Part shown: in pieces, positions 1-64,000 of the stretch
Layout of the letters: every line of letters begins with the position of its first letter
Position numbering within the stretch: position 1 is the first letter of the stretch
NCBI GenBank assembly: GCA_963678705.1
Contig: OY783208.1
Location: 15,435,782-15,499,781, forward strand
Direction: 5' to 3'
DNA from: Panorpa germanica
Taxonomy: Eukaryota; Arthropoda; Insecta; Mecoptera; Panorpidae
DNA length: 64,000 nt
Translations under genes and position numbers: made by a program
Notes under the pieces: model-generated
Database searches by the model: none
What the model saw: only the letters and a program-made list of their open reading frames with translations
Told to the model about the DNA's origin: nothing

Positions 1-430
1 TTTCTGATGTGCCCCTAGATCCTTTGTCCTCACTTTTATTTCTATGTTTCATTCTGCTTTTCTCCACTTCTATCTATTGTCATCTCTGTAAATCAAAGGG
101 ACGCTAAGATATTTTTTACTAATACGACGAATTTGTCAAATATTTTTGTCATTTGTAGAGCCTTGGCTTCCTGTAACACTTGCCAATCTTTGCTAATAAC
201 TTTTGATTCCATCTAGTTTGCAATTTACATTTTCTTTAAGTCTTCCTTAACTTTGTCTTTCGTCTCCTTCTTTGTTTCGTACTCTTTCTTCCACCGTCTG
301 GGTTCCTTCCAAGAGTTTACAAAATTTAGATTTTTAAAAGGTATACTTTTACTATATAACTTCAGCTATTGGCAATTTTGTAACTAATATCAACATTTTA
401 AATTTAAACGCCTGTTACTTTCTGTTCCAG
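1..430. other. Intron or upstream flank of the FReD gene
   Basis: AT-rich sequence with no convincing exon. It ends in a pyrimidine-rich stretch and AG at 430, read as the splice acceptor of the first visible FReD exon. The 5' exons of that gene (start codon, signal peptide) are outside the window or not recognisable here. Confidence 0.4.
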
Positions 431-573
431 ATTCCCTTCCAGACCTTAACGTTTACGGAGCGTGCAGTGATATAACTAGTATCCTCTCTGGAGTCTATTT
501 AATCCAGCCCAACAACGACATCGAGCCGTTCGAAGTATTTTGCGACATTCGCATGGACGGCGAGAAGTGGACG
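431..573 (+). CDS. Fibrinogen-related domain gene, exon a (domain start)
   Basis: First of five visible exons of a fibrinogen C-terminal (FReD) protein, the ficolin/angiopoietin/tenascin type of secreted recognition or adhesion module. The exon encodes the typical start of the fold: a Cys in 'YGACSD', 'SGVYLIQP' and 'FEVFCDIRMDGEKWT'. The acceptor is TTCCAG at 430 with a phase-1 join, and the donor is ACG|GTAACT at 573 in phase 0. The codons are more GC-rich than the flanks. Seen: the motifs and splice sites. Known: FReD domains carry this opening with its first disulphide. Inferred: the protein is secreted. The N-terminal part that would give the subfamily is not in the window, so no gene name is offered. 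Confidence 0.88.
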
Positions 574-868
574 GTAACTACTCTGACTTCATTTCTTTCT
601 TAGACATTTTCTGCTTACATGCAGGACTTTCCTTACAAGGTCAAGTTCAACATCTCAAAGATTAGTTTTGTCTAACACCGGTAGGTTATACTTAGCCAAG
701 AGTTATAAAGGTTTATTTAAGGATTAAAAGCCGTATTTAATCTAGCAAAGAATATCATCTCGCTAAACACAAAATGTAAATATTACCTTAAATATTTTTC
801 GGAAAGGAAATCATTTGTAGATAACTTTAAGATTTATTTTCTAGAAGTTTAATAAATATATATTGCAG

Positions 869-985
869 GTCATCCAGCAGCGCTTCAACGAGTCGGTTGA
901 CTTTTACAGGAACTATGCTAACTACACGGACGGGTTTGGGCCGATAAATGGAAACCATTGGCTTGGATTGGAGAAAATCCACCAG
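869..985 (+). CDS. Fibrinogen-related domain gene, exon b
   Basis: Continues the FReD fold in phase 0 from the previous exon. It encodes 'VIQQRFNESVDFYRNYANY', then 'GFG', then 'HWLGLEKIHQ', the well-known FReD block with the W-x-G-L-x-x-I-H signature. The acceptor is TATTGCAG at 868 and the donor is CAG|GTGAGG after 985. The length of 117 nt is an exact multiple of three. The 295-bp intron before it (574-868) holds nothing recognisable. Assignment to the domain family is very safe; the ligand and biological role are unknown. Confidence 0.9.
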
Positions 986-1146
986 GTGAGGTCACGATTT
1001 GTTTTTATTTTTATGTTGTGACTTTGTTTGTAAAGCGCCATTCAGTAATACCAACAGCACCGAACTAAACTCATAATCATCTGTTGTTAACTGAAAATGA
1101 AAATATGTTTAACAAACAGTTGTAACAGTTTAACTGTTACTTTCAG

Positions 1147-1291
1147 TTGACAAAAAATGGCGACCATGAACTACTCGTGCAGTTGAGAAGCCATAACTTA
1201 ACGAGAGGATACGCGCAGTACAGTGCTTTTAAAGTTGAATCAGCGAATGAGGGATTCAAATTAAGAATCTCTGGTTACAGTGGAAACGCAG
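1147..1291 (+). CDS. Fibrinogen-related domain gene, exon c
   Basis: Encodes 'LTKNGDHELLVQLR' followed by 'YAQYSAFKVESANEGFKLRISGYSGNA', the central beta-sheet part of the FReD. The acceptor is TTTCAG at 1146 and the donor is G|GTATGT after 1291, in phase 1. The next exon in the same frame lies at 26527, so the intron is about 25.2 kb long. It is filled by a Ty3/gypsy element that itself contains a Maverick-type element. Splicing still joins the frame (the split glycine codon is completed by the first two bases of the exon at 26527), so the host gene may still be functional. Confidence 0.9.
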
Positions 1292-2787
1292 GTATGTCTA
1301 ATATTTATTCCACACGCAGAACTTCCTGTATTTATTTCATCTTATCACGAGTCACATGGCCTACCAATTGTCACTTTGTCATTTTGCTTTGTAACCAATG
1401 AATACATTCCCTGGATTCGGAAACACAATTCAAATCACCTAATCCCCAGGACTTTCTCTTAAAACAAAACAGGCTAACGAGGTAAAGGTTGTCTTTATAA
1501 AATCAGTTACTTCTAAATTTTAACTCTTACAGAAAACATTAGGTTGCAATTGCAATTGTTGCAAATATTGAGCAGTAGTGTTGTAGCTGGGACATAGTGT
1601 CAGTGGCGTGTCATTTAAGTTATGCAAATACAAAACTGATAAGCTCTATAGATGACCAATTTGGTTAACAATAGGTTAATGGTTAAATTTTATGTTGAAA
1701 CCACGGTTAAAGTGAGATCAAAAACTTTAGACATTTGGTCGCCAGAAATAAATCAATTTCGTTCAAAATTAGAAGTTTCTAGATCGAAAATTGTAACTAG
1801 CATTATGATATCGATATTTGTTAGCCATTTTATATATCGTCCCACGTACTAGAGTTGAATCAGGTCGGGCTTTTTTGGAGTGCGCACTTATATGGAAAAT
1901 AAATACTAACGGCTATGAAATAAAAGTTAAATGCAAATGCCATTGTTTCTTCTTTCATATTTCTATTGATTTGCTAAATAATTGACCAATTTGTTATTTG
2001 ATAATAAATTATTTTTAAAATATTATTTTTGACATCATATAGGTTTATGCTCTTAAATATATAATCTTCTATGGATGTAATTGTTATATGGAGTAACGCA
2101 AAAAAAATTAAACCAAACTGCTGAAATGCTATATAACTAATCATGGGATTAATTTTTTTAAATTTCGAAATCCCGGAATCGTAACTATGATTCGGGATTG
2201 TATTCCCTAATTGTTTCCGACTTCTGCCGTACGGGCTATGAAGAGCGCAAATTACGAGATTCCAACGGACGAAAATATCTGGTGATAAGTTTAAAGGGCC
2301 ATGTTGTGAGCCATGCCTTAAAAAGTCGCAATATTCCAGGACAAATTATCAATTAAAATAGTTCTTTTTGTCCCTTTAATTGTTCAAGCGATCAACATTT
2401 ATAAAAAAATCAGTAATCCAATGACATCACGTCAGTTTAATATTCTCTTTCTTTCTATAAACTGACGTCACTTAAATTAAACAGAGTGTAGAGGAGATAG
2501 CATACTCAAACGTCAGGTTCTACTTACAGCTGTTTGGAGCAACGCATAAAGTTACGATATCATAAAAGTGATAAATCAAAGTTAAATATAATCGACTACT
2601 AATTATTCTAAGTCACAAAAGGGCGCTGCGGACAGGATGTGCATTAATTACTAATTTCTAGATATTAGAATGAACAGTTGGTACAATTTCCACGTCGGAT
2701 GATTAATTTAAATCTCAAATAGGTAAAGATTCCAATTCTTTACAAGTTACCAACCTTTAACAAACCTTAAAAATAAACAGAGTTAAG
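1292..2787. other. FReD intron, 5' part before the retroelement gag
   Basis: AT-rich intron sequence with no coding signal I can support. The last few hundred bases should include the 5' leader, and an LTR if one survives, of the retroelement whose gag starts at 2788. I found no clear copy of the candidate 3' LTR (25613 onward) here, so the 5' LTR is missing, too diverged, or the 3' LTR call is wrong. A short block near 2366-2385 (GTCCCTTTAATT) recurs near 29078 and, inverted, near 39850, suggesting a small dispersed repeat. Confidence 0.35.
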
Positions 2788-3993
2788 ATGAAAGCAGAGA
2801 GAAAGGAAACCGTAGAGGGAAGAAGGGAAATAAAAACGAGTAATTTAGCCGAGGGAATGTCGAACGTAGAGGCTTTTACTGAGAAAGGGGATATTAACCA
2901 ATTCTTACAAAATATTAAGCGGGTGGGGGCCCATTTCAACTGGTCTCCAGAGACTAAACTAACAGTTTTGCTTGCTAAAGTATCACAAGCAGTATTTTTC
3001 TACCTTCGAACGAACCCCAGTACCAGAGATAGTGATGATTACGCCAAAATCTGTCAAGCATTATGTGACCGACACGATAGACAAGGCCCAGCTAGAGTGT
3101 GGCAGGCCGAGCGAGATTTTGACAATTGCAAACAAAAGAATGGTGAATCCGCTTTTGAGTATGCGCAAAGACTTAGAGAGACAGGGTGGAAAATGATACC
3201 TGTAGATGCTTCCGGCAGTCTAGATGCAAACAAAGTTGCAATGATAGAAAGCTGCCTACTAGAAAAGTTCCGGGATGGAATGTTCCCACGTTACTCTAAA
3301 TATTTGTGGATAGCTGGCCCAAAGTCGTTAGAAGAGGCTGTTGAGCTCGCCGAACGTATGGAAGCCGCGGAAAATATACCACAGCGACAGGGAGCTATCG
3401 AAGCTATAACAGACGAGAATCCGGTTATGGACAACCGCACGCCGCAGGGTTACCCAAACACGAGACTCACACCGGATCAAGGCCCCTCCGCACCTAGATA
3501 CAATAATGGATGGAACAATTTTAATAACGATAGACCGATCTACAATCGACAGAACTATGCTAGAAACATAACTTGTTACTTCTGCAAGAACCCGGGACAC
3601 ATACAACGTGATTGCCGATTATTTATAAAGATGAAGACACAAAGGCCACCGGGGGAAAATGACCGCCAATATAACAGGCCCGCACAGAGACAAAATACCA
3701 ACTGGAATCCCGCGCAAGAGACAAGGGTAGGCAACCCAATAAGCAACAGCAATAGAGGTAATTATTTTAATAGAGGGCCATATAATCAAACCATACGACA
3801 ACCAGCGTTACCCCGAAAAGCTAATGTAACGGAGGTATGGCAGAGTCCGGACAGCAATCAAGCAAACGACGCAGAGATGGAGATGATGGATAGAGAGAGA
3901 CTGGATAGGTTTATCGCAGAAAGAGAACGGGTTGTTGGAGAACTGCAGCTAGAAGGAGCAACCGTTGGACACCTTGAGAATCATTTAAACTAA
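2788..3993 (+). CDS. gag: Retroelement Gag (capsid/nucleocapsid)
   Basis: An intact 401-residue ORF. Residues about 28-195 form a helical, Gag-like capsid region ('FTEKGDINQFLQNIKRVG', with conserved aromatic and Leu spacing, and 'FEYAQRLRETGWKMIP'). Residues 263-276 are a CCHC zinc knuckle, C-x2-C-x4-H-x4-C, the nucleic-acid-binding motif of nucleocapsid. The tail is rich in Asn, Arg and Gln, then acidic. Gag would package the element RNA into particles. The start ATG at 2788 follows AAG and is the first Met of the open frame. Gag stops at 3993 and pol opens in another frame only at 4038, so there is no overlap for a simple frameshift. How pol was expressed is unclear. This is the only undamaged gene of the element. 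Confidence 0.85.
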   Translation: MKAERKETVEGRREIKTSNLAEGMSNVEAFTEKGDINQFLQNIKRVGAHFNWSPETKLTVLLAKVSQAVFFYLRTNPSTRDSDDYAKICQALCDRHDRQGPARVWQAERDFDNCKQKNGESAFEYAQRLRETGWKMIPVDASGSLDANKVAMIESCLLEKFRDGMFPRYSKYLWIAGPKSLEEAVELAERMEAAENIPQRQGAIEAITDENPVMDNRTPQGYPNTRLTPDQGPSAPRYNNGWNNFNNDRPIYNRQNYARNITCYFCKNPGHIQRDCRLFIKMKTQRPPGENDRQYNRPAQRQNTNWNPAQETRVGNPISNSNRGNYFNRGPYNQTIRQPALPRKANVTEVWQSPDSNQANDAEMEMMDRERLDRFIAERERVVGELQLEGATVGHLENHLN

Positions 3994-4787
3994 CCGACAG
4001 ATCGTGCGTAAAAGAAGGCCACGGTCTAAAAGTTTAGCAAGTCCTTTATGATACCAACTTATACCCTTCCAGGTACAAAAATAAACAGTGGACAATATTT
4101 ATACGAGTACAGGGCAGAGATTGCGAGTGTCTAATAGACTCAGGGGCAGGGGTCAGTCTGATTAGGAGTGAATTTGTACAGACGCATGAAATAGTAGATT
4201 TCGACATAAATCTTAAAGACGCACAAGGTAAAACCATGTCGACGTTAGGCAAATCGAAACTTGATCTAAATATATTCGGGGAAAAGGGAAGTTTCGAGTT
4301 CTATATTTGCGACACTATAGGTTGGCTATGCATATTGGGGTTGGACTTTCTGAAAAAGTTTAATATAACCATTAATTTTGGAAGAGGGTGGATATTCCAC
4401 CGAGAAAATTTGTTCGACCTAAACTGTAGTCGGACATTACATTATCCTAGGGGTGAACTAGATATAGGTCAATTAGTTACGCAACAAATCCACAATATTT
4501 TTAATAAGGCGAAAAGAGGAGTAGGGTTTATTGTATCAAAGGCGTCAGTACCTAGACACAAGTACACAGGTGCGCCACCGGTCGACAAAACCGGATCCAA
4601 ACCAAATTTGGAAGTACATATAGAAAAACCACAAAATAGCGAAACCACGCTAACCAAATTAGGCGAGGCCAGTATCGCAGACGCAGTAGAGAACCTTAAT
4701 GCATTGCTCAAGCTAGAGCCAGAATCGTACGAAGGATTTATGAATTGGAAACTCGCGGGTTGTCCCAAAAGGGAAAAATGCTGCCAA

Positions 4788-5189
4788 ATAAACGAAATGA
4801 AGAGCGAAGCCATTAAGTTGTCGAAGAAGTATACCATCGCCTTCGGAGTAGGAGAATTATTCGCCAAAAATAAATTCGGCGATAGGTATGATGGTTTGAT
4901 ACACAAAAAGAGCACTAAAAACCAATTAGCAAAGTTGTCAATCATTAAGACGAATGATAAGTATATATATTGTATGGGGTCTAGGGCACAAGCACCAGGA
5001 AAAATAACTTATCGCGAATTATACGACATGTTGGACGATATGAAAGAGCATATTGTCGAAAATAAAATAAAGTATTTAGCACTCCCACGCATTGGAAACG
5101 GGTCATGCAGGTTAAAGAATGAAGCAATTCTTAGAATGATAGAGTATGTTTTCGCCAAGGTCAACGTCAAGATCTGCATATACGATAGC
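4788..5189 (+). other. Macrodomain (TARG1/Poa1p-like) inside retroelement pol
   Basis: Within pol, residues about 185-318 from the Met at 4236 read as a macrodomain, the ADP-ribose-binding module. Visible landmarks in order: the ligand loop 'AFGVGELFAKNKFG', the strand 'KYIYCMGS', the helix 'TYRELYDMLDDMKEHIVEN', the strand and loop 'IKYLALPRIGNG', and the last strand 'VKICIYDS'. This order and spacing match the OARD1/TARG1 class. In TARG1 the segment after the PRIG-x-G loop carries a catalytic Asp; here that position looks like Cys (GNGSCRL), and the equivalent Lys is not obvious. Binding is therefore likelier than hydrolysis, although this copy is a dead relic. The first strand is poorly conserved. 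Function in the retroelement is unknown; removal or reading of host ADP-ribosylation is a guess. Confidence 0.82.
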
Positions 5190-5851
5190 AGGACCGAAAT
5201 GCCGGAAGTAGAGAAAGCACTAAACATCGTCGAAAAAGACCGTACCACACCAACGATACAAGTCAGTAGCCTGAGGGGCACTATGGATCACAAAGTTGAA
5301 GATGACGAGAAAACAAAAATAAAATCAAACGCATCGGTCTGGGATTCGACTAAGTGGGCAAATTCACAAACAAAACTAGTGGAAAGAATACACAATAGTG
5401 AAACAGGGAGAACTGAAGTAGGATATTACAAAGACAGGGGAGAAACAGAGAAGAAAAATGACCGCTCATACATACGACTAAAATACGCGGAGGAAATACC
5501 TGCAAGAAGCAGTGTTAACGTATGGGCAACACAGAAATTAATAACAGATGGAGACATTATAATCGAGACGGATATAACGCACTTAAATAATATATTAGTA
5601 GCTAGAAGTTTGAATACGGTTCGCAATAATGATCTTATGATACGGATTACGAATGTATCCAGCAAAACCATAAATTTAAATAAAAATACGTTATTGGCAC
5701 GCGCAGAAGCACACACTGACAGCTACACAGCTATTGAAAGAGACCTAACTCAGCACCTGCTGAGTAAAAGAGACACCGATCGACGAGTATCAAGTGTTAG
5801 CAAACAACCCATAAACGAGATATGTTCGATCTCACTACCGGAAGTTAATAC

Positions 5852-5857
5852 ATCAGC
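5852..5857. repeat. Target-site duplication (left) of element A
   Basis: ATCAGC directly before the terminal AGTAGGG of element A. The same six bases follow the other terminus at 22165. Six-base duplications are the known size for Maverick/Polinton integration. Confidence 0.95.
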
Positions 5858-6120
5858 AGTAGGGTAGGAGAGCTGGTTCTGGCTTAAATTTGAAATTGAG
5901 TTGGAAATTATTGGAGTGGGGATGCAATTTAGGTCACGATATGCAGAGGGGGCGTGGCTAGACTTGGAAGAATGTAAAAGGGGGGTAAGGGTGGGGTAAG
6001 GAGTGAGGGGTAAGTGGATAAGCTGTGTTGTGATTGGTTTAGAAGATGATGACATCATTACAGACTTTATCTCTAGGTACAGTCTCTTTAATATCCGATA
6101 TGAGTGAGAAAGCAATAGTG
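5858..6120 (+). repeat. Element A terminal inverted repeat, left outer module
   Basis: Outer module shared with the right end and, more loosely, with elements B and C. It runs from the AGTAG tip through GGTTCTGGCTTAAATTT, a GGGGCGTGGC box, a TTGTGATTGGTTTAG stretch (inverted CCAAT type) and the AGTGAGAAAGCA block. The inverted repeat continues inward for kilobases; this module is the part conserved between families, so it probably holds the integrase and polymerase start signals. A promoter role for the GC and CCAAT-like boxes is inference. Confidence 0.85.
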
Positions 6121-7648
6121 GTAAAGAGTGAGATACCGATATTAATTCTTATGTTTGATTTGTTATTGGTTATAAGATTATGACGTTGTAGTAGTTATAT
6201 GTTATAATGACGTTATATTACACATGGTGGGGTATAATATGAAAGGATATAGTATAATTTGTGATATATATTCTTAAGGATTGTTAAACATAGATTATAA
6301 CAATAACTATTACAATAACAGTGTTAAATTATTTATAACAGTGTATTTATAGCGCTTCGAATTCACCAGAAATTTGCAAACAGCACATGTGTGAGAAACT
6401 TTGAACACAAGCGCATTAGTTCGAATGTAACTTGAACGTAATGGGAATGTAACTTGAAGCACATGTGTTAAAACTGTGTGAGAACGTGTTGAATACAAGC
6501 GACGAATTCACCAGAAAAAAAAAACAATATTTTCCAAACGTAGACAAATTTTTTTTGTTATACATTTCATGTTTTAGTTAAATGTAGAGCCGGATTGGGT
6601 ATTGTTGTATTAGATTATTTATTTAAGTATACTAAAAGTTATAATATACGTACATTATATCATTGATGATTCTCAAAGCATACAGTTATTTTTTTTATGT
6701 GTTGTAATAATCATAAAGTCTTATAAGTCAGACAATGGTGTTGTTTTACATATATGAGGTTATAACACCACAGTAACTGTTAAAATAGTAGGAGGATATT
6801 TTATTATACAAATTTATTAGGTAGCGGTTTGATCCATATGTATGAGGCTATATAGGTTGTGGATAATAGTAGAATCACAATTAGCTAAACCAAAAGCTCT
6901 AACTTAAGTTGAAACAAACTTTTTAAAATAAAACTGCTCGAAGGGTCGGGGGCCCCGAGAATTTTATTTATTTTGAATGCGCGGGGATGATAGAATTAAG
7001 AATTGATAGTCTGATGGTAAATATATTATAGTATTAAATAAGTAAAGTGCTACCCTGTTAAATTTTTATATTATAATTTATATATAAGTCTAAGAATATG
7101 ATTGTGTTACATTAAGTATTGTGCAGTTTGTTTATTAAATTGTCTTGCAAAGTCTTGTTCTGAGTTAGTTCTTTTTAAATAACTTGTGTTTTTAAATAAT
7201 TTAGTGGCTATTTAGTGCTATTTTAAAAAATAAATTTTATCAATAACTTCAGTTTGTAAGTGGATAATTATGTGGTAAGTAAATTTTGTATAAGATTCTG
7301 TATGTTTACAATAAATTTAATAGTAGTTTTCAAATATTTACAGGTGTCTATAGCAGTTTCAACCTAATCTTGAGTTTTTACTGTTTGAACCCTTTTAGAC
7401 TTTTATACTTATGAGCAAACAGTTAGGTAAGTTAATTTTTAATACTTTTTAGATAATTTTAATTTAGTTATAATAATAATAACAGTTTTAAATGTCAACA
7501 GAATATTGCTGTTTTGTCCCATCTCCCATTGCCAATAATTACTACCCTATAGATTGATATAACTTTGTAAGTTAATTTTTTATTGAATGTATTAAAACAA
7601 CTTAATTTAGTAGTAACTGTTTATATTAATAATAATATAAGTTTTAAA
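6121..7648. other. Inner left arm of A, non-coding
   Basis: AT-rich arm sequence mirrored almost base for base at 20375-21901. It includes one pair of the 11-bp ACGTTC-type repeat (about 6428-6455), a CGAAGGGTCGGGGGCCCCGAG block near 6940 that is strikingly GC-rich for this element, and candidate transcription signals before the ORF at 7649. No ORF with family likeness was found; the short open frames here also occur in the other arm only because the arms are copies. Confidence 0.5.
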
Positions 7649-7747
7649 ATGTCTTTAGATAACAACAACTTTTTGTGTTGTGTATACCTGTATTCAGATG
7701 ACACTTATAAGTACACCTGTCCGAAAATAGCAGAATCTGGATTACAG
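7649..7747 (+). CDS. Element A two-exon ORF, exon 1 (left arm)
   Basis: First exon of a predicted 200-residue protein. It starts at ATG 7649 and encodes 33 residues ('MSLDNNNFLCCVYLYSDDTY' onward, with further Cys in 'TCPKIAESGLQ'). The end is CAG|GTTAGT, a good donor. A 65-bp intron (7748-7812, ending TTTATAG) follows. Splicing restores one frame of 200 codons plus stop, much longer than the unspliced pieces suggest. The same exon is intact in the right arm (20276-20374). I do not recognise the protein. The clustered Cys residues may bind metal. Confidence 0.6.
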
Positions 7748-7812
7748 GTTAGTTTTTTTATTATATGTTTACCAATTAAAAAATTTAGTTATTTATATAA
7801 TTTTATTTATAG

Positions 7813-8316
7813 TTATGCCTTTATCATAGAAAGCAGCGGGCAATTGAATGTAGTGAATATCATCTTGTTAGTAATTTTTATAGATTTAAAATATTAGGTG
7901 TATCAATCAGTAAAGTAGCAAAATTAGAGGTAAATTTAAGAAAAAAATATGAGCTAAAATATAATATAATATCAGACGCACAACATGAGCATTTTAAAAA
8001 TATATTAAGAGCATTAGTAACAGGATATTTTGATGATACATATAGTGCAAATACATTACATAAATTACGTTATTTGCAATACCATTTTATTAATAAAGTT
8101 ATAGATTTGAATTTGGTTAAAAACGTATGTTGGCTTGATAAGTTTAACCATACTTTTTATTCAAAATTAGAAAAATTAAGAACAATTGAAAAGTATGACT
8201 TAGAAGTAAAAGTCAAACTTAATAAATTTGATTATTTTAAAAATAAAAATGAAATAAGTTTTTCTGTTTCATTGAATTCATTAAAGAAAGAAGAAGAAGA
8301 AGAAAATTGGGATTGA
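7813..8316 (+). CDS. Element A two-exon ORF, exon 2 (left arm)
   Basis: 167 codons in phase with exon 1, with no stop before 8314-8316. It begins 'LCLYHRKQRAIECSEYHLV', is mostly helical, Lys- and Asn-rich, and ends in an acidic stretch 'KKEEEEENWD'. The right-arm copy (19707-20210) has exactly the same length, with a few substitutions (Gly to Arg before 'YFDD', Ser to Thr in 'CSEY', Lys to Glu in the tail) and no frameshift. The neighbouring polymerase genes are full of stops and deletions. No known Maverick protein family is recognised; candidates include a DNA-binding or terminal-protein role, but nothing in the sequence decides this. Confidence 0.6.
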   Translation, partial: LCLYHRKQRAIECSEYHLVSNFYRFKILGVSISKVAKLEVNLRKKYELKYNIISDAQHEHFKNILRALVTGYFDDTYSANTLHKLRYLQYHFINKVIDLNLVKNVCWLDKFNHTFYSKLEKLRTIEKYDLEVKVKLNKFDYFKNKNEISFSVSLNSLKKEEEEENWD

Positions 8317-8951
8317 TTTTTAAATTAGCGTTATATTTTATGTGCATCTGATATTACATATAATTTTTAGCTATCAGTTGTTTTAGAATCAATATTTCGT
8401 TTTAGTTTTAATAAATATATTATAATGTATATGAAATTTATATCAACCAAAATATAAAATATTACAACAAATTATGAAGAATATTAATGGTATGGGATAC
8501 TATACATACACTGACAATGAAGATGCTAGCAATTTTTATTTTTTTTGCAAAAAATTTTTTTTAAGCTATATTTATAGTGGGGACTATTATATATATATAT
8601 ATATAAATTACGTTTAAAAAATACTTATTTTATACAGTAATTGTACGTGTAAACATATTTTACGAATGTGAAGAGTTAAATTCTAATGATATATTATTAA
8701 AAATGATAATAATTTCAAACATGTCGTATATATTAGAAGAAATATCAAAACTATTGTAATTACTTAATTTATAATATATATATAAATTTAAAATGTATTA
8801 AATTCTTTTATTTATTTATTAGGGTATAACTACATCCATTAGAATCATAATATAACATATAATTACAATCATAACAGTTTCTTATTTGAAATGGAGGACC
8901 ATCTCTTTGTATGTTTCCTTTGTTATAATGTTTGTAACATAATCGACGTCC
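8317..8951. other. Element A spacer between the spliced ORF and PolB
   Basis: Non-coding, very AT-rich, with a short TA run near 8588. At its right edge, the sequence just before 8952 does not match the PolB N-terminal coding region kept in element C. A deletion therefore removed roughly the first 170-190 codons of the polymerase here. The right arm shows the same join (near 19070-19140), so the loss predates or was copied with the palindrome. Confidence 0.55.
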
Positions 8952-11900
8952 TTGTATATTTTGATTTTCTCAAATGGTATAGAATTACCGATGAAATTAA
9001 AAGATATTAGAACATTTGAGAAGAATAATGATATAAGTGTGAATGTTTATGGACTTGAAAATAATTTCATTGTGGGATCGTTGCATTATACATCTAAAAA
9101 GAAGAAACAACATGTTAATTTATTGTATATTGAAGATTTGAGTAATGGACATTATTGTTGGATTAAAAATATATCAAGATTAATAAGGAGTCAATTTACT
9201 AAGCATACTAGTAAACAATTTTTGTGTGATGGATGCTTTTCATTTTTTAACACAGAAGATCAGTAAAATAGACGTTTAGAATATGATTGCAATAAGATAT
9301 ATACAATCCTTCCTTCTAAGTATAACGCTAAAGATAAATTGGGTAATATGATATCTCAAAACATTTTAAAATTCGATAATCATAAGAATCAATTACGCGT
9401 TCCATTTGTGATATATGGAGATTTTGAAACATTATTAAAACCCATTAGTACTTGTTATCCTGAAACTAATACATCATTTTCAAATAATATTCAAATTCAT
9501 GAACCATATTCTTTTGCTTATTATATTAAATGTTCCTTTAATGATTCCTTAAGTAAGTTTGTTACGTACAGAGGTATTAATTGCGTTAAAGTATTTATTG
9601 AAACAATAACTGAAGACGCTAAACAAATTTATAAAGTCTTAAATAAAGTGAAGCCTTTAAATAAATTATCTGATTGGCAAAAACAGGAATATGATGAAGC
9701 TTCTATTTGCCATATTTGTGAAGGTATCCTCAATGGTGATAAAGTGTTAGATCATTGTCATTTAACTGGTAATTACCGAGGAGCTGCTCATAATCATTGC
9801 AATTTAAAATTTACAATTCCAAAGTTTATACCTGTCATATTCCATAACTTAAGTAATTACGATAGCCATATAATTGTAAAAGAATTAGGTAATGATAGTG
9901 AAAAAATTTAAGTTATTCCAGAAAATAAGGAAAAGTATATATCTTTTACGAAACGTATTTTGGTGGAATCAAAAGTCGATAAAAATGATAAAGTTCATAA
10001 CTGCTATATTAAACTTAGATTTATTGATTCTTTACGATTTATGCATTCTAGTTTAGAAACACTTGCAAAAAATTTATTATCAAAACAATTTTTCGAATTA
10101 AAAAAATTCTATCCGAATGAAAATCATTTCAATTTATTAAAACGTAAAGGTGTATTTCCTTATGAATATGTAAATAGTAGGGATATGCTTAATGAATCTG
10201 ACTTGCCATCTCAAAATAATTTTTATAGCTCACTTAATGGCTGTAATATATCTGACGATGATTACAATCATGCCAAAATGGTTTGGTATGCATTTGAAAT
10301 GAAAACATTAGGGGAATATTCAGACTTATATTTAAAGATCGATGTTCTGTTGTTAACAGATATTTTTGAAAATTTTCGAGATGTGTGCTATAAAACATTA
10401 AATATACATCATTTTCAAATAATATTCAAATTCATGAACCATATTCTTTTGCTTATTATATTAAATGTTCCTTTAATGATTCCTTAAGTAAGTTTGTTAC
10501 GTACAGAGGTATTAATTGCGTTAAAGTATTTATTGAAACAATAACTGAAGACGCTAAACAAATTTGTAAAGTCTTTAATAAAGTGAAGCCTTTAAATAAA
10601 TTATCTGATTGGCAAAAACAGGAATATGATGAAGCTTCTATTTGCCATATTTGTGAAGGTATCCTCAATGGTGATAAAGTGTTAGATCATTGTCATTTAA
10701 CTGGTAATTACCGAGGAGCTGCTCATAATCATTGCAATTTAAAATTTACAATTCCAAAGTTTATACCTGTCATATTCCATAACTTAAGTAATTACGATAG
10801 CCATATAATTGTAAAAGAATTAGGTAATGATAGTGAAAAAATTGAAGTTATTCCAGAAAATAAGGAAAAGTATATATCTTTTACGAAACATATTTTGGTG
10901 GAATCAAAAGTCGATAAAAATGATAAAGTTCATAACTGCTATATTAAACTTAGATTTATTGATTTTTTACGATTTATGCATTCTAGTTTAGAAACACTTG
11001 CAAAAAATTTATTATCAGAACAATTTTTCGAATTAAAAAAATTCTATCCGAATAAAAATCATTTCAATTTATTAAAACGTAAAGGTGTATTTCCTTATGA
11101 ATATGTAAATAGTAGGGATATGCTTAATGAATCTGATTTGCCATCTCAAAATAATTTTTATAGCTCACTTAATGGCTGTAATATATCTGACGATGATTAC
11201 AATCATGCCAAAATGGTTTGGTATGCATTTGAAATGAAAACATTGGGGGAATATTCAGACTTATATTTAAAGATCGATGTTCTGTTGTTAACAGATATTT
11301 TGCTATAAAACATATAATTTAGATCCCTGTCAATATTATACAGCACCAGGACTTTCTTGGGATGCTATGTTAAAGTATACAAGTTTTGAATTAGAACTTT
11401 TAACAGATATTGATATGTTACATTTTATTAAAAAAGGTATAAGAGGTGGAATATCACAATGCTCTCACAGACATGGAATTGCAAATAATAAATATATGTC
11501 CAATTATGATTCAAATTCTCAATATTTAATGTATTGGGATGCAAATAACTAAAGCTATTGAAGATAACTCAGATGTTGGTTATATATTAGAAGTCGATTT
11601 AAGATATCCTAATTATTTGCACGATGAACACAATGATCTACCTTTCTGTGCCGAAAATATTAAACCACCTTGCATTAAAACAAATGACGTTAAATTAATA
11701 CCAAATCTAAATAACAAGTATAATTATGTGCTTCACAATAGATCGTTAAAGCAATGTCTTAAAAATAATCTGAAAATAGATAAAATTCATAGAATTTTGG
11801 AATTTAAACAGTCTGATTGGTTAAAAAGTTATATTGATCTAAATACATTAAAAAGAAAGAACTCTGCAAATACATTTGAGAAAAACTTTTTTAAATTAAT

Positions 11901-12678
11901 GAATAATTCAGTTTATGGTAAAACAATGGAAAATGTAGATAAACGTGTCGATGTAAAGTTAATAACTCATTGGGATAATATAGGAAAAACAATGGGTGCT
12001 AATACACTTATAAGTAAACCAAACTATAATAGTTGTTCTATATTTCATGAAAACTTAGTTGCTATTCAAATGCAAAAACTTAAAGTTTTTTATAATAAAC
12101 CATTGTATTTAGGATTAAGTGTACTTGATATATCAAAAACTTTAATATACGATTTTCATTATGATTTCATCAAAAAAATCTATAAAGGTAATGCTAAATT
12201 GTTGTATACAGATACAGATTCATTAATATATCAAATTAAAACAGATGATATATATGACGATATTAAGTGTAATCTAGATAAATTTGATACATCTAATTAT
12301 CCATTTAATAATGAATTTTCATTACCTTTAATGAACAAAGCTAAATAAGGCTTAATGAAAGATGAATGCGCGAGTAGTATAATTTGGGAGTTTGTTGGGT
12401 TAAGGTCAAAAATGTATGCAATTGATATTGAGGGTTCATGCACAGCTAAAGCAAAAGGAATTAAGAAAAATATTGTAAACAAATTCAATATTAAAGATTA
12501 TGTAAATTGTTTATCTCAGGATAACATATTATTGATCACAATGAATACCTTTAAATCTATTAAGCATACAATTTATACTCAAATGATAAGTAAAGTAGGT
12601 CTTAGTGGAAATGATAATAAAAGATATGTATTAACTGATGGTATAAGTACTTTAGCACATGGACATTATAAAATTTAG
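8952..12678 (+). pseudogene. polB: Type-B DNA polymerase (A family), left-arm broken copy
   Basis: Protein-primed PolB as in Mavericks and adintoviruses, which would copy the linear element. Pieces in order: a zinc-finger-like segment ('CDGCFSFFNTEDQ', stop at 9264-9266), Exo I 'FVIYGDFETLL', an endonuclease-VII-like Cys/His block ('CHICEGILNGDKVLDHCHLT'), Exo II 'NLSNYDSHII', then a tandem repeat of about 0.9 kb. After that come '[19 protein letters not shown]', motif A partly deleted ('YLMYWDANN'), motif B '[17 protein letters not shown]', motif C 'LLYTDTDSLIYQI' and a C-terminal part (12355-12678). Lesions: missing N-terminus, stop at 9264, stop at about 9909 (GAA to TAA in 'EKIEVIPEN', private to this arm), the tandem duplication, a deletion around motif A, and a stop at about 12346. 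It cannot make an active enzyme. Confidence 0.9.
9475..11300 (+). repeat. Tandem duplication inside the left-arm PolB
   Basis: About 0.9 kb of polymerase sequence (9475 to about 10385) is repeated directly at about 10414-11300. It restarts in the words 'ATCATTTTCAAATAATATTC'. The second copy differs: it keeps GAA where the first has a stop near 9909, and it lacks a roughly 20-bp piece after 'GATATTTT' (GAAAATTTTCGAG...) that the first copy has. The right arm shares that small deletion. This suggests exchange between arms or repeated template switching. Confidence 0.85.
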
Positions 12679-13228
12679 TACTAATTTTAAGTTAAGTTTA
12701 AGTTTTGTATCAATTTATATCTGTTTTAGTTAAGATAATTAAAATGTATATTTATATAACAATTGAAAAAATAGCATGATGATCATGTTAACTTTGACTT
12801 TCCAAGTTTTCTAGAGTTTAAACAAGTTTGTAATTTATGTTGGGATTCAAATAAATATTCCTTTATGGTATAAGATAATTAAAATGTATATTTATATAAC
12901 AATTGAAAAATAGCATATTTGTAAATAAATAATAATATATAAACACAAACCATTGAGTTTTATTATTATAAGATTTAATACATCCATATAAAATAAGATA
13001 CACATATTTTATTAGTAATGTTTTGTTATATATAATTTTTATATGATTAACACTGGTCATAAGAGCTCTAATATATATGCATAGACATATTAATGTATGA
13101 GTATGCATACATAAAGTGGATGACAATTGTATACGTTATATGCAGGAGCAGTACCCAACTTGAACATAATTCAACGTAACTTAAACGATGTATTTTAAAG
13201 TAACAGAAATGTATTAATTTTAGGCTTA

Positions 13229-13552
13229 ATGAAAGATGAATGCGCGAGTAGTATAATTTGGGAGTTTGTTAGGTTAAGGTCAAAAATGTATGCAATTGAT
13301 ATTGAGGGTTCATGCACAGCTAAAGCAAAAGGAATTAAGAAAAATATTGTAAACAAATTCAATATTAAAGATTATGTAAATTGTTTATCTCAGGATAACA
13401 TATTATTGATCACAATGAATACCTTTAAATCTATTAAGCATACAATTTATACTCAAATGATAAGTAAAGTAGGTCTTAGTGGAAATGATAATAAAAGTTA
13501 TGTATTAACTGATGGTATAAGTACTTTAGCACATGGACATTATAAAATTTAG
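13229..13552 (+). pseudogene. Second copy of the PolB 3' end (A family)
   Basis: Open 107-residue fragment almost identical to 12355-12678 (start 'MKDECASSIIWEFV', end 'ISTLAHGHYKI'). The region after it (13553-13720) also repeats the region after 12678. It is preceded by non-coding sequence related to the hinge (GCAGGAGCAGTACCCAACTTGAAC), so it is a fragment pasted in by rearrangement near the palindrome centre, not a gene. Differences from the first copy include Gly to Arg and Arg to Ser changes. Confidence 0.85.
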
Positions 13553-13779
13553 TACTAATTTTAAGTTAAGTTTAAGTTTTGTATAAATTTATATCTGTTT
13601 TAGTTAAGATAATTAAAATGTATATTTATATAACAATTGAAAAATAGCATATTTATAAATAAATAATAATATATAAACACAAACCATTGAGTTTTATTAT
13701 TATAAGATTTAATGTTTTAATACATCCATATAAAATAAGATACACATATTTTATTAGTAATGTTTTGTTATATATAATC

Positions 13780-13786
<7 letters not shown>

Positions 13787-13815
<29 letters not shown>
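13787..13815. repeat. (TA)n microsatellite in the A centre
   Basis: Uninterrupted alternating T and A for nearly 30 bases within the copied 3' flank of the polymerase. The other copies of this flank (near 13030, 14715, 31915) have only a short ATATATAT stretch, so the tract expanded here. Confidence 0.9.
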
Positions 13816-13818
<3 letters not shown>

Positions 13819-14100
13819 TACGTGTCACTGTGTTGTCCCCTATGGACTCCTAAACTACTTAACCGATTTTAATGAAATTTGTACACCGTGTGCAGTTTGA
13901 CCCAACTTGAAAGATAGGATAGCTTACATCTCAATTTATTTATCTTATTGCTAATTATTTGTCTATTAATTATCTGTATATGACATATGACATCGGTAAT
14001 TAACACTGGTCATAAGAGCTCTAATATATATATATGCATAGACATATTAATGTATGAGTATGCGTACATAAAGTGGATAACAATTGTATACGTTATATGC

Positions 14101-14620
14101 AGGAGCAGTACTTAACTTGAACGTACTAGGAACGTAACTTGAACGTACTAGGAACGTAACTTGCATGAACGTACTGGGAACTACGTTCCCATTACGTTTA
14201 AGTTACGTTCCCAGTACGTTCAAAAATGCTTGATGACAATTGTATACGTTATATGCAGGAGCAGTACCCAACTTGAACGTACTGGGAACGTAACTTGAAC
14301 GTATGGGAACGTAACTTGGAACGTAATTCAACGTAAGCTTACGTTGAATTACGTTCTTACGTTCCCATTATCGTGACCTAAATGCATCCCCACTATGCAG
14401 TTACGTTCCCATTACGTTCAAGTTACGTTCCCAGTACGTTCAAGTTGGGTACTGCTCCTGCATATAACGTATACAATTGTCATCAAGCATTTTTGAACGT
14501 ACTGGGAACGTAACTTAAACGTAATGGGAACGTAGTTCCCAGTACGTTCATGCAAGTTACGTTCCTAGTACGTTCAAGTTACGTTCCCAGTACGTTCAAG
14601 TTGGGTACTGCTCCTGCATA
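14101..14620. repeat. Hinge repeat array with central palindrome, element A
   Basis: Array of 11-bp half-units of the type ACGTTCCCATT and ACGTTCAAGTT (here also ACGTTCCCAGT), in both orientations. At its middle is a perfect dyad of 19 bp per arm (about 14319-14356), centred between 14337 and 14338 on AAGCTT. Around the dyad the flanks mirror each other, with GCAGGAGCAGTACC... on one side and GGTACTGCTCCTGC on the other. Inside it, 14370-14394 is a 25-bp exact copy of terminal-repeat sequence (22083-22107). The array is the symmetry centre of the palindromic element, and similar arrays lie at the hinge of B (56755-56970) and the broken end of C (31145-31388). Confidence 0.9.
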
Positions 14621-15075
14621 TAACGTATACAATTGTCATCCACTTTATGTACGCATACATTAATATGTCTATGCATATATATTAGAGCTCTTATGACCAG
14701 TGTTAATCATATAAGAATTATATATATAACAAAACATTACTAATAAAATATGTGTATCTTATTTTATATGGATGTATTAAATCTTATAATAATAAAACTC
14801 AATGGTTTGTGTTTATATATTATTATTTATTTATAAATATGCTATTTTTCAATTGTTATATAAATATACATTTTAATTATCTTATAGCATAAAGGAATAT
14901 TTATTTGAATCTCAACATAAATTACAAACTTGTTTAAACTCTAGAAAACTTGGAAAGTCAAAGTTAACATGATCATCATGCTATTTTTCAATTGTTATAT
15001 AAATATACATTTTAATTATCTTAACTAAAACAGATATAAATTTATACAAAACTTAAACTTAACTTAAAATTAGTA

Positions 15076-18000
15076 CTAAATTTTATAATGTCCATGTGCT
15101 AAAGTACTTATACCATCAGTTAATACATATCTTTTATTATCATTTCCACTAAGACCTACTTTACTTATCATTTGAGTATAAATTGTATGCTTAATAGATT
15201 TAAAGGTATTCATTGTGATCAATAATATGTTATCCTGAGATAAACAATTTACATAATCTTTAATATTGAATTTGTTTACAATATTTTTCTTAATTCCTTT
15301 TGCTTTAGCTGTGCATGAACTCTCAATATCAATTGCATACATTTTTTGACCTTAACCCAACAAACTCCCAAATTATACTACTCGCGCATTCATCTTTCAT
15401 TAAGCCTAATTTAGCTTTGTTCATTAAAGGTAATGAAAATTCATTATTAAATGGATAATTAGATGTATTAAATTTATCTAGATTACACTTAATATCGGCA
15501 TATATATCATCTGTTTTAATTTGATATATTAATGAATCTGTATCTGTATATTGTTTCAATAAATACTTTAACGCAATTAATACTTCTGTACGTAACAAAC
15601 TTACTTAAGAATCATTAAGGGAACATTTAATATAATAAGCAAAACAATATGGTTCATGAATTTGAATATTATTTGAAAATGATGTATTAGTTTCAGGATA
15701 ACAAGTACTAATGGGTTTTAATAATGTTTCAAAATCTCCATATATCACAAATGGAACGCGTAATTGATTCTTATGAATATCGAATTTTAAAATGTTTTGA
15801 GATATCATATTACCCAATTTATCTTTAGCGTTATACTTAGAAGGAAGGATTGTATATATGTTATTGCAATCATATTCTAAATGTCTATTTAACTGATCTT
15901 CTGTGTTAAAAAATGAAAAGCATCCATCACACAAAAATTGTTTACTAATATGCTTAGTAAATTGACTTCTTATTAATCTTGATATATTTTTTAATCCAAC
16001 AATAATGTCCATTACTCAAATCTTCAATATACAATAAATTAACATGTTGTTTCTTCTTTTTAGATGTATAATGCAACGGTCCCACAATGAAATTATTTTC
16101 AAGTCCATAAACATTCACACTTATATCATTATTCTTCTCAAATGTTCTAATATCTTTTAATTTCATCGGTAATTCTATACCATTTGAGAAAATCAAAATA
16201 TACAAGGACGTCGATTATGTTACAAACATTATAACAAAGGAAACATACAAAGAGATGGTCCTCCATGTCAAATAAGAAACTGTTATGATTGTAATTATAT
16301 GTTATATTAATTTAACGTCATTTGTTTTAATGCAAGGTGGTTTAATATTTTCGGCACAGAAAGGTAGATCATTGTGTTCATCGTGCAAATAATTAGGATA
16401 TCTTAAATCGACTTCTAATATATAACCAACATCTGAGTTATCTTCAATAGCTTTAGTTATTTGCATCCCAATACATTAAATATTGAGAATCTTTATTTGA
16501 ATCATAATTGGACATATATTTATTATTTGCAATTCCATGTCTGTGAGAGCATTGTGATATTCCACCTCTTATACCTTTTTTAATAAAATGTAACATATCA
16601 ATATCTGTTAAAAGTTCTAATTCAATACTTGTATAATTTAACATAGCATCCCAAGAAAGTCCTGGTGCTGTATAATATTGACAGGGATCTAAATTATATG
16701 TTTTATAGCAAAATATCTGTTAACAACAGAACATCGATCTTTAAATATAAGTCTGAATATTCCCCCAATGTTTTCATTTCAAATGCATACCAAACCATTT
16801 TGGCATGATTGTAATCATCGTCAGATATATTACAGCCATTAAGTGAGCTATAAAAATTATTTTGAGATGGCAAGTCAGATTCATTAAGCATATCCCTACT
16901 ATTTACATATTCATAAGGAAATACACCTTTACGTTTTAATAAATTGATTGGTTTACTTATAAGTGTATTAGCACCCATTGTTTTTCCTATATTATCCCAA
17001 TGAGTTATTAACTTTACATCGACACGTTTATCTACATTTTCTATTGTTTTACCATAAACTGAATTATTCATTAATTTAAAAAAGTTTTTTCTCAAATGTA
17101 TTTGCAGAGTTCTTTCTTTTTAATGTATTTAGATCAATATAACTTTTTAACTAATCAGACTGTTTAAATTCCAAAATTCTATGAATTTTATCTATTTTCA
17201 GATTATTTTTAAGACATTGCTTTAACGATCTATTGTGAAGCACATAATTATACTTGTTATTTAGATTTGGTATTAATTTAACGTCATTTGTTTTAATGCA
17301 AGGTGGTTTAATATTTTCGGCACAGAAAGGTAGATCATTGTGTTCATCGTGCAAATAATTAGGATATCTTAAATCGACTTCTAATATATAACCAACATCT
17401 GAGTTATCTTCAATAGCTTTAGTTATTTGCATCCCAATACATTAAATATTGAGAATCTTTATTTGAATCATAATTGGACATATATTTATTATTTGCAATT
17501 CCATGTCTGTGAGAGCATTGTGATATTCCACCTCTTATACCTTTTTTAATAAAATGTAACATATCAATATCTGTTAAAAGTTCTAATTCAATACTTGTAT
17601 AATTTAACATAGCATCCCAAGAAAGTCCTGGTGCTGTATAATATTGACAGGGATCTAAATTATATGTTTTATAGCAAAATATCTGTTAACAACAGAACAT
17701 CGATCTTTAAATATAAGTCTGAATATTCCCCCAATGTTTTCATTTCAAATGCATACCAAACCATTTTGGCATGATTGTAATCATCGTCAGATATATTACA
17801 GCCATTAAGTGAGCTATAAAAATTATTTTGAGATGGCAAGTCAGATTCATTAAGCATATCCCTACTATTTACATATTCATAAGGAAATACACCTTTACGT
17901 TTTAATAAATTGAAATGATTTTCATTCGGATAGAATTTTTTAATTCGAAAAATTGTTCTGATAATAAATTTTTTGCAAGTGTTTCTAAACTAGAATGCAT

Positions 18001-19071
18001 AAATCTAAGTTTAATATAGCAGTTATGAACTTTATCATTTTTATCGACTTTTGATTCCACCAAAATATGTTTCGTAAAAGATATATACTTTTCCTTATTT
18101 TCTGGAATAACTTCAATTTTTTCACTATCATTACCTAATTCTTTTACAATTATATGGCTATCGTAATTACTTAAGTTATGGAATATGACAGGTATAAACT
18201 TTGGAATTGTAAATTTTAAATTGCAATGATTATGAGCAGCTCCTCGGTAATTACCAGTTAAATGACAATGATCTAACACTTTATCACCATTGAGGATACC
18301 TTCACAAATATGGCAAATAGAAGCTTCATCATATTCCTGTTTTTGCCAATCAGATAATTTATTTAAAGGCTTCACTTTATTTAAGACTTTATAAATTTGT
18401 TTAGCGTCTTCAGTTATTGTTTCAATAAATACTTTAACGCAATTAATACCTCTGTACGTAACAAACTTACTTAAGGAATCATTAAAGGAACATTTAATAT
18501 AATAAGCAAAAGAATATGGTTCATGAATTTGAATATTATTTGAAAATGATGTATTAGTTTCAGGATAACAAGTACTAATGGGTTTTAATAATGTTTCAAA
18601 ATCTCCATATATCACAAATGCAACGCGTAATTGATTCTTATGATTATCGAATTTTAAAATGTTTTGAGATATCATATTACCCAATTTATCTTTAGCGTTA
18701 TACTTAGAAGGAAGGATTGTATATATCTTATTGCAATCATATTCTAAACGTCTATTTTACTGATCTTCTGTGTTAAAAAATGAAAAGCATCCATCACACA
18801 AAAATTGTTTACTAGTATGCTTAGTAAATTGACTTCTTATTAATCTTGATATATTTTTAATCCAACAATAATGTCCATTACTCAAATCTTCAATATACAA
18901 TAAATTAACATGTTGTTTCTTCTTTTTAGATGTATAATGCAACGATCCCACAATGAAATTATTTTCAAGTCCATAAACATTCACACTTATATCATTATTC
19001 TTCTCAAATGTTCTAATATCTTTTAATTTCATCGGTAATTCTATACCATTTGAGAAAATCAAAATATACAA
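15076..19071 (-). pseudogene. polB: Type-B DNA polymerase (A family), right-arm scrambled copies
   Basis: Read on the minus strand from 19071. The N-terminal part (19071-17902: zinc finger with the same stop as the left arm, Exo I, endonuclease-VII-like block, Exo II) loses frame near 17930 and continues to 17669. Then come a middle piece (17610-17419, '[16 protein letters not shown]', then 17432-17151) and a repeat of the middle with motif B joined backwards to upstream sequence (17095-16703, then 16644-16453). Next is a second N-terminal piece (16205-15605) in which the 'NTEDQLNRHLEYD' site is intact, fused at about 15600 to the C-terminal part with motif C lost (15598-15076). So at least three partial copies are chained by deletions and duplications. 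The outer part is the inverted twin of the left arm; the inner part is private to this arm. Confidence 0.85.
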
Positions 19072-19706
19072 GGACGTCGATTATGTTACAAACATTATAA
19101 CAAAGGAAACATACAAAGAGATGGTCCTCCATGTCAAATAAGAAACTGTTATGATTGTAATTATATGTTATATTATGATTCTAATGGATGTAGTTATACC
19201 CTAATAAATAAATAAAAGAATTATATACATTTTAAATTTATATATATATTATAAATTAAGTAATTACAATAGTTTTGATATTTCTTCTAATATATACGAC
19301 ATGTTTGAAATTATTATCATTTTTAATAATATATCATTAGAATTTAACTCTTCACATTCGTAAAATATGTTTACACGTACAATTACTGTATAAAATAAGT
19401 ATTTTTTAAACGTAATTTATATATATATATATATAATAGTCCCCACTATAAATATAGCTTAAAAAAAAATTTTTGCAAAAAAAATAAAAATTGCTAGCAT
19501 CTTCATTGTCAGTGTATGTATAGTATCCCATACCATTAATATTCTTCATAATTTGTTGTAATATTTTATATTTTGGTTGATATAAATTTCATATACATTA
19601 TAATATATTTATTAAAACTAAAACGAAATATTGATTCTAAAACAACTGATAGCTAAAAATTATTTGTAATATCAGATGCACATAAAATATAACGCTAATT
19701 TAAAAA

Positions 19707-20210
19707 TCAATCCCAATTTTCTTCTTCTTCTTCTTCCTTTAATGAATTCAATGAAACAGAAAAACTTATTTCATTTTTATTTTTAAAATAATCAAATTTA
19801 TTAAGTTTGACTTTTACTTCTAAGTCATACTTTTCAATTGTTCTTAATTTTTCTAATTTTGAATAAAAAGTATGGTTAAACTTATCAAGCCAACATACGT
19901 TTTTAACCAAATTCAAATCTATAACTTTATTAATAAAATGGTATTGCAAATAGCGTAATTTATGTAATGTATTTGCACTATATGTATCATCAAAATATCT
20001 TGTTACTAATGCTCTTAATATATTTTTAAAATGCTCATGTTGTGCGTCTGATATTATATTATATTTTAGCTCATATTTTTTTCTTAAATCTACCTCTAAT
20101 TTTGCTACTTTACTGATTGATACACCTAATATTTTAAATCTATAAAAATTACTAACAAGATGATATTCAGTACATTCAATTGCCCGCTGCTTTCTATGAT
20201 AAAGGCATAA
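19707..20210 (-). CDS. Element A two-exon ORF, exon 2 (right arm)
   Basis: Inverted twin of 7813-8316. It has the same 504-nt length, no frameshift and no early stop, and the acidic tail reads 'KEEEEEENWD'. The few differences from the left copy are substitutions. Finding both copies open after the arms began to diverge is the main reason to treat this as a real gene. Function is not recognised. Confidence 0.58.
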   Translation of the reverse strand, partial: LCLYHRKQRAIECTEYHLVSNFYRFKILGVSISKVAKLEVDLRKKYELKYNIISDAQHEHFKNILRALVTRYFDDTYSANTLHKLRYLQYHFINKVIDLNLVKNVCWLDKFNHTFYSKLEKLRTIEKYDLEVKVKLNKFDYFKNKNEISFSVSLNSLKEEEEEENWD

Positions 20211-20275
20211 CTATAAATAAAATTATATAAATAACTAAATTTTTTAATTGGTAAACATATAATAAAAAAACTAAC

Positions 20276-20374
20276 CTGTAATCCAGATTCTGCTATTTTC
20301 GGACAGGTGTACTTATAAGTGTCATCTGAATACAGGTATACACAACACAAAAAGTTGTTGTTATCTAAAGACAT
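20276..20374 (-). CDS. Element A two-exon ORF, exon 1 (right arm)
   Basis: Inverted twin of 7649-7747: ATG at 20374, 33 codons, the same donor. The 65-bp intron (20211-20275) keeps the GTTAGT donor and TTTATAG acceptor. Spliced, it gives the same 200-residue protein as the left arm, with a handful of substitutions. Confidence 0.58.
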
Positions 20375-21901
20375 TTTAAAACTTATATTATTATTAATAT
20401 AAACAGTTACTACTAAATTAAGTTGTTTTAATACATTCAATAAAAAATTAACTTACAAAGTTATATCAATCTATAGGGTAGTAATTATTGGCAATGGGAG
20501 ATGGAACAAAACAGCAATATTCTGTTGACATTTAAAACTGTTATTATTATTATAACTAAATTAAAATTATCTAAAAAGTATTAAAAATTAACTTACCTAA
20601 CTGTTTGCTCATAAGTATGAAAGTCTAAAAGGGTTCAAACAGTAAAAACTCAAGATTAGGTTGAAACTGCTATAGACACCTGTAAATATTTGAAAACTAC
20701 TATTAAATTTATTGTAAACATACAAAATCTTATACAAAATTTACTTACCACATAATTATCCACTTACAAACTGAAATTATTGATAAAATTTTTTTTTTAA
20801 AATAGCACTAAATAGCCACTAAATTATTTAAAAACACAAGTTATTTAAAAAGAACTAACTCAGAACAAGACTTTGCAAGACAATTTAATAAACAAACTGC
20901 ACAATACTTAATATAACACAATCATATTCTTAGACTTATATATAAATTATAATATAAAAATTTAACAGGGTAGCACTTTACTTATTTAATACTATAATAT
21001 ATTTACCATCAGACTATCAATTCTTAATTCTATCATCCCCGCGCATTCAAAATAAATAAAATTCTCGGGGCCCCCGACCCTTCGAGCAGTTTTATTTTAA
21101 AAAGTTTGTTTCAACTTAAGTTAGAGCTTTTGGTTTAGCTTATTGTGATTCTACTATTATCCACAACCTATATAGCCTCATACATATGGATCAAACCGCT
21201 ACCTAATAAATTTGTATAATAAAATATCCTCCTACTATTTTAACAGTTACTGTGGTGTTATAACCTCATATATGTAAAACAACACCATTGTCTGACTTAT
21301 AAGACTTTATGATTATTACAACACATAAAAAAAATAACTGTATGCTTTGAGAATCATCAATGATATAATGTACGTATATTATAACTTTTAGTATACTTAA
21401 ATAAATAATCTAATACAACAATACCCAATCCGGCTCTACATTTAACTAAAACATGAAATGTATAACAAAAAAAATTTGTCTACGTTTGGAAAATATTGTT
21501 TTTTTTTTCTGGTGAATTCGTCGCTTGTATTCAATACGTTCTCACACAGTTTTAACACATGTGCTTCAAGTTACATTCCCATTACGTTCAAGTTACATTC
21601 GAACTAATGCGCTTGTGTTCAAAGTTTCTCACACATGTGCTGTTTGCAAATTTCTGGTGAATTCGAAGCGCTATAAATACACTGTTATAAATAATTTAAC
21701 ACTGTTATTGTAATAGTTATTGTTATAATCTATGTTTAACAATCCTTAAGAATATATATCACAAATTATACTATAACCTTTTATATTATACCCCACCATG
21801 TGTAATATAACGTCATTATAACATATAACTACTACAACGTCATAATCTTATAACCAATAACAAATCAAACATAAGAATTAATATCGGTATCTCACTCTTT
21901 A
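20375..21901. other. Inner right arm of A, non-coding
   Basis: Inverted copy of 6121-7648 with few differences. It includes the same lone 11-bp repeat pair (about 21570-21600), here ATTCCCATTACGTTCAAGTT, and the GC-rich CTCGGGGCCCCCGACCC block near 21063. No gene supported. Confidence 0.5.
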
Positions 21902-22164
21902 CCACTATTGCTTTCTCACTCATATCGGATATTAAAGAGACTGTACCTAGAGATAAAGTCTGTAATGATGTCATCATCTTCTAAACCAATCACAACAAAG
22001 CTTATCCACTTACCCCTCACTCCTTACCCCACCCTTACCCCCCTTTTACATTCTTCCAAGTCTAGCCACGCCCCCTCTGCATATCGTGACCTAAATGCAT
22101 CCCCACTCCAATAATTTCCAACTCAATTTCAAATTTAAGCCAGAACCAGCTCTCCTACCCTACT
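21902..22164 (-). repeat. Element A terminal inverted repeat, right outer module
   Basis: Mirror of the left outer module. It ends ...CCTACCCTACT at 22164, then the duplicated ATCAGC. The GCCACGCCCCC box and CCAATCACAAC stretch are on the plus strand here. It differs from the left end by small changes, including a one-base indel in the ATGCAT/ATGCAAT word. Confidence 0.9.
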
Positions 22165-22170
22165 ATCAGC
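22165..22170. repeat. Target-site duplication (right) of element A
   Basis: ATCAGC directly after the element terminus, identical to 5852-5857. Counting one copy only, the retroelement pol frame continues without a shift into 22171 onward. Confidence 0.95.
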
Positions 22171-25100
22171 ATTATCAAAACAGGAGCAAGCTGCTCTAAC
22201 AGAAATAATAAGGCAATGCAGAGAGCCTGGCAGAATAAATGGACCACAAATATCCCTTAGTAAAGACATCATAAATAAAATAGACGTATCACATTTGGAT
22301 AGGGATGACAAGTTGAAAGTCGAACAGATGATAGTTGAGTATAGTGACATATTTGCTGATAAAACCAAACCGTTATCAACCACAACATTAGTGGAACATA
22401 AAATAATCGTGGAAGATGAAACACCCATTTGTAAACCCCCATATCGTGTGCCGTACGCACAGCTGGAATTTTTGAAAACAGAATTAGACCAAATGCTAGC
22501 TCAAGATATTATTGAACCTAGTCAATCACCTTGGGGGTTCCCAGTAGTATTAGTAGAAAAGAAAAGTCAGGATGGCACGAAACAATACCGCATTTGTATA
22601 GACTACCGAGCCTTAAATAAAATAACAAAAAAAGACTATTTCCCACTTCCTATTTTAACGGACACACTTGACCAGTTGGAAAGTTCAAACTGGTATACAA
22701 CTTTAGATTTGTTCAGCGGATATTTCCAGGTGGGAATGGCAGCGGAAAGCCGACAATATACCGCGCTTAACACACCAAACTGCAGATATCAATTTAAGAA
22801 AATGCCAATGGGGCTAGCTTCGTCGTCATACACGTTCCAAAGATTAATGAATCTGGCGTTATCCGGACTGACAGGGATATCGTGTTTAGTATACCTGGAT
22901 GATATCATTATATTCAGTAAAGGGGACATAGATGTCCATATCGCACACATAAAGGAGGTATTCGACAGACTACGAAAGGCGAATCTATCTTTGAAAGCTT
23001 CGAAATGCAAAATTGCACACCCGGAGGTACAATATCTAGGCCACATTATAAACGAATCGGGCATTAGGGCAAATCCAGATAAAATAGAGGCAGTAGTCAA
23101 ATTCCCACAACCGAAGAATGTCAAAGAAGTTAGAGGGTTCTTGGGCTTAACAGGATTTTATAGACGGTTAATTAAAAATTATTCTACAATCGCAAAACCG
23201 TTAACAGCACTGACCAATAAGGACGAACCATTTATATAGGGGGCGGAACAAGAACGAGGATTCCAGACGCTTAAAAACGAACTGATAAAAGAACCAATTT
23301 TGAAGCATCCCGATATTAGTAAAGAATTTGTGTTAACAGTGGACGCCTCCGGGGTCGCAGTTGGGGCCGTATTGAGTCAAGAATATAAGAAAATTCAACA
23401 CCCTATCGCGTACGCAAGTAGACAGTTGATACAGGCGGAACGGAACTACAGTGTAACAGAGCAGGAGTGTTTAGCAGTCATATGGGCTATCCAGAAGTTC
23501 AGACAATACTTATATGGGAAAAAATTTACGATATACACGTATCACATGGCGTTAGTGTGGCTCATGAATATAAAATATCCACACAAAAGTAGGCTGGCGA
23601 GATGGAGTTTGACGTTAGCTGATTATGACTTCGAAATAGTTCATAAACCCGGAGCTCAAAATCAAAATGCCGACGCTTTATCAAGAGTCCTAATTAATAA
23701 CGTAACAAATAAAAGGGCGGAAGAAGAAGAGCCTATATGGGATTTTTCATACATACGTACTGAACAAAGAAGAGACCCGAATATTCAATCGCTGATAGAT
23801 AAAGTCAATAACAACGAAACCAGAGAATATTTATTGGACACAAGGGGAGTGTTATATGAAACAGCCGAAAAAAATAGACACGAACGGATTGTAGCACCGA
23901 GGTCGATGATACCTAAAATATTATTAACCTATCACGACTTACCTATCTCCGGCCATAGTGGCGGAGATAGAACAAAAGACAGAATAAATAGAGCGTTTGT
24001 ATTGGAAGGTATGGGAAAAGAAATCAAAAAATATTGCGATGAGTGTGTGTCGTGTCAACAAAAGAAGACGAACCCGCATTTGCAAAAAGGGCCTTTACAG
24101 CGCTTTCAGATATGGTCCGAACCCGGACAAATGACTCACATAGATATAGTAGGACCTATGCCTCAGGGATCCCGAGGTTCACGATACATACTAACATACC
24201 AGGATGCGTTTACACGGTATTTAACGGCGGTACCATTATTAGACCAGTCTGCAGAAACAGTTGCACGCGCGTTCGTCGAAAATATAATTTGTGTACAGGG
24301 GATACCGCAAAGAATGCTGTCCGACAGGGGCAGTAATTTCATGTCGGAAGTTTTCAAAAAGGTGTGCGAGAGGCTAGGGATTAAAAAACTGGGCACAACA
24401 GCTTATAGGCCTAATTGCAACGGGATAGTTAAGAGAAGCCACCGAACAATAAAAACATATCTGTCACACTATATAGAGAAAGATACCGCGGAGTGGGAAG
24501 ACCACTTACCACTAGCTATATTTGCCTATAATACGTCGGTACACTCGGCGATTAAAGAAACACCTTTCCTTTTAAACTATGGCAGGGACGCGATACTACC
24601 ATTGGAAGAAATCACCAGGCCCAGTAAACCGTGTTATAATTTAGAGACAAATTATGCAGAACAGGTACTGCGTAGGCTAAAACTGGCTTACAAATTGTGT
24701 AAGGAACTAACGGAAATCGCCAGGGAAAAACAGGAGAAGCAGTACAACAAAAAAACAAAGCCCGTTATTATCAAAATAGGTGATGTGGTATTGTTAAAAG
24801 AAGTTGCGTTAAAATCCGGCCAAACAAGAAAGTTAAGTAAACCCTGGGTTGGTCCGTACAGGGTGATGGATATGATCACTAAAGTGACGGCTATAATCAA
24901 AGAGATATATGGAACCAAAGTGCAGACCGTACATGTAGATCGTCTGAAGTTATTCAAAGGGGACTATAGTAGAATGCAGGGAAAGGAGAACCTCAATCCA
25001 GAAGAAAGCGAAACGGAAGAGATCCCGATTGCATATGGCGCTCTCGGAAATAGGGGTAGCCCGATTCGCGGTACCGAAGAGATCAGCCAAGAGAGTATGT

Positions 25101-25294
25101 TACAGACAGGCCCAGACAGTGACACAGAGTCCAGCGAAGCAGACAGCGAATCCGAACAATCGGACGGAACGGATGAGGAGAACGAGTCGGTAAACCCACA
25201 GGTCAGGCCCGCGAATGGGAGCTCAGAGGAATATAGACATAGTTATAACACAAGGAGTAAAGGCAAAGTGCCCGACGAGCCCTGCATAAGATAA
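22171..25294 (+). pseudogene. pol: Retroelement pol, 3' part: RT, RNase H, integrase
   Basis: Continuation of pol after element A. The reverse transcriptase has 'RICIDYRALNKITKKDYFPL', 'LDLFSGYFQVGM', catalytic 'YLDD' (22892-22903) and 'LGHIINESG'. A TAG at 23237-23239 (in 'PFI*GAEQE', normally Trp) stops it before the RNase H. RNase H keeps 'TVDASG' and 'TEQECLAVIWAI', but the usual TDH is TYH (Tyr codon 23540-23542), so a metal-binding Asp is lost. The integrase keeps its HHCC finger ('HDLPISGHSG' to 'CDECVSC') and two Asp (24143 and 24323), but the Glu of D,D-35-E is Lys (24431-24433, 'NGIVKRSHRTIK'). A GPY/F-type end ('WVGPYRVMDM') and an acidic tail follow. The frame ends at 25294. No chromodomain or envelope gene is seen. 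Confidence 0.93.
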
Positions 25295-26526
25295 AGCAAT
25301 ATTTAGAAAAAAAAAGGATAGTCAAAACCAGGAAAAAAAATGACTTTATTTGGGTGTCAACTGCTGGAGGGGAAAGGAAGGTAACGGACGCCATACCTCC
25401 CCCGGGGAGGTAGGCAAAAGGCACACATACCGTTCCAATAGTGAGATATGTAAATATTGTTTATGTGAAGAATAAGGTGAGCATGATGTTAGATTTAGAA
25501 AAGAAAATTAAGAAACAAGGTACGCAACAACTTTGGATCGGTTCGCGAATATAAAATAGGAAAAAAATAGGTTTATAAAAACCGTATGTTTTTTCTTAAG
25601 AAGGAGAGTATTTGTAACCATCCGAAGCCACTGGTCTGTCAGCAGGATGAATTAAACTATAACCGTCCAAGGTCAATTGAAAGAAATGTAATTGTGTTTT
25701 GACAACAATGGATAGGAATATAACCAGCTCTCGAGGCTCCAGCGAACGAACAGTTTTTATATAGAGAATTCAAGCAACAACAGCTCTGGGAGGAACATCG
25801 AGTTATTTTGCTAAATACGATTGGTATTAGTTAATTGTTATACATAGAATTGATATTAAGTTAAAATATTTAGCATCCGTCCTAATTAAGAAAAATACTA
25901 ATGTAATTAAGTGTTTAGAGGAATAAATAAAACGAATAGATTACGTATTTTAACAAAAAAAAGTGTTTAATTGAGTGATTAGTAACTTACATTAGTAAGT
26001 GATCAAAGGTATTCTACAGAGTGTAATTGTGCAATCCTTAATAAATAAATAAGTAGACAAATAAGATAAAATTGTGGAAGGGAAAACTCGTGTTTTATTT
26101 AGAAAGTTGGGTAAAATAAACTGGGTAAATTTAAATAGTGATTAACTAAGTGATAGCTGGTTCCTCACAGCTAGGCGGGCAACCATAGCAGAGACGCAAG
26201 AGAGACAAGAAAAGGCTGGTAACATAAACTATTTGAGCGAACCTCGAACTTGTTAGTAAGCGAGATCACCTCACTCCGTAACGCACTAGGGGGGGTCACA
26301 CACGGAGTACGGAACACGTTGTGTTTACTTTTGTAGAAAATTCTATTTATTTGACGTTGAAAACAACAAGAAGTTTTATGTTTTGTATCCCCGTTGTCCA
26401 TTTGTGGTAAAATAAAACCCTTCCGTCGCCCCGTCCCATCGTGCACGTGTTAGCAACGGATGGTTGTTGTTGTGTGTGCTCAGTTGTTGGTTTGTTTGTA
26501 CCGCAGTGTTCTTGTTATTGTTTCAG
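25295..26526. other. Retroelement 3' region and rest of the FReD intron
   Basis: No gene. It contains purine-rich tracts that could prime plus-strand synthesis (GGAGGGGAAAGGAAGG near 25367, and AAGAAGGAGAGTATT ending at 25612), then a candidate LTR from 25613. The last part, from about 26170, should be host intron. It ends with a TTTCAG acceptor at 26526. Confidence 0.45.
25613..26169 (+). repeat. Candidate 3' LTR of the gypsy element (uncertain)
   Basis: Starts TGTAACC directly after a purine-rich tract, a common gypsy arrangement. It contains a TATATA stretch and several AATAAA signals and may end in ...CTCACA. No matching 5' LTR was found upstream of gag, so both borders are guesses. Confidence 0.25.
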
Positions 26527-26662
26527 GCGACTCAATTACCACCAGCGGCCACAACCTAAACGGAATGAAATTCACTACGTTTGACAAGGATGAGGACGAG
26601 GACTCTGGTAATTGTGCTATAGAGCGGAAAGGAGCTTGGTGCTACAAAGATTGTTCGCACAG
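26527..26662 (+). CDS. Fibrinogen-related domain gene, exon d (calcium site)
   Basis: Picks up the frame of exon c across the 25.2-kb intron. It encodes 'GHNLNGMKFTTFDKDEDED', then 'SGNCAIERKGAWCYKDCSH'. This is the calcium-binding and ligand-pocket half of the FReD: the Asp-rich D-K-D-E-D loop followed by the N-C-A ... W-x-x-x-C disulphide pair. A Cys replaces the more usual Trp or Tyr in 'GAWCYKDC', leaving a possible extra thiol. The acceptor is TTTCAG at 26526 and the donor is AG|GTAACT after 26662, in phase 2. Confidence 0.93.
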
Positions 26663-27360
26663 GTAACTATCTCCACCTGTGTCTGCGTCACGTGACGTGT
26701 GATGTGACAATCGTCTAGAGTGTAGATTTGCCACCTCATCAGATATCCAGGCCCAGACACATTATCTCTATGCCATGGGTTTACTTATACCTACTCCGGG
26801 TCTACGAGTTCTGTCACAAAACACACAATTCGTTTCCATGTCACAACATTTTCTCCGCGGTAGTTTAGGAATATGATTTCGTTAAATATTCAAACTTTTA
26901 GTAAATATCAACCAATTTATTAAACTGAAAATAAGACATTATACTTAAACTAGTAAAATATACCCGTAATAAAACCGAGACACTAACTTCTATAGTTGTC
27001 CTACTCTTTTTAATACACGTCCTATATTTAGGTAAACTTTTTTACATTTACCAGATATTGTTATACAGATTATAATAGGAAAAATATTCGTTTGACACAA
27101 ATTTATGTTTTCCGTTGACCGCGTGATTAAAAGTAGTTTTAATAGATATAAATTATTAGATTAAAAAACATGCAGCAACCCAATAAAACTCTTATCGCTA
27201 TGTTGCGCATTTAGATTTTAGTAAGTAATGATTTTCAGTAAATTGACTAAAATATATTTCAGTACAGAGTTCATGGCAACATTCTGTTGTTGTCAGTTGG
27301 TAACCCTGATCCTTTTATGTTCACCCTCTGTTTCTCAGTAACGTTGTGTTTTACTTGCAG
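26663..27360. other. Last FReD intron
   Basis: About 0.7 kb of AT-rich intron with no gene seen. It ends with a good pyrimidine tract and TTGCAG at 27360. Confidence 0.7.
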
Positions 27361-27478
27361 CAATTTGAACGGTCCGTACCACGATACGGCTGTGTCTGGC
27401 AGGGACACAATGAACTGGCGTTACAACTTTGAATACCGCGCCCTTAAAACAGCGCGGATGCTGATCAGAAGAAAATGA
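27361..27478 (+). CDS. Fibrinogen-related domain gene, last exon
   Basis: Encodes '(S)NLNGPYHDTAVSGRDTMNW', then 'FEYRALKTARMLIRRK' and TGA at 27476-27478. The 'SNLNG.Y' start and the 'LKxxxMxIR' finish are the standard C-terminus of the FReD, so the domain is complete from exon a to here (about 220 residues). 'MNWRYNFEYRALK' replaces the more usual 'W..W.GY.YSLK'. The gene remains open in all five exons, so nothing here says it is a pseudogene despite the transposon load. Confidence 0.93.
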
Positions 27479-27513
27479 TCAGCGCAAAACAATATCACAG
27501 AGGGGGGGAAAGA

Positions 27514-27519
27514 AATAAA
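27514..27519 (+). terminator. Possible polyadenylation signal of the FReD gene
   Basis: AATAAA 36 bases after the stop codon, in a plausible place for a short 3' UTR. Not proven; AATAAA is frequent in AT-rich DNA. Confidence 0.45.
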
Positions 27520-28063
27520 ACGAAGGAAACCACGAGTCAAAGAGAGAGATATAAAGACGCAGTAGGATTAACTAGAGGCTTTAATTAGTCCGACATCTAA
27601 ATTAAATAAAAATTCCTCTTGTAAAACTAAATTTTTCATGAGTTTGGCTTTGGTTTCAAAAGTGCAAAAGTGGTGTCCAAAAGGCGACTACTAAATTATT
27701 TTAATAACGTTAATGTGGCAACCCAAACAATGGGGAACATGCCTACAAGTTAAAATTTATTAATTTACTTAAAACCATGGAAAATCGTGTACGGATCATT
27801 AGTGAGACATCTCCGAAAAATCGAAGTTTGAGTTCAGTATGCAGTTGTGTGCAATATTGTACTCCATATTCAGGTCAATACTCAGATAACTCATACAAGC
27901 ACATGAAATGTCTCATTAATGAACTAGACGATTGAAATATGAGTTACTCAAAAGCCAACATAGTTAAACCTTTCCAAAAATGACTCTAAAGAATGAATGT
28001 TTTCTACTGCATGGAGGCGCAAAGCCTAATGTAGAAGCTACAAAAAGAAGAAGAGAACCTTTT

Positions 28064-28213
28064 GGTAATTAAAAAGAATTTTATTTGTTCCATTAAAATT
28101 TACAAAAATCAGAAAATGTCAAACAATAGATTTAACCACGTTATCTTCTGGGCGGCTCATCTAGTAAGTTGTTTCTCGGTGGGGACAAAACTTTGCAACT
28201 ATGTTATAATCTA
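28064..28213 (+). repeat. Left arm of a 2.9-kb fold-back pair
   Basis: About 150 bp, from GGTAATTAAAAAGA... through TAGTAAGTTGTTTCTCGGTG to ...GCAACTATGTTATAAT. It recurs inverted at 30846-30986 with many shared words. The pair could be the ends of a non-autonomous transposon or two copies of a dispersed repeat in opposite orientation. Confidence 0.7.
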
Positions 28214-30111
28214 TGTACCGGTAAGCTATTGGGCTCAAATTTCGCACAAACTCTTTTTGCAGACGACAATGCAACATTCAGGTAAAATGACTTTTTCCTG
28301 GACAATTCGTGTGTCAACAGATGTGACATTTCTGTAAACCAGATGATAAATACACTGTTAAAAAAACTTAATAAATTTTAGGAACATTTCTAAAGCATAT
28401 TTTAGGGCCAGGCATTGAGAAACGTTCAGATCCCGTTTATTAATTTTCATACAGTCCGTTTAATAGAATTGTTTAAGAAATTCAAAAGAAAATTAAAGGC
28501 AAAGCATTTTAAAGAATTTATTAAATGCTTCCTAATTTTAGTAAGCATTGTCTATTAAAATTGTGTTAAAACTAAGAATATTTTTAACAGTGTAGGAAAT
28601 CGTGTTCTTATATTAATTTTTGTTCTGATCTAATTTGAGTTCGATAGCTTACCCGAAAATAATTCAAAACCCGGTTGCAAAATTTTGACACCAGTGGCCT
28701 AAAAAAAAACAAAACTAAAATTTCCTTTAGGAAAAGAATTATTCTGGAAGTAGTTTTAAATAGTTGCATTAAATAGCAAAATCTCTCTCTCTCTCTTTCT
28801 CTTTCTCTTTCTCTCACTTGTTTTTATTATAAAGTTATATATTTACTGAAGTAATAATCAATAGAAATATTTCCATAGAAAGAGTTTAGTAAAGCCGCCA
28901 TCTCGAATATTATTTTAAATTTAAAATAAATAATATGAATGTAATAATAAAAATAGATTGTGTTTTAATAAATAAATAGATAAATGATAAAAAGCAGGGT
29001 TGCGGATTCGGAAAAAAATACAGATTTTCCTATTTGAAATTATCTTTATTAAAATATTTAAATGAACTAAGATGTTTTGTCCCTTTAATTATTCTGGTTC
29101 ATTAATTGTTTATATTTTTAAAATTATTGGGACTATTTAAAACAAATCACATTTGAGATCCTGATAGTTAACTTTATTAGTGCATGTAATATACATTTTA
29201 AGAATTTAGGATATTGTTCACAACACAAATGAAAGTGTGTCAAACCAATCTTTTACAAATTCATTGTGAAGTATAGCAGATTTACTCTTAACTGAATGGA
29301 GTCTAAGATAAAGTCGTAGGTTGGCTATAATTTTCTCTTGAAAGCCCTGGCTTTCAAGTTTAATAAAACTAAGTATTACTTATTTTAAATGGCCGTCAGT
29401 AATTTGGTGGTGGGATAATATCTCTTCTGATTTTCGAACGCATGCTTTTGCTAATCGGTTTCAACTTCATTCCATTGCTTCATATGGTCAGCCAATAAAA
29501 CATCCTTCCTAATCGCAGGATTCGTTTCGTGCAACAAAAAATCATTAAATTACTATTTCTTCATAAACATACGTATAGGAAAACTGCTGAACTTCTAGTT
29601 ATAACAAAAGCCATGTAATCCACATAAAAAGAATTATCAGTAATTCGTTAGATAGTTATTCAAGTTATTTCTCTTTAAATGAACATGTTAACTAACTTAT
29701 GCTATTTTAGGATAGATTTAACAAAAGAAAATACTGGATTTGTGAGCAGGAGACACGGAAGACCATCAAAAAGAAAATATTAATATTAATAGCAAATATT
29801 AATAAACATTAATAGTTACAATTAAGGGGCTCATTGTGTAACTACTTAACTGACGTCTGTTAACTTCTGACGATTTTTCAAAGACCAATAATTTACAAAT
29901 TAGACTAATTATGCCAGTTCAAAGGTATGGCATCCATTTTGCTCCTTATTTAAGATCTTTTGGTAGTTTTGTGAAAGCTTACGTAGCTTAGTTTAGAAAA
30001 TAAGGCCTAGGTAGCAGACGTCAGATGGGCAGTTACAAAATAGACCCCTTTGTGTAGCAGTAACAATGAGTTCAGCAGCCAGTACAAAATCAAGACTCAC
30101 GTGATTAACTT
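28214..30111. other. Sequence inside the fold-back pair, no gene
   Basis: AT-rich with many stops in all frames. A CT microsatellite lies at 28782-28815. A GTCCCTTTAATT block near 29078 resembles those near 2370 and 39850. No protein family recognised. Confidence 0.5.
28782..28815. repeat. CT/CTTT microsatellite
   Basis: CT repeats that grade into CTTTCT repeats. Any ORF through it is low-complexity only. Confidence 0.95.
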
Positions 30112-30218
30112 GTTATGCAGATGTGCAACCGGTGGGGCCTTTTAGTATTTTATTTGTAATAATGCCCCTAAGGTCTATACCAACTTTCAGATCTATGCGA
30201 ATTATAGCTAACTTACCC
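30112..30218. repeat. Dispersed repeat, copy 1
   Basis: Shares CTTTTAGTATTTTATTTG, CCCTAAGGT, TACCAACTTTCAG, TCTATGCGAA and a TTACCC end, in the same order, with 38860-38965. Diverged copies of one interspersed repeat; class unknown. Confidence 0.75.
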
Positions 30219-30845
30219 ATATGATATCGTTTATGTTACCGGGTTATAATATAAAGTAACGTTTAACTATTTGTTGTTTTTTCAGGTTCATAACTCGGTG
30301 TTGTTTGTGTGATACCAACAGCTGTTAGTCATAGAAAGTGCAGCCATCTATTAGCGGTTAGATAATATTTAAATTAGGTAGTGAACTTAGGTTTCTTATT
30401 CTTTATTAAAATATTGGTTAATAAACGTAAAATTGACGAAGATATATCTATTTAAAAATTAAATTTTGTTTTACTAAATTATATCTCAGAAGTTTATGAC
30501 GTCACGAACTGAATAGAATATAATATGTAGTGTTATTTATTTCAAAATCATTGGGTATTTAAGGGATTCATTTTTATTTATATATTTCAATACAATGAAT
30601 TTTTTATTATACATTTATAATACTTATTTTATAATTAGGATAGCTGCTTTACTTAACTCTTTCTATGGAAGGCGCGCGTTATTTGAATATTATTTAATAA
30701 ATACATAAATTTGTAATAAAGAAGGGAAAGAGATTGAGAGAGAAAAAGATTTTCCACTATTTAAGCAATTTTTCATTTTTTTTAATTTTAGTTTAATTTT
30801 TTTTTATAAGTTCATTTGGGTCAAAACTTTGCAATTGTGTTTTAA

Positions 30846-30986
30846 ATTATAACATCGTTGCAAAGTTTTGTCCCCACCGAGAAACAACTTACTAGAACAA
30901 CGCTCCCGCAACGGTTAAGTCCATTGATTGATATTTTCTGATTTTTGTACATTTTAATTGAACAAATAAAAATCTTTTTAATTGCC
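30846..30986 (-). repeat. Right arm of the fold-back pair
   Basis: Reverse-complement match to 28064-28213, with the shared core CACCGAGAAACAACTTACTA. The arm also has a small local dyad (CAAAACTTTGCAA ... TTGCAAAGTTTTG) at its outer edge. Confidence 0.7.
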
Positions 30987-31144
30987 AAACGGATTCTTTC
31001 TCTATGAATTAGAAAACATTCATTCCGTGTTTTATTTTTTGGACTTAACTGCGTTGGCAACTCATGTTCAGTTCATTATTAAGACATTTACGAATATTCG
31101 AGATTTAAAAGGTCAAGTTGTATTTATTAGTTATCTGAGTATAG

Positions 31145-31388
31145 AACGTAATGGGAACGTAACTTGAACACGTACTGGGAACGTAACTTGAACGTAATGG
31201 GAACTACGTTCCCATTACGTTTAAGTTACGTTGAATTATGTTCAAGTTACGTTCCCATTACGTTCATGTTACGTTCCCATTACGTTCAAGTTACGTTCCC
31301 ATTACGTTCAAGTTACGTTCCCATTACGTTCAAGTTACGTTCCCATTACGTTCAAGTTACGTTCCCATTACGTTCAAGTTACGTTCGA
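31145..31388. repeat. 22-bp tandem repeat (two 11-bp half-units), element C
   Basis: About six regular copies of ACGTTCCCATT plus ACGTTCAAGTT from 31247 on, preceded by inverted and variant units and an abrupt GGGAACTACGTTCCC dyad near 31200. Same unit family as 14101-14620 and 56755-56970. It reads open in three frames only because the unit has no stop. Confidence 0.95.
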
Positions 31389-31477
31389 ACTATTTAAAGT
31401 TTGTATGTCACAATGTTGACTGACTTAAAAAACCACAATCTTAGGCAGTGTAGAGCCCAGACCCACAGCTAGATAGA

Positions 31478-31600
31478 CAAACAGAGAGAGAGAAAGAGAG
31501 ATAGCTAGAGAGAAAGAGAGAGAGAGAGAGAGATAGCTAGAGAGAGAGATAGCTAGAGAGACAGCTACAGAGACAGGCAGAGAGAGAGAAAGAGAGGGTA
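31478..31600. repeat. GA-rich tract with flanking inverted repeat
   Basis: GAGAGA and ATAGCTAGAGAG repeats. The tract is bracketed by AGAGCCCAGACCCA (about 31446) and TGGGTTTGGGCTCT (about 31638), which could fold into a stem. Confidence 0.85.
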
Positions 31601-32136
31601 CAGTTTGGGGCGGGGTGTCCCGGGTAGGGGTCTGGGCCTGGGTTTGGGCTCTAAACTAAATCTCTCTCTGCGGGTGTGTAACCTAACCTACACCACTATT
31701 CCAATATTCCAAGTTACATTCCCATTACGTTGGTATGATAATAAGAAATAAAATATTGGTTTTTTGACATGCCTGCATTCACTAATGAATTGATTTGGGT
31801 ACTGCTCCTGCATATAACGTATACAATTGTCATCCACTTTATGTACGCATACATTAATATGTCTATGCATATATATTAGAGCTCTTATGACCAGTGTTAA
31901 TCATATAAGAATTATATATAACAAAACATTACTAATAAAATATGTGTATCTTATTTTATATGGATGTAATAAAACATTAAATCTTATAATAATAAAACTC
32001 AATGGTTTGTGTTTATATATTATTATTTATTTACAAATATGCTATTTTTCAATTGTTATATAAATATACATTTTAATTATCTTAACTAAAACAGATATAA
32101 ATTTATACAAAACTTAAACTTAACTTAAAATTAGTA

Positions 32137-35100
32137 CTAAATTTTATAATGTTTATGTGCTAAAGTACTTATACCATCAGTTAATACATATCTTTTATTA
32201 TCATTTCCACTAAGACCTACTTTACTTATCATTTGAGTATAAATTGTATGATTAATAGATTTAAAGGTATTCATTGTGATCAATAATATGTTATCCTGAG
32301 ATAAACAATTTACATAATCTTTAATATTGAATTTGTTTACAATATTTTTCTTAATTCCTTTTGCTTTAGCTGTGCATGAACCCTCAATATCAATTGCATA
32401 CATTTTTGACCTTAACCCAACAAACTCCCAAATTATACTACTCGCGCATTCATCTTTCATTAAGCCTAATTTAGCTTTGTTCATTAAAGGTAATGAAAAT
32501 TCATTATTAAATGGATAATTAGATGTATCAAATTTATCTAGATTACACTTAATATCGTCATATATATCATCTGTTTTAATTTGATATATTAATGAATCTG
32601 TATCTGTATACAACAATTTAGCATTACCTTTATAGATTTTTTTGATGAAATCATAATGAAAATCGTATATTAAAGTTTTTGATATATCAAGTACACTTAA
32701 TCCTAAATACAATGGTTTATTATAAAAAACTTTAAGTTTTTGCATTTGAATAGCAACTAAGTTTTCATGAAATATAATACAACTATGATAGTTTGGTTTA
32801 CTTATAAGTGTATTAGCACCCATTGTTTTTCCTATATTATCCCAATGAGTTATTAACTTTACATCGACACGTTTATCTACATTTTCCATTGTTTTACCAT
32901 AAACTGAATTATTCATTAATTTAAAAAAGTTTTTCTCAAATGTATTTGCAGAGTTCTTTCTTTTTAATGTATTTAGATCAATATAACTTTTTAACCAATC
33001 AGACTGTTTAAATTCCAAAATTCTATGAATTTTATCTATTTTCAGATTATTTTTAAGACATTGCTTTAACGATCTACTGTGAAGCACATAATTATACTTG
33101 TTATTTAGATTTGGTATTAATTTAACGTCATTTGTTTTAATGCAAGGTGGTTTAATATTTTCGGCACAGAAAGGTAGATCATTGTGTTCATCGTGCAAAT
33201 AATTAGGATATCTTAAATCGACTTCTAATATATAACCAACATCTGAGTTATCTTCAATAGCTTTTACATTAAATGTTTGTAATTTATATGTATCTAACCA
33301 TTTAAATCCCTCATGTGGTTAATATTGACTCATAGCCCAACCATATAAGTTATTTGCATCCCAATACATTAAATATTGAGAATCTTTATTTGAATCATAA
33401 TTGGACATATATTTATTATTTGCAATTCCATGTCTGTGAGAGCATTGTGATATTCCACCTCTTATACCTTTTTTAATAAAATGTAACATATCAATATCTG
33501 TTAAAAGTTCTAATTCAATACTTGTATACTTTAACATAGCATCCCAAGAAAGTCCTGGTGCTGTATAATATTGACAGGGATCTAAATTATATGTTTAATA
33601 GCACACATCTCGAAAATTTTCAAAAATATCTGTTAACAACAGAACATCGATCTTTAAATATAAGTCTGAATATTCCCCCAATGTTTTCAATTCAAATGCA
33701 TACCAAACCATTTTGGCATGATTGTAATCATCGTCAGATATATTACAGCCATTAAGTGAGCTATAAAAATTATTTTGAGATGGCAAGTCAGATTCATTAA
33801 GCATATCCCTACTATTTACATATTCATAAGGAAATACACCTTTACGTTTTAATAAATTGAAATGATTTTCATTCGGATAGAATTTTTTTAATTCGAAAAA
33901 TTGTTCTGATAATAAATTTTTTGCAAGTGTTTCTAAACTAGAATGCATAAATCGTAAAGAATCAATAAATCTAAGTTTAATATAGCAGTTATGAACTTTA
34001 TCATTTTTATCGACTTTTGATTCCACCAAAATATGTTTCGTAAAAGATATATACTTTTCCTTATTTTCTGGAATAACTTCAATTTTTTCACTATCATTAC
34101 CTAATTCTTTTACAATTATATGGCTATCGTAATTACTTAAGTTATGGAATATGACAGGTATAAACTTTGGAATTGTAAATTTTAAATTGCAATGATTATG
34201 AGCAGCTCCTCGGTAATTACCAGTTAAATGACAATGATCTAACACTTTATCACCATTGAGGATACCTTCACAAATATGGCAAATAGAAGCTTCATCATAT
34301 TCCTGTTTTTGCCAATCAGATAATTTATTTAAAGGCTTCACTTTATTTAAGACTTTATAAATTTGTTTAGCGTCTTCAGTTATTGTTTCAATAAGTACTT
34401 TAACGCAATTAATACCTCTGTACGTAACAAACTTACTTAAGGAATCATTAAAGGAACATTTAATATAATAAGCAAAAGAATATGGTTCATGAATTTAAAT
34501 ATTATTTGAAAATAATGTATTAGTTTCAGGATAACAAGTACTAATGGGTTTTAATAATGTTTCAAAATCTCCATATATCACAAATGGAACGCGTAATTGA
34601 TTCTTATGATTATCGAATTTTAAAATGTTTTGAGATATCATATTACTCAATTTATCTTTAGCGTTATACTTAGAAGGAAGGATTGTATATATCTTATTGC
34701 AATCATATTCTAAATGTCTATTTAACTGATCTTCTGTGTTAAAAAATGAAAAGCATCCATCACACAAAAATTGGTTACTAGTATGCTTAGTAAATTGACT
34801 TCTTATTAATCTTGATATATTTTTAATCCAACAATAATGTCCATTACTCAAATCTTCAATATACAATAAATTAACATGTTCTTTCTTCTTTTTAGATGTA
34901 TAATGCAACGGTCCCACAATGAAATTATTTTTAAGTCCATAAACATTCACACTTATATCATTATTCTTCTCAAATGTTCTAATATCTTTTAATTTCATCG
35001 GTAATTCTATACCATTTGAATTAAGTACTTTTGAATAATGTGGATATGATGTAACTCTATCCATACTTTTTGATGCTGGATACAATGCTGAAGTTATAGC

Positions 35101-35544
35101 CCACATAAAGCAAGGTTGATCATTATTTACTACATTTACTATAGCCTTTTTATCTTTAACTTTCTTGGGTAAATCAATATAAGATGATCCCCGCAAAGGA
35201 TTATATCTGTTAATATTTATTTCCAAATGCATTATTTCCTTAAGACTCCATCCTGAATCACGTTCTTGAAATTCTTCACTTTTTATTTCAATAACATTTG
35301 TAAAATTATTATATATTTCCTTTAGATCCATGGATTTATTAATCACTTTATTTTTAGTGTTAAAAGATTTTATATCAATTAATAACTCCTCATCTTTATT
35401 ATATTTTACATATAAACCAAATAATTCAATATTTACTTTAATTGTAATAAATTCTTTTAAATACTTTTCCAATAATACGAATACTTTATTTTTATGTTCG
35501 TTGAGATTATGTTCGTTTAAGCAAAACCAAATCATTATTTGCAA
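32137..35544 (-). pseudogene. polB: Type-B DNA polymerase (A family), nearly complete copy in C
   Basis: The best A-family polymerase in the window: one minus-strand frame of about 1,136 codons with only three internal stops (34495-34497, 33595-33597, 33319-33321). Domains from the N-terminus: a region with 'NNDQPCFMWAITSALYP' and 'PLHYTSKKKKEHVNLLYI' (fold unknown, possibly thiol-protease-like), a zinc finger 'CDGCFSFFNTEDQLNRHLEYD', Exo I 'FVIYGDFETLL', an endonuclease-VII-like block 'CHICEGILNGDKVLDHCHLT', Exo II 'NLSNYDSHII', motif A '[14 protein letters not shown]', motif B '[15 protein letters not shown]' and motif C 'YTDTDSLIY'. The first codons (35544 to about 35500) come from the joined B-family sequence, so the true N-terminus is lost. 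At least two of the stops look like single-base changes relative to the copies in A. Confidence 0.93.
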
Positions 35545-35807
35545 AAGGGTATACTCCTAACTGGGGTACCGAAATATTTACTATATCAAAAGTACAACTA
35601 ACTAATCCAGTCACATATTTACTTAATGATTCTCTTGGCCAATCAATTGCAGGCGCGTTTTACGAACAAGAAATACAAAAAACAAAATATTCAGATATAT
35701 ATCTAGTTGAGAAAGTTTTACAGAAAAAAGGAAAAAGAGTTTTTGTAAAGTGGTTAGGTTTAGATAAATCTCATAACAGTTGGATAGATGCTAAAAATAT
35801 TGTATAA
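35502..35807 (+). pseudogene. Integrase C-terminal fragment with chromodomain (B family)
   Basis: The last about 90 codons of the B-family integrase, matching 57890-58192 almost exactly. It covers the end of the SH3-like part ('NWGTEIFTISKVQL', 'NPVTYLLNDSLGQSI') and the chromodomain ('DIYLVEKVLQKKGKRVFVKW'), then TAA. It begins inside the word GAGATTATGTTCGTTTAAGC at the join with the A-family polymerase. Everything upstream, including the catalytic core, is missing. Confidence 0.9.
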
Positions 35808-35872
35808 CATTTTAAATAAATAAAACTATTGGTTATTATAAATATGTATTTATTTTTACATTAAAAATATAC

Positions 35873-37744
35873 TTATAACAATAAATCGCTCTCACTAAAA
35901 CTATCAAAACCCAAAGGCAAAGTATCGGTACTATTTTTTATAATACACCGTTTATCATCAAAAGGACTTAAAGCAATTTTTGTTTGCTTAATAGAGTACA
36001 CATTATGCAATTTTGAAACTATTCCTCTTTGAGTACAGTTTTTTTCATTTAAAGTTCTTAAACAATTTTCATAATCTTCAAAAGAAATATGGTTTTTTTA
36101 CTACACTTGTCTTTATTCCTTTTATTTTTTTTATAATATCATTATTATTAACTTTTATTGTATACATTTTCGATCTTAGTCCTATAAAGTGAGTCATAAT
36201 TTTACCGTTATTTTCATCCTTCATTAAACCCAATACCTTTTCATTTACACGGGGAATATTATATTGATTGTTTTCTTTATAATCACTTGTATCAAACTTA
36301 CTTATATCGCGTTTTATAGTTTCATAAATATCTGATGTGATAATTTCATATATTAACGAGTCAGTATCAATATATAATAACTTTAAATTATTATTAAAAA
36401 ATTCTTTTTGCATATAATTATAATGAAAATCATACATTACTGTTTTAGATAAATCTAATATTGAAAAGCCAACATATATAGGTTTATTAAATGTAATATT
36501 AAGTTTTAACAGTTCAATAGCCACAACATTTTTATTAAAAATTGTTCGTTGTAATAAGAAATACGCTATGATCTTATACTGACTGCATCCGCAGATACAT
36601 CCCAACAAAAATGAAATTTTATTTTATTGTCGCATTCCTCATTATTACTTTCAACAACATCTTCTTCATCCTCTTCTTCTTCTACTACTTCAAATTCATA
36701 ATCACTTTGAATCATTAATAAATGAATATGTTTACTTTCATATGTTTTACTAACATATACAGGAACAGTTACAAATATTTTCTTGCTCTTTTTTAAAATA
36801 TACACATTGATTGATATATTATTTAGTTTCTCAAATTTTGATATTTGGGATAACGTCATTGGAAATTTTACACCATTTAAATTAAGACAATTTACATATC
36901 TCTTATAAGACGACACTTTTTCAGCATTATATTTTGCAGGATAAAGCGCTGATAATACTGCCCATACAAAACATTTATCATCCTCATTCTGAACATTTAT
37001 TACAGCCTTTTTTCGTTTTATTTCAACTGGTAAGTCAATAAATGATGAACCATAAAATGGAACAAATTGATTTATATTTACTATCATATTCACTATTTTA
37101 TATAGAGCCCATCCACTTTGATTTTCTTGAAAAGTTTCTAAATCTTTTAATACAACATCAATAACATTTTCCTTATACCAATGTTTTAAATCTGTTGATA
37201 CAAAAATTTCATTATTTTTAGTATTAAAATATTTGTATTCAAATATATGTTCTTCTTCTTTAGCTAATGGTAAAACAAATTCACCACAAAATATTACGTT
37301 AACTTTTAAAGCACTATATTTTTTTAAAGCATTTTTAATTCTAGATGCAAACATATAAAATGCATCGTTTAAAAATTGTAATGGATCAATATGACTTAAA
37401 TTATTTAACACTCCTGTTCTAACACGTCCTTTAAATGATGAATTTATTTCCTGCCATTTAATCCGATCACTACGTTATATACTATTTATAGTTCCTCCTC
37501 CAACTTTTTGTTTATTTTCTAACAATGTTTGAAAATATTTTAAGACACTTATATTGCTTTCAATGCTTCGCTTATATCCAATTGAATAGGTATTTTTATT
37601 ATTTTTTAATAACTTATTTAACAAATTTATATATATTTTATTATAATCAGACCACTTTTTCCACTGAATACTTAAATAATTTGAACTATTCAAATGTTCA
37701 ATAATTGTTCTCATATGCTTAATAATCTTACAACCGTTATCCAT
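35873..37744 (-). pseudogene. polB: Type-B DNA polymerase (B family), internally deleted copy in C
   Basis: Starts at 37744 ('MDNGCKIIKHMRTIIEHLNS'). It has a stop in the linker (about 37475), then runs to 'KIKFHFCW' near 36609. The intact equivalents in B continue 'IKNLSRL', but here about 680 codons (zinc finger, exonuclease, endonuclease-VII-like block, motifs A and B) are gone. A 37-bp filler (36552-36588), also present at 38458-38494, sits at the join. The frame then resumes with '[10 protein letters not shown]', motif C '[12 protein letters not shown]' and the C-terminus. A one-base insertion near 36094 spoils the last stretch. It is informative because it keeps the segment before motif C that both arms of B have lost. 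Confidence 0.9.
36552..36588. repeat. 37-bp filler at a deletion join in C
   Basis: Identical to 38458-38494, just inside the terminal repeat of the same element. It sits exactly between the two ends of the polymerase deletion. It reads as DNA copied from elsewhere in the element during repair or strand switching. Confidence 0.85.
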
Positions 37745-37853
37745 TTTAAATAATATATTTCAGTTTAAAAATCAAAATATAAATCACAATTGTTTTTAAA
37801 AGTTCATTTATTTATAGAATTTTACATAAAAAAAAAATGCATTAATCACTATG

Positions 37854-38210
37854 TTATACTTTTACAATTTCGTCATCAGAGTCTAACACTTCTACAATTT
37901 CATCGTCAGAGTCTAATATTTTAATAACTTCATTATCATCGTCTAATAATTCTATGATTTCCACATCATAATCTTCTTCCTGTATTTCAATTTCTTCGTG
38001 ACCTATTATTATTTCATCAGCATAACTCTCTATAATTTTCTCGTATGTCTTCTTTTCTTCATCCGTCATATCCTCTGGATCACAGTCATCTATATCAAAA
38101 TCGTCAGTTATATCCTGCACATAATATCTATCTTCACTATCAATGCCGACGCGTATATCCCCCGAATCCAACAACCATGTTACGTCTGGAATATTCTTAA
38201 ATCCGTTCAT
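37854..38210 (-). CDS. Small acidic protein with tandem SUMO-interaction-like motifs
   Basis: An intact 118-residue ORF between PolB and the terminus of C, on the same strand as PolB. It starts at ATG 38210 and stops at 37854. The N-terminus has 'DVTWLLDSGDIRVGIDSEDR', and the middle is very acidic. The C-terminus is a ladder of short hydrophobic runs each followed by acid: 'VEIIELLDDD' (83-92), 'EVIKILDSDDE' (94-104), 'EIVEVLDSDDE' (104-114), 'EIVKV'. This is the pattern of SUMO-interaction motifs (V/I-x-V/I-V/I or reversed, plus Ser/Asp/Glu). Both arms of B keep only the last 87 bp of it. Inferred: binding to SUMO or SUMO-coated chromatin, perhaps to steer the element or counter defence. 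It could also simply be an acidic histone- or DNA-mimic protein. Confidence 0.65.
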   Translation of the reverse strand: MNGFKNIPDVTWLLDSGDIRVGIDSEDRYYVQDITDDFDIDDCDPEDMTDEEKKTYEKIIESYADEIIIGHEEIEIQEEDYDVEIIELLDDDNEVIKILDSDDEIVEVLDSDDEIVKV

Positions 38211-38439
38211 ACTATTAAACTTTAGTTTGAACTAAGAAAACATTACTCTGTAATTACATCTAAACATCATCTCTATTTAAGTGACATTTATACATGAATT
38301 TACCATCTCTACCACTCCATATTAAATCCCACCTCCACCAACAGAATCCCGTTACATATGCATACATGCATCAAAATGCATAAGTGGGAATATATATGAG
38401 TATATACTTGCAGTAGTACCAACTATGTCTTTTTAACGT

Positions 38440-38797
38440 AATCATAATTACAACTAATAATAAGAAATACGCTATGATCTTATACTGACTGCATTAATAC
38501 TTATTATCGCTATCTCACTCTTTCATATTACTGCTTTCTCACTCATATCCTAGGATATTAAAGAGACTGTACCTAGAGATAAAGTCTGTAATGAGGTCAT
38601 CATCTTCTAAACCAATCACAACACAGCTTATCCAAACTAGCCACTTACCCCTCACTTCTCACCACACTATTACACCACACATTGTCTAGCCACGCCCCCT
38701 TCTTCATATCGTGACCTATATGCATCCCCACCCCAATTATTTCCAACTCAACCAACTCAACTCAAATTTAAGCCAGAACCCGCTTTCTTCATCTACT
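38440..38797 (-). repeat. Element C terminal repeat (right end)
   Basis: Matches the ends of B closely (TATCTCACTCTTTCATATTA, the CCTAGGATATTAAAGAGACT region, GCCACGCCCCC, GTGACCTATATGCATCCCCA). The outermost 16-18 bases differ from A and B except for the AGTAG tip. CTTACC follows at 38798. Confidence 0.88.
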
Positions 38798-38859
38798 CTT
38801 ACCGTTTACCTAAAAATTGTAAAAATCATTTTTATTGACTTTTGACCTTGAATAACTTT

Positions 38860-38965
38860 TTATGCAAATGTTCGATCAGTGAGGACTTTTAGTATTTTAT
38901 TTGATATAATGTCCCTAAGGTGTGTACCAACTTTCAGCTCTATGCGAAATATAGCTTATTTACCC
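38860..38965. repeat. Dispersed repeat, copy 2
   Basis: Counterpart of 30112-30218. It lies just outside element C and just before the lipase-type exon. Confidence 0.75.
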
Positions 38966-39059
38966 CTATTTTATTGTTAATTTTGACCGAAATAATATAT
39001 GATTTATAGCTAGTTTGGTTTGACAATTGGATATAACCTTAAATATATCTTATTTATAG

Positions 39060-39225
39060 TTTCCTGTTCGCGTAGCCGGGCTCACGAATTATTTGTTGAT
39101 TCCATAAGACATTACCGTCGACCATTTACATCAACCCGGTGCAAAACTTTTCAACAAATTTTGGATAATAATTGTGTTGCTTCTGGAAGGCCCGCTAATA
39201 TGGGTGGAATTAGCACCAAGCAGGG
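39060..39225 (+). CDS. Lipase-type exon (pancreatic lipase/PLA1-like family, C-terminal part)
   Basis: Encodes 'SCSRSRAHELFVDSIRHYRR' followed by 'TRCKTFQQILDNNCVASGRP' and 'NMGG'. This is the C-terminal block of the animal lipase-like family (secreted lipases, phospholipase A1-like and yolk-protein relatives): C-S-x-x-R-A-x-E-x-F-x-x-S-I, then two Cys that pair, then the M-G motif. The acceptor is TTTATAG at 39059 (phase 1) and the donor is GG|GTAGTT after 39225, so the TAG right after is intronic. The catalytic Ser exon (GHSLGAH type) was not found in the window. The missing 5' exons may lie beyond element C, be destroyed, or be absent. It could be an isolated relic exon. Confidence 0.62.
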
Positions 39226-42200
39226 GTAGTTTTATTTCTAATGTGTTATTGATTCTAAAATACTTATGTTTTAAATATTTTTTTGTACAAAAATTAAATT
39301 ATGACAGTCTAAGATTCAACTTCGTGATTACTACGTTCATCTTTTATTTATTCAAAATATAATTTTTATAGGTAATGGGCTTGTGTCCTCATTTTTTAGT
39401 GGTCGATTTTTCAATTGTTGATTAAAATTGATGTTAATAAATGTGTATTGGTGTGTCTATTTTATTAAATATCTAAATATTGACGAAGATGTAGCAATTA
39501 AAAGTTTGAATTGTAGCTTTAGCGCTAGAAATGGTCAACCATATTTGTATGACGTGAAATGCATTTTAACGTCCGTTATTTGTATTGTAGGTCCATGCAG
39601 TGGTTATGTTTTGTAGCTGTTATAAGTCAAATAATCAAGTCAAGTCAAAAAATAATAGGTTTTTATTTTATTTAACCCTGCTAAGGCAGACATAATATTT
39701 AAATTTTATTTTTCCTTGAAATAACTGTAAATAATATTTGATATTTTGATATATAAATACATATAGCAGATATTTATGAGCTGTAAGGTTGGCAGCGATT
39801 ATGATGTCACATGCATTTGAAATTTGTACAACGTTAAATCCCTTTAATAATTAAAGAGACAAAATGACTTTTTTAATTGTTACTATCTCTTAACATATAA
39901 GGAGTTATTAAAAAATAACTGAACATTTGAGGTTCTAGTAACCCACTCTATCTATTATAAAAATTAGGACATAGGACACAAGCCCATTAATAATAACAAA
40001 TACGATTTAGCCAGGTTGCTTTGCTAAATATGGCAACACTTACTTTTAATTCAAATTTGTTTATCAACTTTATGCACTTGTTTTGAAGATAAAATGTAAT
40101 TCAATTTAAAAAGAGAAATTTTCGGTTGACGTTTCTCGCTCGGTAGGAACACTTTGCCAACCAAGTGCAAAACGGTTATAGTGGTTTTCGGGCGTGCAAA
40201 ATTATTTGATTAAATATAGTATAAGTGTCTTTGTAATATGTCTAAATATTTTTTTGTACAATCGTAACTGGCACTACAAATACATATACAATACATATAA
40301 CAATATATAAATTATAAAAATACATATATAAATGAATTTTTTTTAGTGTTGCTGGTGTTTATTATTTGACAACCAAAGATTCACCCCACTTCGCTGAAGA
40401 ACAAAAATTGATAACTATAACTGGATGAGTTGTTTTTGCAAAACTTTCTCTGTATTGTACTTTATACTTTTTCTCTATCTTCTTTCCGTAAAAATCACTC
40501 GATTTACTCAAAAGTGCTTTTCCTGAAAATTTTACGAAAATTTACGAGTAGAGAAATCGAGCAAAAAGGTGAACATTTGCACGTCGACAATTTAGCTTGC
40601 GAATGTACGATCGAACAGTAATTTTAATGATTTTTATTAGTTATCACTGTTTCAGACAAGAGTATTTAATAAAAATTGTGTGGTTTGTTTTATTTTTCTA
40701 GAAATGTCAAAAAAATAAATATTTTTTGAAGTTAACCTAAAAGATTTCTGTTACTTTTTATTGCGCTTTATATTAATTTAATAAAAATGACATCTCTAAG
40801 AAGTATGGCTTTAAGTAATTTAGCTATGCTTGAAGAAACGGAGTTAAATTTTATGTAAAATGAAATACAGTTAAGAAAATACAACCATTAGAATCAGAAA
40901 CTAGACGTAGCCAAAACACTTAATTAACAGATTTTATTTATAATAGAATATACTGTTTATTTATTAATAAAATTAGAAATAGTATGTTGTGTTTATTTTT
41001 AAAGAATCTTATTAAAATAAGTGCTGTTTTTTTAATCTATCGTAATTTAACAAATAAAATGTATTCTAATATTCTATTAATGCATATAATTTTAAAAATT
41101 CAATTGTTAAATGATTAAAAGTTCTAAAAAATTAATAAATAGGAGAATATGTAAACTATTATGCAAACTCTGTATTCAATATTAGATTTGTACAATACTA
41201 AGATAAATGCTTCTTTTAAAATCCAGAAAAAGAGTAGAAATAATAGTTTAACCAGATAATGATATCCAACTTACAAGAAATATTTAAATTAATTTAAATT
41301 TCCCGCATTTTGCTGGTCTACAAAACGTTCTACACAATATATTCAATCGATTGGAGAATGTTAGTTTTGATCGTATTCAGAAATAGTGTTTTCAATTGTG
41401 ATCAAATCTTACTTCACTCGTTTCCATTGAATCTGTTCGATTGCGAACATTGCTCGCAACATTCAGGAATAGGGCCCCAGACATAAGCTTTGTAATGAGA
41501 CTAAGATAATTATACAACTTAAGTTACTTCGATTGATATTGTAGTGGTAAACATGTAATAAATAATACTTTATAATTCAAATAAAACTATAATAAAAAAT
41601 ACGAGCATGAGAATGAATGAGCAGTGCTCATTGAGTACTCGTTACTGACTTGATTTGTTGCTTGCAAGGCAAAGGCGTGTGACATGTACAGAACCTACTT
41701 AGGCTAAACGCAGGAACAGGGTACTATCAGTTAGTGTAAAATTCTTCAAGCCAGCTAGAGACACTACATAGCCATCTCATGTGTCCTGTGCTCAAGAACC
41801 CCATATGTTAATTCTCAGAATTTCTTTAGAGTGTAATTATGCTTCTCTCTCTGTCTTATGTAATTAGTTGTGCCATCTCATTAGCGCATGTGTTTCTTAA
41901 GAGTAGGTAGAGATCATTATGTAAGTTGCTGGGGGTGTCCACTTGTTAACCTAAATAATGGACCTAGCATATTTTAATATCAATAATACTATGAAATTTG
42001 AGTAACCACATTGAAAGAAATTGTAATAAATCTGCGTGATGAACTCCCGCGGATTACATCGAACTGTAGCAACTGTACATCGAATGTCGTTGTCTCTACG
42101 TTAACACACCGAGCAAACCTATTGTTATTACATTTGTTCACAATGCAAGTACAGAAAAAGCTGCAATGGGATCCAAATCCGACCAATCAGAAAAAACGAT

Positions 42201-42606
42201 AAACAGGGTCTCTACGATTGCCATCTATTGACCAGTTTCATCATTAAAAATACATTATAGGTAAATGTAATTTTATGTAGGCTTAAAGGCAATTGTGACT
42301 TATTAAAATTAAATTTTTCAGGGTTTATTTTAGCTGCAATAAAGGTTTATTTCAAACATGTTAGAAGAAGCTCTTCTCATGATTTTCCTTTTTTCACATT
42401 TATTGTTAAATAAACTAAATACCCCCCTTATACTACTCCACGTGGAGTTAATCTCCACAATGGATTTGTTTCGATGCATTTATTTTGTAAATTAATTTTA
42501 AATGTAATTTGCTAATGTAGGGAATAATATTAAATCTACAAATTAATCAAAGTCAGTATTTGAAAAAGTACAGTTGTGTTTTTGTTTCCACTGATAAAAT
42601 AATGAA
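39226..42606. other. Intergenic or intronic DNA without a supported gene
   Basis: 3.4 kb of AT-rich sequence with short open frames only. The following exon of the lipase-type gene was looked for and not found with confidence. An inverted GTCCCTTTAATT-type block lies near 39850. A frame at 42011-42202 has a faint chemosensory-protein look and was rejected. Confidence 0.45.
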
Positions 42607-42666
42607 ATGGCTACTATTCGCATGGTCGTCTTTATCGTTTTACTCTGTGAAGTAATTAAAATTAGG
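42607..42666 (+). CDS. Predicted Cys-rich secreted peptide, exon 1 (signal peptide)
   Basis: Twenty codons, 'MATIRMVVFIVLLCEVIKIR', ending AGG|GTAATT. Residues 6-17 form a short hydrophobic core, consistent with a signal peptide. An upstream ATG at 42603 is in another frame and stops within the exon. A 98-bp intron ending in a very strong pyrimidine tract and CAG (42667-42764) separates it from exon 2. The arrangement of a signal exon, a phase-0 intron and a Cys-rich exon is typical of insect secreted miniproteins. Confidence 0.5.
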
Positions 42667-42764
42667 GTAATTCTTTATTGCATGTTTCTACAATGTGTGC
42701 GTACAAAAACAAAAATTGTAGGTATTTTATATATAAATTTTGATTGTTTTTTTCTTTCTTTCAG

Positions 42765-42899
42765 TCCTACAACCGCACTTCATTTGGTTCGACTATTGAG
42801 GAATGCTATGATCACTGTCAACCTCAACTAAAAGTTGATTTCTCTATTTGTGTCGAAAAAAGTTATTGTTTTAATTTGCTAACCTGCTGTAATATATAA
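42765..42899 (+). CDS. Predicted Cys-rich secreted peptide, exon 2 (mature part)
   Basis: 44 codons after the acceptor TTTCTTTCTTTCAG, then TAA. The predicted mature part has six Cys in the order C-x3-C-x10-C-x5-C-x5-C-C ('EECYDHCQP', 'SICVEKSYCFNLLTCCNI'), enough for three disulphides in about 44 residues. Six-Cys frameworks occur in defensin-like, knottin-like and other secreted peptides, but this spacing does not match one I can name with confidence, so no function is assigned. The whole predicted protein is 64 residues. A clear AATAAA is not seen close downstream. This needs transcript evidence, since a short two-exon model can arise by chance. Confidence 0.5.
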   Translation, partial: SYNRTSFGSTIEECYDHCQPQLKVDFSICVEKSYCFNLLTCCNI

Positions 42900-43525
42900 G
42901 CTGTGCACTTTGTGTGCAGATAAGTTTGTCATGGTATCTTAAGTAAATTCATAAATATTTTTTTATTTTATGCGGTATAATACTATAATAATTGCTTTGT
43001 TATAAATACGGTGTTGTGTTCAATAACACCTTGTTACTTAGCTGCCGATTGTAGAGTTTGCTCCATTGAAGTGTTATTAATGCAATTAAGTATTTATTAA
43101 CGAAATGGGTGTTAAAACCCTGTAAACCACAAATGATTACGCAAGATATAATTATTAATCTACTACAAGAACACCAAGATCCAGATATGCGATTTGATGT
43201 CCAGGAAGATGTTAAATTTCTTTTTTTCACACGGATGTTACGTTAATACTTATTTGTTACAATACTAAAATAGAAATATTTGATTTAATATTTATTTGAT
43301 TGAAAACTATAATCAATAAATTAAAATTTTGAAAACTATAATGCAATAAAAATTTACAATAACTTTGATTACTTGAAAGAGTAAAACGATAAGGGCGACC
43401 ATGTGAATATTTTTTATTTTGTTTATTTTATCAGTGAAAATAAAAACACAACTTTACTTCTTCGAATACTGACTTTGAATAATTTGTAGATTTAATATTA
43501 TTCCCAGCATTAGTAAATTAGTCTC

Positions 43526-43528
<3 letters not shown>
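42900..43528. other. No gene seen
   Basis: AT-rich spacer. The short open frames here have no recognisable content. Confidence 0.5.
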
Positions 43529-43584
<56 letters not shown>

Positions 43585-43629
43585 GATATATATATATATA
43601 TATATAGATATATATATATATATATATAT
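43529..43629. repeat. (TA)n microsatellite
   Basis: About 100 bp of TA repeat with a few GTA and GATA interruptions. Confidence 0.97.
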
Positions 43630-44136
43630 GGAATCGTAAAAATAATTCGAGCATACAAAGTAATCATAACTATAACACCCGGTCTAGGAAATTCGTAAAG
43701 AATGTGATTAATGAGGGTATATTTTGAACGGAAACCAGCGGTTAAAGAGGTTAAAGAGGTTAAAGCAATTAAAATGTGTGAAACTTTAAACCACTAATTG
43801 AATACGTGAAGGAATGTGCTTACCGAAATTAACTAAACATATTGTCAGAAGTTATAAAAATAAACCTATTAAATCTAGCTAAAAACTAATGTAGAACTGA
43901 GTATATAATAACTAGAACTTAAGATGGTTTGTTCATTCATTGTTCTGTATTTGTAAAGTAAATAGCAACGTTTATATTGTAACCTTATTGTATTATTATC
44001 ATCGTTATTATCTTATTAAATAAATGTATTAAAAAAATTATGTGATTCTTTATCATCCTGACAAGTAACTAAGATATTGCATAGTTGAATATTAATTGAA
44101 TTGACATTTGCCCTAAATTAAATAAGAGTACCTTGA

Positions 44137-44270
44137 TTCCACATCAGTTTAGCGGATTGGGTATCGTTTTCCACATCAGAACTGGGATAGTTCTTGTTTT
44201 CCACATCAGATTTGGGATAGTACTCTTATTTTCCACATCAGAAGTGGCATGGTATCTTATTTTCCACATA
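44137..44270. repeat. 31-bp tandem repeat next to (TA)n
   Basis: Four copies plus a partial fifth of a unit starting TTCCACATCAG and continuing (A/T)xTGGGATAGT-CTT. Unit starts are at 44137, 44169, 44199, 44231 and 44262, so spacing is 30-32 bp. The last copy runs straight into the TA tract. Confidence 0.9.
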
Positions 44271-44276
44271 TATTTA

Positions 44277-44277
<1 letters not shown>

Positions 44278-44338
<61 letters not shown>
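44278..44338. repeat. (TA)n microsatellite
   Basis: About 60 bp of near-perfect TA repeat directly after the 31-bp tandem repeat. Confidence 0.97.
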
Positions 44339-44345
<7 letters not shown>

Positions 44346-45983
44346 ATATACAACTTGTCAACAAAATTCAGCGATAAGCGTGCACCGGAGGATGCTCATG
44401 ACTACTCGAGAAAAAATAAAAAAGGAAAATATTTAACTTTTGTTTAGAAATTACAAAAAAAAATTAAATATTTTGAAAATTGAAACCCCAGAGCACCATA
44501 CTTTACCGACACCAGCCGATACTAGAATATGATGATAGAGTGATAGTGGAGCATTCATTGAAATAGTAGAAATAGACAAAGTGAAGAAGAAAACATAGTT
44601 TGCCGTTTCTTTATTTTATTTTAGGTATTAATTAACTTAATCCATATTATTATAATTCTTTTTAATCATATTTAACAAATCTTTATTTTATTGTAGCATC
44701 CATTGCGTTTTCAATTCTTTGTCGATTTTAAAGTAGTAACTGCAATCAACTCACCCTTTATAAAACGACAAAGTCGTTAAAATACAAACCTTTTACAACA
44801 ACTTTTTACTATGATGGGTAAATAAAGACTTGATTTTGTGATAAAAGCAACCGTGGATTACAAATCAAATGTGATCTACATAACCTTAATCAGCACAGCA
44901 GACGCCGAACATATTTACTGCTAGAAGAACTTCAGCTAGCTACCCAATATGCAGTACTTTCAAAGACCCAAGCCTTCTCTAAAGTAAAATTAACCTTGAG
45001 GAAGAGGCATCAATTTCGGAAAATTTGGATTACCCTGACAGAAGAACTAACTGCAGTGCATCTAAATAAGGGAAATAATGTACAAATTGGTGACTACTAC
45101 CTAGAAGATATACCAGTCAGTCACAATGGATATCACGGGTGCAAAACAAATAATGCAGGAACATATGCTTCTTCAGTTTATTAATATACAAAGGATCACA
45201 CAAGAATTTATACTTGAAAATTTTAATCTTACCAAGAAAACGCAAACTAATGAATAAGAAACTTTGAAAAAGAGTGCCTTACATTTGATATATATCAACA
45301 AAAAAACAACATAGAAATTTCAAAAATTTTCTTGCATAATACACTAATGGATTGCTATAACTGCGAGTCAATAAACCTAACCATTGAAGCGGAATGGAAA
45401 AAATGGAAAGACAGTTTCTGCAAGACATTCGCAACTAACTCAGCCCAAAAAGTATATTAATTTCAAAATAGTCTCACTAGACTTAATAATATCACTTTTT
45501 GATTGTTTCAAAATGGCTGCCTCACTTTACTTTTTCTAGAACCCTGATATCTTGTAATATACTCTTTATTTAATGCTGCAGAAAGTCGTGAACTGGGCCC
45601 ATAACCTGTTGGGATTATTCTTGCAGAGTTGAATAAACGATTATATTTACTAAGTATATATTTTAATAATGTGTATTAAAATATGTCGTATCAGCACTAG
45701 GTTTTCAGAGCGTTCCATACAGTAAAACGTTAAAGTTAACAAGCACTGTATTACCCCATGTGACATACAAATTGTTACCAAATACAGATTGCTCATATGT
45801 TCCTTGTACTGATACTTCGGTGGTATCATAGCTATTACAATTCATATATTTATAATGAGCGGTGAATACAAATATAGTAATTCTTTACTATAATTACAAC
45901 AACTTGTTTAATTATATTGTGATAAAAATAAATTCAATAATACTGGTTCATATATTCTAAATTGAGTATCTACTTCTTCTTCT
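44339..45983. other. No intact gene; possible eroded retroelement
   Basis: AT-rich. Around 45365-45460 one frame reads 'EAEWKKWKDSFCKTFATNSA', which faintly recalls Gag-like proteins of insect LTR elements, but it is short and isolated. Nothing else supported. Confidence 0.4.
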
Positions 45984-46480
45984 TTAAGAGCGAAACAACA
46001 TATCACAGGTGTTAGTTGCCTCAACAGCACGCTGCTTCCTCCTTAATCGGTTCAAAACAACTCTTTTGCAGTTTTTTACTTTCAAAGTTTTGATGTCCAC
46101 TACTGTGTCATCCAGCCATCTTGTTGGTGGTCGTTCTCGGGTACGGATATCGTAGGATTGTAAAAGGTGCATATTCTAGTAATATTGTCTTCAGGGGATC
46201 TCCAGACGTGGCCGAGCCATCTCAGCCTGTTGCTTTGGATGACCTGAGTAACTAAAGGTTGTTTATAAATTCCATATAATTCAAAATTATATCTGGTTCG
46301 CCAGCACCCTTGTTCTTTAACAGGCCCGAATATAGTTTTTAATACTTTTCTTTCAATAGTTTCCAGAGCTCGCTGGGATTCTAGGTTTAATGTCCAGGTT
46401 TCGATAACATACAGCAGCACAGGTTGTATAAATGTCTTGTAGAGTCTTAGTTTTAATTTTCTGCTGATAAATTTAAGTAT
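45984..46480 (-). pseudogene. Non-LTR retrotransposon (LINE) ORF2 tail
   Basis: C-terminal end of a LINE reverse-transcriptase protein on the minus strand. From about 46477 it reads 'KLRLYKTFIQPVLLYVIETW', then 'ALETIERKVLKTIFGPVKEQ', 'RYNFELYGIYK' and 'NRLRWLGHVWRSPEDN'. After a frameshift near 46160-46170 it continues 'RERPPTRWLDDTVVDIK' to 'LRRKQRAVEAT'. These are the standard tail blocks of many insect RTE- or Jockey-like ORF2 proteins (YGSETW, ER..LR.I.GP, RLRWLGHV, GRP..RW.DD). The catalytic RT and endonuclease domains are absent, so this is a 5'-truncated, frameshifted copy. Confidence 0.88.
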
Positions 46481-47408
46481 CTACTAGTGAGGTTTAATTC
46501 TATCATGTTTATTTGTTTAATTATAATTGGCTGAAAATTGGTGGGGAGGTAGAACCAAAAGACGGACAAAGGATACTTTTTAAACTGTTCCTGTGTGACG
46601 TGACACGAGGTGATGATTGATATTCAAGGGAAGGACACTTGACATTGTTCAATACAGTGCTTAATTGAGAAAAAATCAAATTTTAAAACAAAATAAAGGA
46701 ACATAAATTTAAAAAAAAATAATATTAGCGAAAATTACTCACAAATAATATTTTGCATTAAGTTCAAATTACCAAATAACTTTAATTTAAGCACAAATAT
46801 TATATAAACGTCGCTTTGCGACAGGGCGAAGCGATAATATATATACAGGATGTTTGATAGCAAGGTGCAAAGCCTTAAGGAGATGATTGTTGACACCATT
46901 TAGAACATATTGAGCCATACATGTCTTAGCAGAAGTCTGAATATTTACGTTTTACTGCTATTTTTATGTCATTTTTATAAATACACAATTTCTAACAGTT
47001 ATATGCCACCAGTGGCCCAATTTTAGTTGGTGCGTTAATTGTTTTGTTTTTTGGCATTTGTCAGATGAGTACCTAAACTAATAAATTAAGTTTCCTTCAT
47101 CTGTGATATTGATTAAAAATATTACACGCTTTTGAAGTCGTAAAGACTTTTAAAATTAAAAAAAACTACTCCGTTTATAACATTTAGAAAAATAAATGAA
47201 ATAGTCACGATTGTTTAAACCTTTTTAAAAACATTCTTGGTTATTGGCCTTTCTCTTATGATATCTCACCAATTCTCAGAATTAGAATTGTCATGTTCTA
47301 AGCCTTAGTGGCTTAGAACTTAAGCTTAAGTTTATGGGTAAAGCATTTTTGCTTTTGAAACTTTCACCTCTGTTGTTCATCCAAAATGTTTTCGAAAAGG
47401 ATACTGCT
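46481..47408. other. No gene seen
   Basis: AT-rich spacer between the LINE tail and the acidic ORF. A short CGTCGCTTTGCGACAGGGCGAAGCG block near 46810 contains a small inverted repeat. Confidence 0.45.
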
Positions 47409-47762
47409 TCATTTGTTCAATGGATCAATGAGATTTTCAATTGTGGAATCCGCATGTTTTCTGCAACTAGGTGAAGCACCTAAGTGTTGCCGAACGTTAG
47501 TTAAGTCTAGGGGCACATCATTGAAGTTATCACCGAGCAAATGGGTTGAATCAGCATAGAACTCAAATTTAGCTTCCTCTGATCTATCGACGGGTACTTC
47601 TTTAATTTCTATTTTTATTTCATAACATGGCTCTGATTCTTCGACGTTGCGTTCTTCTTTTATTTCTAGCTTCATGTCTTCTTTTAATTTTACTGCTTCC
47701 ATTGGTTTATTCAACTCAAACTCTATTTTCTGTTTCATATTCTGTGTTTTATAATCCTCCAT
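47409..47762 (-). CDS. Small Lys/Glu-rich ORF, possibly the 5' exon of a zinc-finger gene
   Basis: A 117-codon ORF from ATG 47762 to a stop at 47409. It is charged throughout: 'MEDYKTQNMKQKIEFELNKP', then 'DMKLEIKEERNVEESEPCYE' and 'IKIEIKEVPVDRSEEAKFEF'. Later it has 'DVPLDLTNVRQHLG' and 'HADSTIENLIDP'. Repeated 'x-I-K-x-E' runs followed by a loose acidic region are common at the N-termini of insect C2H2 zinc-finger proteins. The second half also recalls a nuclear adaptor tail. No zinc finger follows downstream in this window (toward 46500). It may be a relic or a separate small gene. Family assignment is weak, but its codon use is less AT-biased than the surroundings. Confidence 0.4.
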   Translation of the reverse strand: MEDYKTQNMKQKIEFELNKPMEAVKLKEDMKLEIKEERNVEESEPCYEIKIEIKEVPVDRSEEAKFEFYADSTHLLGDNFNDVPLDLTNVRQHLGASPSCRKHADSTIENLIDPLNK

Positions 47763-48576
47763 TTTAACGTAACAATTTTAACGTTTTCTAAAAATAAAAA
47801 TAAATTTGATCTCTAAGAAAATATAAATAAGCTATAAAAAAGCTTCAGTGATAAATGAAGTAAAACAAAATGAAAATAAGTGAGGTTAAGTCGAAGTAAT
47901 AGAAAAGTTTTAGTTAAACAAAACACAGATAATAATATTTTAGTTATTTGCTGATTTATATTCAACAGTTTTTGTTCATTATAATAAAAATAAGAAGTAA
48001 AAAATGATGTTAAACAAAACAATAAGCAACAAATAATAAGAACTTAAAATGTCATTACGTACCAAATAACACCCTGTACTCAGTTATCCGATGCAGTTTC
48101 TTATCGCACAAAATTAACTAAATGAAACTTATATGCAGGTGCTGTCAATTTCAATACACAACTCACATAATACAGACTATTAACTGTGAATAAATCATTC
48201 CAATCTATTAGTAATTTGTAAAAGGTTATTCAGTTAGTGCGTATGCGTCGTTTAAATTTTGACAGTTCCACAAAATTGGAGAAAAAATAATTAGGGATGC
48301 TGCTTTTAGTACCAATCAGTATTAGAAATTGTTTTTACTTTTTGCTGAGTATGAAAAAATTATAATTATAAAGTATTAACTGGAATTAGCAAAAAAGGGT
48401 TGCACATCCCTGTATTGATATCTCGACGGCATGAAATAAACAAAAGGATGTATACGCTGCATAACTCGTTACGCGCAGTTCTAAAATATATCACAATAAA
48501 GAATGCATAAACAAATAGATATCGCGTATATTTGTTATTGTTTATGTGTGATCTTTCTAGAACCAAATACTACGCG
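47763..48576. other. No gene seen
   Basis: AT-rich spacer upstream of the acidic ORF and left of the LTR-like unit. Any promoter of the ORF would lie here, but no clear TATA or initiator element is visible. Confidence 0.45.
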
Positions 48577-49107
48577 TGTTAAGTGGGACGTCATAGAAAT
48601 AGTCAGAAGGTCAAACAGCGTAATGCATAATTGCATATTGAATTATTCTCGAAAGTCAAAGATGCCAAGAGAAGCCATATGCTTCTGCGTCACGCCAGGA
48701 TATAAAAGGAGCTGTTCAGTCAGCGATAGTCAGTCAGTCTATAACAGTCAGTCAGCAATGAATAATTAAGTGAAATAATAAAGAGTAATTGTAACAGTAG
48801 TTGTAATTGTTTTAGTGGTAATAAATAAAGTCTGTAAAAAAAATAATCCTTCTTAATATGTTAATTGTGGCTATTCGTAATTTATAAGTTACAACGCGAC
48901 TAAATAGTGAAAATAATTACTCCGCTCGGTGATTAAAGAACCCAAAGTCGCAAGCGTAATACGGCGTATATTAAGAAGGTTCGAGAATCCTAATCTCCCT
49001 TCCCTTAATCCTCGCCCGCACATACAAATTTGTACCTTTAACGTCATAGAAGGTTATAGAGCCAGACTCCCTTCATCCCCCTTTCACGACCTTACAAGTT
49101 TGTAACA
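48577..49107 (+). repeat. LTR-like unit with promoter and poly(A) signal
   Basis: 531 bp starting TGTTAAG and ending TTGTAACA, giving short inverted ends TGTTA...TAACA. Inside, in order: a TATAAAAGGA box (48711-48720), a CAGTCAGTCAG stretch about 30 bp downstream suited to an initiator, and AATAAA (48824-48829) followed by a T/A-rich 3' part. Just after it, TTTGGTGTTAGAAGCTG starts with TGG-type primer-binding-site character. This is the layout of a gypsy-like 5' LTR plus leader. No gag or pol follows, so the element is truncated or the rest is eroded. Confidence 0.55.
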
Positions 49108-50531
49108 TTTGGTGTTAGAAGCTGAAGAGGATAGTTGCATACGTGCACACAAGCCGTCGTCGCGCACAGTAAAATTGTAACAATATAGTAGATATACATA
49201 TTAATCGTGGGTTACTCATCTTATTTAACTTAAGAGTCTATCGACAAGTCTTGGATGTCGGCATATTATTTTTGGTTTTCGTGTAGCAGCAAGTTTCACG
49301 GAATCCTGCACTGATGGTGGTAGTGTTCCTGGATCTATGGCAACGTTTATTAACTTTTATTTTAAATCACTGCTATGAATTTTATATACACAAATGAAAA
49401 AATCAAGAAATTGATGATTTTGGCAGCACTTAAATTACAATATCTTGATTTATTGGGATATTGCAAGTTTTGTTGCCTATTTATTTATCTTTCTAAAATA
49501 AGTTTGTGTATTTCAACTGGATAATTTCCAGTAAGGATTTTTAGTTATTGACAACAATTCCCAATAACACAAAGACATTTTAGTCCACAAAATATGCCAT
49601 TTGATATTGGCATACTTGAAACTCATTAGCAGACTCTTTAATATTTAAGGCAGAATAAACGGGATCATTTTATAAATGGCATTCACCAATTTCTGGAGTA
49701 CAATATCCTTCGTCCTACTTGATTAGGTTTTTCATACTGCTAACATAACCTACGAAGTCATCTTCTTCACAATTTGTATTTATTCTATAAAAACTTTGAA
49801 GAAATTTTGTTGACAATTAAGGTGTTTAAAGCATTAGCGAAATCGTTGGATGTTGTTCTTGTATGCAACCTCCCATATAACCTAATGGCGGCAAAAAATG
49901 CTCAAACTTCATTTCAATTCATCATTCCAACTCCTTGCAATGAACAGAAATGGACAATAGTCATGTTATGTTGTTTACATGTTCAGCCACGGTTTATAAA
50001 ATTATGCATTTCTAAAACCAAAACATTTATATAGATAAATTACTATAAAAATTATTGAACAAATATAAAATATTATTTAAAACACTTACCCTGTTTACTA
50101 ATAAATTTATTTTGCAAAATATTCTCATGCTTAATCCGAAATGCAGAATAAAGAAAAACATATCGATATTATATTTATAAAAATATATTTGAAATAAATG
50201 ACAGCACAGATCATAAACCATTAAACAAATAAATTAATATATTTGTAGGTTAATGTAAACAAACTAATGTCAAAAATTCAAGTTTTCAAATACAGAGGTC
50301 ACTCACAATGCTTGACAACAATAGAATGAGATAGATTGCTTTCCCTTACCCCGGGTAATGGGTTTATACCCCTCAAAATGGAAAAAAATATTTGTTCACT
50401 GTGAATCGTCTATTTAATATGTGGTTTGTGATTTACTGCCAACAGTATAGGTTTGAATCGCATACCTGTAATGATAATGTGCTTCATTTATAATATAAAT
50501 AAAATTATTATATTCAAGCATATACTTACAG
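49108..50531. other. Leader-like remnant, then spacer
   Basis: About 60 bp of probable leader after the LTR-like unit, then AT-rich DNA with no supported gene. A CTTACAG acceptor at 50531 opens the next candidate exon. Confidence 0.4.
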
Positions 50532-50656
50532 CTTCAAACTTTGTGCTAAAATTACTGCCAGAAAAACCAAATGCTTTTCAAAACAATTCTAACGTGTACG
50601 CAGTCTACGATCCCAAGATCTCTAGGAACTACAAATATTTCATAGAAGCTAAATAA
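50532..50656 (+). CDS. Possible terminal exon of an unidentified host gene
   Basis: After TACTTACAG, one frame reads 'SNFVLKLLPEKPNAFQNNSN', then 'VYAVYDPKISRNYKYFIEAK' and TAA at 50654-50656. The composition is that of an ordinary globular protein, and the codons (GTG, TAC, AAC, ATC) stand out from the AT-rich flank. I cannot name the family and found no matching upstream exon. It could be a relic. Confidence 0.3.
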
Positions 50657-50818
50657 AGATTTATATTAAGGTATTGTCTAAAAAAATTACGAATTTAAAA
50701 CAATAAATTTGAAGAATGATAAACTTACCATAATTCACCTGAATCAATAATTGACAAACAACATAACCTAACTTTCTGATATATTTATATTGGTATATTC
50801 ACATGTATACATATGAAT

Positions 50819-50824
50819 ACTAAC
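50819..50824. repeat. Target-site duplication (left) of element B
   Basis: ACTAAC just before the AGTAGTTG terminus. The same six bases follow the right terminus at 63228. Confidence 0.93.
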
Positions 50825-51110
50825 AGTAGTTGTACAAGGCGGGTTCTGGCTTAAATTTGAGTTGAGTTGGTTGAGTTGGAAATAATTGGGGTGGGGATGC
50901 ATATAGGTCACGATATGAAGAAGGGGGCGTGGCTAGACAATGTGTGGTGTAATAGTGTGGTGAGAAGTGAGGGGGTAAGTGGATAAGCTGTGTTGTGATT
51001 GGTTTAGAAGATGATGACCTCATTACAGACTTTATCTCTAGGTACAGTCTCTTTAATATCCTAGGATATGAGTGAGAAAGCAGTAATATGAAAGAGTGAG
51101 ATAGCGATAA
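50825..51110 (+). repeat. Element B terminal inverted repeat, left outer module
   Basis: Same outer module as in A and C: GGTTCTGGCTTAAATTT, GGGGATGCATATAGGTCACG, GGGGGCGTGGCTAGAC, the GTTGTGATTGGTTTAGAAG stretch and ATATGAGTGAGAAAGCAG. The first about 16 bp after AGTAG are specific to B. The inverted repeat itself extends inward through most of the arm. Confidence 0.92.
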
Positions 51111-52016
51111 TAAGTATTACGTGTGTGTTAGTATTAGTGTAGAAGATATGATCGTAATTATTGCATTCTTCGTCAATTTCCGGAAACCAATCGTTTATGT
51201 TCGTGTACTGAGATATGTGTGAGAAAGCAGTATTGTGAAAGAGTGAAATAGCGATGTTATATATTATACCATGTGACGTCATAATAAAATAAGATTTTGG
51301 TTTTACATGTACCAATAACGTCATAGGTATCGATATATTTAATAATATACAATTTGCTTAGCAAAAATTATTCTTACAGTGTAACATTTATGTTTCTTAC
51401 AATGTAATAGATAGAGGGCAGCGACCTTATACTGAACTTATAATTTCCCATGCATTAAGAGTTTATTAAACTATATTTTTATATGCACTAAGTTCTTCCT
51501 GATAAAACACATGTTCTTCACATATAGGTTATTGAGAACTTTGGAAATAAATTATTCTTATGCAATTTTTTGTTATGCATTTGAAGTATACATTTCATTC
51601 TATGAAAAGAAATAGGACTTTCTTGTACTCGTATAATAAAGCTAAATTTTATTTTAAAACAAGCGCATTCCTTGTTTATCTTATATGCACTCGTAAGACC
51701 ACGAATTCACCAGAAAAAAAACAATATTTTCCAAACGTTGACAAAAGTGCAGAACTGTGTGAGAACTTTGGATATAAATTATTCTTATGCAAAGCGTATT
51801 TCTTATTATTAGTTGTAATTAGAGTGATAGTGAAGTTATTGAAATATTAGACTCGGACGATGAAACTGTACAAGTGTTAGACTCTGATGATGAAATTGTA
51901 AAAGTATAACATAATGATTAATGCATATTTTTTATGTAAAATTCTATAAATAAATGAACTTTTAAAAACAATTGTGATTTATATTTTGATTTTCAAACTG
52001 AAATATATAATTTAAA
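51111..52016. other. Element B left arm between terminus and PolB
   Basis: Contains the 3' remnant of the SIM-like gene (51823-51909) and otherwise non-coding arm sequence. This includes a GAAAGAGTGAAATAGCGATG block that repeats the terminal-module theme, and a stretch related to the inner terminal repeat of A (CACCAGAAAAAAAACAATAT). Mirrored at 62043-62941. Confidence 0.6.
51823..51909 (+). pseudogene. 3' remnant of the SIM-like acidic gene (left arm of B)
   Basis: 87 bp encoding 'SDSEVIEILDSDDE', then 'VLDSDDEIVKV' and TAA, matching the end of the C-element protein at 37854-38210. The 5' part is replaced by unrelated arm sequence and the frame is closed directly upstream. Confidence 0.8.
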
Positions 52017-55000
52017 ATGGATAACGGTTGTAAGATTATTAAGCATATGAGAACAATTATTGAACATTTGAATAGTTCAAATTATTTAAGTATTCAGTGG
52101 AAAAAGTGGTTTGATTGTAATAAAATAAATATAAAGTTGTTAAATAAGTTATTAAAAAATAATAAAAATACCTATTCAATTGGATATAAGCGAAGCATTG
52201 AAAGCAATATAAGTGTCTTAAAATATTTTCAAACATTGTTAGAAAATAAACAAAAAGTTGGAGGAGGAACTATAAATAGTATAAAACGTAGTGATCGGAT
52301 TAAATGGCAGGAAATAAATTCATCATTTAAAGGACGTGTTAGAACAGGAGTGTTAAATAATTTAAGTCATATTGATCCATTACAATTTTTAAACGATGCA
52401 TTTTATATGTTTGCATCTAGAATTAAAAATGCTTTAAAAAAATATAGTGCTTTAAAAGTTAACGTAATATTTTGTGGTGAATTTGTTTTACCATTAGCTA
52501 AAGAAGAAGAACATATATTTGAATACAAATATTTTAATACTAAAAATAATGAAATTTTTGTATCAACAGATTTAAAACATTGGTATAAGGAAAATGTTAT
52601 TGATGTTGTATTAAAAGATTTAGAAACTTTTCAAGAAAATCAAAGCTCTATATGAAATAATGAATATGATAGTAAATATAAATCAATTTGTTCCATTTTA
52701 TTGTTCATCATTTATTGACTTACCAGTTGAAATAAAACGAAAAAAGGCTGTAATAAATGTTCAGAATGAGGATGATAAATGTTTTGTATGGGCAGTATTA
52801 TCAGCGCTTTATCCAGCAAAATATAATGCTGAAAAAGTATCGTCTTATAAGAGATATGTAAATTGTCTTAATTTAAATGGTATTAAATTTCCAATGACGT
52901 TATCACAAGTTTCAAAATTTGAAAAACTAAATAATATAACAATAAATGTGTATATTTTAAAAAAGAGCAAGAAAACATTTGTAACTATTCCTGTATATGT
53001 AAGTAAAATATATGAAAGTAAACATATACATTTATTAATGATTCAAAGTGATTATGAAGTAGAAGATGAAGAAGAAGAAGAAGAAGAGGATGAAGAAGAT
53101 GTTGTTGAAAGTAATAATGAGGAATGTGACAATAAAATAAAATTTCATTTTTGTTGGATAAAGAATTTATCAAGACTTGTTAGTAATCAACTTTCAAAAA
53201 CAAATTATAAGAAATTTATATGTGATCGATGTTTACATTTCTTTAGATATGAGTGCAAGTTTAAGGAACATTTACAAGACTGTGTTGGATTAGGACTGAG
53301 ACCAGTTAAACCGATAATGCCAGTTGAAAATTCTAATATACTTGAGTTTAAAAACTTTAAGAGAAAAATTAGAAATGCATGTGTTATTTATGCAGACTTT
53401 GAAAGTATATTGGATAGTAATGTGACTAATATTGAAACCAAGGGGGTATATCAAACACATATTGCACATAGCGTTGGATATTATGTAAAATATTCATATG
53501 ATGACTCTAAATCTTATTATAATAGTTATCGTGGTGAAGATTGCGTTCAGTGGTTTGTAAATGAATTAAAAGAGATTGCTTATAATGTTGAGGATATAAT
53601 AAAAAATGTATTACCAATGAAAACATTGACGGCTCAACAAAAGATGGAATATTTAAATGCAATAAATTGTCATATATGTGAAAAACCGTTGCAACAAGAC
53701 CGTGTTCGAGATCATTGTCATTTAACAGGAAATTATAGAGGACCAGCTCATAATGAATGTAATTTAAATTATAATGAAAGTTATTTGATTCCGATAATTT
53801 TTCACAATTTATCATCTTATGATTCACATTTTATAATAATTGATTTAGCTACCGGAATAAGTGGAAGAACCTCTGTGCTACCAATTAATAAAGAAAAATA
53901 TATTTCATTTACGAAATATGTGTATGGAACTAATATTTCATTAAGATTTATTGATTCATATCGATTTATGGCTAGTTCTTTAAGTAATTTAGCATCTTAT
54001 TTACCAAATAATAAACTAAAAAATTTAAAATCAGAATTTAACAATTTAAGCAATGAAGAATTTACTTTGTTAAGTAAAAAAGGTGTATTTCCTTATGATT
54101 AAATAAATTCCTGGGAAAAGTTAAATGAGACAGCTTTACCACCTCAGAATATTTTTTTTAATTTATTAAATGAGAGTTACTTATCAGATACAGATTACAA
54201 ACATGCACAAGACATATGGAATACATTTCATATCAAAACACTTGGTGAATATTCAGATTTGTACTTAAAAACCGATGTGTTATTACTTTGTGACATATTT
54301 GAAAATTTTCGAGATAATTGTTTAGACACGTATAAATTAGATCCAGTGCATTATGTTTCTGCCACAGGGTTATCTTGGGATTCTATGTTAAAAATAACAA
54401 AAATTAAACTTGAATTGTTTACTGATATAAATATGTGGCTATTTATAGAGAAGGGTATCAGAGGTGGTATAAGTCAATGTTCAAACAGATATGCAGAGGC
54501 CAATACCAAATACATGAATGAAAAGTATAAACCTGAATTACCTTCTAAATATCTAATGTATTTGGATGTTAATAACTTATACGGTCATGCAATGTCTCAA
54601 TTCCTACCATATGGAAATATTTAAAAATAAATATTTAAATGGTTAAACAACCAAGAAATATTGGAAATAAGTAATACTATATGCAATTTGTCAGAAACTA
54701 GCAATACTGGTTACATTTTAGAAGTAGATTTAACTTATCCTCAAAGTTTACATAATCTCCATAAAGATTTACCGCTTTGTCCTGAGCATTGTATTCCACC
54801 GGGAAGTAAACATAAAAAACTTTTAACTACTTTATATGATAAGGAGAAATATATAATTCATTATAGTAATTTAAAGCAATGTATACATTTAGGAATGCAA
54901 GTATCAAAAATACATCGAGTTTTAAAATTTAGTCAATCACCGTGGCTAAAAAACTATATCGATTTAAATACAGAAAAAAGAAAAATGGCTACCAATGATT

Positions 55001-55805
55001 TTGAAAAAAACTTGTATAAATTAATGAATAATAGTGTATTTGGTAAGACAATGAAAAATGTTAGAAAACATCGTGATATAAAATTAAAAACAAAATGGGG
55101 TGGTCGTTATGGAGTAAAAAGTTTAATAGCACGACCTAATTTTCATATCCGAACAATTTTTAATAAAAATGTTGTGGCTATTGAACATTTAATAAACCTA
55201 TATATGTTGGCTTTTCAATATCAGATTTATCTAAAACAGTAATGTATGATTTTCATTATAATTAAATGCAAAAAGAATTTTTTAATAATAATTTAAAGTT
55301 ATTATATATTGATACTGACTCGTTAATATATGAAATTATCACATCAGATATTTATGAAACTATAAAACGCGATATAAGTAAGTTTGATACAAGTGATTAT
55401 AAAGAAAACAATCAATATAATATTCCCCGTGTAAATAAAAAGGTATTGGGTTTAATGAAGGATGAAAATAACGGTAAAATTATGACTCACTTTATAGGAC
55501 TAAGATCGAAAATGTATACAATAAAAGTTAATAATAATGATATTATAAAAAAAATAAAAGGAATAAAGACAAGTGTAGTAAAAAACCATATTTCTTTTGA
55601 AGATTATGAAAATTGTTTAAGAACTTTAAATGAAAAAAACTGTACTCAAAGAGGAATAGTTTCAAAATTGCATAATGTTTACTCTATTAAGCAAACAAAA
55701 ATTGCTTTAAGTCCTTTTGATGATAAACGGTGTATTATAAAAAATAGTACCGATACTTTGCCTTGGGGTTTTGATAGTTTTAGTGAGAGCGATTTATTGT
55801 TATAA
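52017..55805 (+). pseudogene. polB: Type-B DNA polymerase (B family), left-arm copy
   Basis: About 1,250 codons in five open pieces. N-terminal part: 'MDNGCKIIKHMRTIIEHLNS' to 'DLETFQENQ' (52017-52655). After an 8-bp deletion (near 52645): 'EDDKCFVWAVLSALYP', an acidic run, a zinc finger 'CDRCLHFFRYECKFKEHLQDC', Exo I 'VIYADFESIL', an endonuclease-VII-like block with 'CHICEKPLQQDRVRDHCHLT' and 'RGPAHNECN', and Exo II 'NLSSYDSHF'. A TAA at 54100-54102 is private to this arm. Then come motif A 'YLDVNNLYGHAMSQ', TAA at 54622-54624 (shared with the other arm), motif B '[12 protein letters not shown]', a small deletion near 55185 and TAA before 'MQKEFF' (both shared), motif C '[12 protein letters not shown]' and the end at 55805. 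Confidence 0.94.
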
Positions 55806-55870
55806 GTATATTTTTAATGTAAAAATAAATACATATTTATAATAACCAATAGTTTTATTTATTTAAAATG

Positions 55871-56744
55871 TTATACAATATTTTTAGCATCTATCCAACT
55901 GTTATGAGATTTATCTAAACCTAACCACTTTACAAAAACTCTTTTTCCTTTTTTCTGTAAAACTTTCTCAACTAGATATATATCTGGATATTTTGTTTTT
56001 TGTATTTCTTGTTCGTAAAACGCGCCTGCAATTGATTGGCCAAGAGAATCATTAAGTAAATATGTGACTGGATTATTTAGTTGTACTTTTGATATAGTAA
56101 ATATTTCGGTACCCCAGTTAGGAGTATACCCTTTTGCAAATAATGATTTGGTTTTGCTTAAACGAACATAATCTCCAACTTTATATCGACTTAAACCGAC
56201 CCTTTTTATTCTATTGTATACATTTCCTAATAATTTTTTTTCATTTTTTATTGATACTTGAGATGGCTTCATATTAACTGTTGAATAATGAGAGTTATTA
56301 TATTTCTTAACAAGTGCATCAATGTTATTAATCCAATTATAGTTGCCTTTTATACTAAAATCTTTCCACATGGCATTTTTTAGAGTTCTATTAAATCTTT
56401 CAACAATCGATGCTTTCATATTACTAAATGTACTATAATGGTTTATATCATACGAATCTATAACTTTTTAATTTCAGTGTTATAAAATTCCTTTCCGTTA
56501 TCTGTTTGTAAGTTTTTCGGAACCTTATTCTTATTTTTTAATAAAATACTTTCAAATGCAACAGTAACGTCTTTTGCAGATTTTGATTTTACTGGAACTG
56601 CCCATGCATATTTAGAAAATATATCAATTACTGTGAGTAAATACTTGTAACCATTGTTTTCTTTTGCATACGGAATCATTTCTACTAAATCAGCTTGCCA
56701 AGAATCATTTAGACCTTTTATGATTACATGTCTACGCTTATAGT
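55871..56744 (-). pseudogene. Integrase with chromodomain, left-arm copy of B
   Basis: Minus strand, tail to tail with PolB (65-bp gap). From 56744 it covers the end of the N-terminal part ('HVIIKGLNDSWQADLVEM', first catalytic Asp), 'YLLTVIDIFSKYAWAVPV' and 'NLQTDNGKEFY' (second Asp). A one-base frameshift after 'KKL' follows (56458-56419), then 'KASIVERFNRTLKNAMW' (catalytic Glu), the SH3-like part and a C-terminal chromodomain ('DIYLVEKVLQKKGKRVFVKW', 'SHNSWIDAKNIV'). The frameshift is also in the right arm. The copy is cut at its 5' end, where the hinge repeats begin, so it lacks the Met and zinc-finger region. Confidence 0.93.
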
Positions 56745-56754
56745 TTCAAATTAC

Positions 56755-56970
56755 AGTGATTACGTTCCCATTACGTTTAATTTACGTTCAAATTACGTTC
56801 CCATTACGTTGAGTTTACGTTTAAGTTGCTTTGATTACGTTCCCATTACGTTCAAATTACATTGATTACGTTCAAATTACAGTGATTACGTTCCCATTAC
56901 GTTTAATTTACGTTCAAATTACGTTCCCATTACGTTGAGTTTACGTTCAAATTACGTTCCCATATAATAT
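56755..56970. repeat. Hinge repeat array, element B
   Basis: About 18 units of an 11-bp ACGTTCCCATT / ACGTT(C/T)AA(A/G/T)TT type, with a roughly 120-bp higher-order repeat (ACAGTGATTACGTTCCCATT begins at both 56752 and 56880). It sits between the arms, close to the symmetry centre of the element (about 57026). Same unit family as the arrays in A and C. Confidence 0.93.
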
Positions 56971-57037
56971 TTTCATATATAAAGATTAAATATTTAAAAC
57001 GTATTTTATTACTTTATAACACATGCCTGGTTAAACA

Positions 57038-57292
57038 ATGAAGTTTATAAAGCAAAAAGAAACTCTTTCTGTAAAAAATATTGATAATCAAAGTAATAAT
57101 TACACTAATAATTCAAAACATGGATCACTATTACCAAATGACATTAGATGCATTATTTGTGGACCTTCAAACTGTGGAAAAACTAATGTTATGTTTAATC
57201 TAATTGAACATCCAAATGGGTTGCGATTTAAAAATATATACATTTATTCAAAATCTTCCAAAACCACTTCAAATCAACCAAAATATAATTAA
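57038..57292 (+). pseudogene. Truncated A32/FtsK-like packaging ATPase (N-terminal 80 residues)
   Basis: ORF starting 'MKFIKQKETLSVKNIDNQSN' with a Walker A motif 'CGPSNCGKTNVMFNLI' at residues about 47-62 and the following 'GLRFKNIYIYSKS' strand. Known: Maverick and related virus ATPases, which pump DNA into capsids, begin in just this way. It ends at 57292, because a deletion joins it to integrase coding sequence in another frame around 57280-57290. Walker B, the rest of the ATPase and any genes that lay between are gone. It cannot work as an ATPase. Confidence 0.82.
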
Positions 57293-58192
57293 TGAGTTAC
57301 ATAAACCTGCACTTAAAAACTATAAGCGTAGACATGTAATCATAAAAGATCTAAATGATTCTTGGCAAGCTGATTTAGTAGAAATGATTCCGTATGCAAA
57401 AGAAAACAAAGGTTACAAGTATTTACTCACAGTAATTGATATATTTTCTAAATATGCATGGGCAGTTCCAGTAAAATCAAAATCTGCAAAAGACGTTACT
57501 GTTGCATTTGAAAGTATTTTATTAAAAAATAAGAATAAGTTTCCGAAAAACTTACAAACAGATAACGGAAAGGAATTTTATAACACTGAATTTAAAAAGT
57601 TATAGATTCGTATGATATAAACCATTATAGTACATTTAGTAATATGAAAGCATCGATTGTTGAAAGATTTAATAGAACTCTAAAAAATGCCATGTGGAAA
57701 GATTTTAGTATAAAAGGCAACTATAATTGGATTAATAACATTGATGCACTTGTTAAGAAATATAATAATTCTCATCATTCAACAATTAATATGAAGCCAT
57801 CTCAAGTATCAATAAAAAATGAAAAAAAATTATTAGGAAATGTATACAATAGAATAAAAAGGGTCGGTTTAAGTCGATATAAAGTTGGAGATTATGTTCG
57901 TTTAAGCAAAACCAAATCATTATTTGCAAAAGGGTATACTCCTAACTGGGGTACCGAAATATTTACTATATCAAAAGTACAACTAACTAATCCAGTCACA
58001 TATTTACTTAATGATTCTCTTGGCCAATCAATTGCAGGCGCGTTTTACGAACAAGAAATACAAAAAACAAAATATCCAGATATATATCTAGTTGAGAAAG
58101 TTTTACAGAAAAAAGGAAAAAGAGTTTTTGTAAAGTGGTTAGGTTTAGATAAATCTCATAACAGTTGGATAGATGCTAAAAATATTGTATAA
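57204..58192 (+). pseudogene. Integrase with chromodomain, right-arm copy of B
   Basis: The integrase sequence proper starts near 57290 ('INELHKPALKNYKRR'); the open frame before it is ATPase DNA read out of frame. The order is 'DSWQADLVEM' (Asp), 'YLLTVIDIFSKYAWAVPV', 'NLQTDNGKEFYN' (Asp), a frameshift at about 57600-57606, 'KASIVERFNRTLKNAMW' (Glu, roughly 33-35 residues after the second Asp), 'YKVGDYVRLSKTKSLFAKG' (SH3-like) and the chromodomain to 58192. All three acidic residues are kept, so the frameshift and missing N-terminus are the disabling lesions. Known: chromodomains on integrases can steer insertion to marked chromatin. Confidence 0.94.
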
Positions 58193-58257
58193 CATTTTAA
58201 ATAAATAAAACTATTGGTTATTATAAATATGTATTTATTTTTACATTAAAAATATAC

Positions 58258-61200
58258 TTATAACAATAAATCGCTCTCACTAAAACTATCAAAACCCCAA
58301 GGCAAAGTATCGGTACTATTTTTTATAATACACCGTTTATCATCAAAAGGACTTAAAGCAATTTTTGTTTGCTTAATAGAGTACACATTATGCAATTTTG
58401 AAACTATTCCTCTTTGTGTACAGTTTTTTTCATTTAAAGTTCTTAAACAATTTTCATAATCTTCAAAAGAAATATGGTTTTTTACTACACTTGTCTTTAT
58501 TCCTTTTATTTTTTTTATAATATCATTATTATTAACTTTTATTGTATACATTTTCGATCTTGGTCCTATAAAGTGAGTCATAATTTTACCGTTATTTTCA
58601 TCCTTCATTAAACCCAATACCTTTTTATTTACACGGGGAATATTATATTGATTGTTTTCTTTATAATCACTTGTATCAAACTTACTTATATCGCGTTTTA
58701 TAGTTTCATAAATATCTGATGTGATAATTTTATATATTAACGAGTCAGTATCAATATATAATAACTTTAAATTATTATTAAAAAATTCTTTTTGCATTTA
58801 ATTATAATGAAAATCATACATTACTGTTTTAGATAAATCTAATATTGAAAAGCCAACATATATAGGTTTATTAAATGTTCAATAGCCACAACATTTTTAT
58901 TAAAAATTGTTCGGCTATGAAAATTAGGTCGTGCTATTAAACTTTTTACTCCATAACGACCACCCCATTTTGTTTTTAATTTTATATCACGATGTTTTCT
59001 AACATTTTCCATTGTCTTACCAAATACACTATTATTCATTAATTTATACAAGTTTTTTTCAAAATCAATGGTAGCCATTTTTCTTTTTTCTGTATTTAAA
59101 TCGATATAGTTTTTTAGCCACGGTGATTGACTAAATTTTAAAACTCGATGTATTTTTGATACTTGCATTCCTTAATGTATACATTGCTTTAAATTACTAT
59201 AATGAATTATATATTTCTCCTTATCATATAAAGTAGTTAAAAGTTTTTTATGTTTACTTCCCGGTGGAATACAATGCTCAGGACAAAGCGGTAAATCTTT
59301 ATGGAGATTATGTAAACTTTGAGGATAAGTTAAATCTACTTCTAAAATCTAACCAGTATTGCTAGTTTCTGACAAATTGCATATAGTTTAACTTATTTCC
59401 AATATTTCTTGGTTGTTTAACCATTTAAATATTTATTTTTAAATATTTCCATATGGTAGGAATTGAGACATTGCATGACCGTATAAGTTATTAACATCCA
59501 AATACATTAGATATTTAGAAGGTAATTCAGGTTTATACTTTTCATTCATGTATTTGTTATTGGCCTCTGCATATCTGTTTAAACATTGACTTATACCACC
59601 TCTGATACCCTTCTCTATAAATAGCCACATATTTATATCAGTAAACAATTCAAGTTTAATTTTTGTTATTTTTAACATAGAATCCCAAGATAACCCTGGG
59701 GCAGAAACATAGTGCACTGGATCTAATTTATACGTGTCTAAACAATTATCTCGAAAATATTCAAATATGTCACAAAATATAACACATCGGTTTTTAAGTA
59801 CAAATCTGAATATTCACCAAGTGTTTTGATATGAAATGTATTCCATATGTCTTGTGCATGTTTGTAATCTGTATCTGATAAGTTACTCTCATTTAATAAA
59901 TTAAAAAAAATATTCTGAGGTGGTAAAGCTGTCTCATTTAACTTTTCCCAGGAATTTATATAATCATAAGGAAATACACCTTTTTTACTTAACAAATTAA
60001 ATTCTTCATTGCTTAAATTGTTAAATTCTGATTTTAAATTTTTTAGTTTATTATTTGGTAAATAAGATGCTAAATTACTTAAAGAACTAGCCATAAATCG
60101 ATATGAATCAATAAATCTTAATGAAATATTAGTTCCATACACATATTTCGTAAATGAAATATATTTTTCTTTATTAATTGGTAGCACAGAGGTTCTTCCA
60201 CTTATTCCGGTAGCTAAATCAATTATTATAAAATGTGAATCATAAGATGATAAATTGTGAAAAATTATTGGAATCACATAACTTTCATTATAATTTAAAT
60301 TACATTCATTATGAGCTGGTCCTCTATAATTTCCTGTTAAATGACAATGATCTCGAACACGGTCTTGTTGCAACGGTTTTTCACATATATGACAATTTAT
60401 TGCATTTAAATATTCCATCTTTTGTTGAGCCATCAATGTTTTCATTGGTAATACATTTTTTATTATATCCTCAACATTATAAGCAATCTCTTTTAATTCA
60501 TTTACAAACCACTGAACGCAATCTTCACCACGATAACTATTATAATAAGATTTAGAGTCATCATATGAATATTTTACATAATATCCAACGCTATGTGCAA
60601 TATGTGTTTGATATACCCCCTTGGTTTCAATATTAGTCACATTACTATCCAATATACTTTCAAAGTCTGCATAAATAACACATGCATTTCTAATTTTTCT
60701 CTTAAAGTTTTTAAACTCAAGTATATTAGAATTTTCAACTGGCATTATCGGTTTAACTGGTCTCAGTCCTAATCCAACACAGTCTTGTAAATGTTCCTTA
60801 AACTTGCACTCATATCTAAAGAAATGTAAACATCGATCACATATAAATTTCTTACAATTTGTTTTTGAAAGTTGATTACTAACAAGTCTTGATAAATTCT
60901 TTATCCAACAAAAATGAAATTTTATTTTATTGTCACATTCCTCATTATTACTTTCAACAACATCTTCTTCATCCTCTTCTTCTTCTTCTTCTTCATCTTC
61001 TACTTCATAATCACTTTGAATCAATAATAAATGTATATGTTTACTTTCATATATTTTACTTACATATACAGGAATAGTTACAAATGTTTTCTTGCTCTTT
61101 TTTAAAATATACACATTTATTGTTATATTATTTAGTTTTTCAAATTTTGAAACTTGTGATAACGTCATTGGAAATTTAATACCATTTAAATTAAGACAAT

Positions 61201-62042
61201 TTACATATCTCTTATAAGACGATACTTTTTCAGCATTATATTTTGCTGGGTAAAGCGCTGATAATACTGCCCATACAAAACATTTATCATCCTCATTCTG
61301 AACATTTATTACAGCCTTTTTTCGTTTTATTTCAACTGGTAAGTCAATAAATGATGAACAATAAAATGGAACAAATTGATTTATATTTACTATCATATTC
61401 ACTATTTCATCCACTTTGATTTTCTTGAAAAGTTTCTAAATCTTTTAATACAACATCAATAACATTTTCCTTATACCAATGTTTTAAATCTGTAGATACA
61501 AAAATTTCATTATTTTTAGTATTAAAATATTTGTATTCAAATATATGTTCTTCTTCTTTAGCTGATGGTAAAACAAATTCACCACAAAATATTACGTTAA
61601 CTTTTAAAGCACTATATTTTTTTAAAGCATTTTTAATTCTAGATGCAAACATATAAAATGCATCGTTTAAAAATTGTAATGGATCAATATGACTTAAATT
61701 ATTTAACACTCCTGTTCTAACACATCCTTTAAATGATGTATTTATTTCCTGCCATTTAATCCGATCACTACGTTTTATACTATTTATAGTTCCTCCTCCA
61801 ACTTTTTGTTTATTTTCTAACAATGTTTGAAAATATTTTAAGACACTTATATTGCTTTCAATGCTTCGCTTATATCCAATTGAATAGGTATTTTTATTAT
61901 TTTTTATTAACTTATTTAACAACTTTATATTTATTTTATTATAATCAAACCACTTTTTCCACTGAATACTTAAATAATTTGAACTATTCAAATGTTCAAT
62001 AATTGTTCTCATATGCTTAATAATCTTACAACCGTTATCCAT
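58258..62042 (-). pseudogene. polB: Type-B DNA polymerase (B family), right-arm copy
   Basis: Inverted twin of 52017-55805, starting at 62042. An 11-bp deletion near 61410 (different from the 8-bp deletion of the left arm) breaks the frame. The longest piece, 61414-59738, then reads through 558 codons: 'CFVWAVLSALYP', the zinc finger, Exo I, the endonuclease-VII-like block, Exo II, and past the site where the left arm has its private stop ('DYINSWEK'). A one-base loss after 'LKTDVL' (about 59775) is private to this arm, as are stops near 59352 and 59173. Shared with the left arm: the stop after 'LPYGNI', the deletion after 'VVAIEHL' and the stop before 'MQKEFF'. Motifs A, B and C are recognisable. 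Confidence 0.94.
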
Positions 62043-62149
62043 TTTAAATTATATATTTCAGTTTGAAAATCAAAATATAAATCACAATTGTTTTTAAAAG
62101 TTCATTTATTTATAGAATTTTACATAAAAAATATGCATTAATCATTATG

Positions 62150-62236
62150 TTATACTTTTACAATTTCATCATCAGAGTCTAACACTTGTACAGTTTCATC
62201 GTCCGAGTCTAATATTTCAATAACTTCACTATCACT
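62150..62236 (-). pseudogene. 3' remnant of the SIM-like acidic gene (right arm of B)
   Basis: Inverted twin of 51823-51909 with the same length and the same missing 5' part. Confidence 0.8.
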
Positions 62237-62941
62237 CTAATTACAACTAATAATAAGAAATACGCTTTGCATAAGAATAATTTATATCCAAAGTTCTCAC
62301 ACAGTTCTGCACTTTTGTCAACGTTTGGAAAATATTGTTTTTTTTCTGGTGAGTTCGTGGTCTTACGAGTGCATAAACAAGGAATGCGCTTGTTTTAAAA
62401 TAAAATTTAGCTTTATTATACGAGTACAAGAAAGTCCTATTTCTTTTCATAGAATGAAATGTATACTTCAAATGCATAACAAAAAATTGCATAAGAATAA
62501 TTTATATCCAAAGTTCTCAATAACCTATATGTGAAGAACATGTGTTTTATCAGGAAGAACTTATTGCATATAAAAATATAGTTTAATAAACTCTTAATGC
62601 ATGGGAAATTATAAGTTCAGTATAAGGTTGCTGCCCTCTATCTATTACATTGTAAGAAACATAAATGTTACACTGTAAGAATAATTTTTGTTAAGCAAAT
62701 TGTATATTATTAAATATATCGATACCTATGACGTTATTGGTACATGTAAAACCAAAATCTTATTTTATTATGACGTCACATGGTATAATATATAATATCG
62801 CTATTTCACTCTTTCACAATACTGCTTTCTCACACATATCTCAGGACACGAACATAAACGATTGGTTTCCGGAAATTGACGAAGAATGCAATAATTACGA
62901 TCATATCTTCTACACCAATACTAACACACACGTAATACTTA

Positions 62942-63227
62942 TTATCGCTATCTCACTCTTTCATATTACTGCTTTCTCACTCATATCCTAGGATATTAAA
63001 GAGACTGTACCTAGAGATAAAGTCTGTAATGAGGTCATCATCTTCTAAACCAATCACAACACAGCTTATCCACTTACCCCCTCACTTCTCACCACACTAT
63101 TACACCACACATTGTCTAGCCACGCCCCCTTCTTCATATCGTGACCTATATGCATCCCCACCCCAATTATTTCCAACTCAACCAACTCAACTTAAATTTA
63201 AGCCAGAACCCGCCTTGTACAACTACT
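62942..63227 (-). repeat. Element B terminal inverted repeat, right outer module
   Basis: Mirror of 50825-51110, with only a few base differences. It ends ...TTGTACAACTACT at 63227. Confidence 0.93.
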
Positions 63228-63233
63228 ACTAAC
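63228..63233. repeat. Target-site duplication (right) of element B
   Basis: ACTAAC, identical to 50819-50824. Confidence 0.93.
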
Positions 63234-63763
63234 TTCTTTTCTACTTTTTTGTAGAATCCTCCAACTACAGCAAATACTAAATCATTTATAAACATATTAT
63301 TGTATAAGTATTAGTAATAATTAAATAAAATTCACTTTCACTTGAATACCGTGTATTAAAAAATTTAAACTAAAATTCAAATTGTAGTTCAAATTGTTTG
63401 AGAGTTCTCAAAAATACAGCGATGATAATTTTAAAGTCACCGCTGAAGGCAACCTAATAATTTGGTCTATTTCTTTCCAGCGACAAAATAAAATCGATGG
63501 AAATTTCTTACTGAATACCATATAAGAAATCATCGCTTTTGTGACATTGTCATTTTACAGCGATGATATTTTTTCACCGGTGGAAAATACTTTACAGAAC
63601 TCACAAAATACATTTTTCACTTTTGTTATATTAACTGTTCATGAAATAATGATTTTTCTTTAAACATTGTCAAATCTGATTTCAATTCATCGTCATTGGC
63701 TAGGAAATAGTTTTTAATAGAACTAAACTAGAAAATAACAGCAAGGTTTAGATTAGGAAATGA
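63234..63763. other. No gene seen
   Basis: AT-rich host flank. It contains repeated CAGCGA(T/C) words (near 63417, 63478, 63560) that suggest a small eroded repeat. Confidence 0.4.
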
Positions 63764-63979
63764 GGAAAAAGGAAACAGATACTGGGAAAGAGTGAGGTAA
63801 GAAAGTGTAGAGTGTGCGGAGCGGAGGACGAAACACTGGAGCACATTAAGTTTGAGTGTAGAGAAAATAAAGCGAGCGAAAGGAATATTGGCCAGCTATT
63901 AAAGGGAGGCAGTGAAGGAAAGAGGTGGATGGTGGAAATAGTAAGAAGGAAAGAAAAATCAGGAGAAGAAATAAGCTGA
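63764..63979 (+). pseudogene. Second LINE ORF2 tail
   Basis: One frame reads 'CRVCGAEDETLEHIKFECRE', then 'GKRWMVEIVRRKEKSGEEIS' and TGA at 63977-63979. C-x2-C-G-x-x-(D/E)-E-T-x-x-H-x-x-x-x-C is the Cys/His motif near the C-terminus of many insect LINE reverse transcriptases (R1/Jockey-like). The GC-richer, purine-rich sequence starts abruptly near 63745. A stop lies directly upstream (63761-63763), so this is a 5'-truncated or decayed copy. It is a different LINE family from the one at 45984-46480. Confidence 0.72.
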
Positions 63980-64000
63980 TGGCTGGGTTGCACAAGGAAC

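What the first reader, a model, noticed from the sequence alone, without database searches (positions are those of the whole stretch)
4788..5189. A TARG1-type macrodomain embedded in a Ty3/gypsy pol gene
Between the protease and reverse transcriptase, pol carries a recognisable ADP-ribose-binding macrodomain (loop 'AFGVGELFAKNKFG', helix 'TYRELYDMLDDMKEH', loop 'LALPRIGNG', strand 'VKICIYDS'). Macrodomains are known in some RNA viruses, where they counter host ADP-ribosylation, but they are not a standard LTR-retroelement module. If the position is fixed in a lineage, this would be a retroelement counterpart of dUTPase-type accessory domains, perhaps acting against PARP-based defence or on ADP-ribosylated intermediates. 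The catalytic Asp of TARG1 seems to be replaced by Cys.
Basis: partly seen in the sequence, partly recalled or inferred. Interest (0 to 1): 0.88.

Follow-up and report, generated by a model that had tools for sequence, protein, structure and literature searches.

The report
ADP-ribose-binding domain inside a retrotransposon gene
A jumping gene of the Ty3/gypsy kind carries, in the middle of its polymerase gene, a relative of a cellular domain that handles ADP-ribose marks, with the usual catalytic residues replaced, and a few distant relatives carry a similar domain at another spot in the same gene.

The parts
2788..3993 (+). gag ORF (401 aa) with one CCHC zinc knuckle
   Evidence: PF00098, E 9.6e-6
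4038..5857 (+). first part of pol, open up to the insertion point; protease motif LIDSGAG at 4131; the stop at 5865-5867 already lies in the inserted element
4818..5183 (+). TARG1-type (ALC1-like) macrodomain between protease and RT
4983..4985 (+). codon aligned with the TARG1 nucleophile Lys84; reads Arg here
   Evidence: role of Lys84 from PMC6397177 passage
5094..5102 (+). GxG diphosphate-binding loop motif (GNG), retained
   Evidence: role from PMC6397177 passage
5106..5108 (+). codon aligned with catalytic Asp125 of TARG1; reads Cys here
5852..5857 (+). left copy of 6-bp target-site duplication ATCAGC
5858..22164 (.). 16.3-kb Maverick/Polinton-like foldback element (terminal inverted repeats from AGTAGGGTAGGAG, first 4.5 kb of the arms at 99%) inserted in pol between the macrodomain and RT
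   Evidence: type B polymerase and endonuclease VII-like domains were scored on related copies elsewhere in the window, not on this insert; the element name is recalled
22165..22170 (+). right copy of target-site duplication ATCAGC
22171..23236 (+). second part of pol: reverse transcriptase, YLDD at 22892; in-frame stop 23237-23239 follows
23240..25291 (+). third part of pol: RNase H, integrase H2C2 and core; one RNase H and one integrase residue that are invariant in the 16 of 16 relatives aligned are substituted in this copy

Best explanation
A Ty3/gypsy retrotransposon captured a cellular TARG1-type macrodomain and carries it as an extra pol domain between protease and reverse transcriptase. 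Shown: homology, position, continuous frame, replacement of both TARG1 catalytic residues, retention of several ligand-pocket residues. Inferred: the domain binds ADP-ribose, or ADP-ribosylated protein or nucleic acid, rather than removing it by the Lys/Asp reaction of TARG1, and serves as a reader that holds Pol products on ADP-ribosylated host factors (for example PARP-modified chromatin or nucleic-acid ends) during reverse transcription or integration. TARG1-like domains just before integrase in other gypsy elements suggest that such captures happened at least twice in this group.
Against: One copy only, broken by an insertion, a stop codon and substitutions at RNase H and integrase positions, so the replaced catalytic residues may be decay of this copy. 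No second element with the domain at this place was found, in searches that could easily miss it. Ligand binding is untested. In P0028, P0066 and P0042 the GxG loop is degraded, which suits a structural role there. TARG1 H32 and C33 (loop 1) lie outside the scored alignment and were not confirmed; the N-terminal part of the model has low confidence. The same chikungunya abstract reports that mutant viruses replicated normally in mosquito cells, with mixed effects in mosquitoes.
Confidence: 0.5

Rival explanations
1. Passenger: a single retrotransposon copy transduced a host TARG1 cDNA; it has no function and is decaying with the rest of the element.
For: Only one instance at this site; none detected there in the 120 relatives, of which 34 show both protease and YxDD motifs; this copy is defective; catalytic residues replaced.
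Against: The domain sits in about 606 codons of pol without a stop and keeps a recognisable fold and pocket residues at 28% identity to TARG1 in the structural alignment; other gypsy elements carry TARG1-like domains.
Confidence: 0.22
2. Eraser: the domain still removes ADP-ribose, by chemistry other than the Lys/Asp dyad (perhaps using the new Cys), from element nucleic-acid ends or Pol proteins.
For: Within the ALC1-like class DarG keeps only the Lys of the dyad and SCO6735 lacks both residues, yet both are treated as hydrolases; TARG1 cleaves ADP-ribose phosphoesters at nucleic-acid termini (PMC7050489, passages and section 17). P0030, at the other pol site, keeps both Lys and Asp. DarG is the best structural match after TARG1.
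Against: K84 and D125 are both replaced in the window. The Cys sits at the loop-3 Asp; I know of no homolog that uses a Cys there (recalled, not searched). No activity data.
Confidence: 0.17
3. Scaffold: the macrodomain fold is kept only as a spacer or protein-protein surface of the Pol polyprotein, with no ligand.
For: In P0028, P0066 and P0042 pocket motifs are largely gone although the fold core is recognisable.
Against: In the window copy the GxG loop, P118 and S35 remain.
Confidence: 0.1
4. Chance similarity, no homology to macrodomains.
For: Pfam Macro scores only 12.4 bits, below its cutoff.
Against: E 4.1e-14 to TARG1 and concordant PHROG, NCBIfam, hhalign and structure results.
Confidence: 0.01

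Closest known systems
TARG1/OARD1/C6orf130 (ALC1-like class of macrodomains)
   Same: Best sequence and structure match; GxG loop, Pro118, Ser35 and the C-terminal Tyr kept
   Different: Embedded in a retrotransposon pol; Thr83, Lys84 and Asp125 replaced, so the published pattern TKx(30,35)Px[IL]GxGxD (PMC6397177 passage) fails
DarG antitoxin macrodomain
   Different: Bacterial toxin-antitoxin gene; score far below the family cutoff
Macrodomains of RNA viruses (alphavirus nsP3, coronavirus Mac1)
   Same: Macrodomain built into a replication polyprotein; insect-restricted alphaviruses also lost catalytic residues (PMC7729036 passage)
   Different: Treated there as MacroD-like, not TARG1-like (section 26, part 1); RNA viruses without reverse transcription
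LTR elements with captured host domains: AlkB in orchid Gypsy (PMC9289625, abstract and section 12), DNMTs in retrotransposons (PMC5890265, search listing only), chromodomains (named in PMC6338049, part 1 of 4)
   Same: A retroelement gains a host domain that handles nucleic-acid or chromatin marks
   Different: None of the parts I saw names an ADP-ribose domain

Membership tests
ALC1-like/TARG1-type macrodomain | Significant sequence match to TARG1 and not better to another class | tested here: met
   PDB phmmer: five TARG1 sequences at E 4e-14, next hit E 0.8
ALC1-like/TARG1-type macrodomain | Macrodomain fold | tested here: met
ALC1-like/TARG1-type macrodomain | GxG diphosphate loop and Pro118 | tested here: met
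Catalytic TARG1 hydrolase | Lys84 and Asp125 (pattern TKx(30,35)Px[IL]GxGxD) | tested here: not met
   Thr83 to Ser, Lys84 to Arg, Asp125 to Cys
Catalytic TARG1 hydrolase | ADP-ribosyl hydrolase activity | not testable with these tools
   needs purified protein
Ty3/gypsy LTR retrotransposon | RT, RNase H, then integrase, after gag and protease | tested here: met
   protease by the LIDSGAG motif, no Pfam protease match
Ty3/gypsy LTR retrotransposon | Pair of long terminal repeats | tested here: inconclusive
   blastn of 1-4100 against the window matched only itself; the printout for 25291-32000 was cut at 3,000 characters
Maverick/Polinton-like element (the insert) | Terminal inverted repeats starting AG and 6-bp target-site duplication | tested here: met
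   that these features are diagnostic is recalled

The most novel reading that the evidence does not exclude
TARG1-type macrodomains are a recurrent, so far unannotated accessory module of animal Ty3/gypsy Pol, captured at least twice and placed either before RT or directly before integrase, where they read ADP-ribose marks on DNA ends or chromatin and steer integration: the ADP-ribose counterpart of the chromodomain.
Probability: 0.2. Interest if true: 0.85.

Novelty: new variant of a known kind. Interest (0 to 1): 0.66.

Why it matters
Captured domains show which host pathways bear on a retroelement. An ADP-ribose-binding domain in Pol would tie LTR-element replication to PARP signalling; I found no such description in the lists returned by seven library searches, four of which were cut to 15-40 papers. 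Because Pfam's Macro model scores these domains below its cutoff or not at all, similar ones may sit unannotated in other gypsy polyproteins.

Tried and rejected
Relatives with the domain between protease and RT: none in viral contigs, genome contigs (one search gave four gypsy-like MAG contigs, 0 of 4 with the domain, all 24 frames scanned), phages, or the protein database with residues 140-330 of the 543-aa ORF (671 candidates of about 299-950 aa, none) or the domain alone (58 candidates, none). TARG1 proteins themselves did not come up, so that tool's sensitivity is low here.

The profile gave many weak further hits; it included residues next to the integrase zinc domain, so I did not count them and rebuilt trimmed profiles. 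P0083, P0119 and P0062 also have long RNase H-integrase spacers that looked similar by eye; rejected: hhalign probability 5.5% (E 0.007), no PDB match to TARG1. P0026 and P0093 were in alignment A1 but fail leave-one-out (best E 1.0 and 1.4), although P0093 had a weak direct match to the 388-aa window query (4e-4). I dropped both from the count of four. P0042 has no TARG1 match of its own and is the weakest of the four. P0022's match in its protease-RT linker is chance-level (0.017).

The quick tree's clustering of macrodomain bearers used nine labels that I later cut to four; with the strict four, on 43 of those 116 rows, the label needs four changes and is no more clustered than shuffled labels. 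The single-sequence structure model was too poor to use (pLDDT 43). GC of the domain (0.385) is close to the other pol parts (0.389-0.43; gag 0.451), but its third-position GC (0.481) is the highest of the six parts. PMC8195603, which holds the words macro domain and retroelement, concerns bacterial genes in the passages I saw.

Full report

Setting. A gag ORF (2788-3993, one CCHC knuckle) precedes a pol frame open from 4038, with the protease motif at 4131. The two frames do not overlap; 44 bases lie between them. Pol is interrupted at 5857/5858. The stretch 5858-22164 has terminal inverted repeats, the first 4.5 kb of the arms at 99%, and is flanked by the 6-bp direct repeat ATCAGC. RT resumes after 22170 in the same phase (2 and 2); RNase H and integrase follow. 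So the macrodomain does lie between protease and RT of one pol, but 16.3 kb of a younger DNA element now separates it from RT. The rest of pol is defective: a stop at 23237, and substitutions at an RNase H and an integrase position that are invariant in the 16 of 16 relatives aligned. No LTR pair was found.

Active site. A passage of PMC6397177 gives Lys84 as nucleophile and Asp125 as the residue that resolves the intermediate. In the window these are Arg (4983) and Cys (5106), and Thr83 is Ser; Ser35, Pro118, both Gly of GxG and the last Tyr remain. PMC7050489 (passages and section 17) says that DarG keeps only the Lys and SCO6735 lacks both residues although they are treated as hydrolases, so loss of the dyad argues against the TARG1 reaction but does not prove inactivity.

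Relatives. A search with the RNase H-integrase ORF (684 aa) scored the 7,985 candidates sharing most words and returned 862 proteins at E up to 1e-10, of which the 120 best were listed and examined. phmmer with the 388-aa window query hit three of 120 (P0030, P0028, P0093), the domain alone two (P0030, P0028), each between RNase H and integrase; a profile then added P0066 and P0042. Cut out and searched alone, the segments of P0030 (6.5e-8), P0028 (1.3e-7) and P0066 of Osmia lignaria (4.7e-4) match TARG1; that of P0042 does not. A profile of six such segments without the window finds TARG1 at 1e-13 (lower-ranked polyubiquitin hits there at 2e-6 look spurious) and the window at hhalign 94.9%, but two of those six (P0026, P0093) fail leave-one-out. 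Window, P0030, P0028, P0066 and P0042 pass (9.5e-12, 7.6e-15, 9.4e-16, 2.8e-10, 6.6e-6 among 121 sequences). I therefore count four of 120. P0030 keeps the Lys84 and Asp125 equivalents; P0028 keeps only the Lys, P0066 and P0042 neither, and the GxG loop is degraded in these three. None was detected between protease and RT, but both motifs were found in only 34 of the 120, and the search admitted proteins only up to about 1,197 aa, while a pol like the window's would have about 1,647 codons (arithmetic). Relatives like the window's element could have been missed.

Phylogeny. On a 43-row maximum-likelihood tree of RNase H and integrase (43 of the 116 rows), the four bearers fall in a 29-row group (100/99), and the window lies outside the 34-row group that contains it (100/99), with an end branch of 1.11. 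The four do not form one clade (0% of 200 bootstrap trees). A different lineage and a different place in pol suggest an acquisition separate from the one before integrase; I cannot exclude one old domain that moved and was often lost.

Mechanism. Shown: homology, place, frame, residue changes. Inferred: ADP-ribose binding. For PARP defence as target there is contrary context: insect-restricted alphaviruses lost catalytic macrodomain residues and antiviral PARPs are said to be absent from mosquito genomes (PMC7729036 passage). An abstract on chikungunya virus suggests ADP-ribose binding rather than hydrolysis as the selected property, while the mutants grew normally in mosquito cells (PMC12632316). 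Drosophila has PARP-dependent ADP-ribosylation at DNA damage and three TARG1 homologues (PMC10238386 passages), so ADP-ribosylated chromatin and possible source genes exist in insects. I favour a reader or tether role (0.5), then passenger (0.22), eraser (0.17), scaffold (0.1).

Known or new. Seven searches of the paper library listed 2 of 2, 0, 0, 40 of 397, 20 of 135, 15 of 26 and 15 of 114 papers; no listed title or abstract start describes a macrodomain in a retroelement. Unlisted papers, bodies of unread papers and most subscription journals remain unseen. Host-domain capture by retroelements itself is known (PMC9289625, abstract and section 12; PMC5890265, listing only; PMC6338049, part 1 of 4 and passages, which name chromodomain, exonuclease and helicase domains). 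Hence: a new variant of a known kind.

Noticed in passing
5858-22164: Foldback DNA element with terminal inverted repeats and a 6-bp target duplication (first 4.5 kb of the arms at 99% identity) interrupts the gypsy pol.
   Followed up: partly
31903-38800 and 50825-63227: Further related elements; type B DNA polymerase and endonuclease VII-like domains score in their ORFs, and arms at 50.8-56.8 and 57.3-63.2 kb are near-perfect inverted copies.
   Followed up: no
3994-4236: gag and pol frames do not overlap (44 bases apart) and the first ATG of the pol frame (4236) lies after the protease active-site motif, so expression of pol in this copy is unclear.
   Followed up: no
P0083, P0119, P0062: Another long spacer between RNase H and integrase, shared by a supported trio (100/98), not matched to TARG1; may be another accessory domain or a very degraded one.
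   Followed up: partly
BFVD hits: The model's five best viral matches include uncharacterised proteins of invertebrate iridescent virus 6 and Orpheovirus and a putative VP8 of Kadipiro virus, possible further TARG1-like domains.
   Followed up: no
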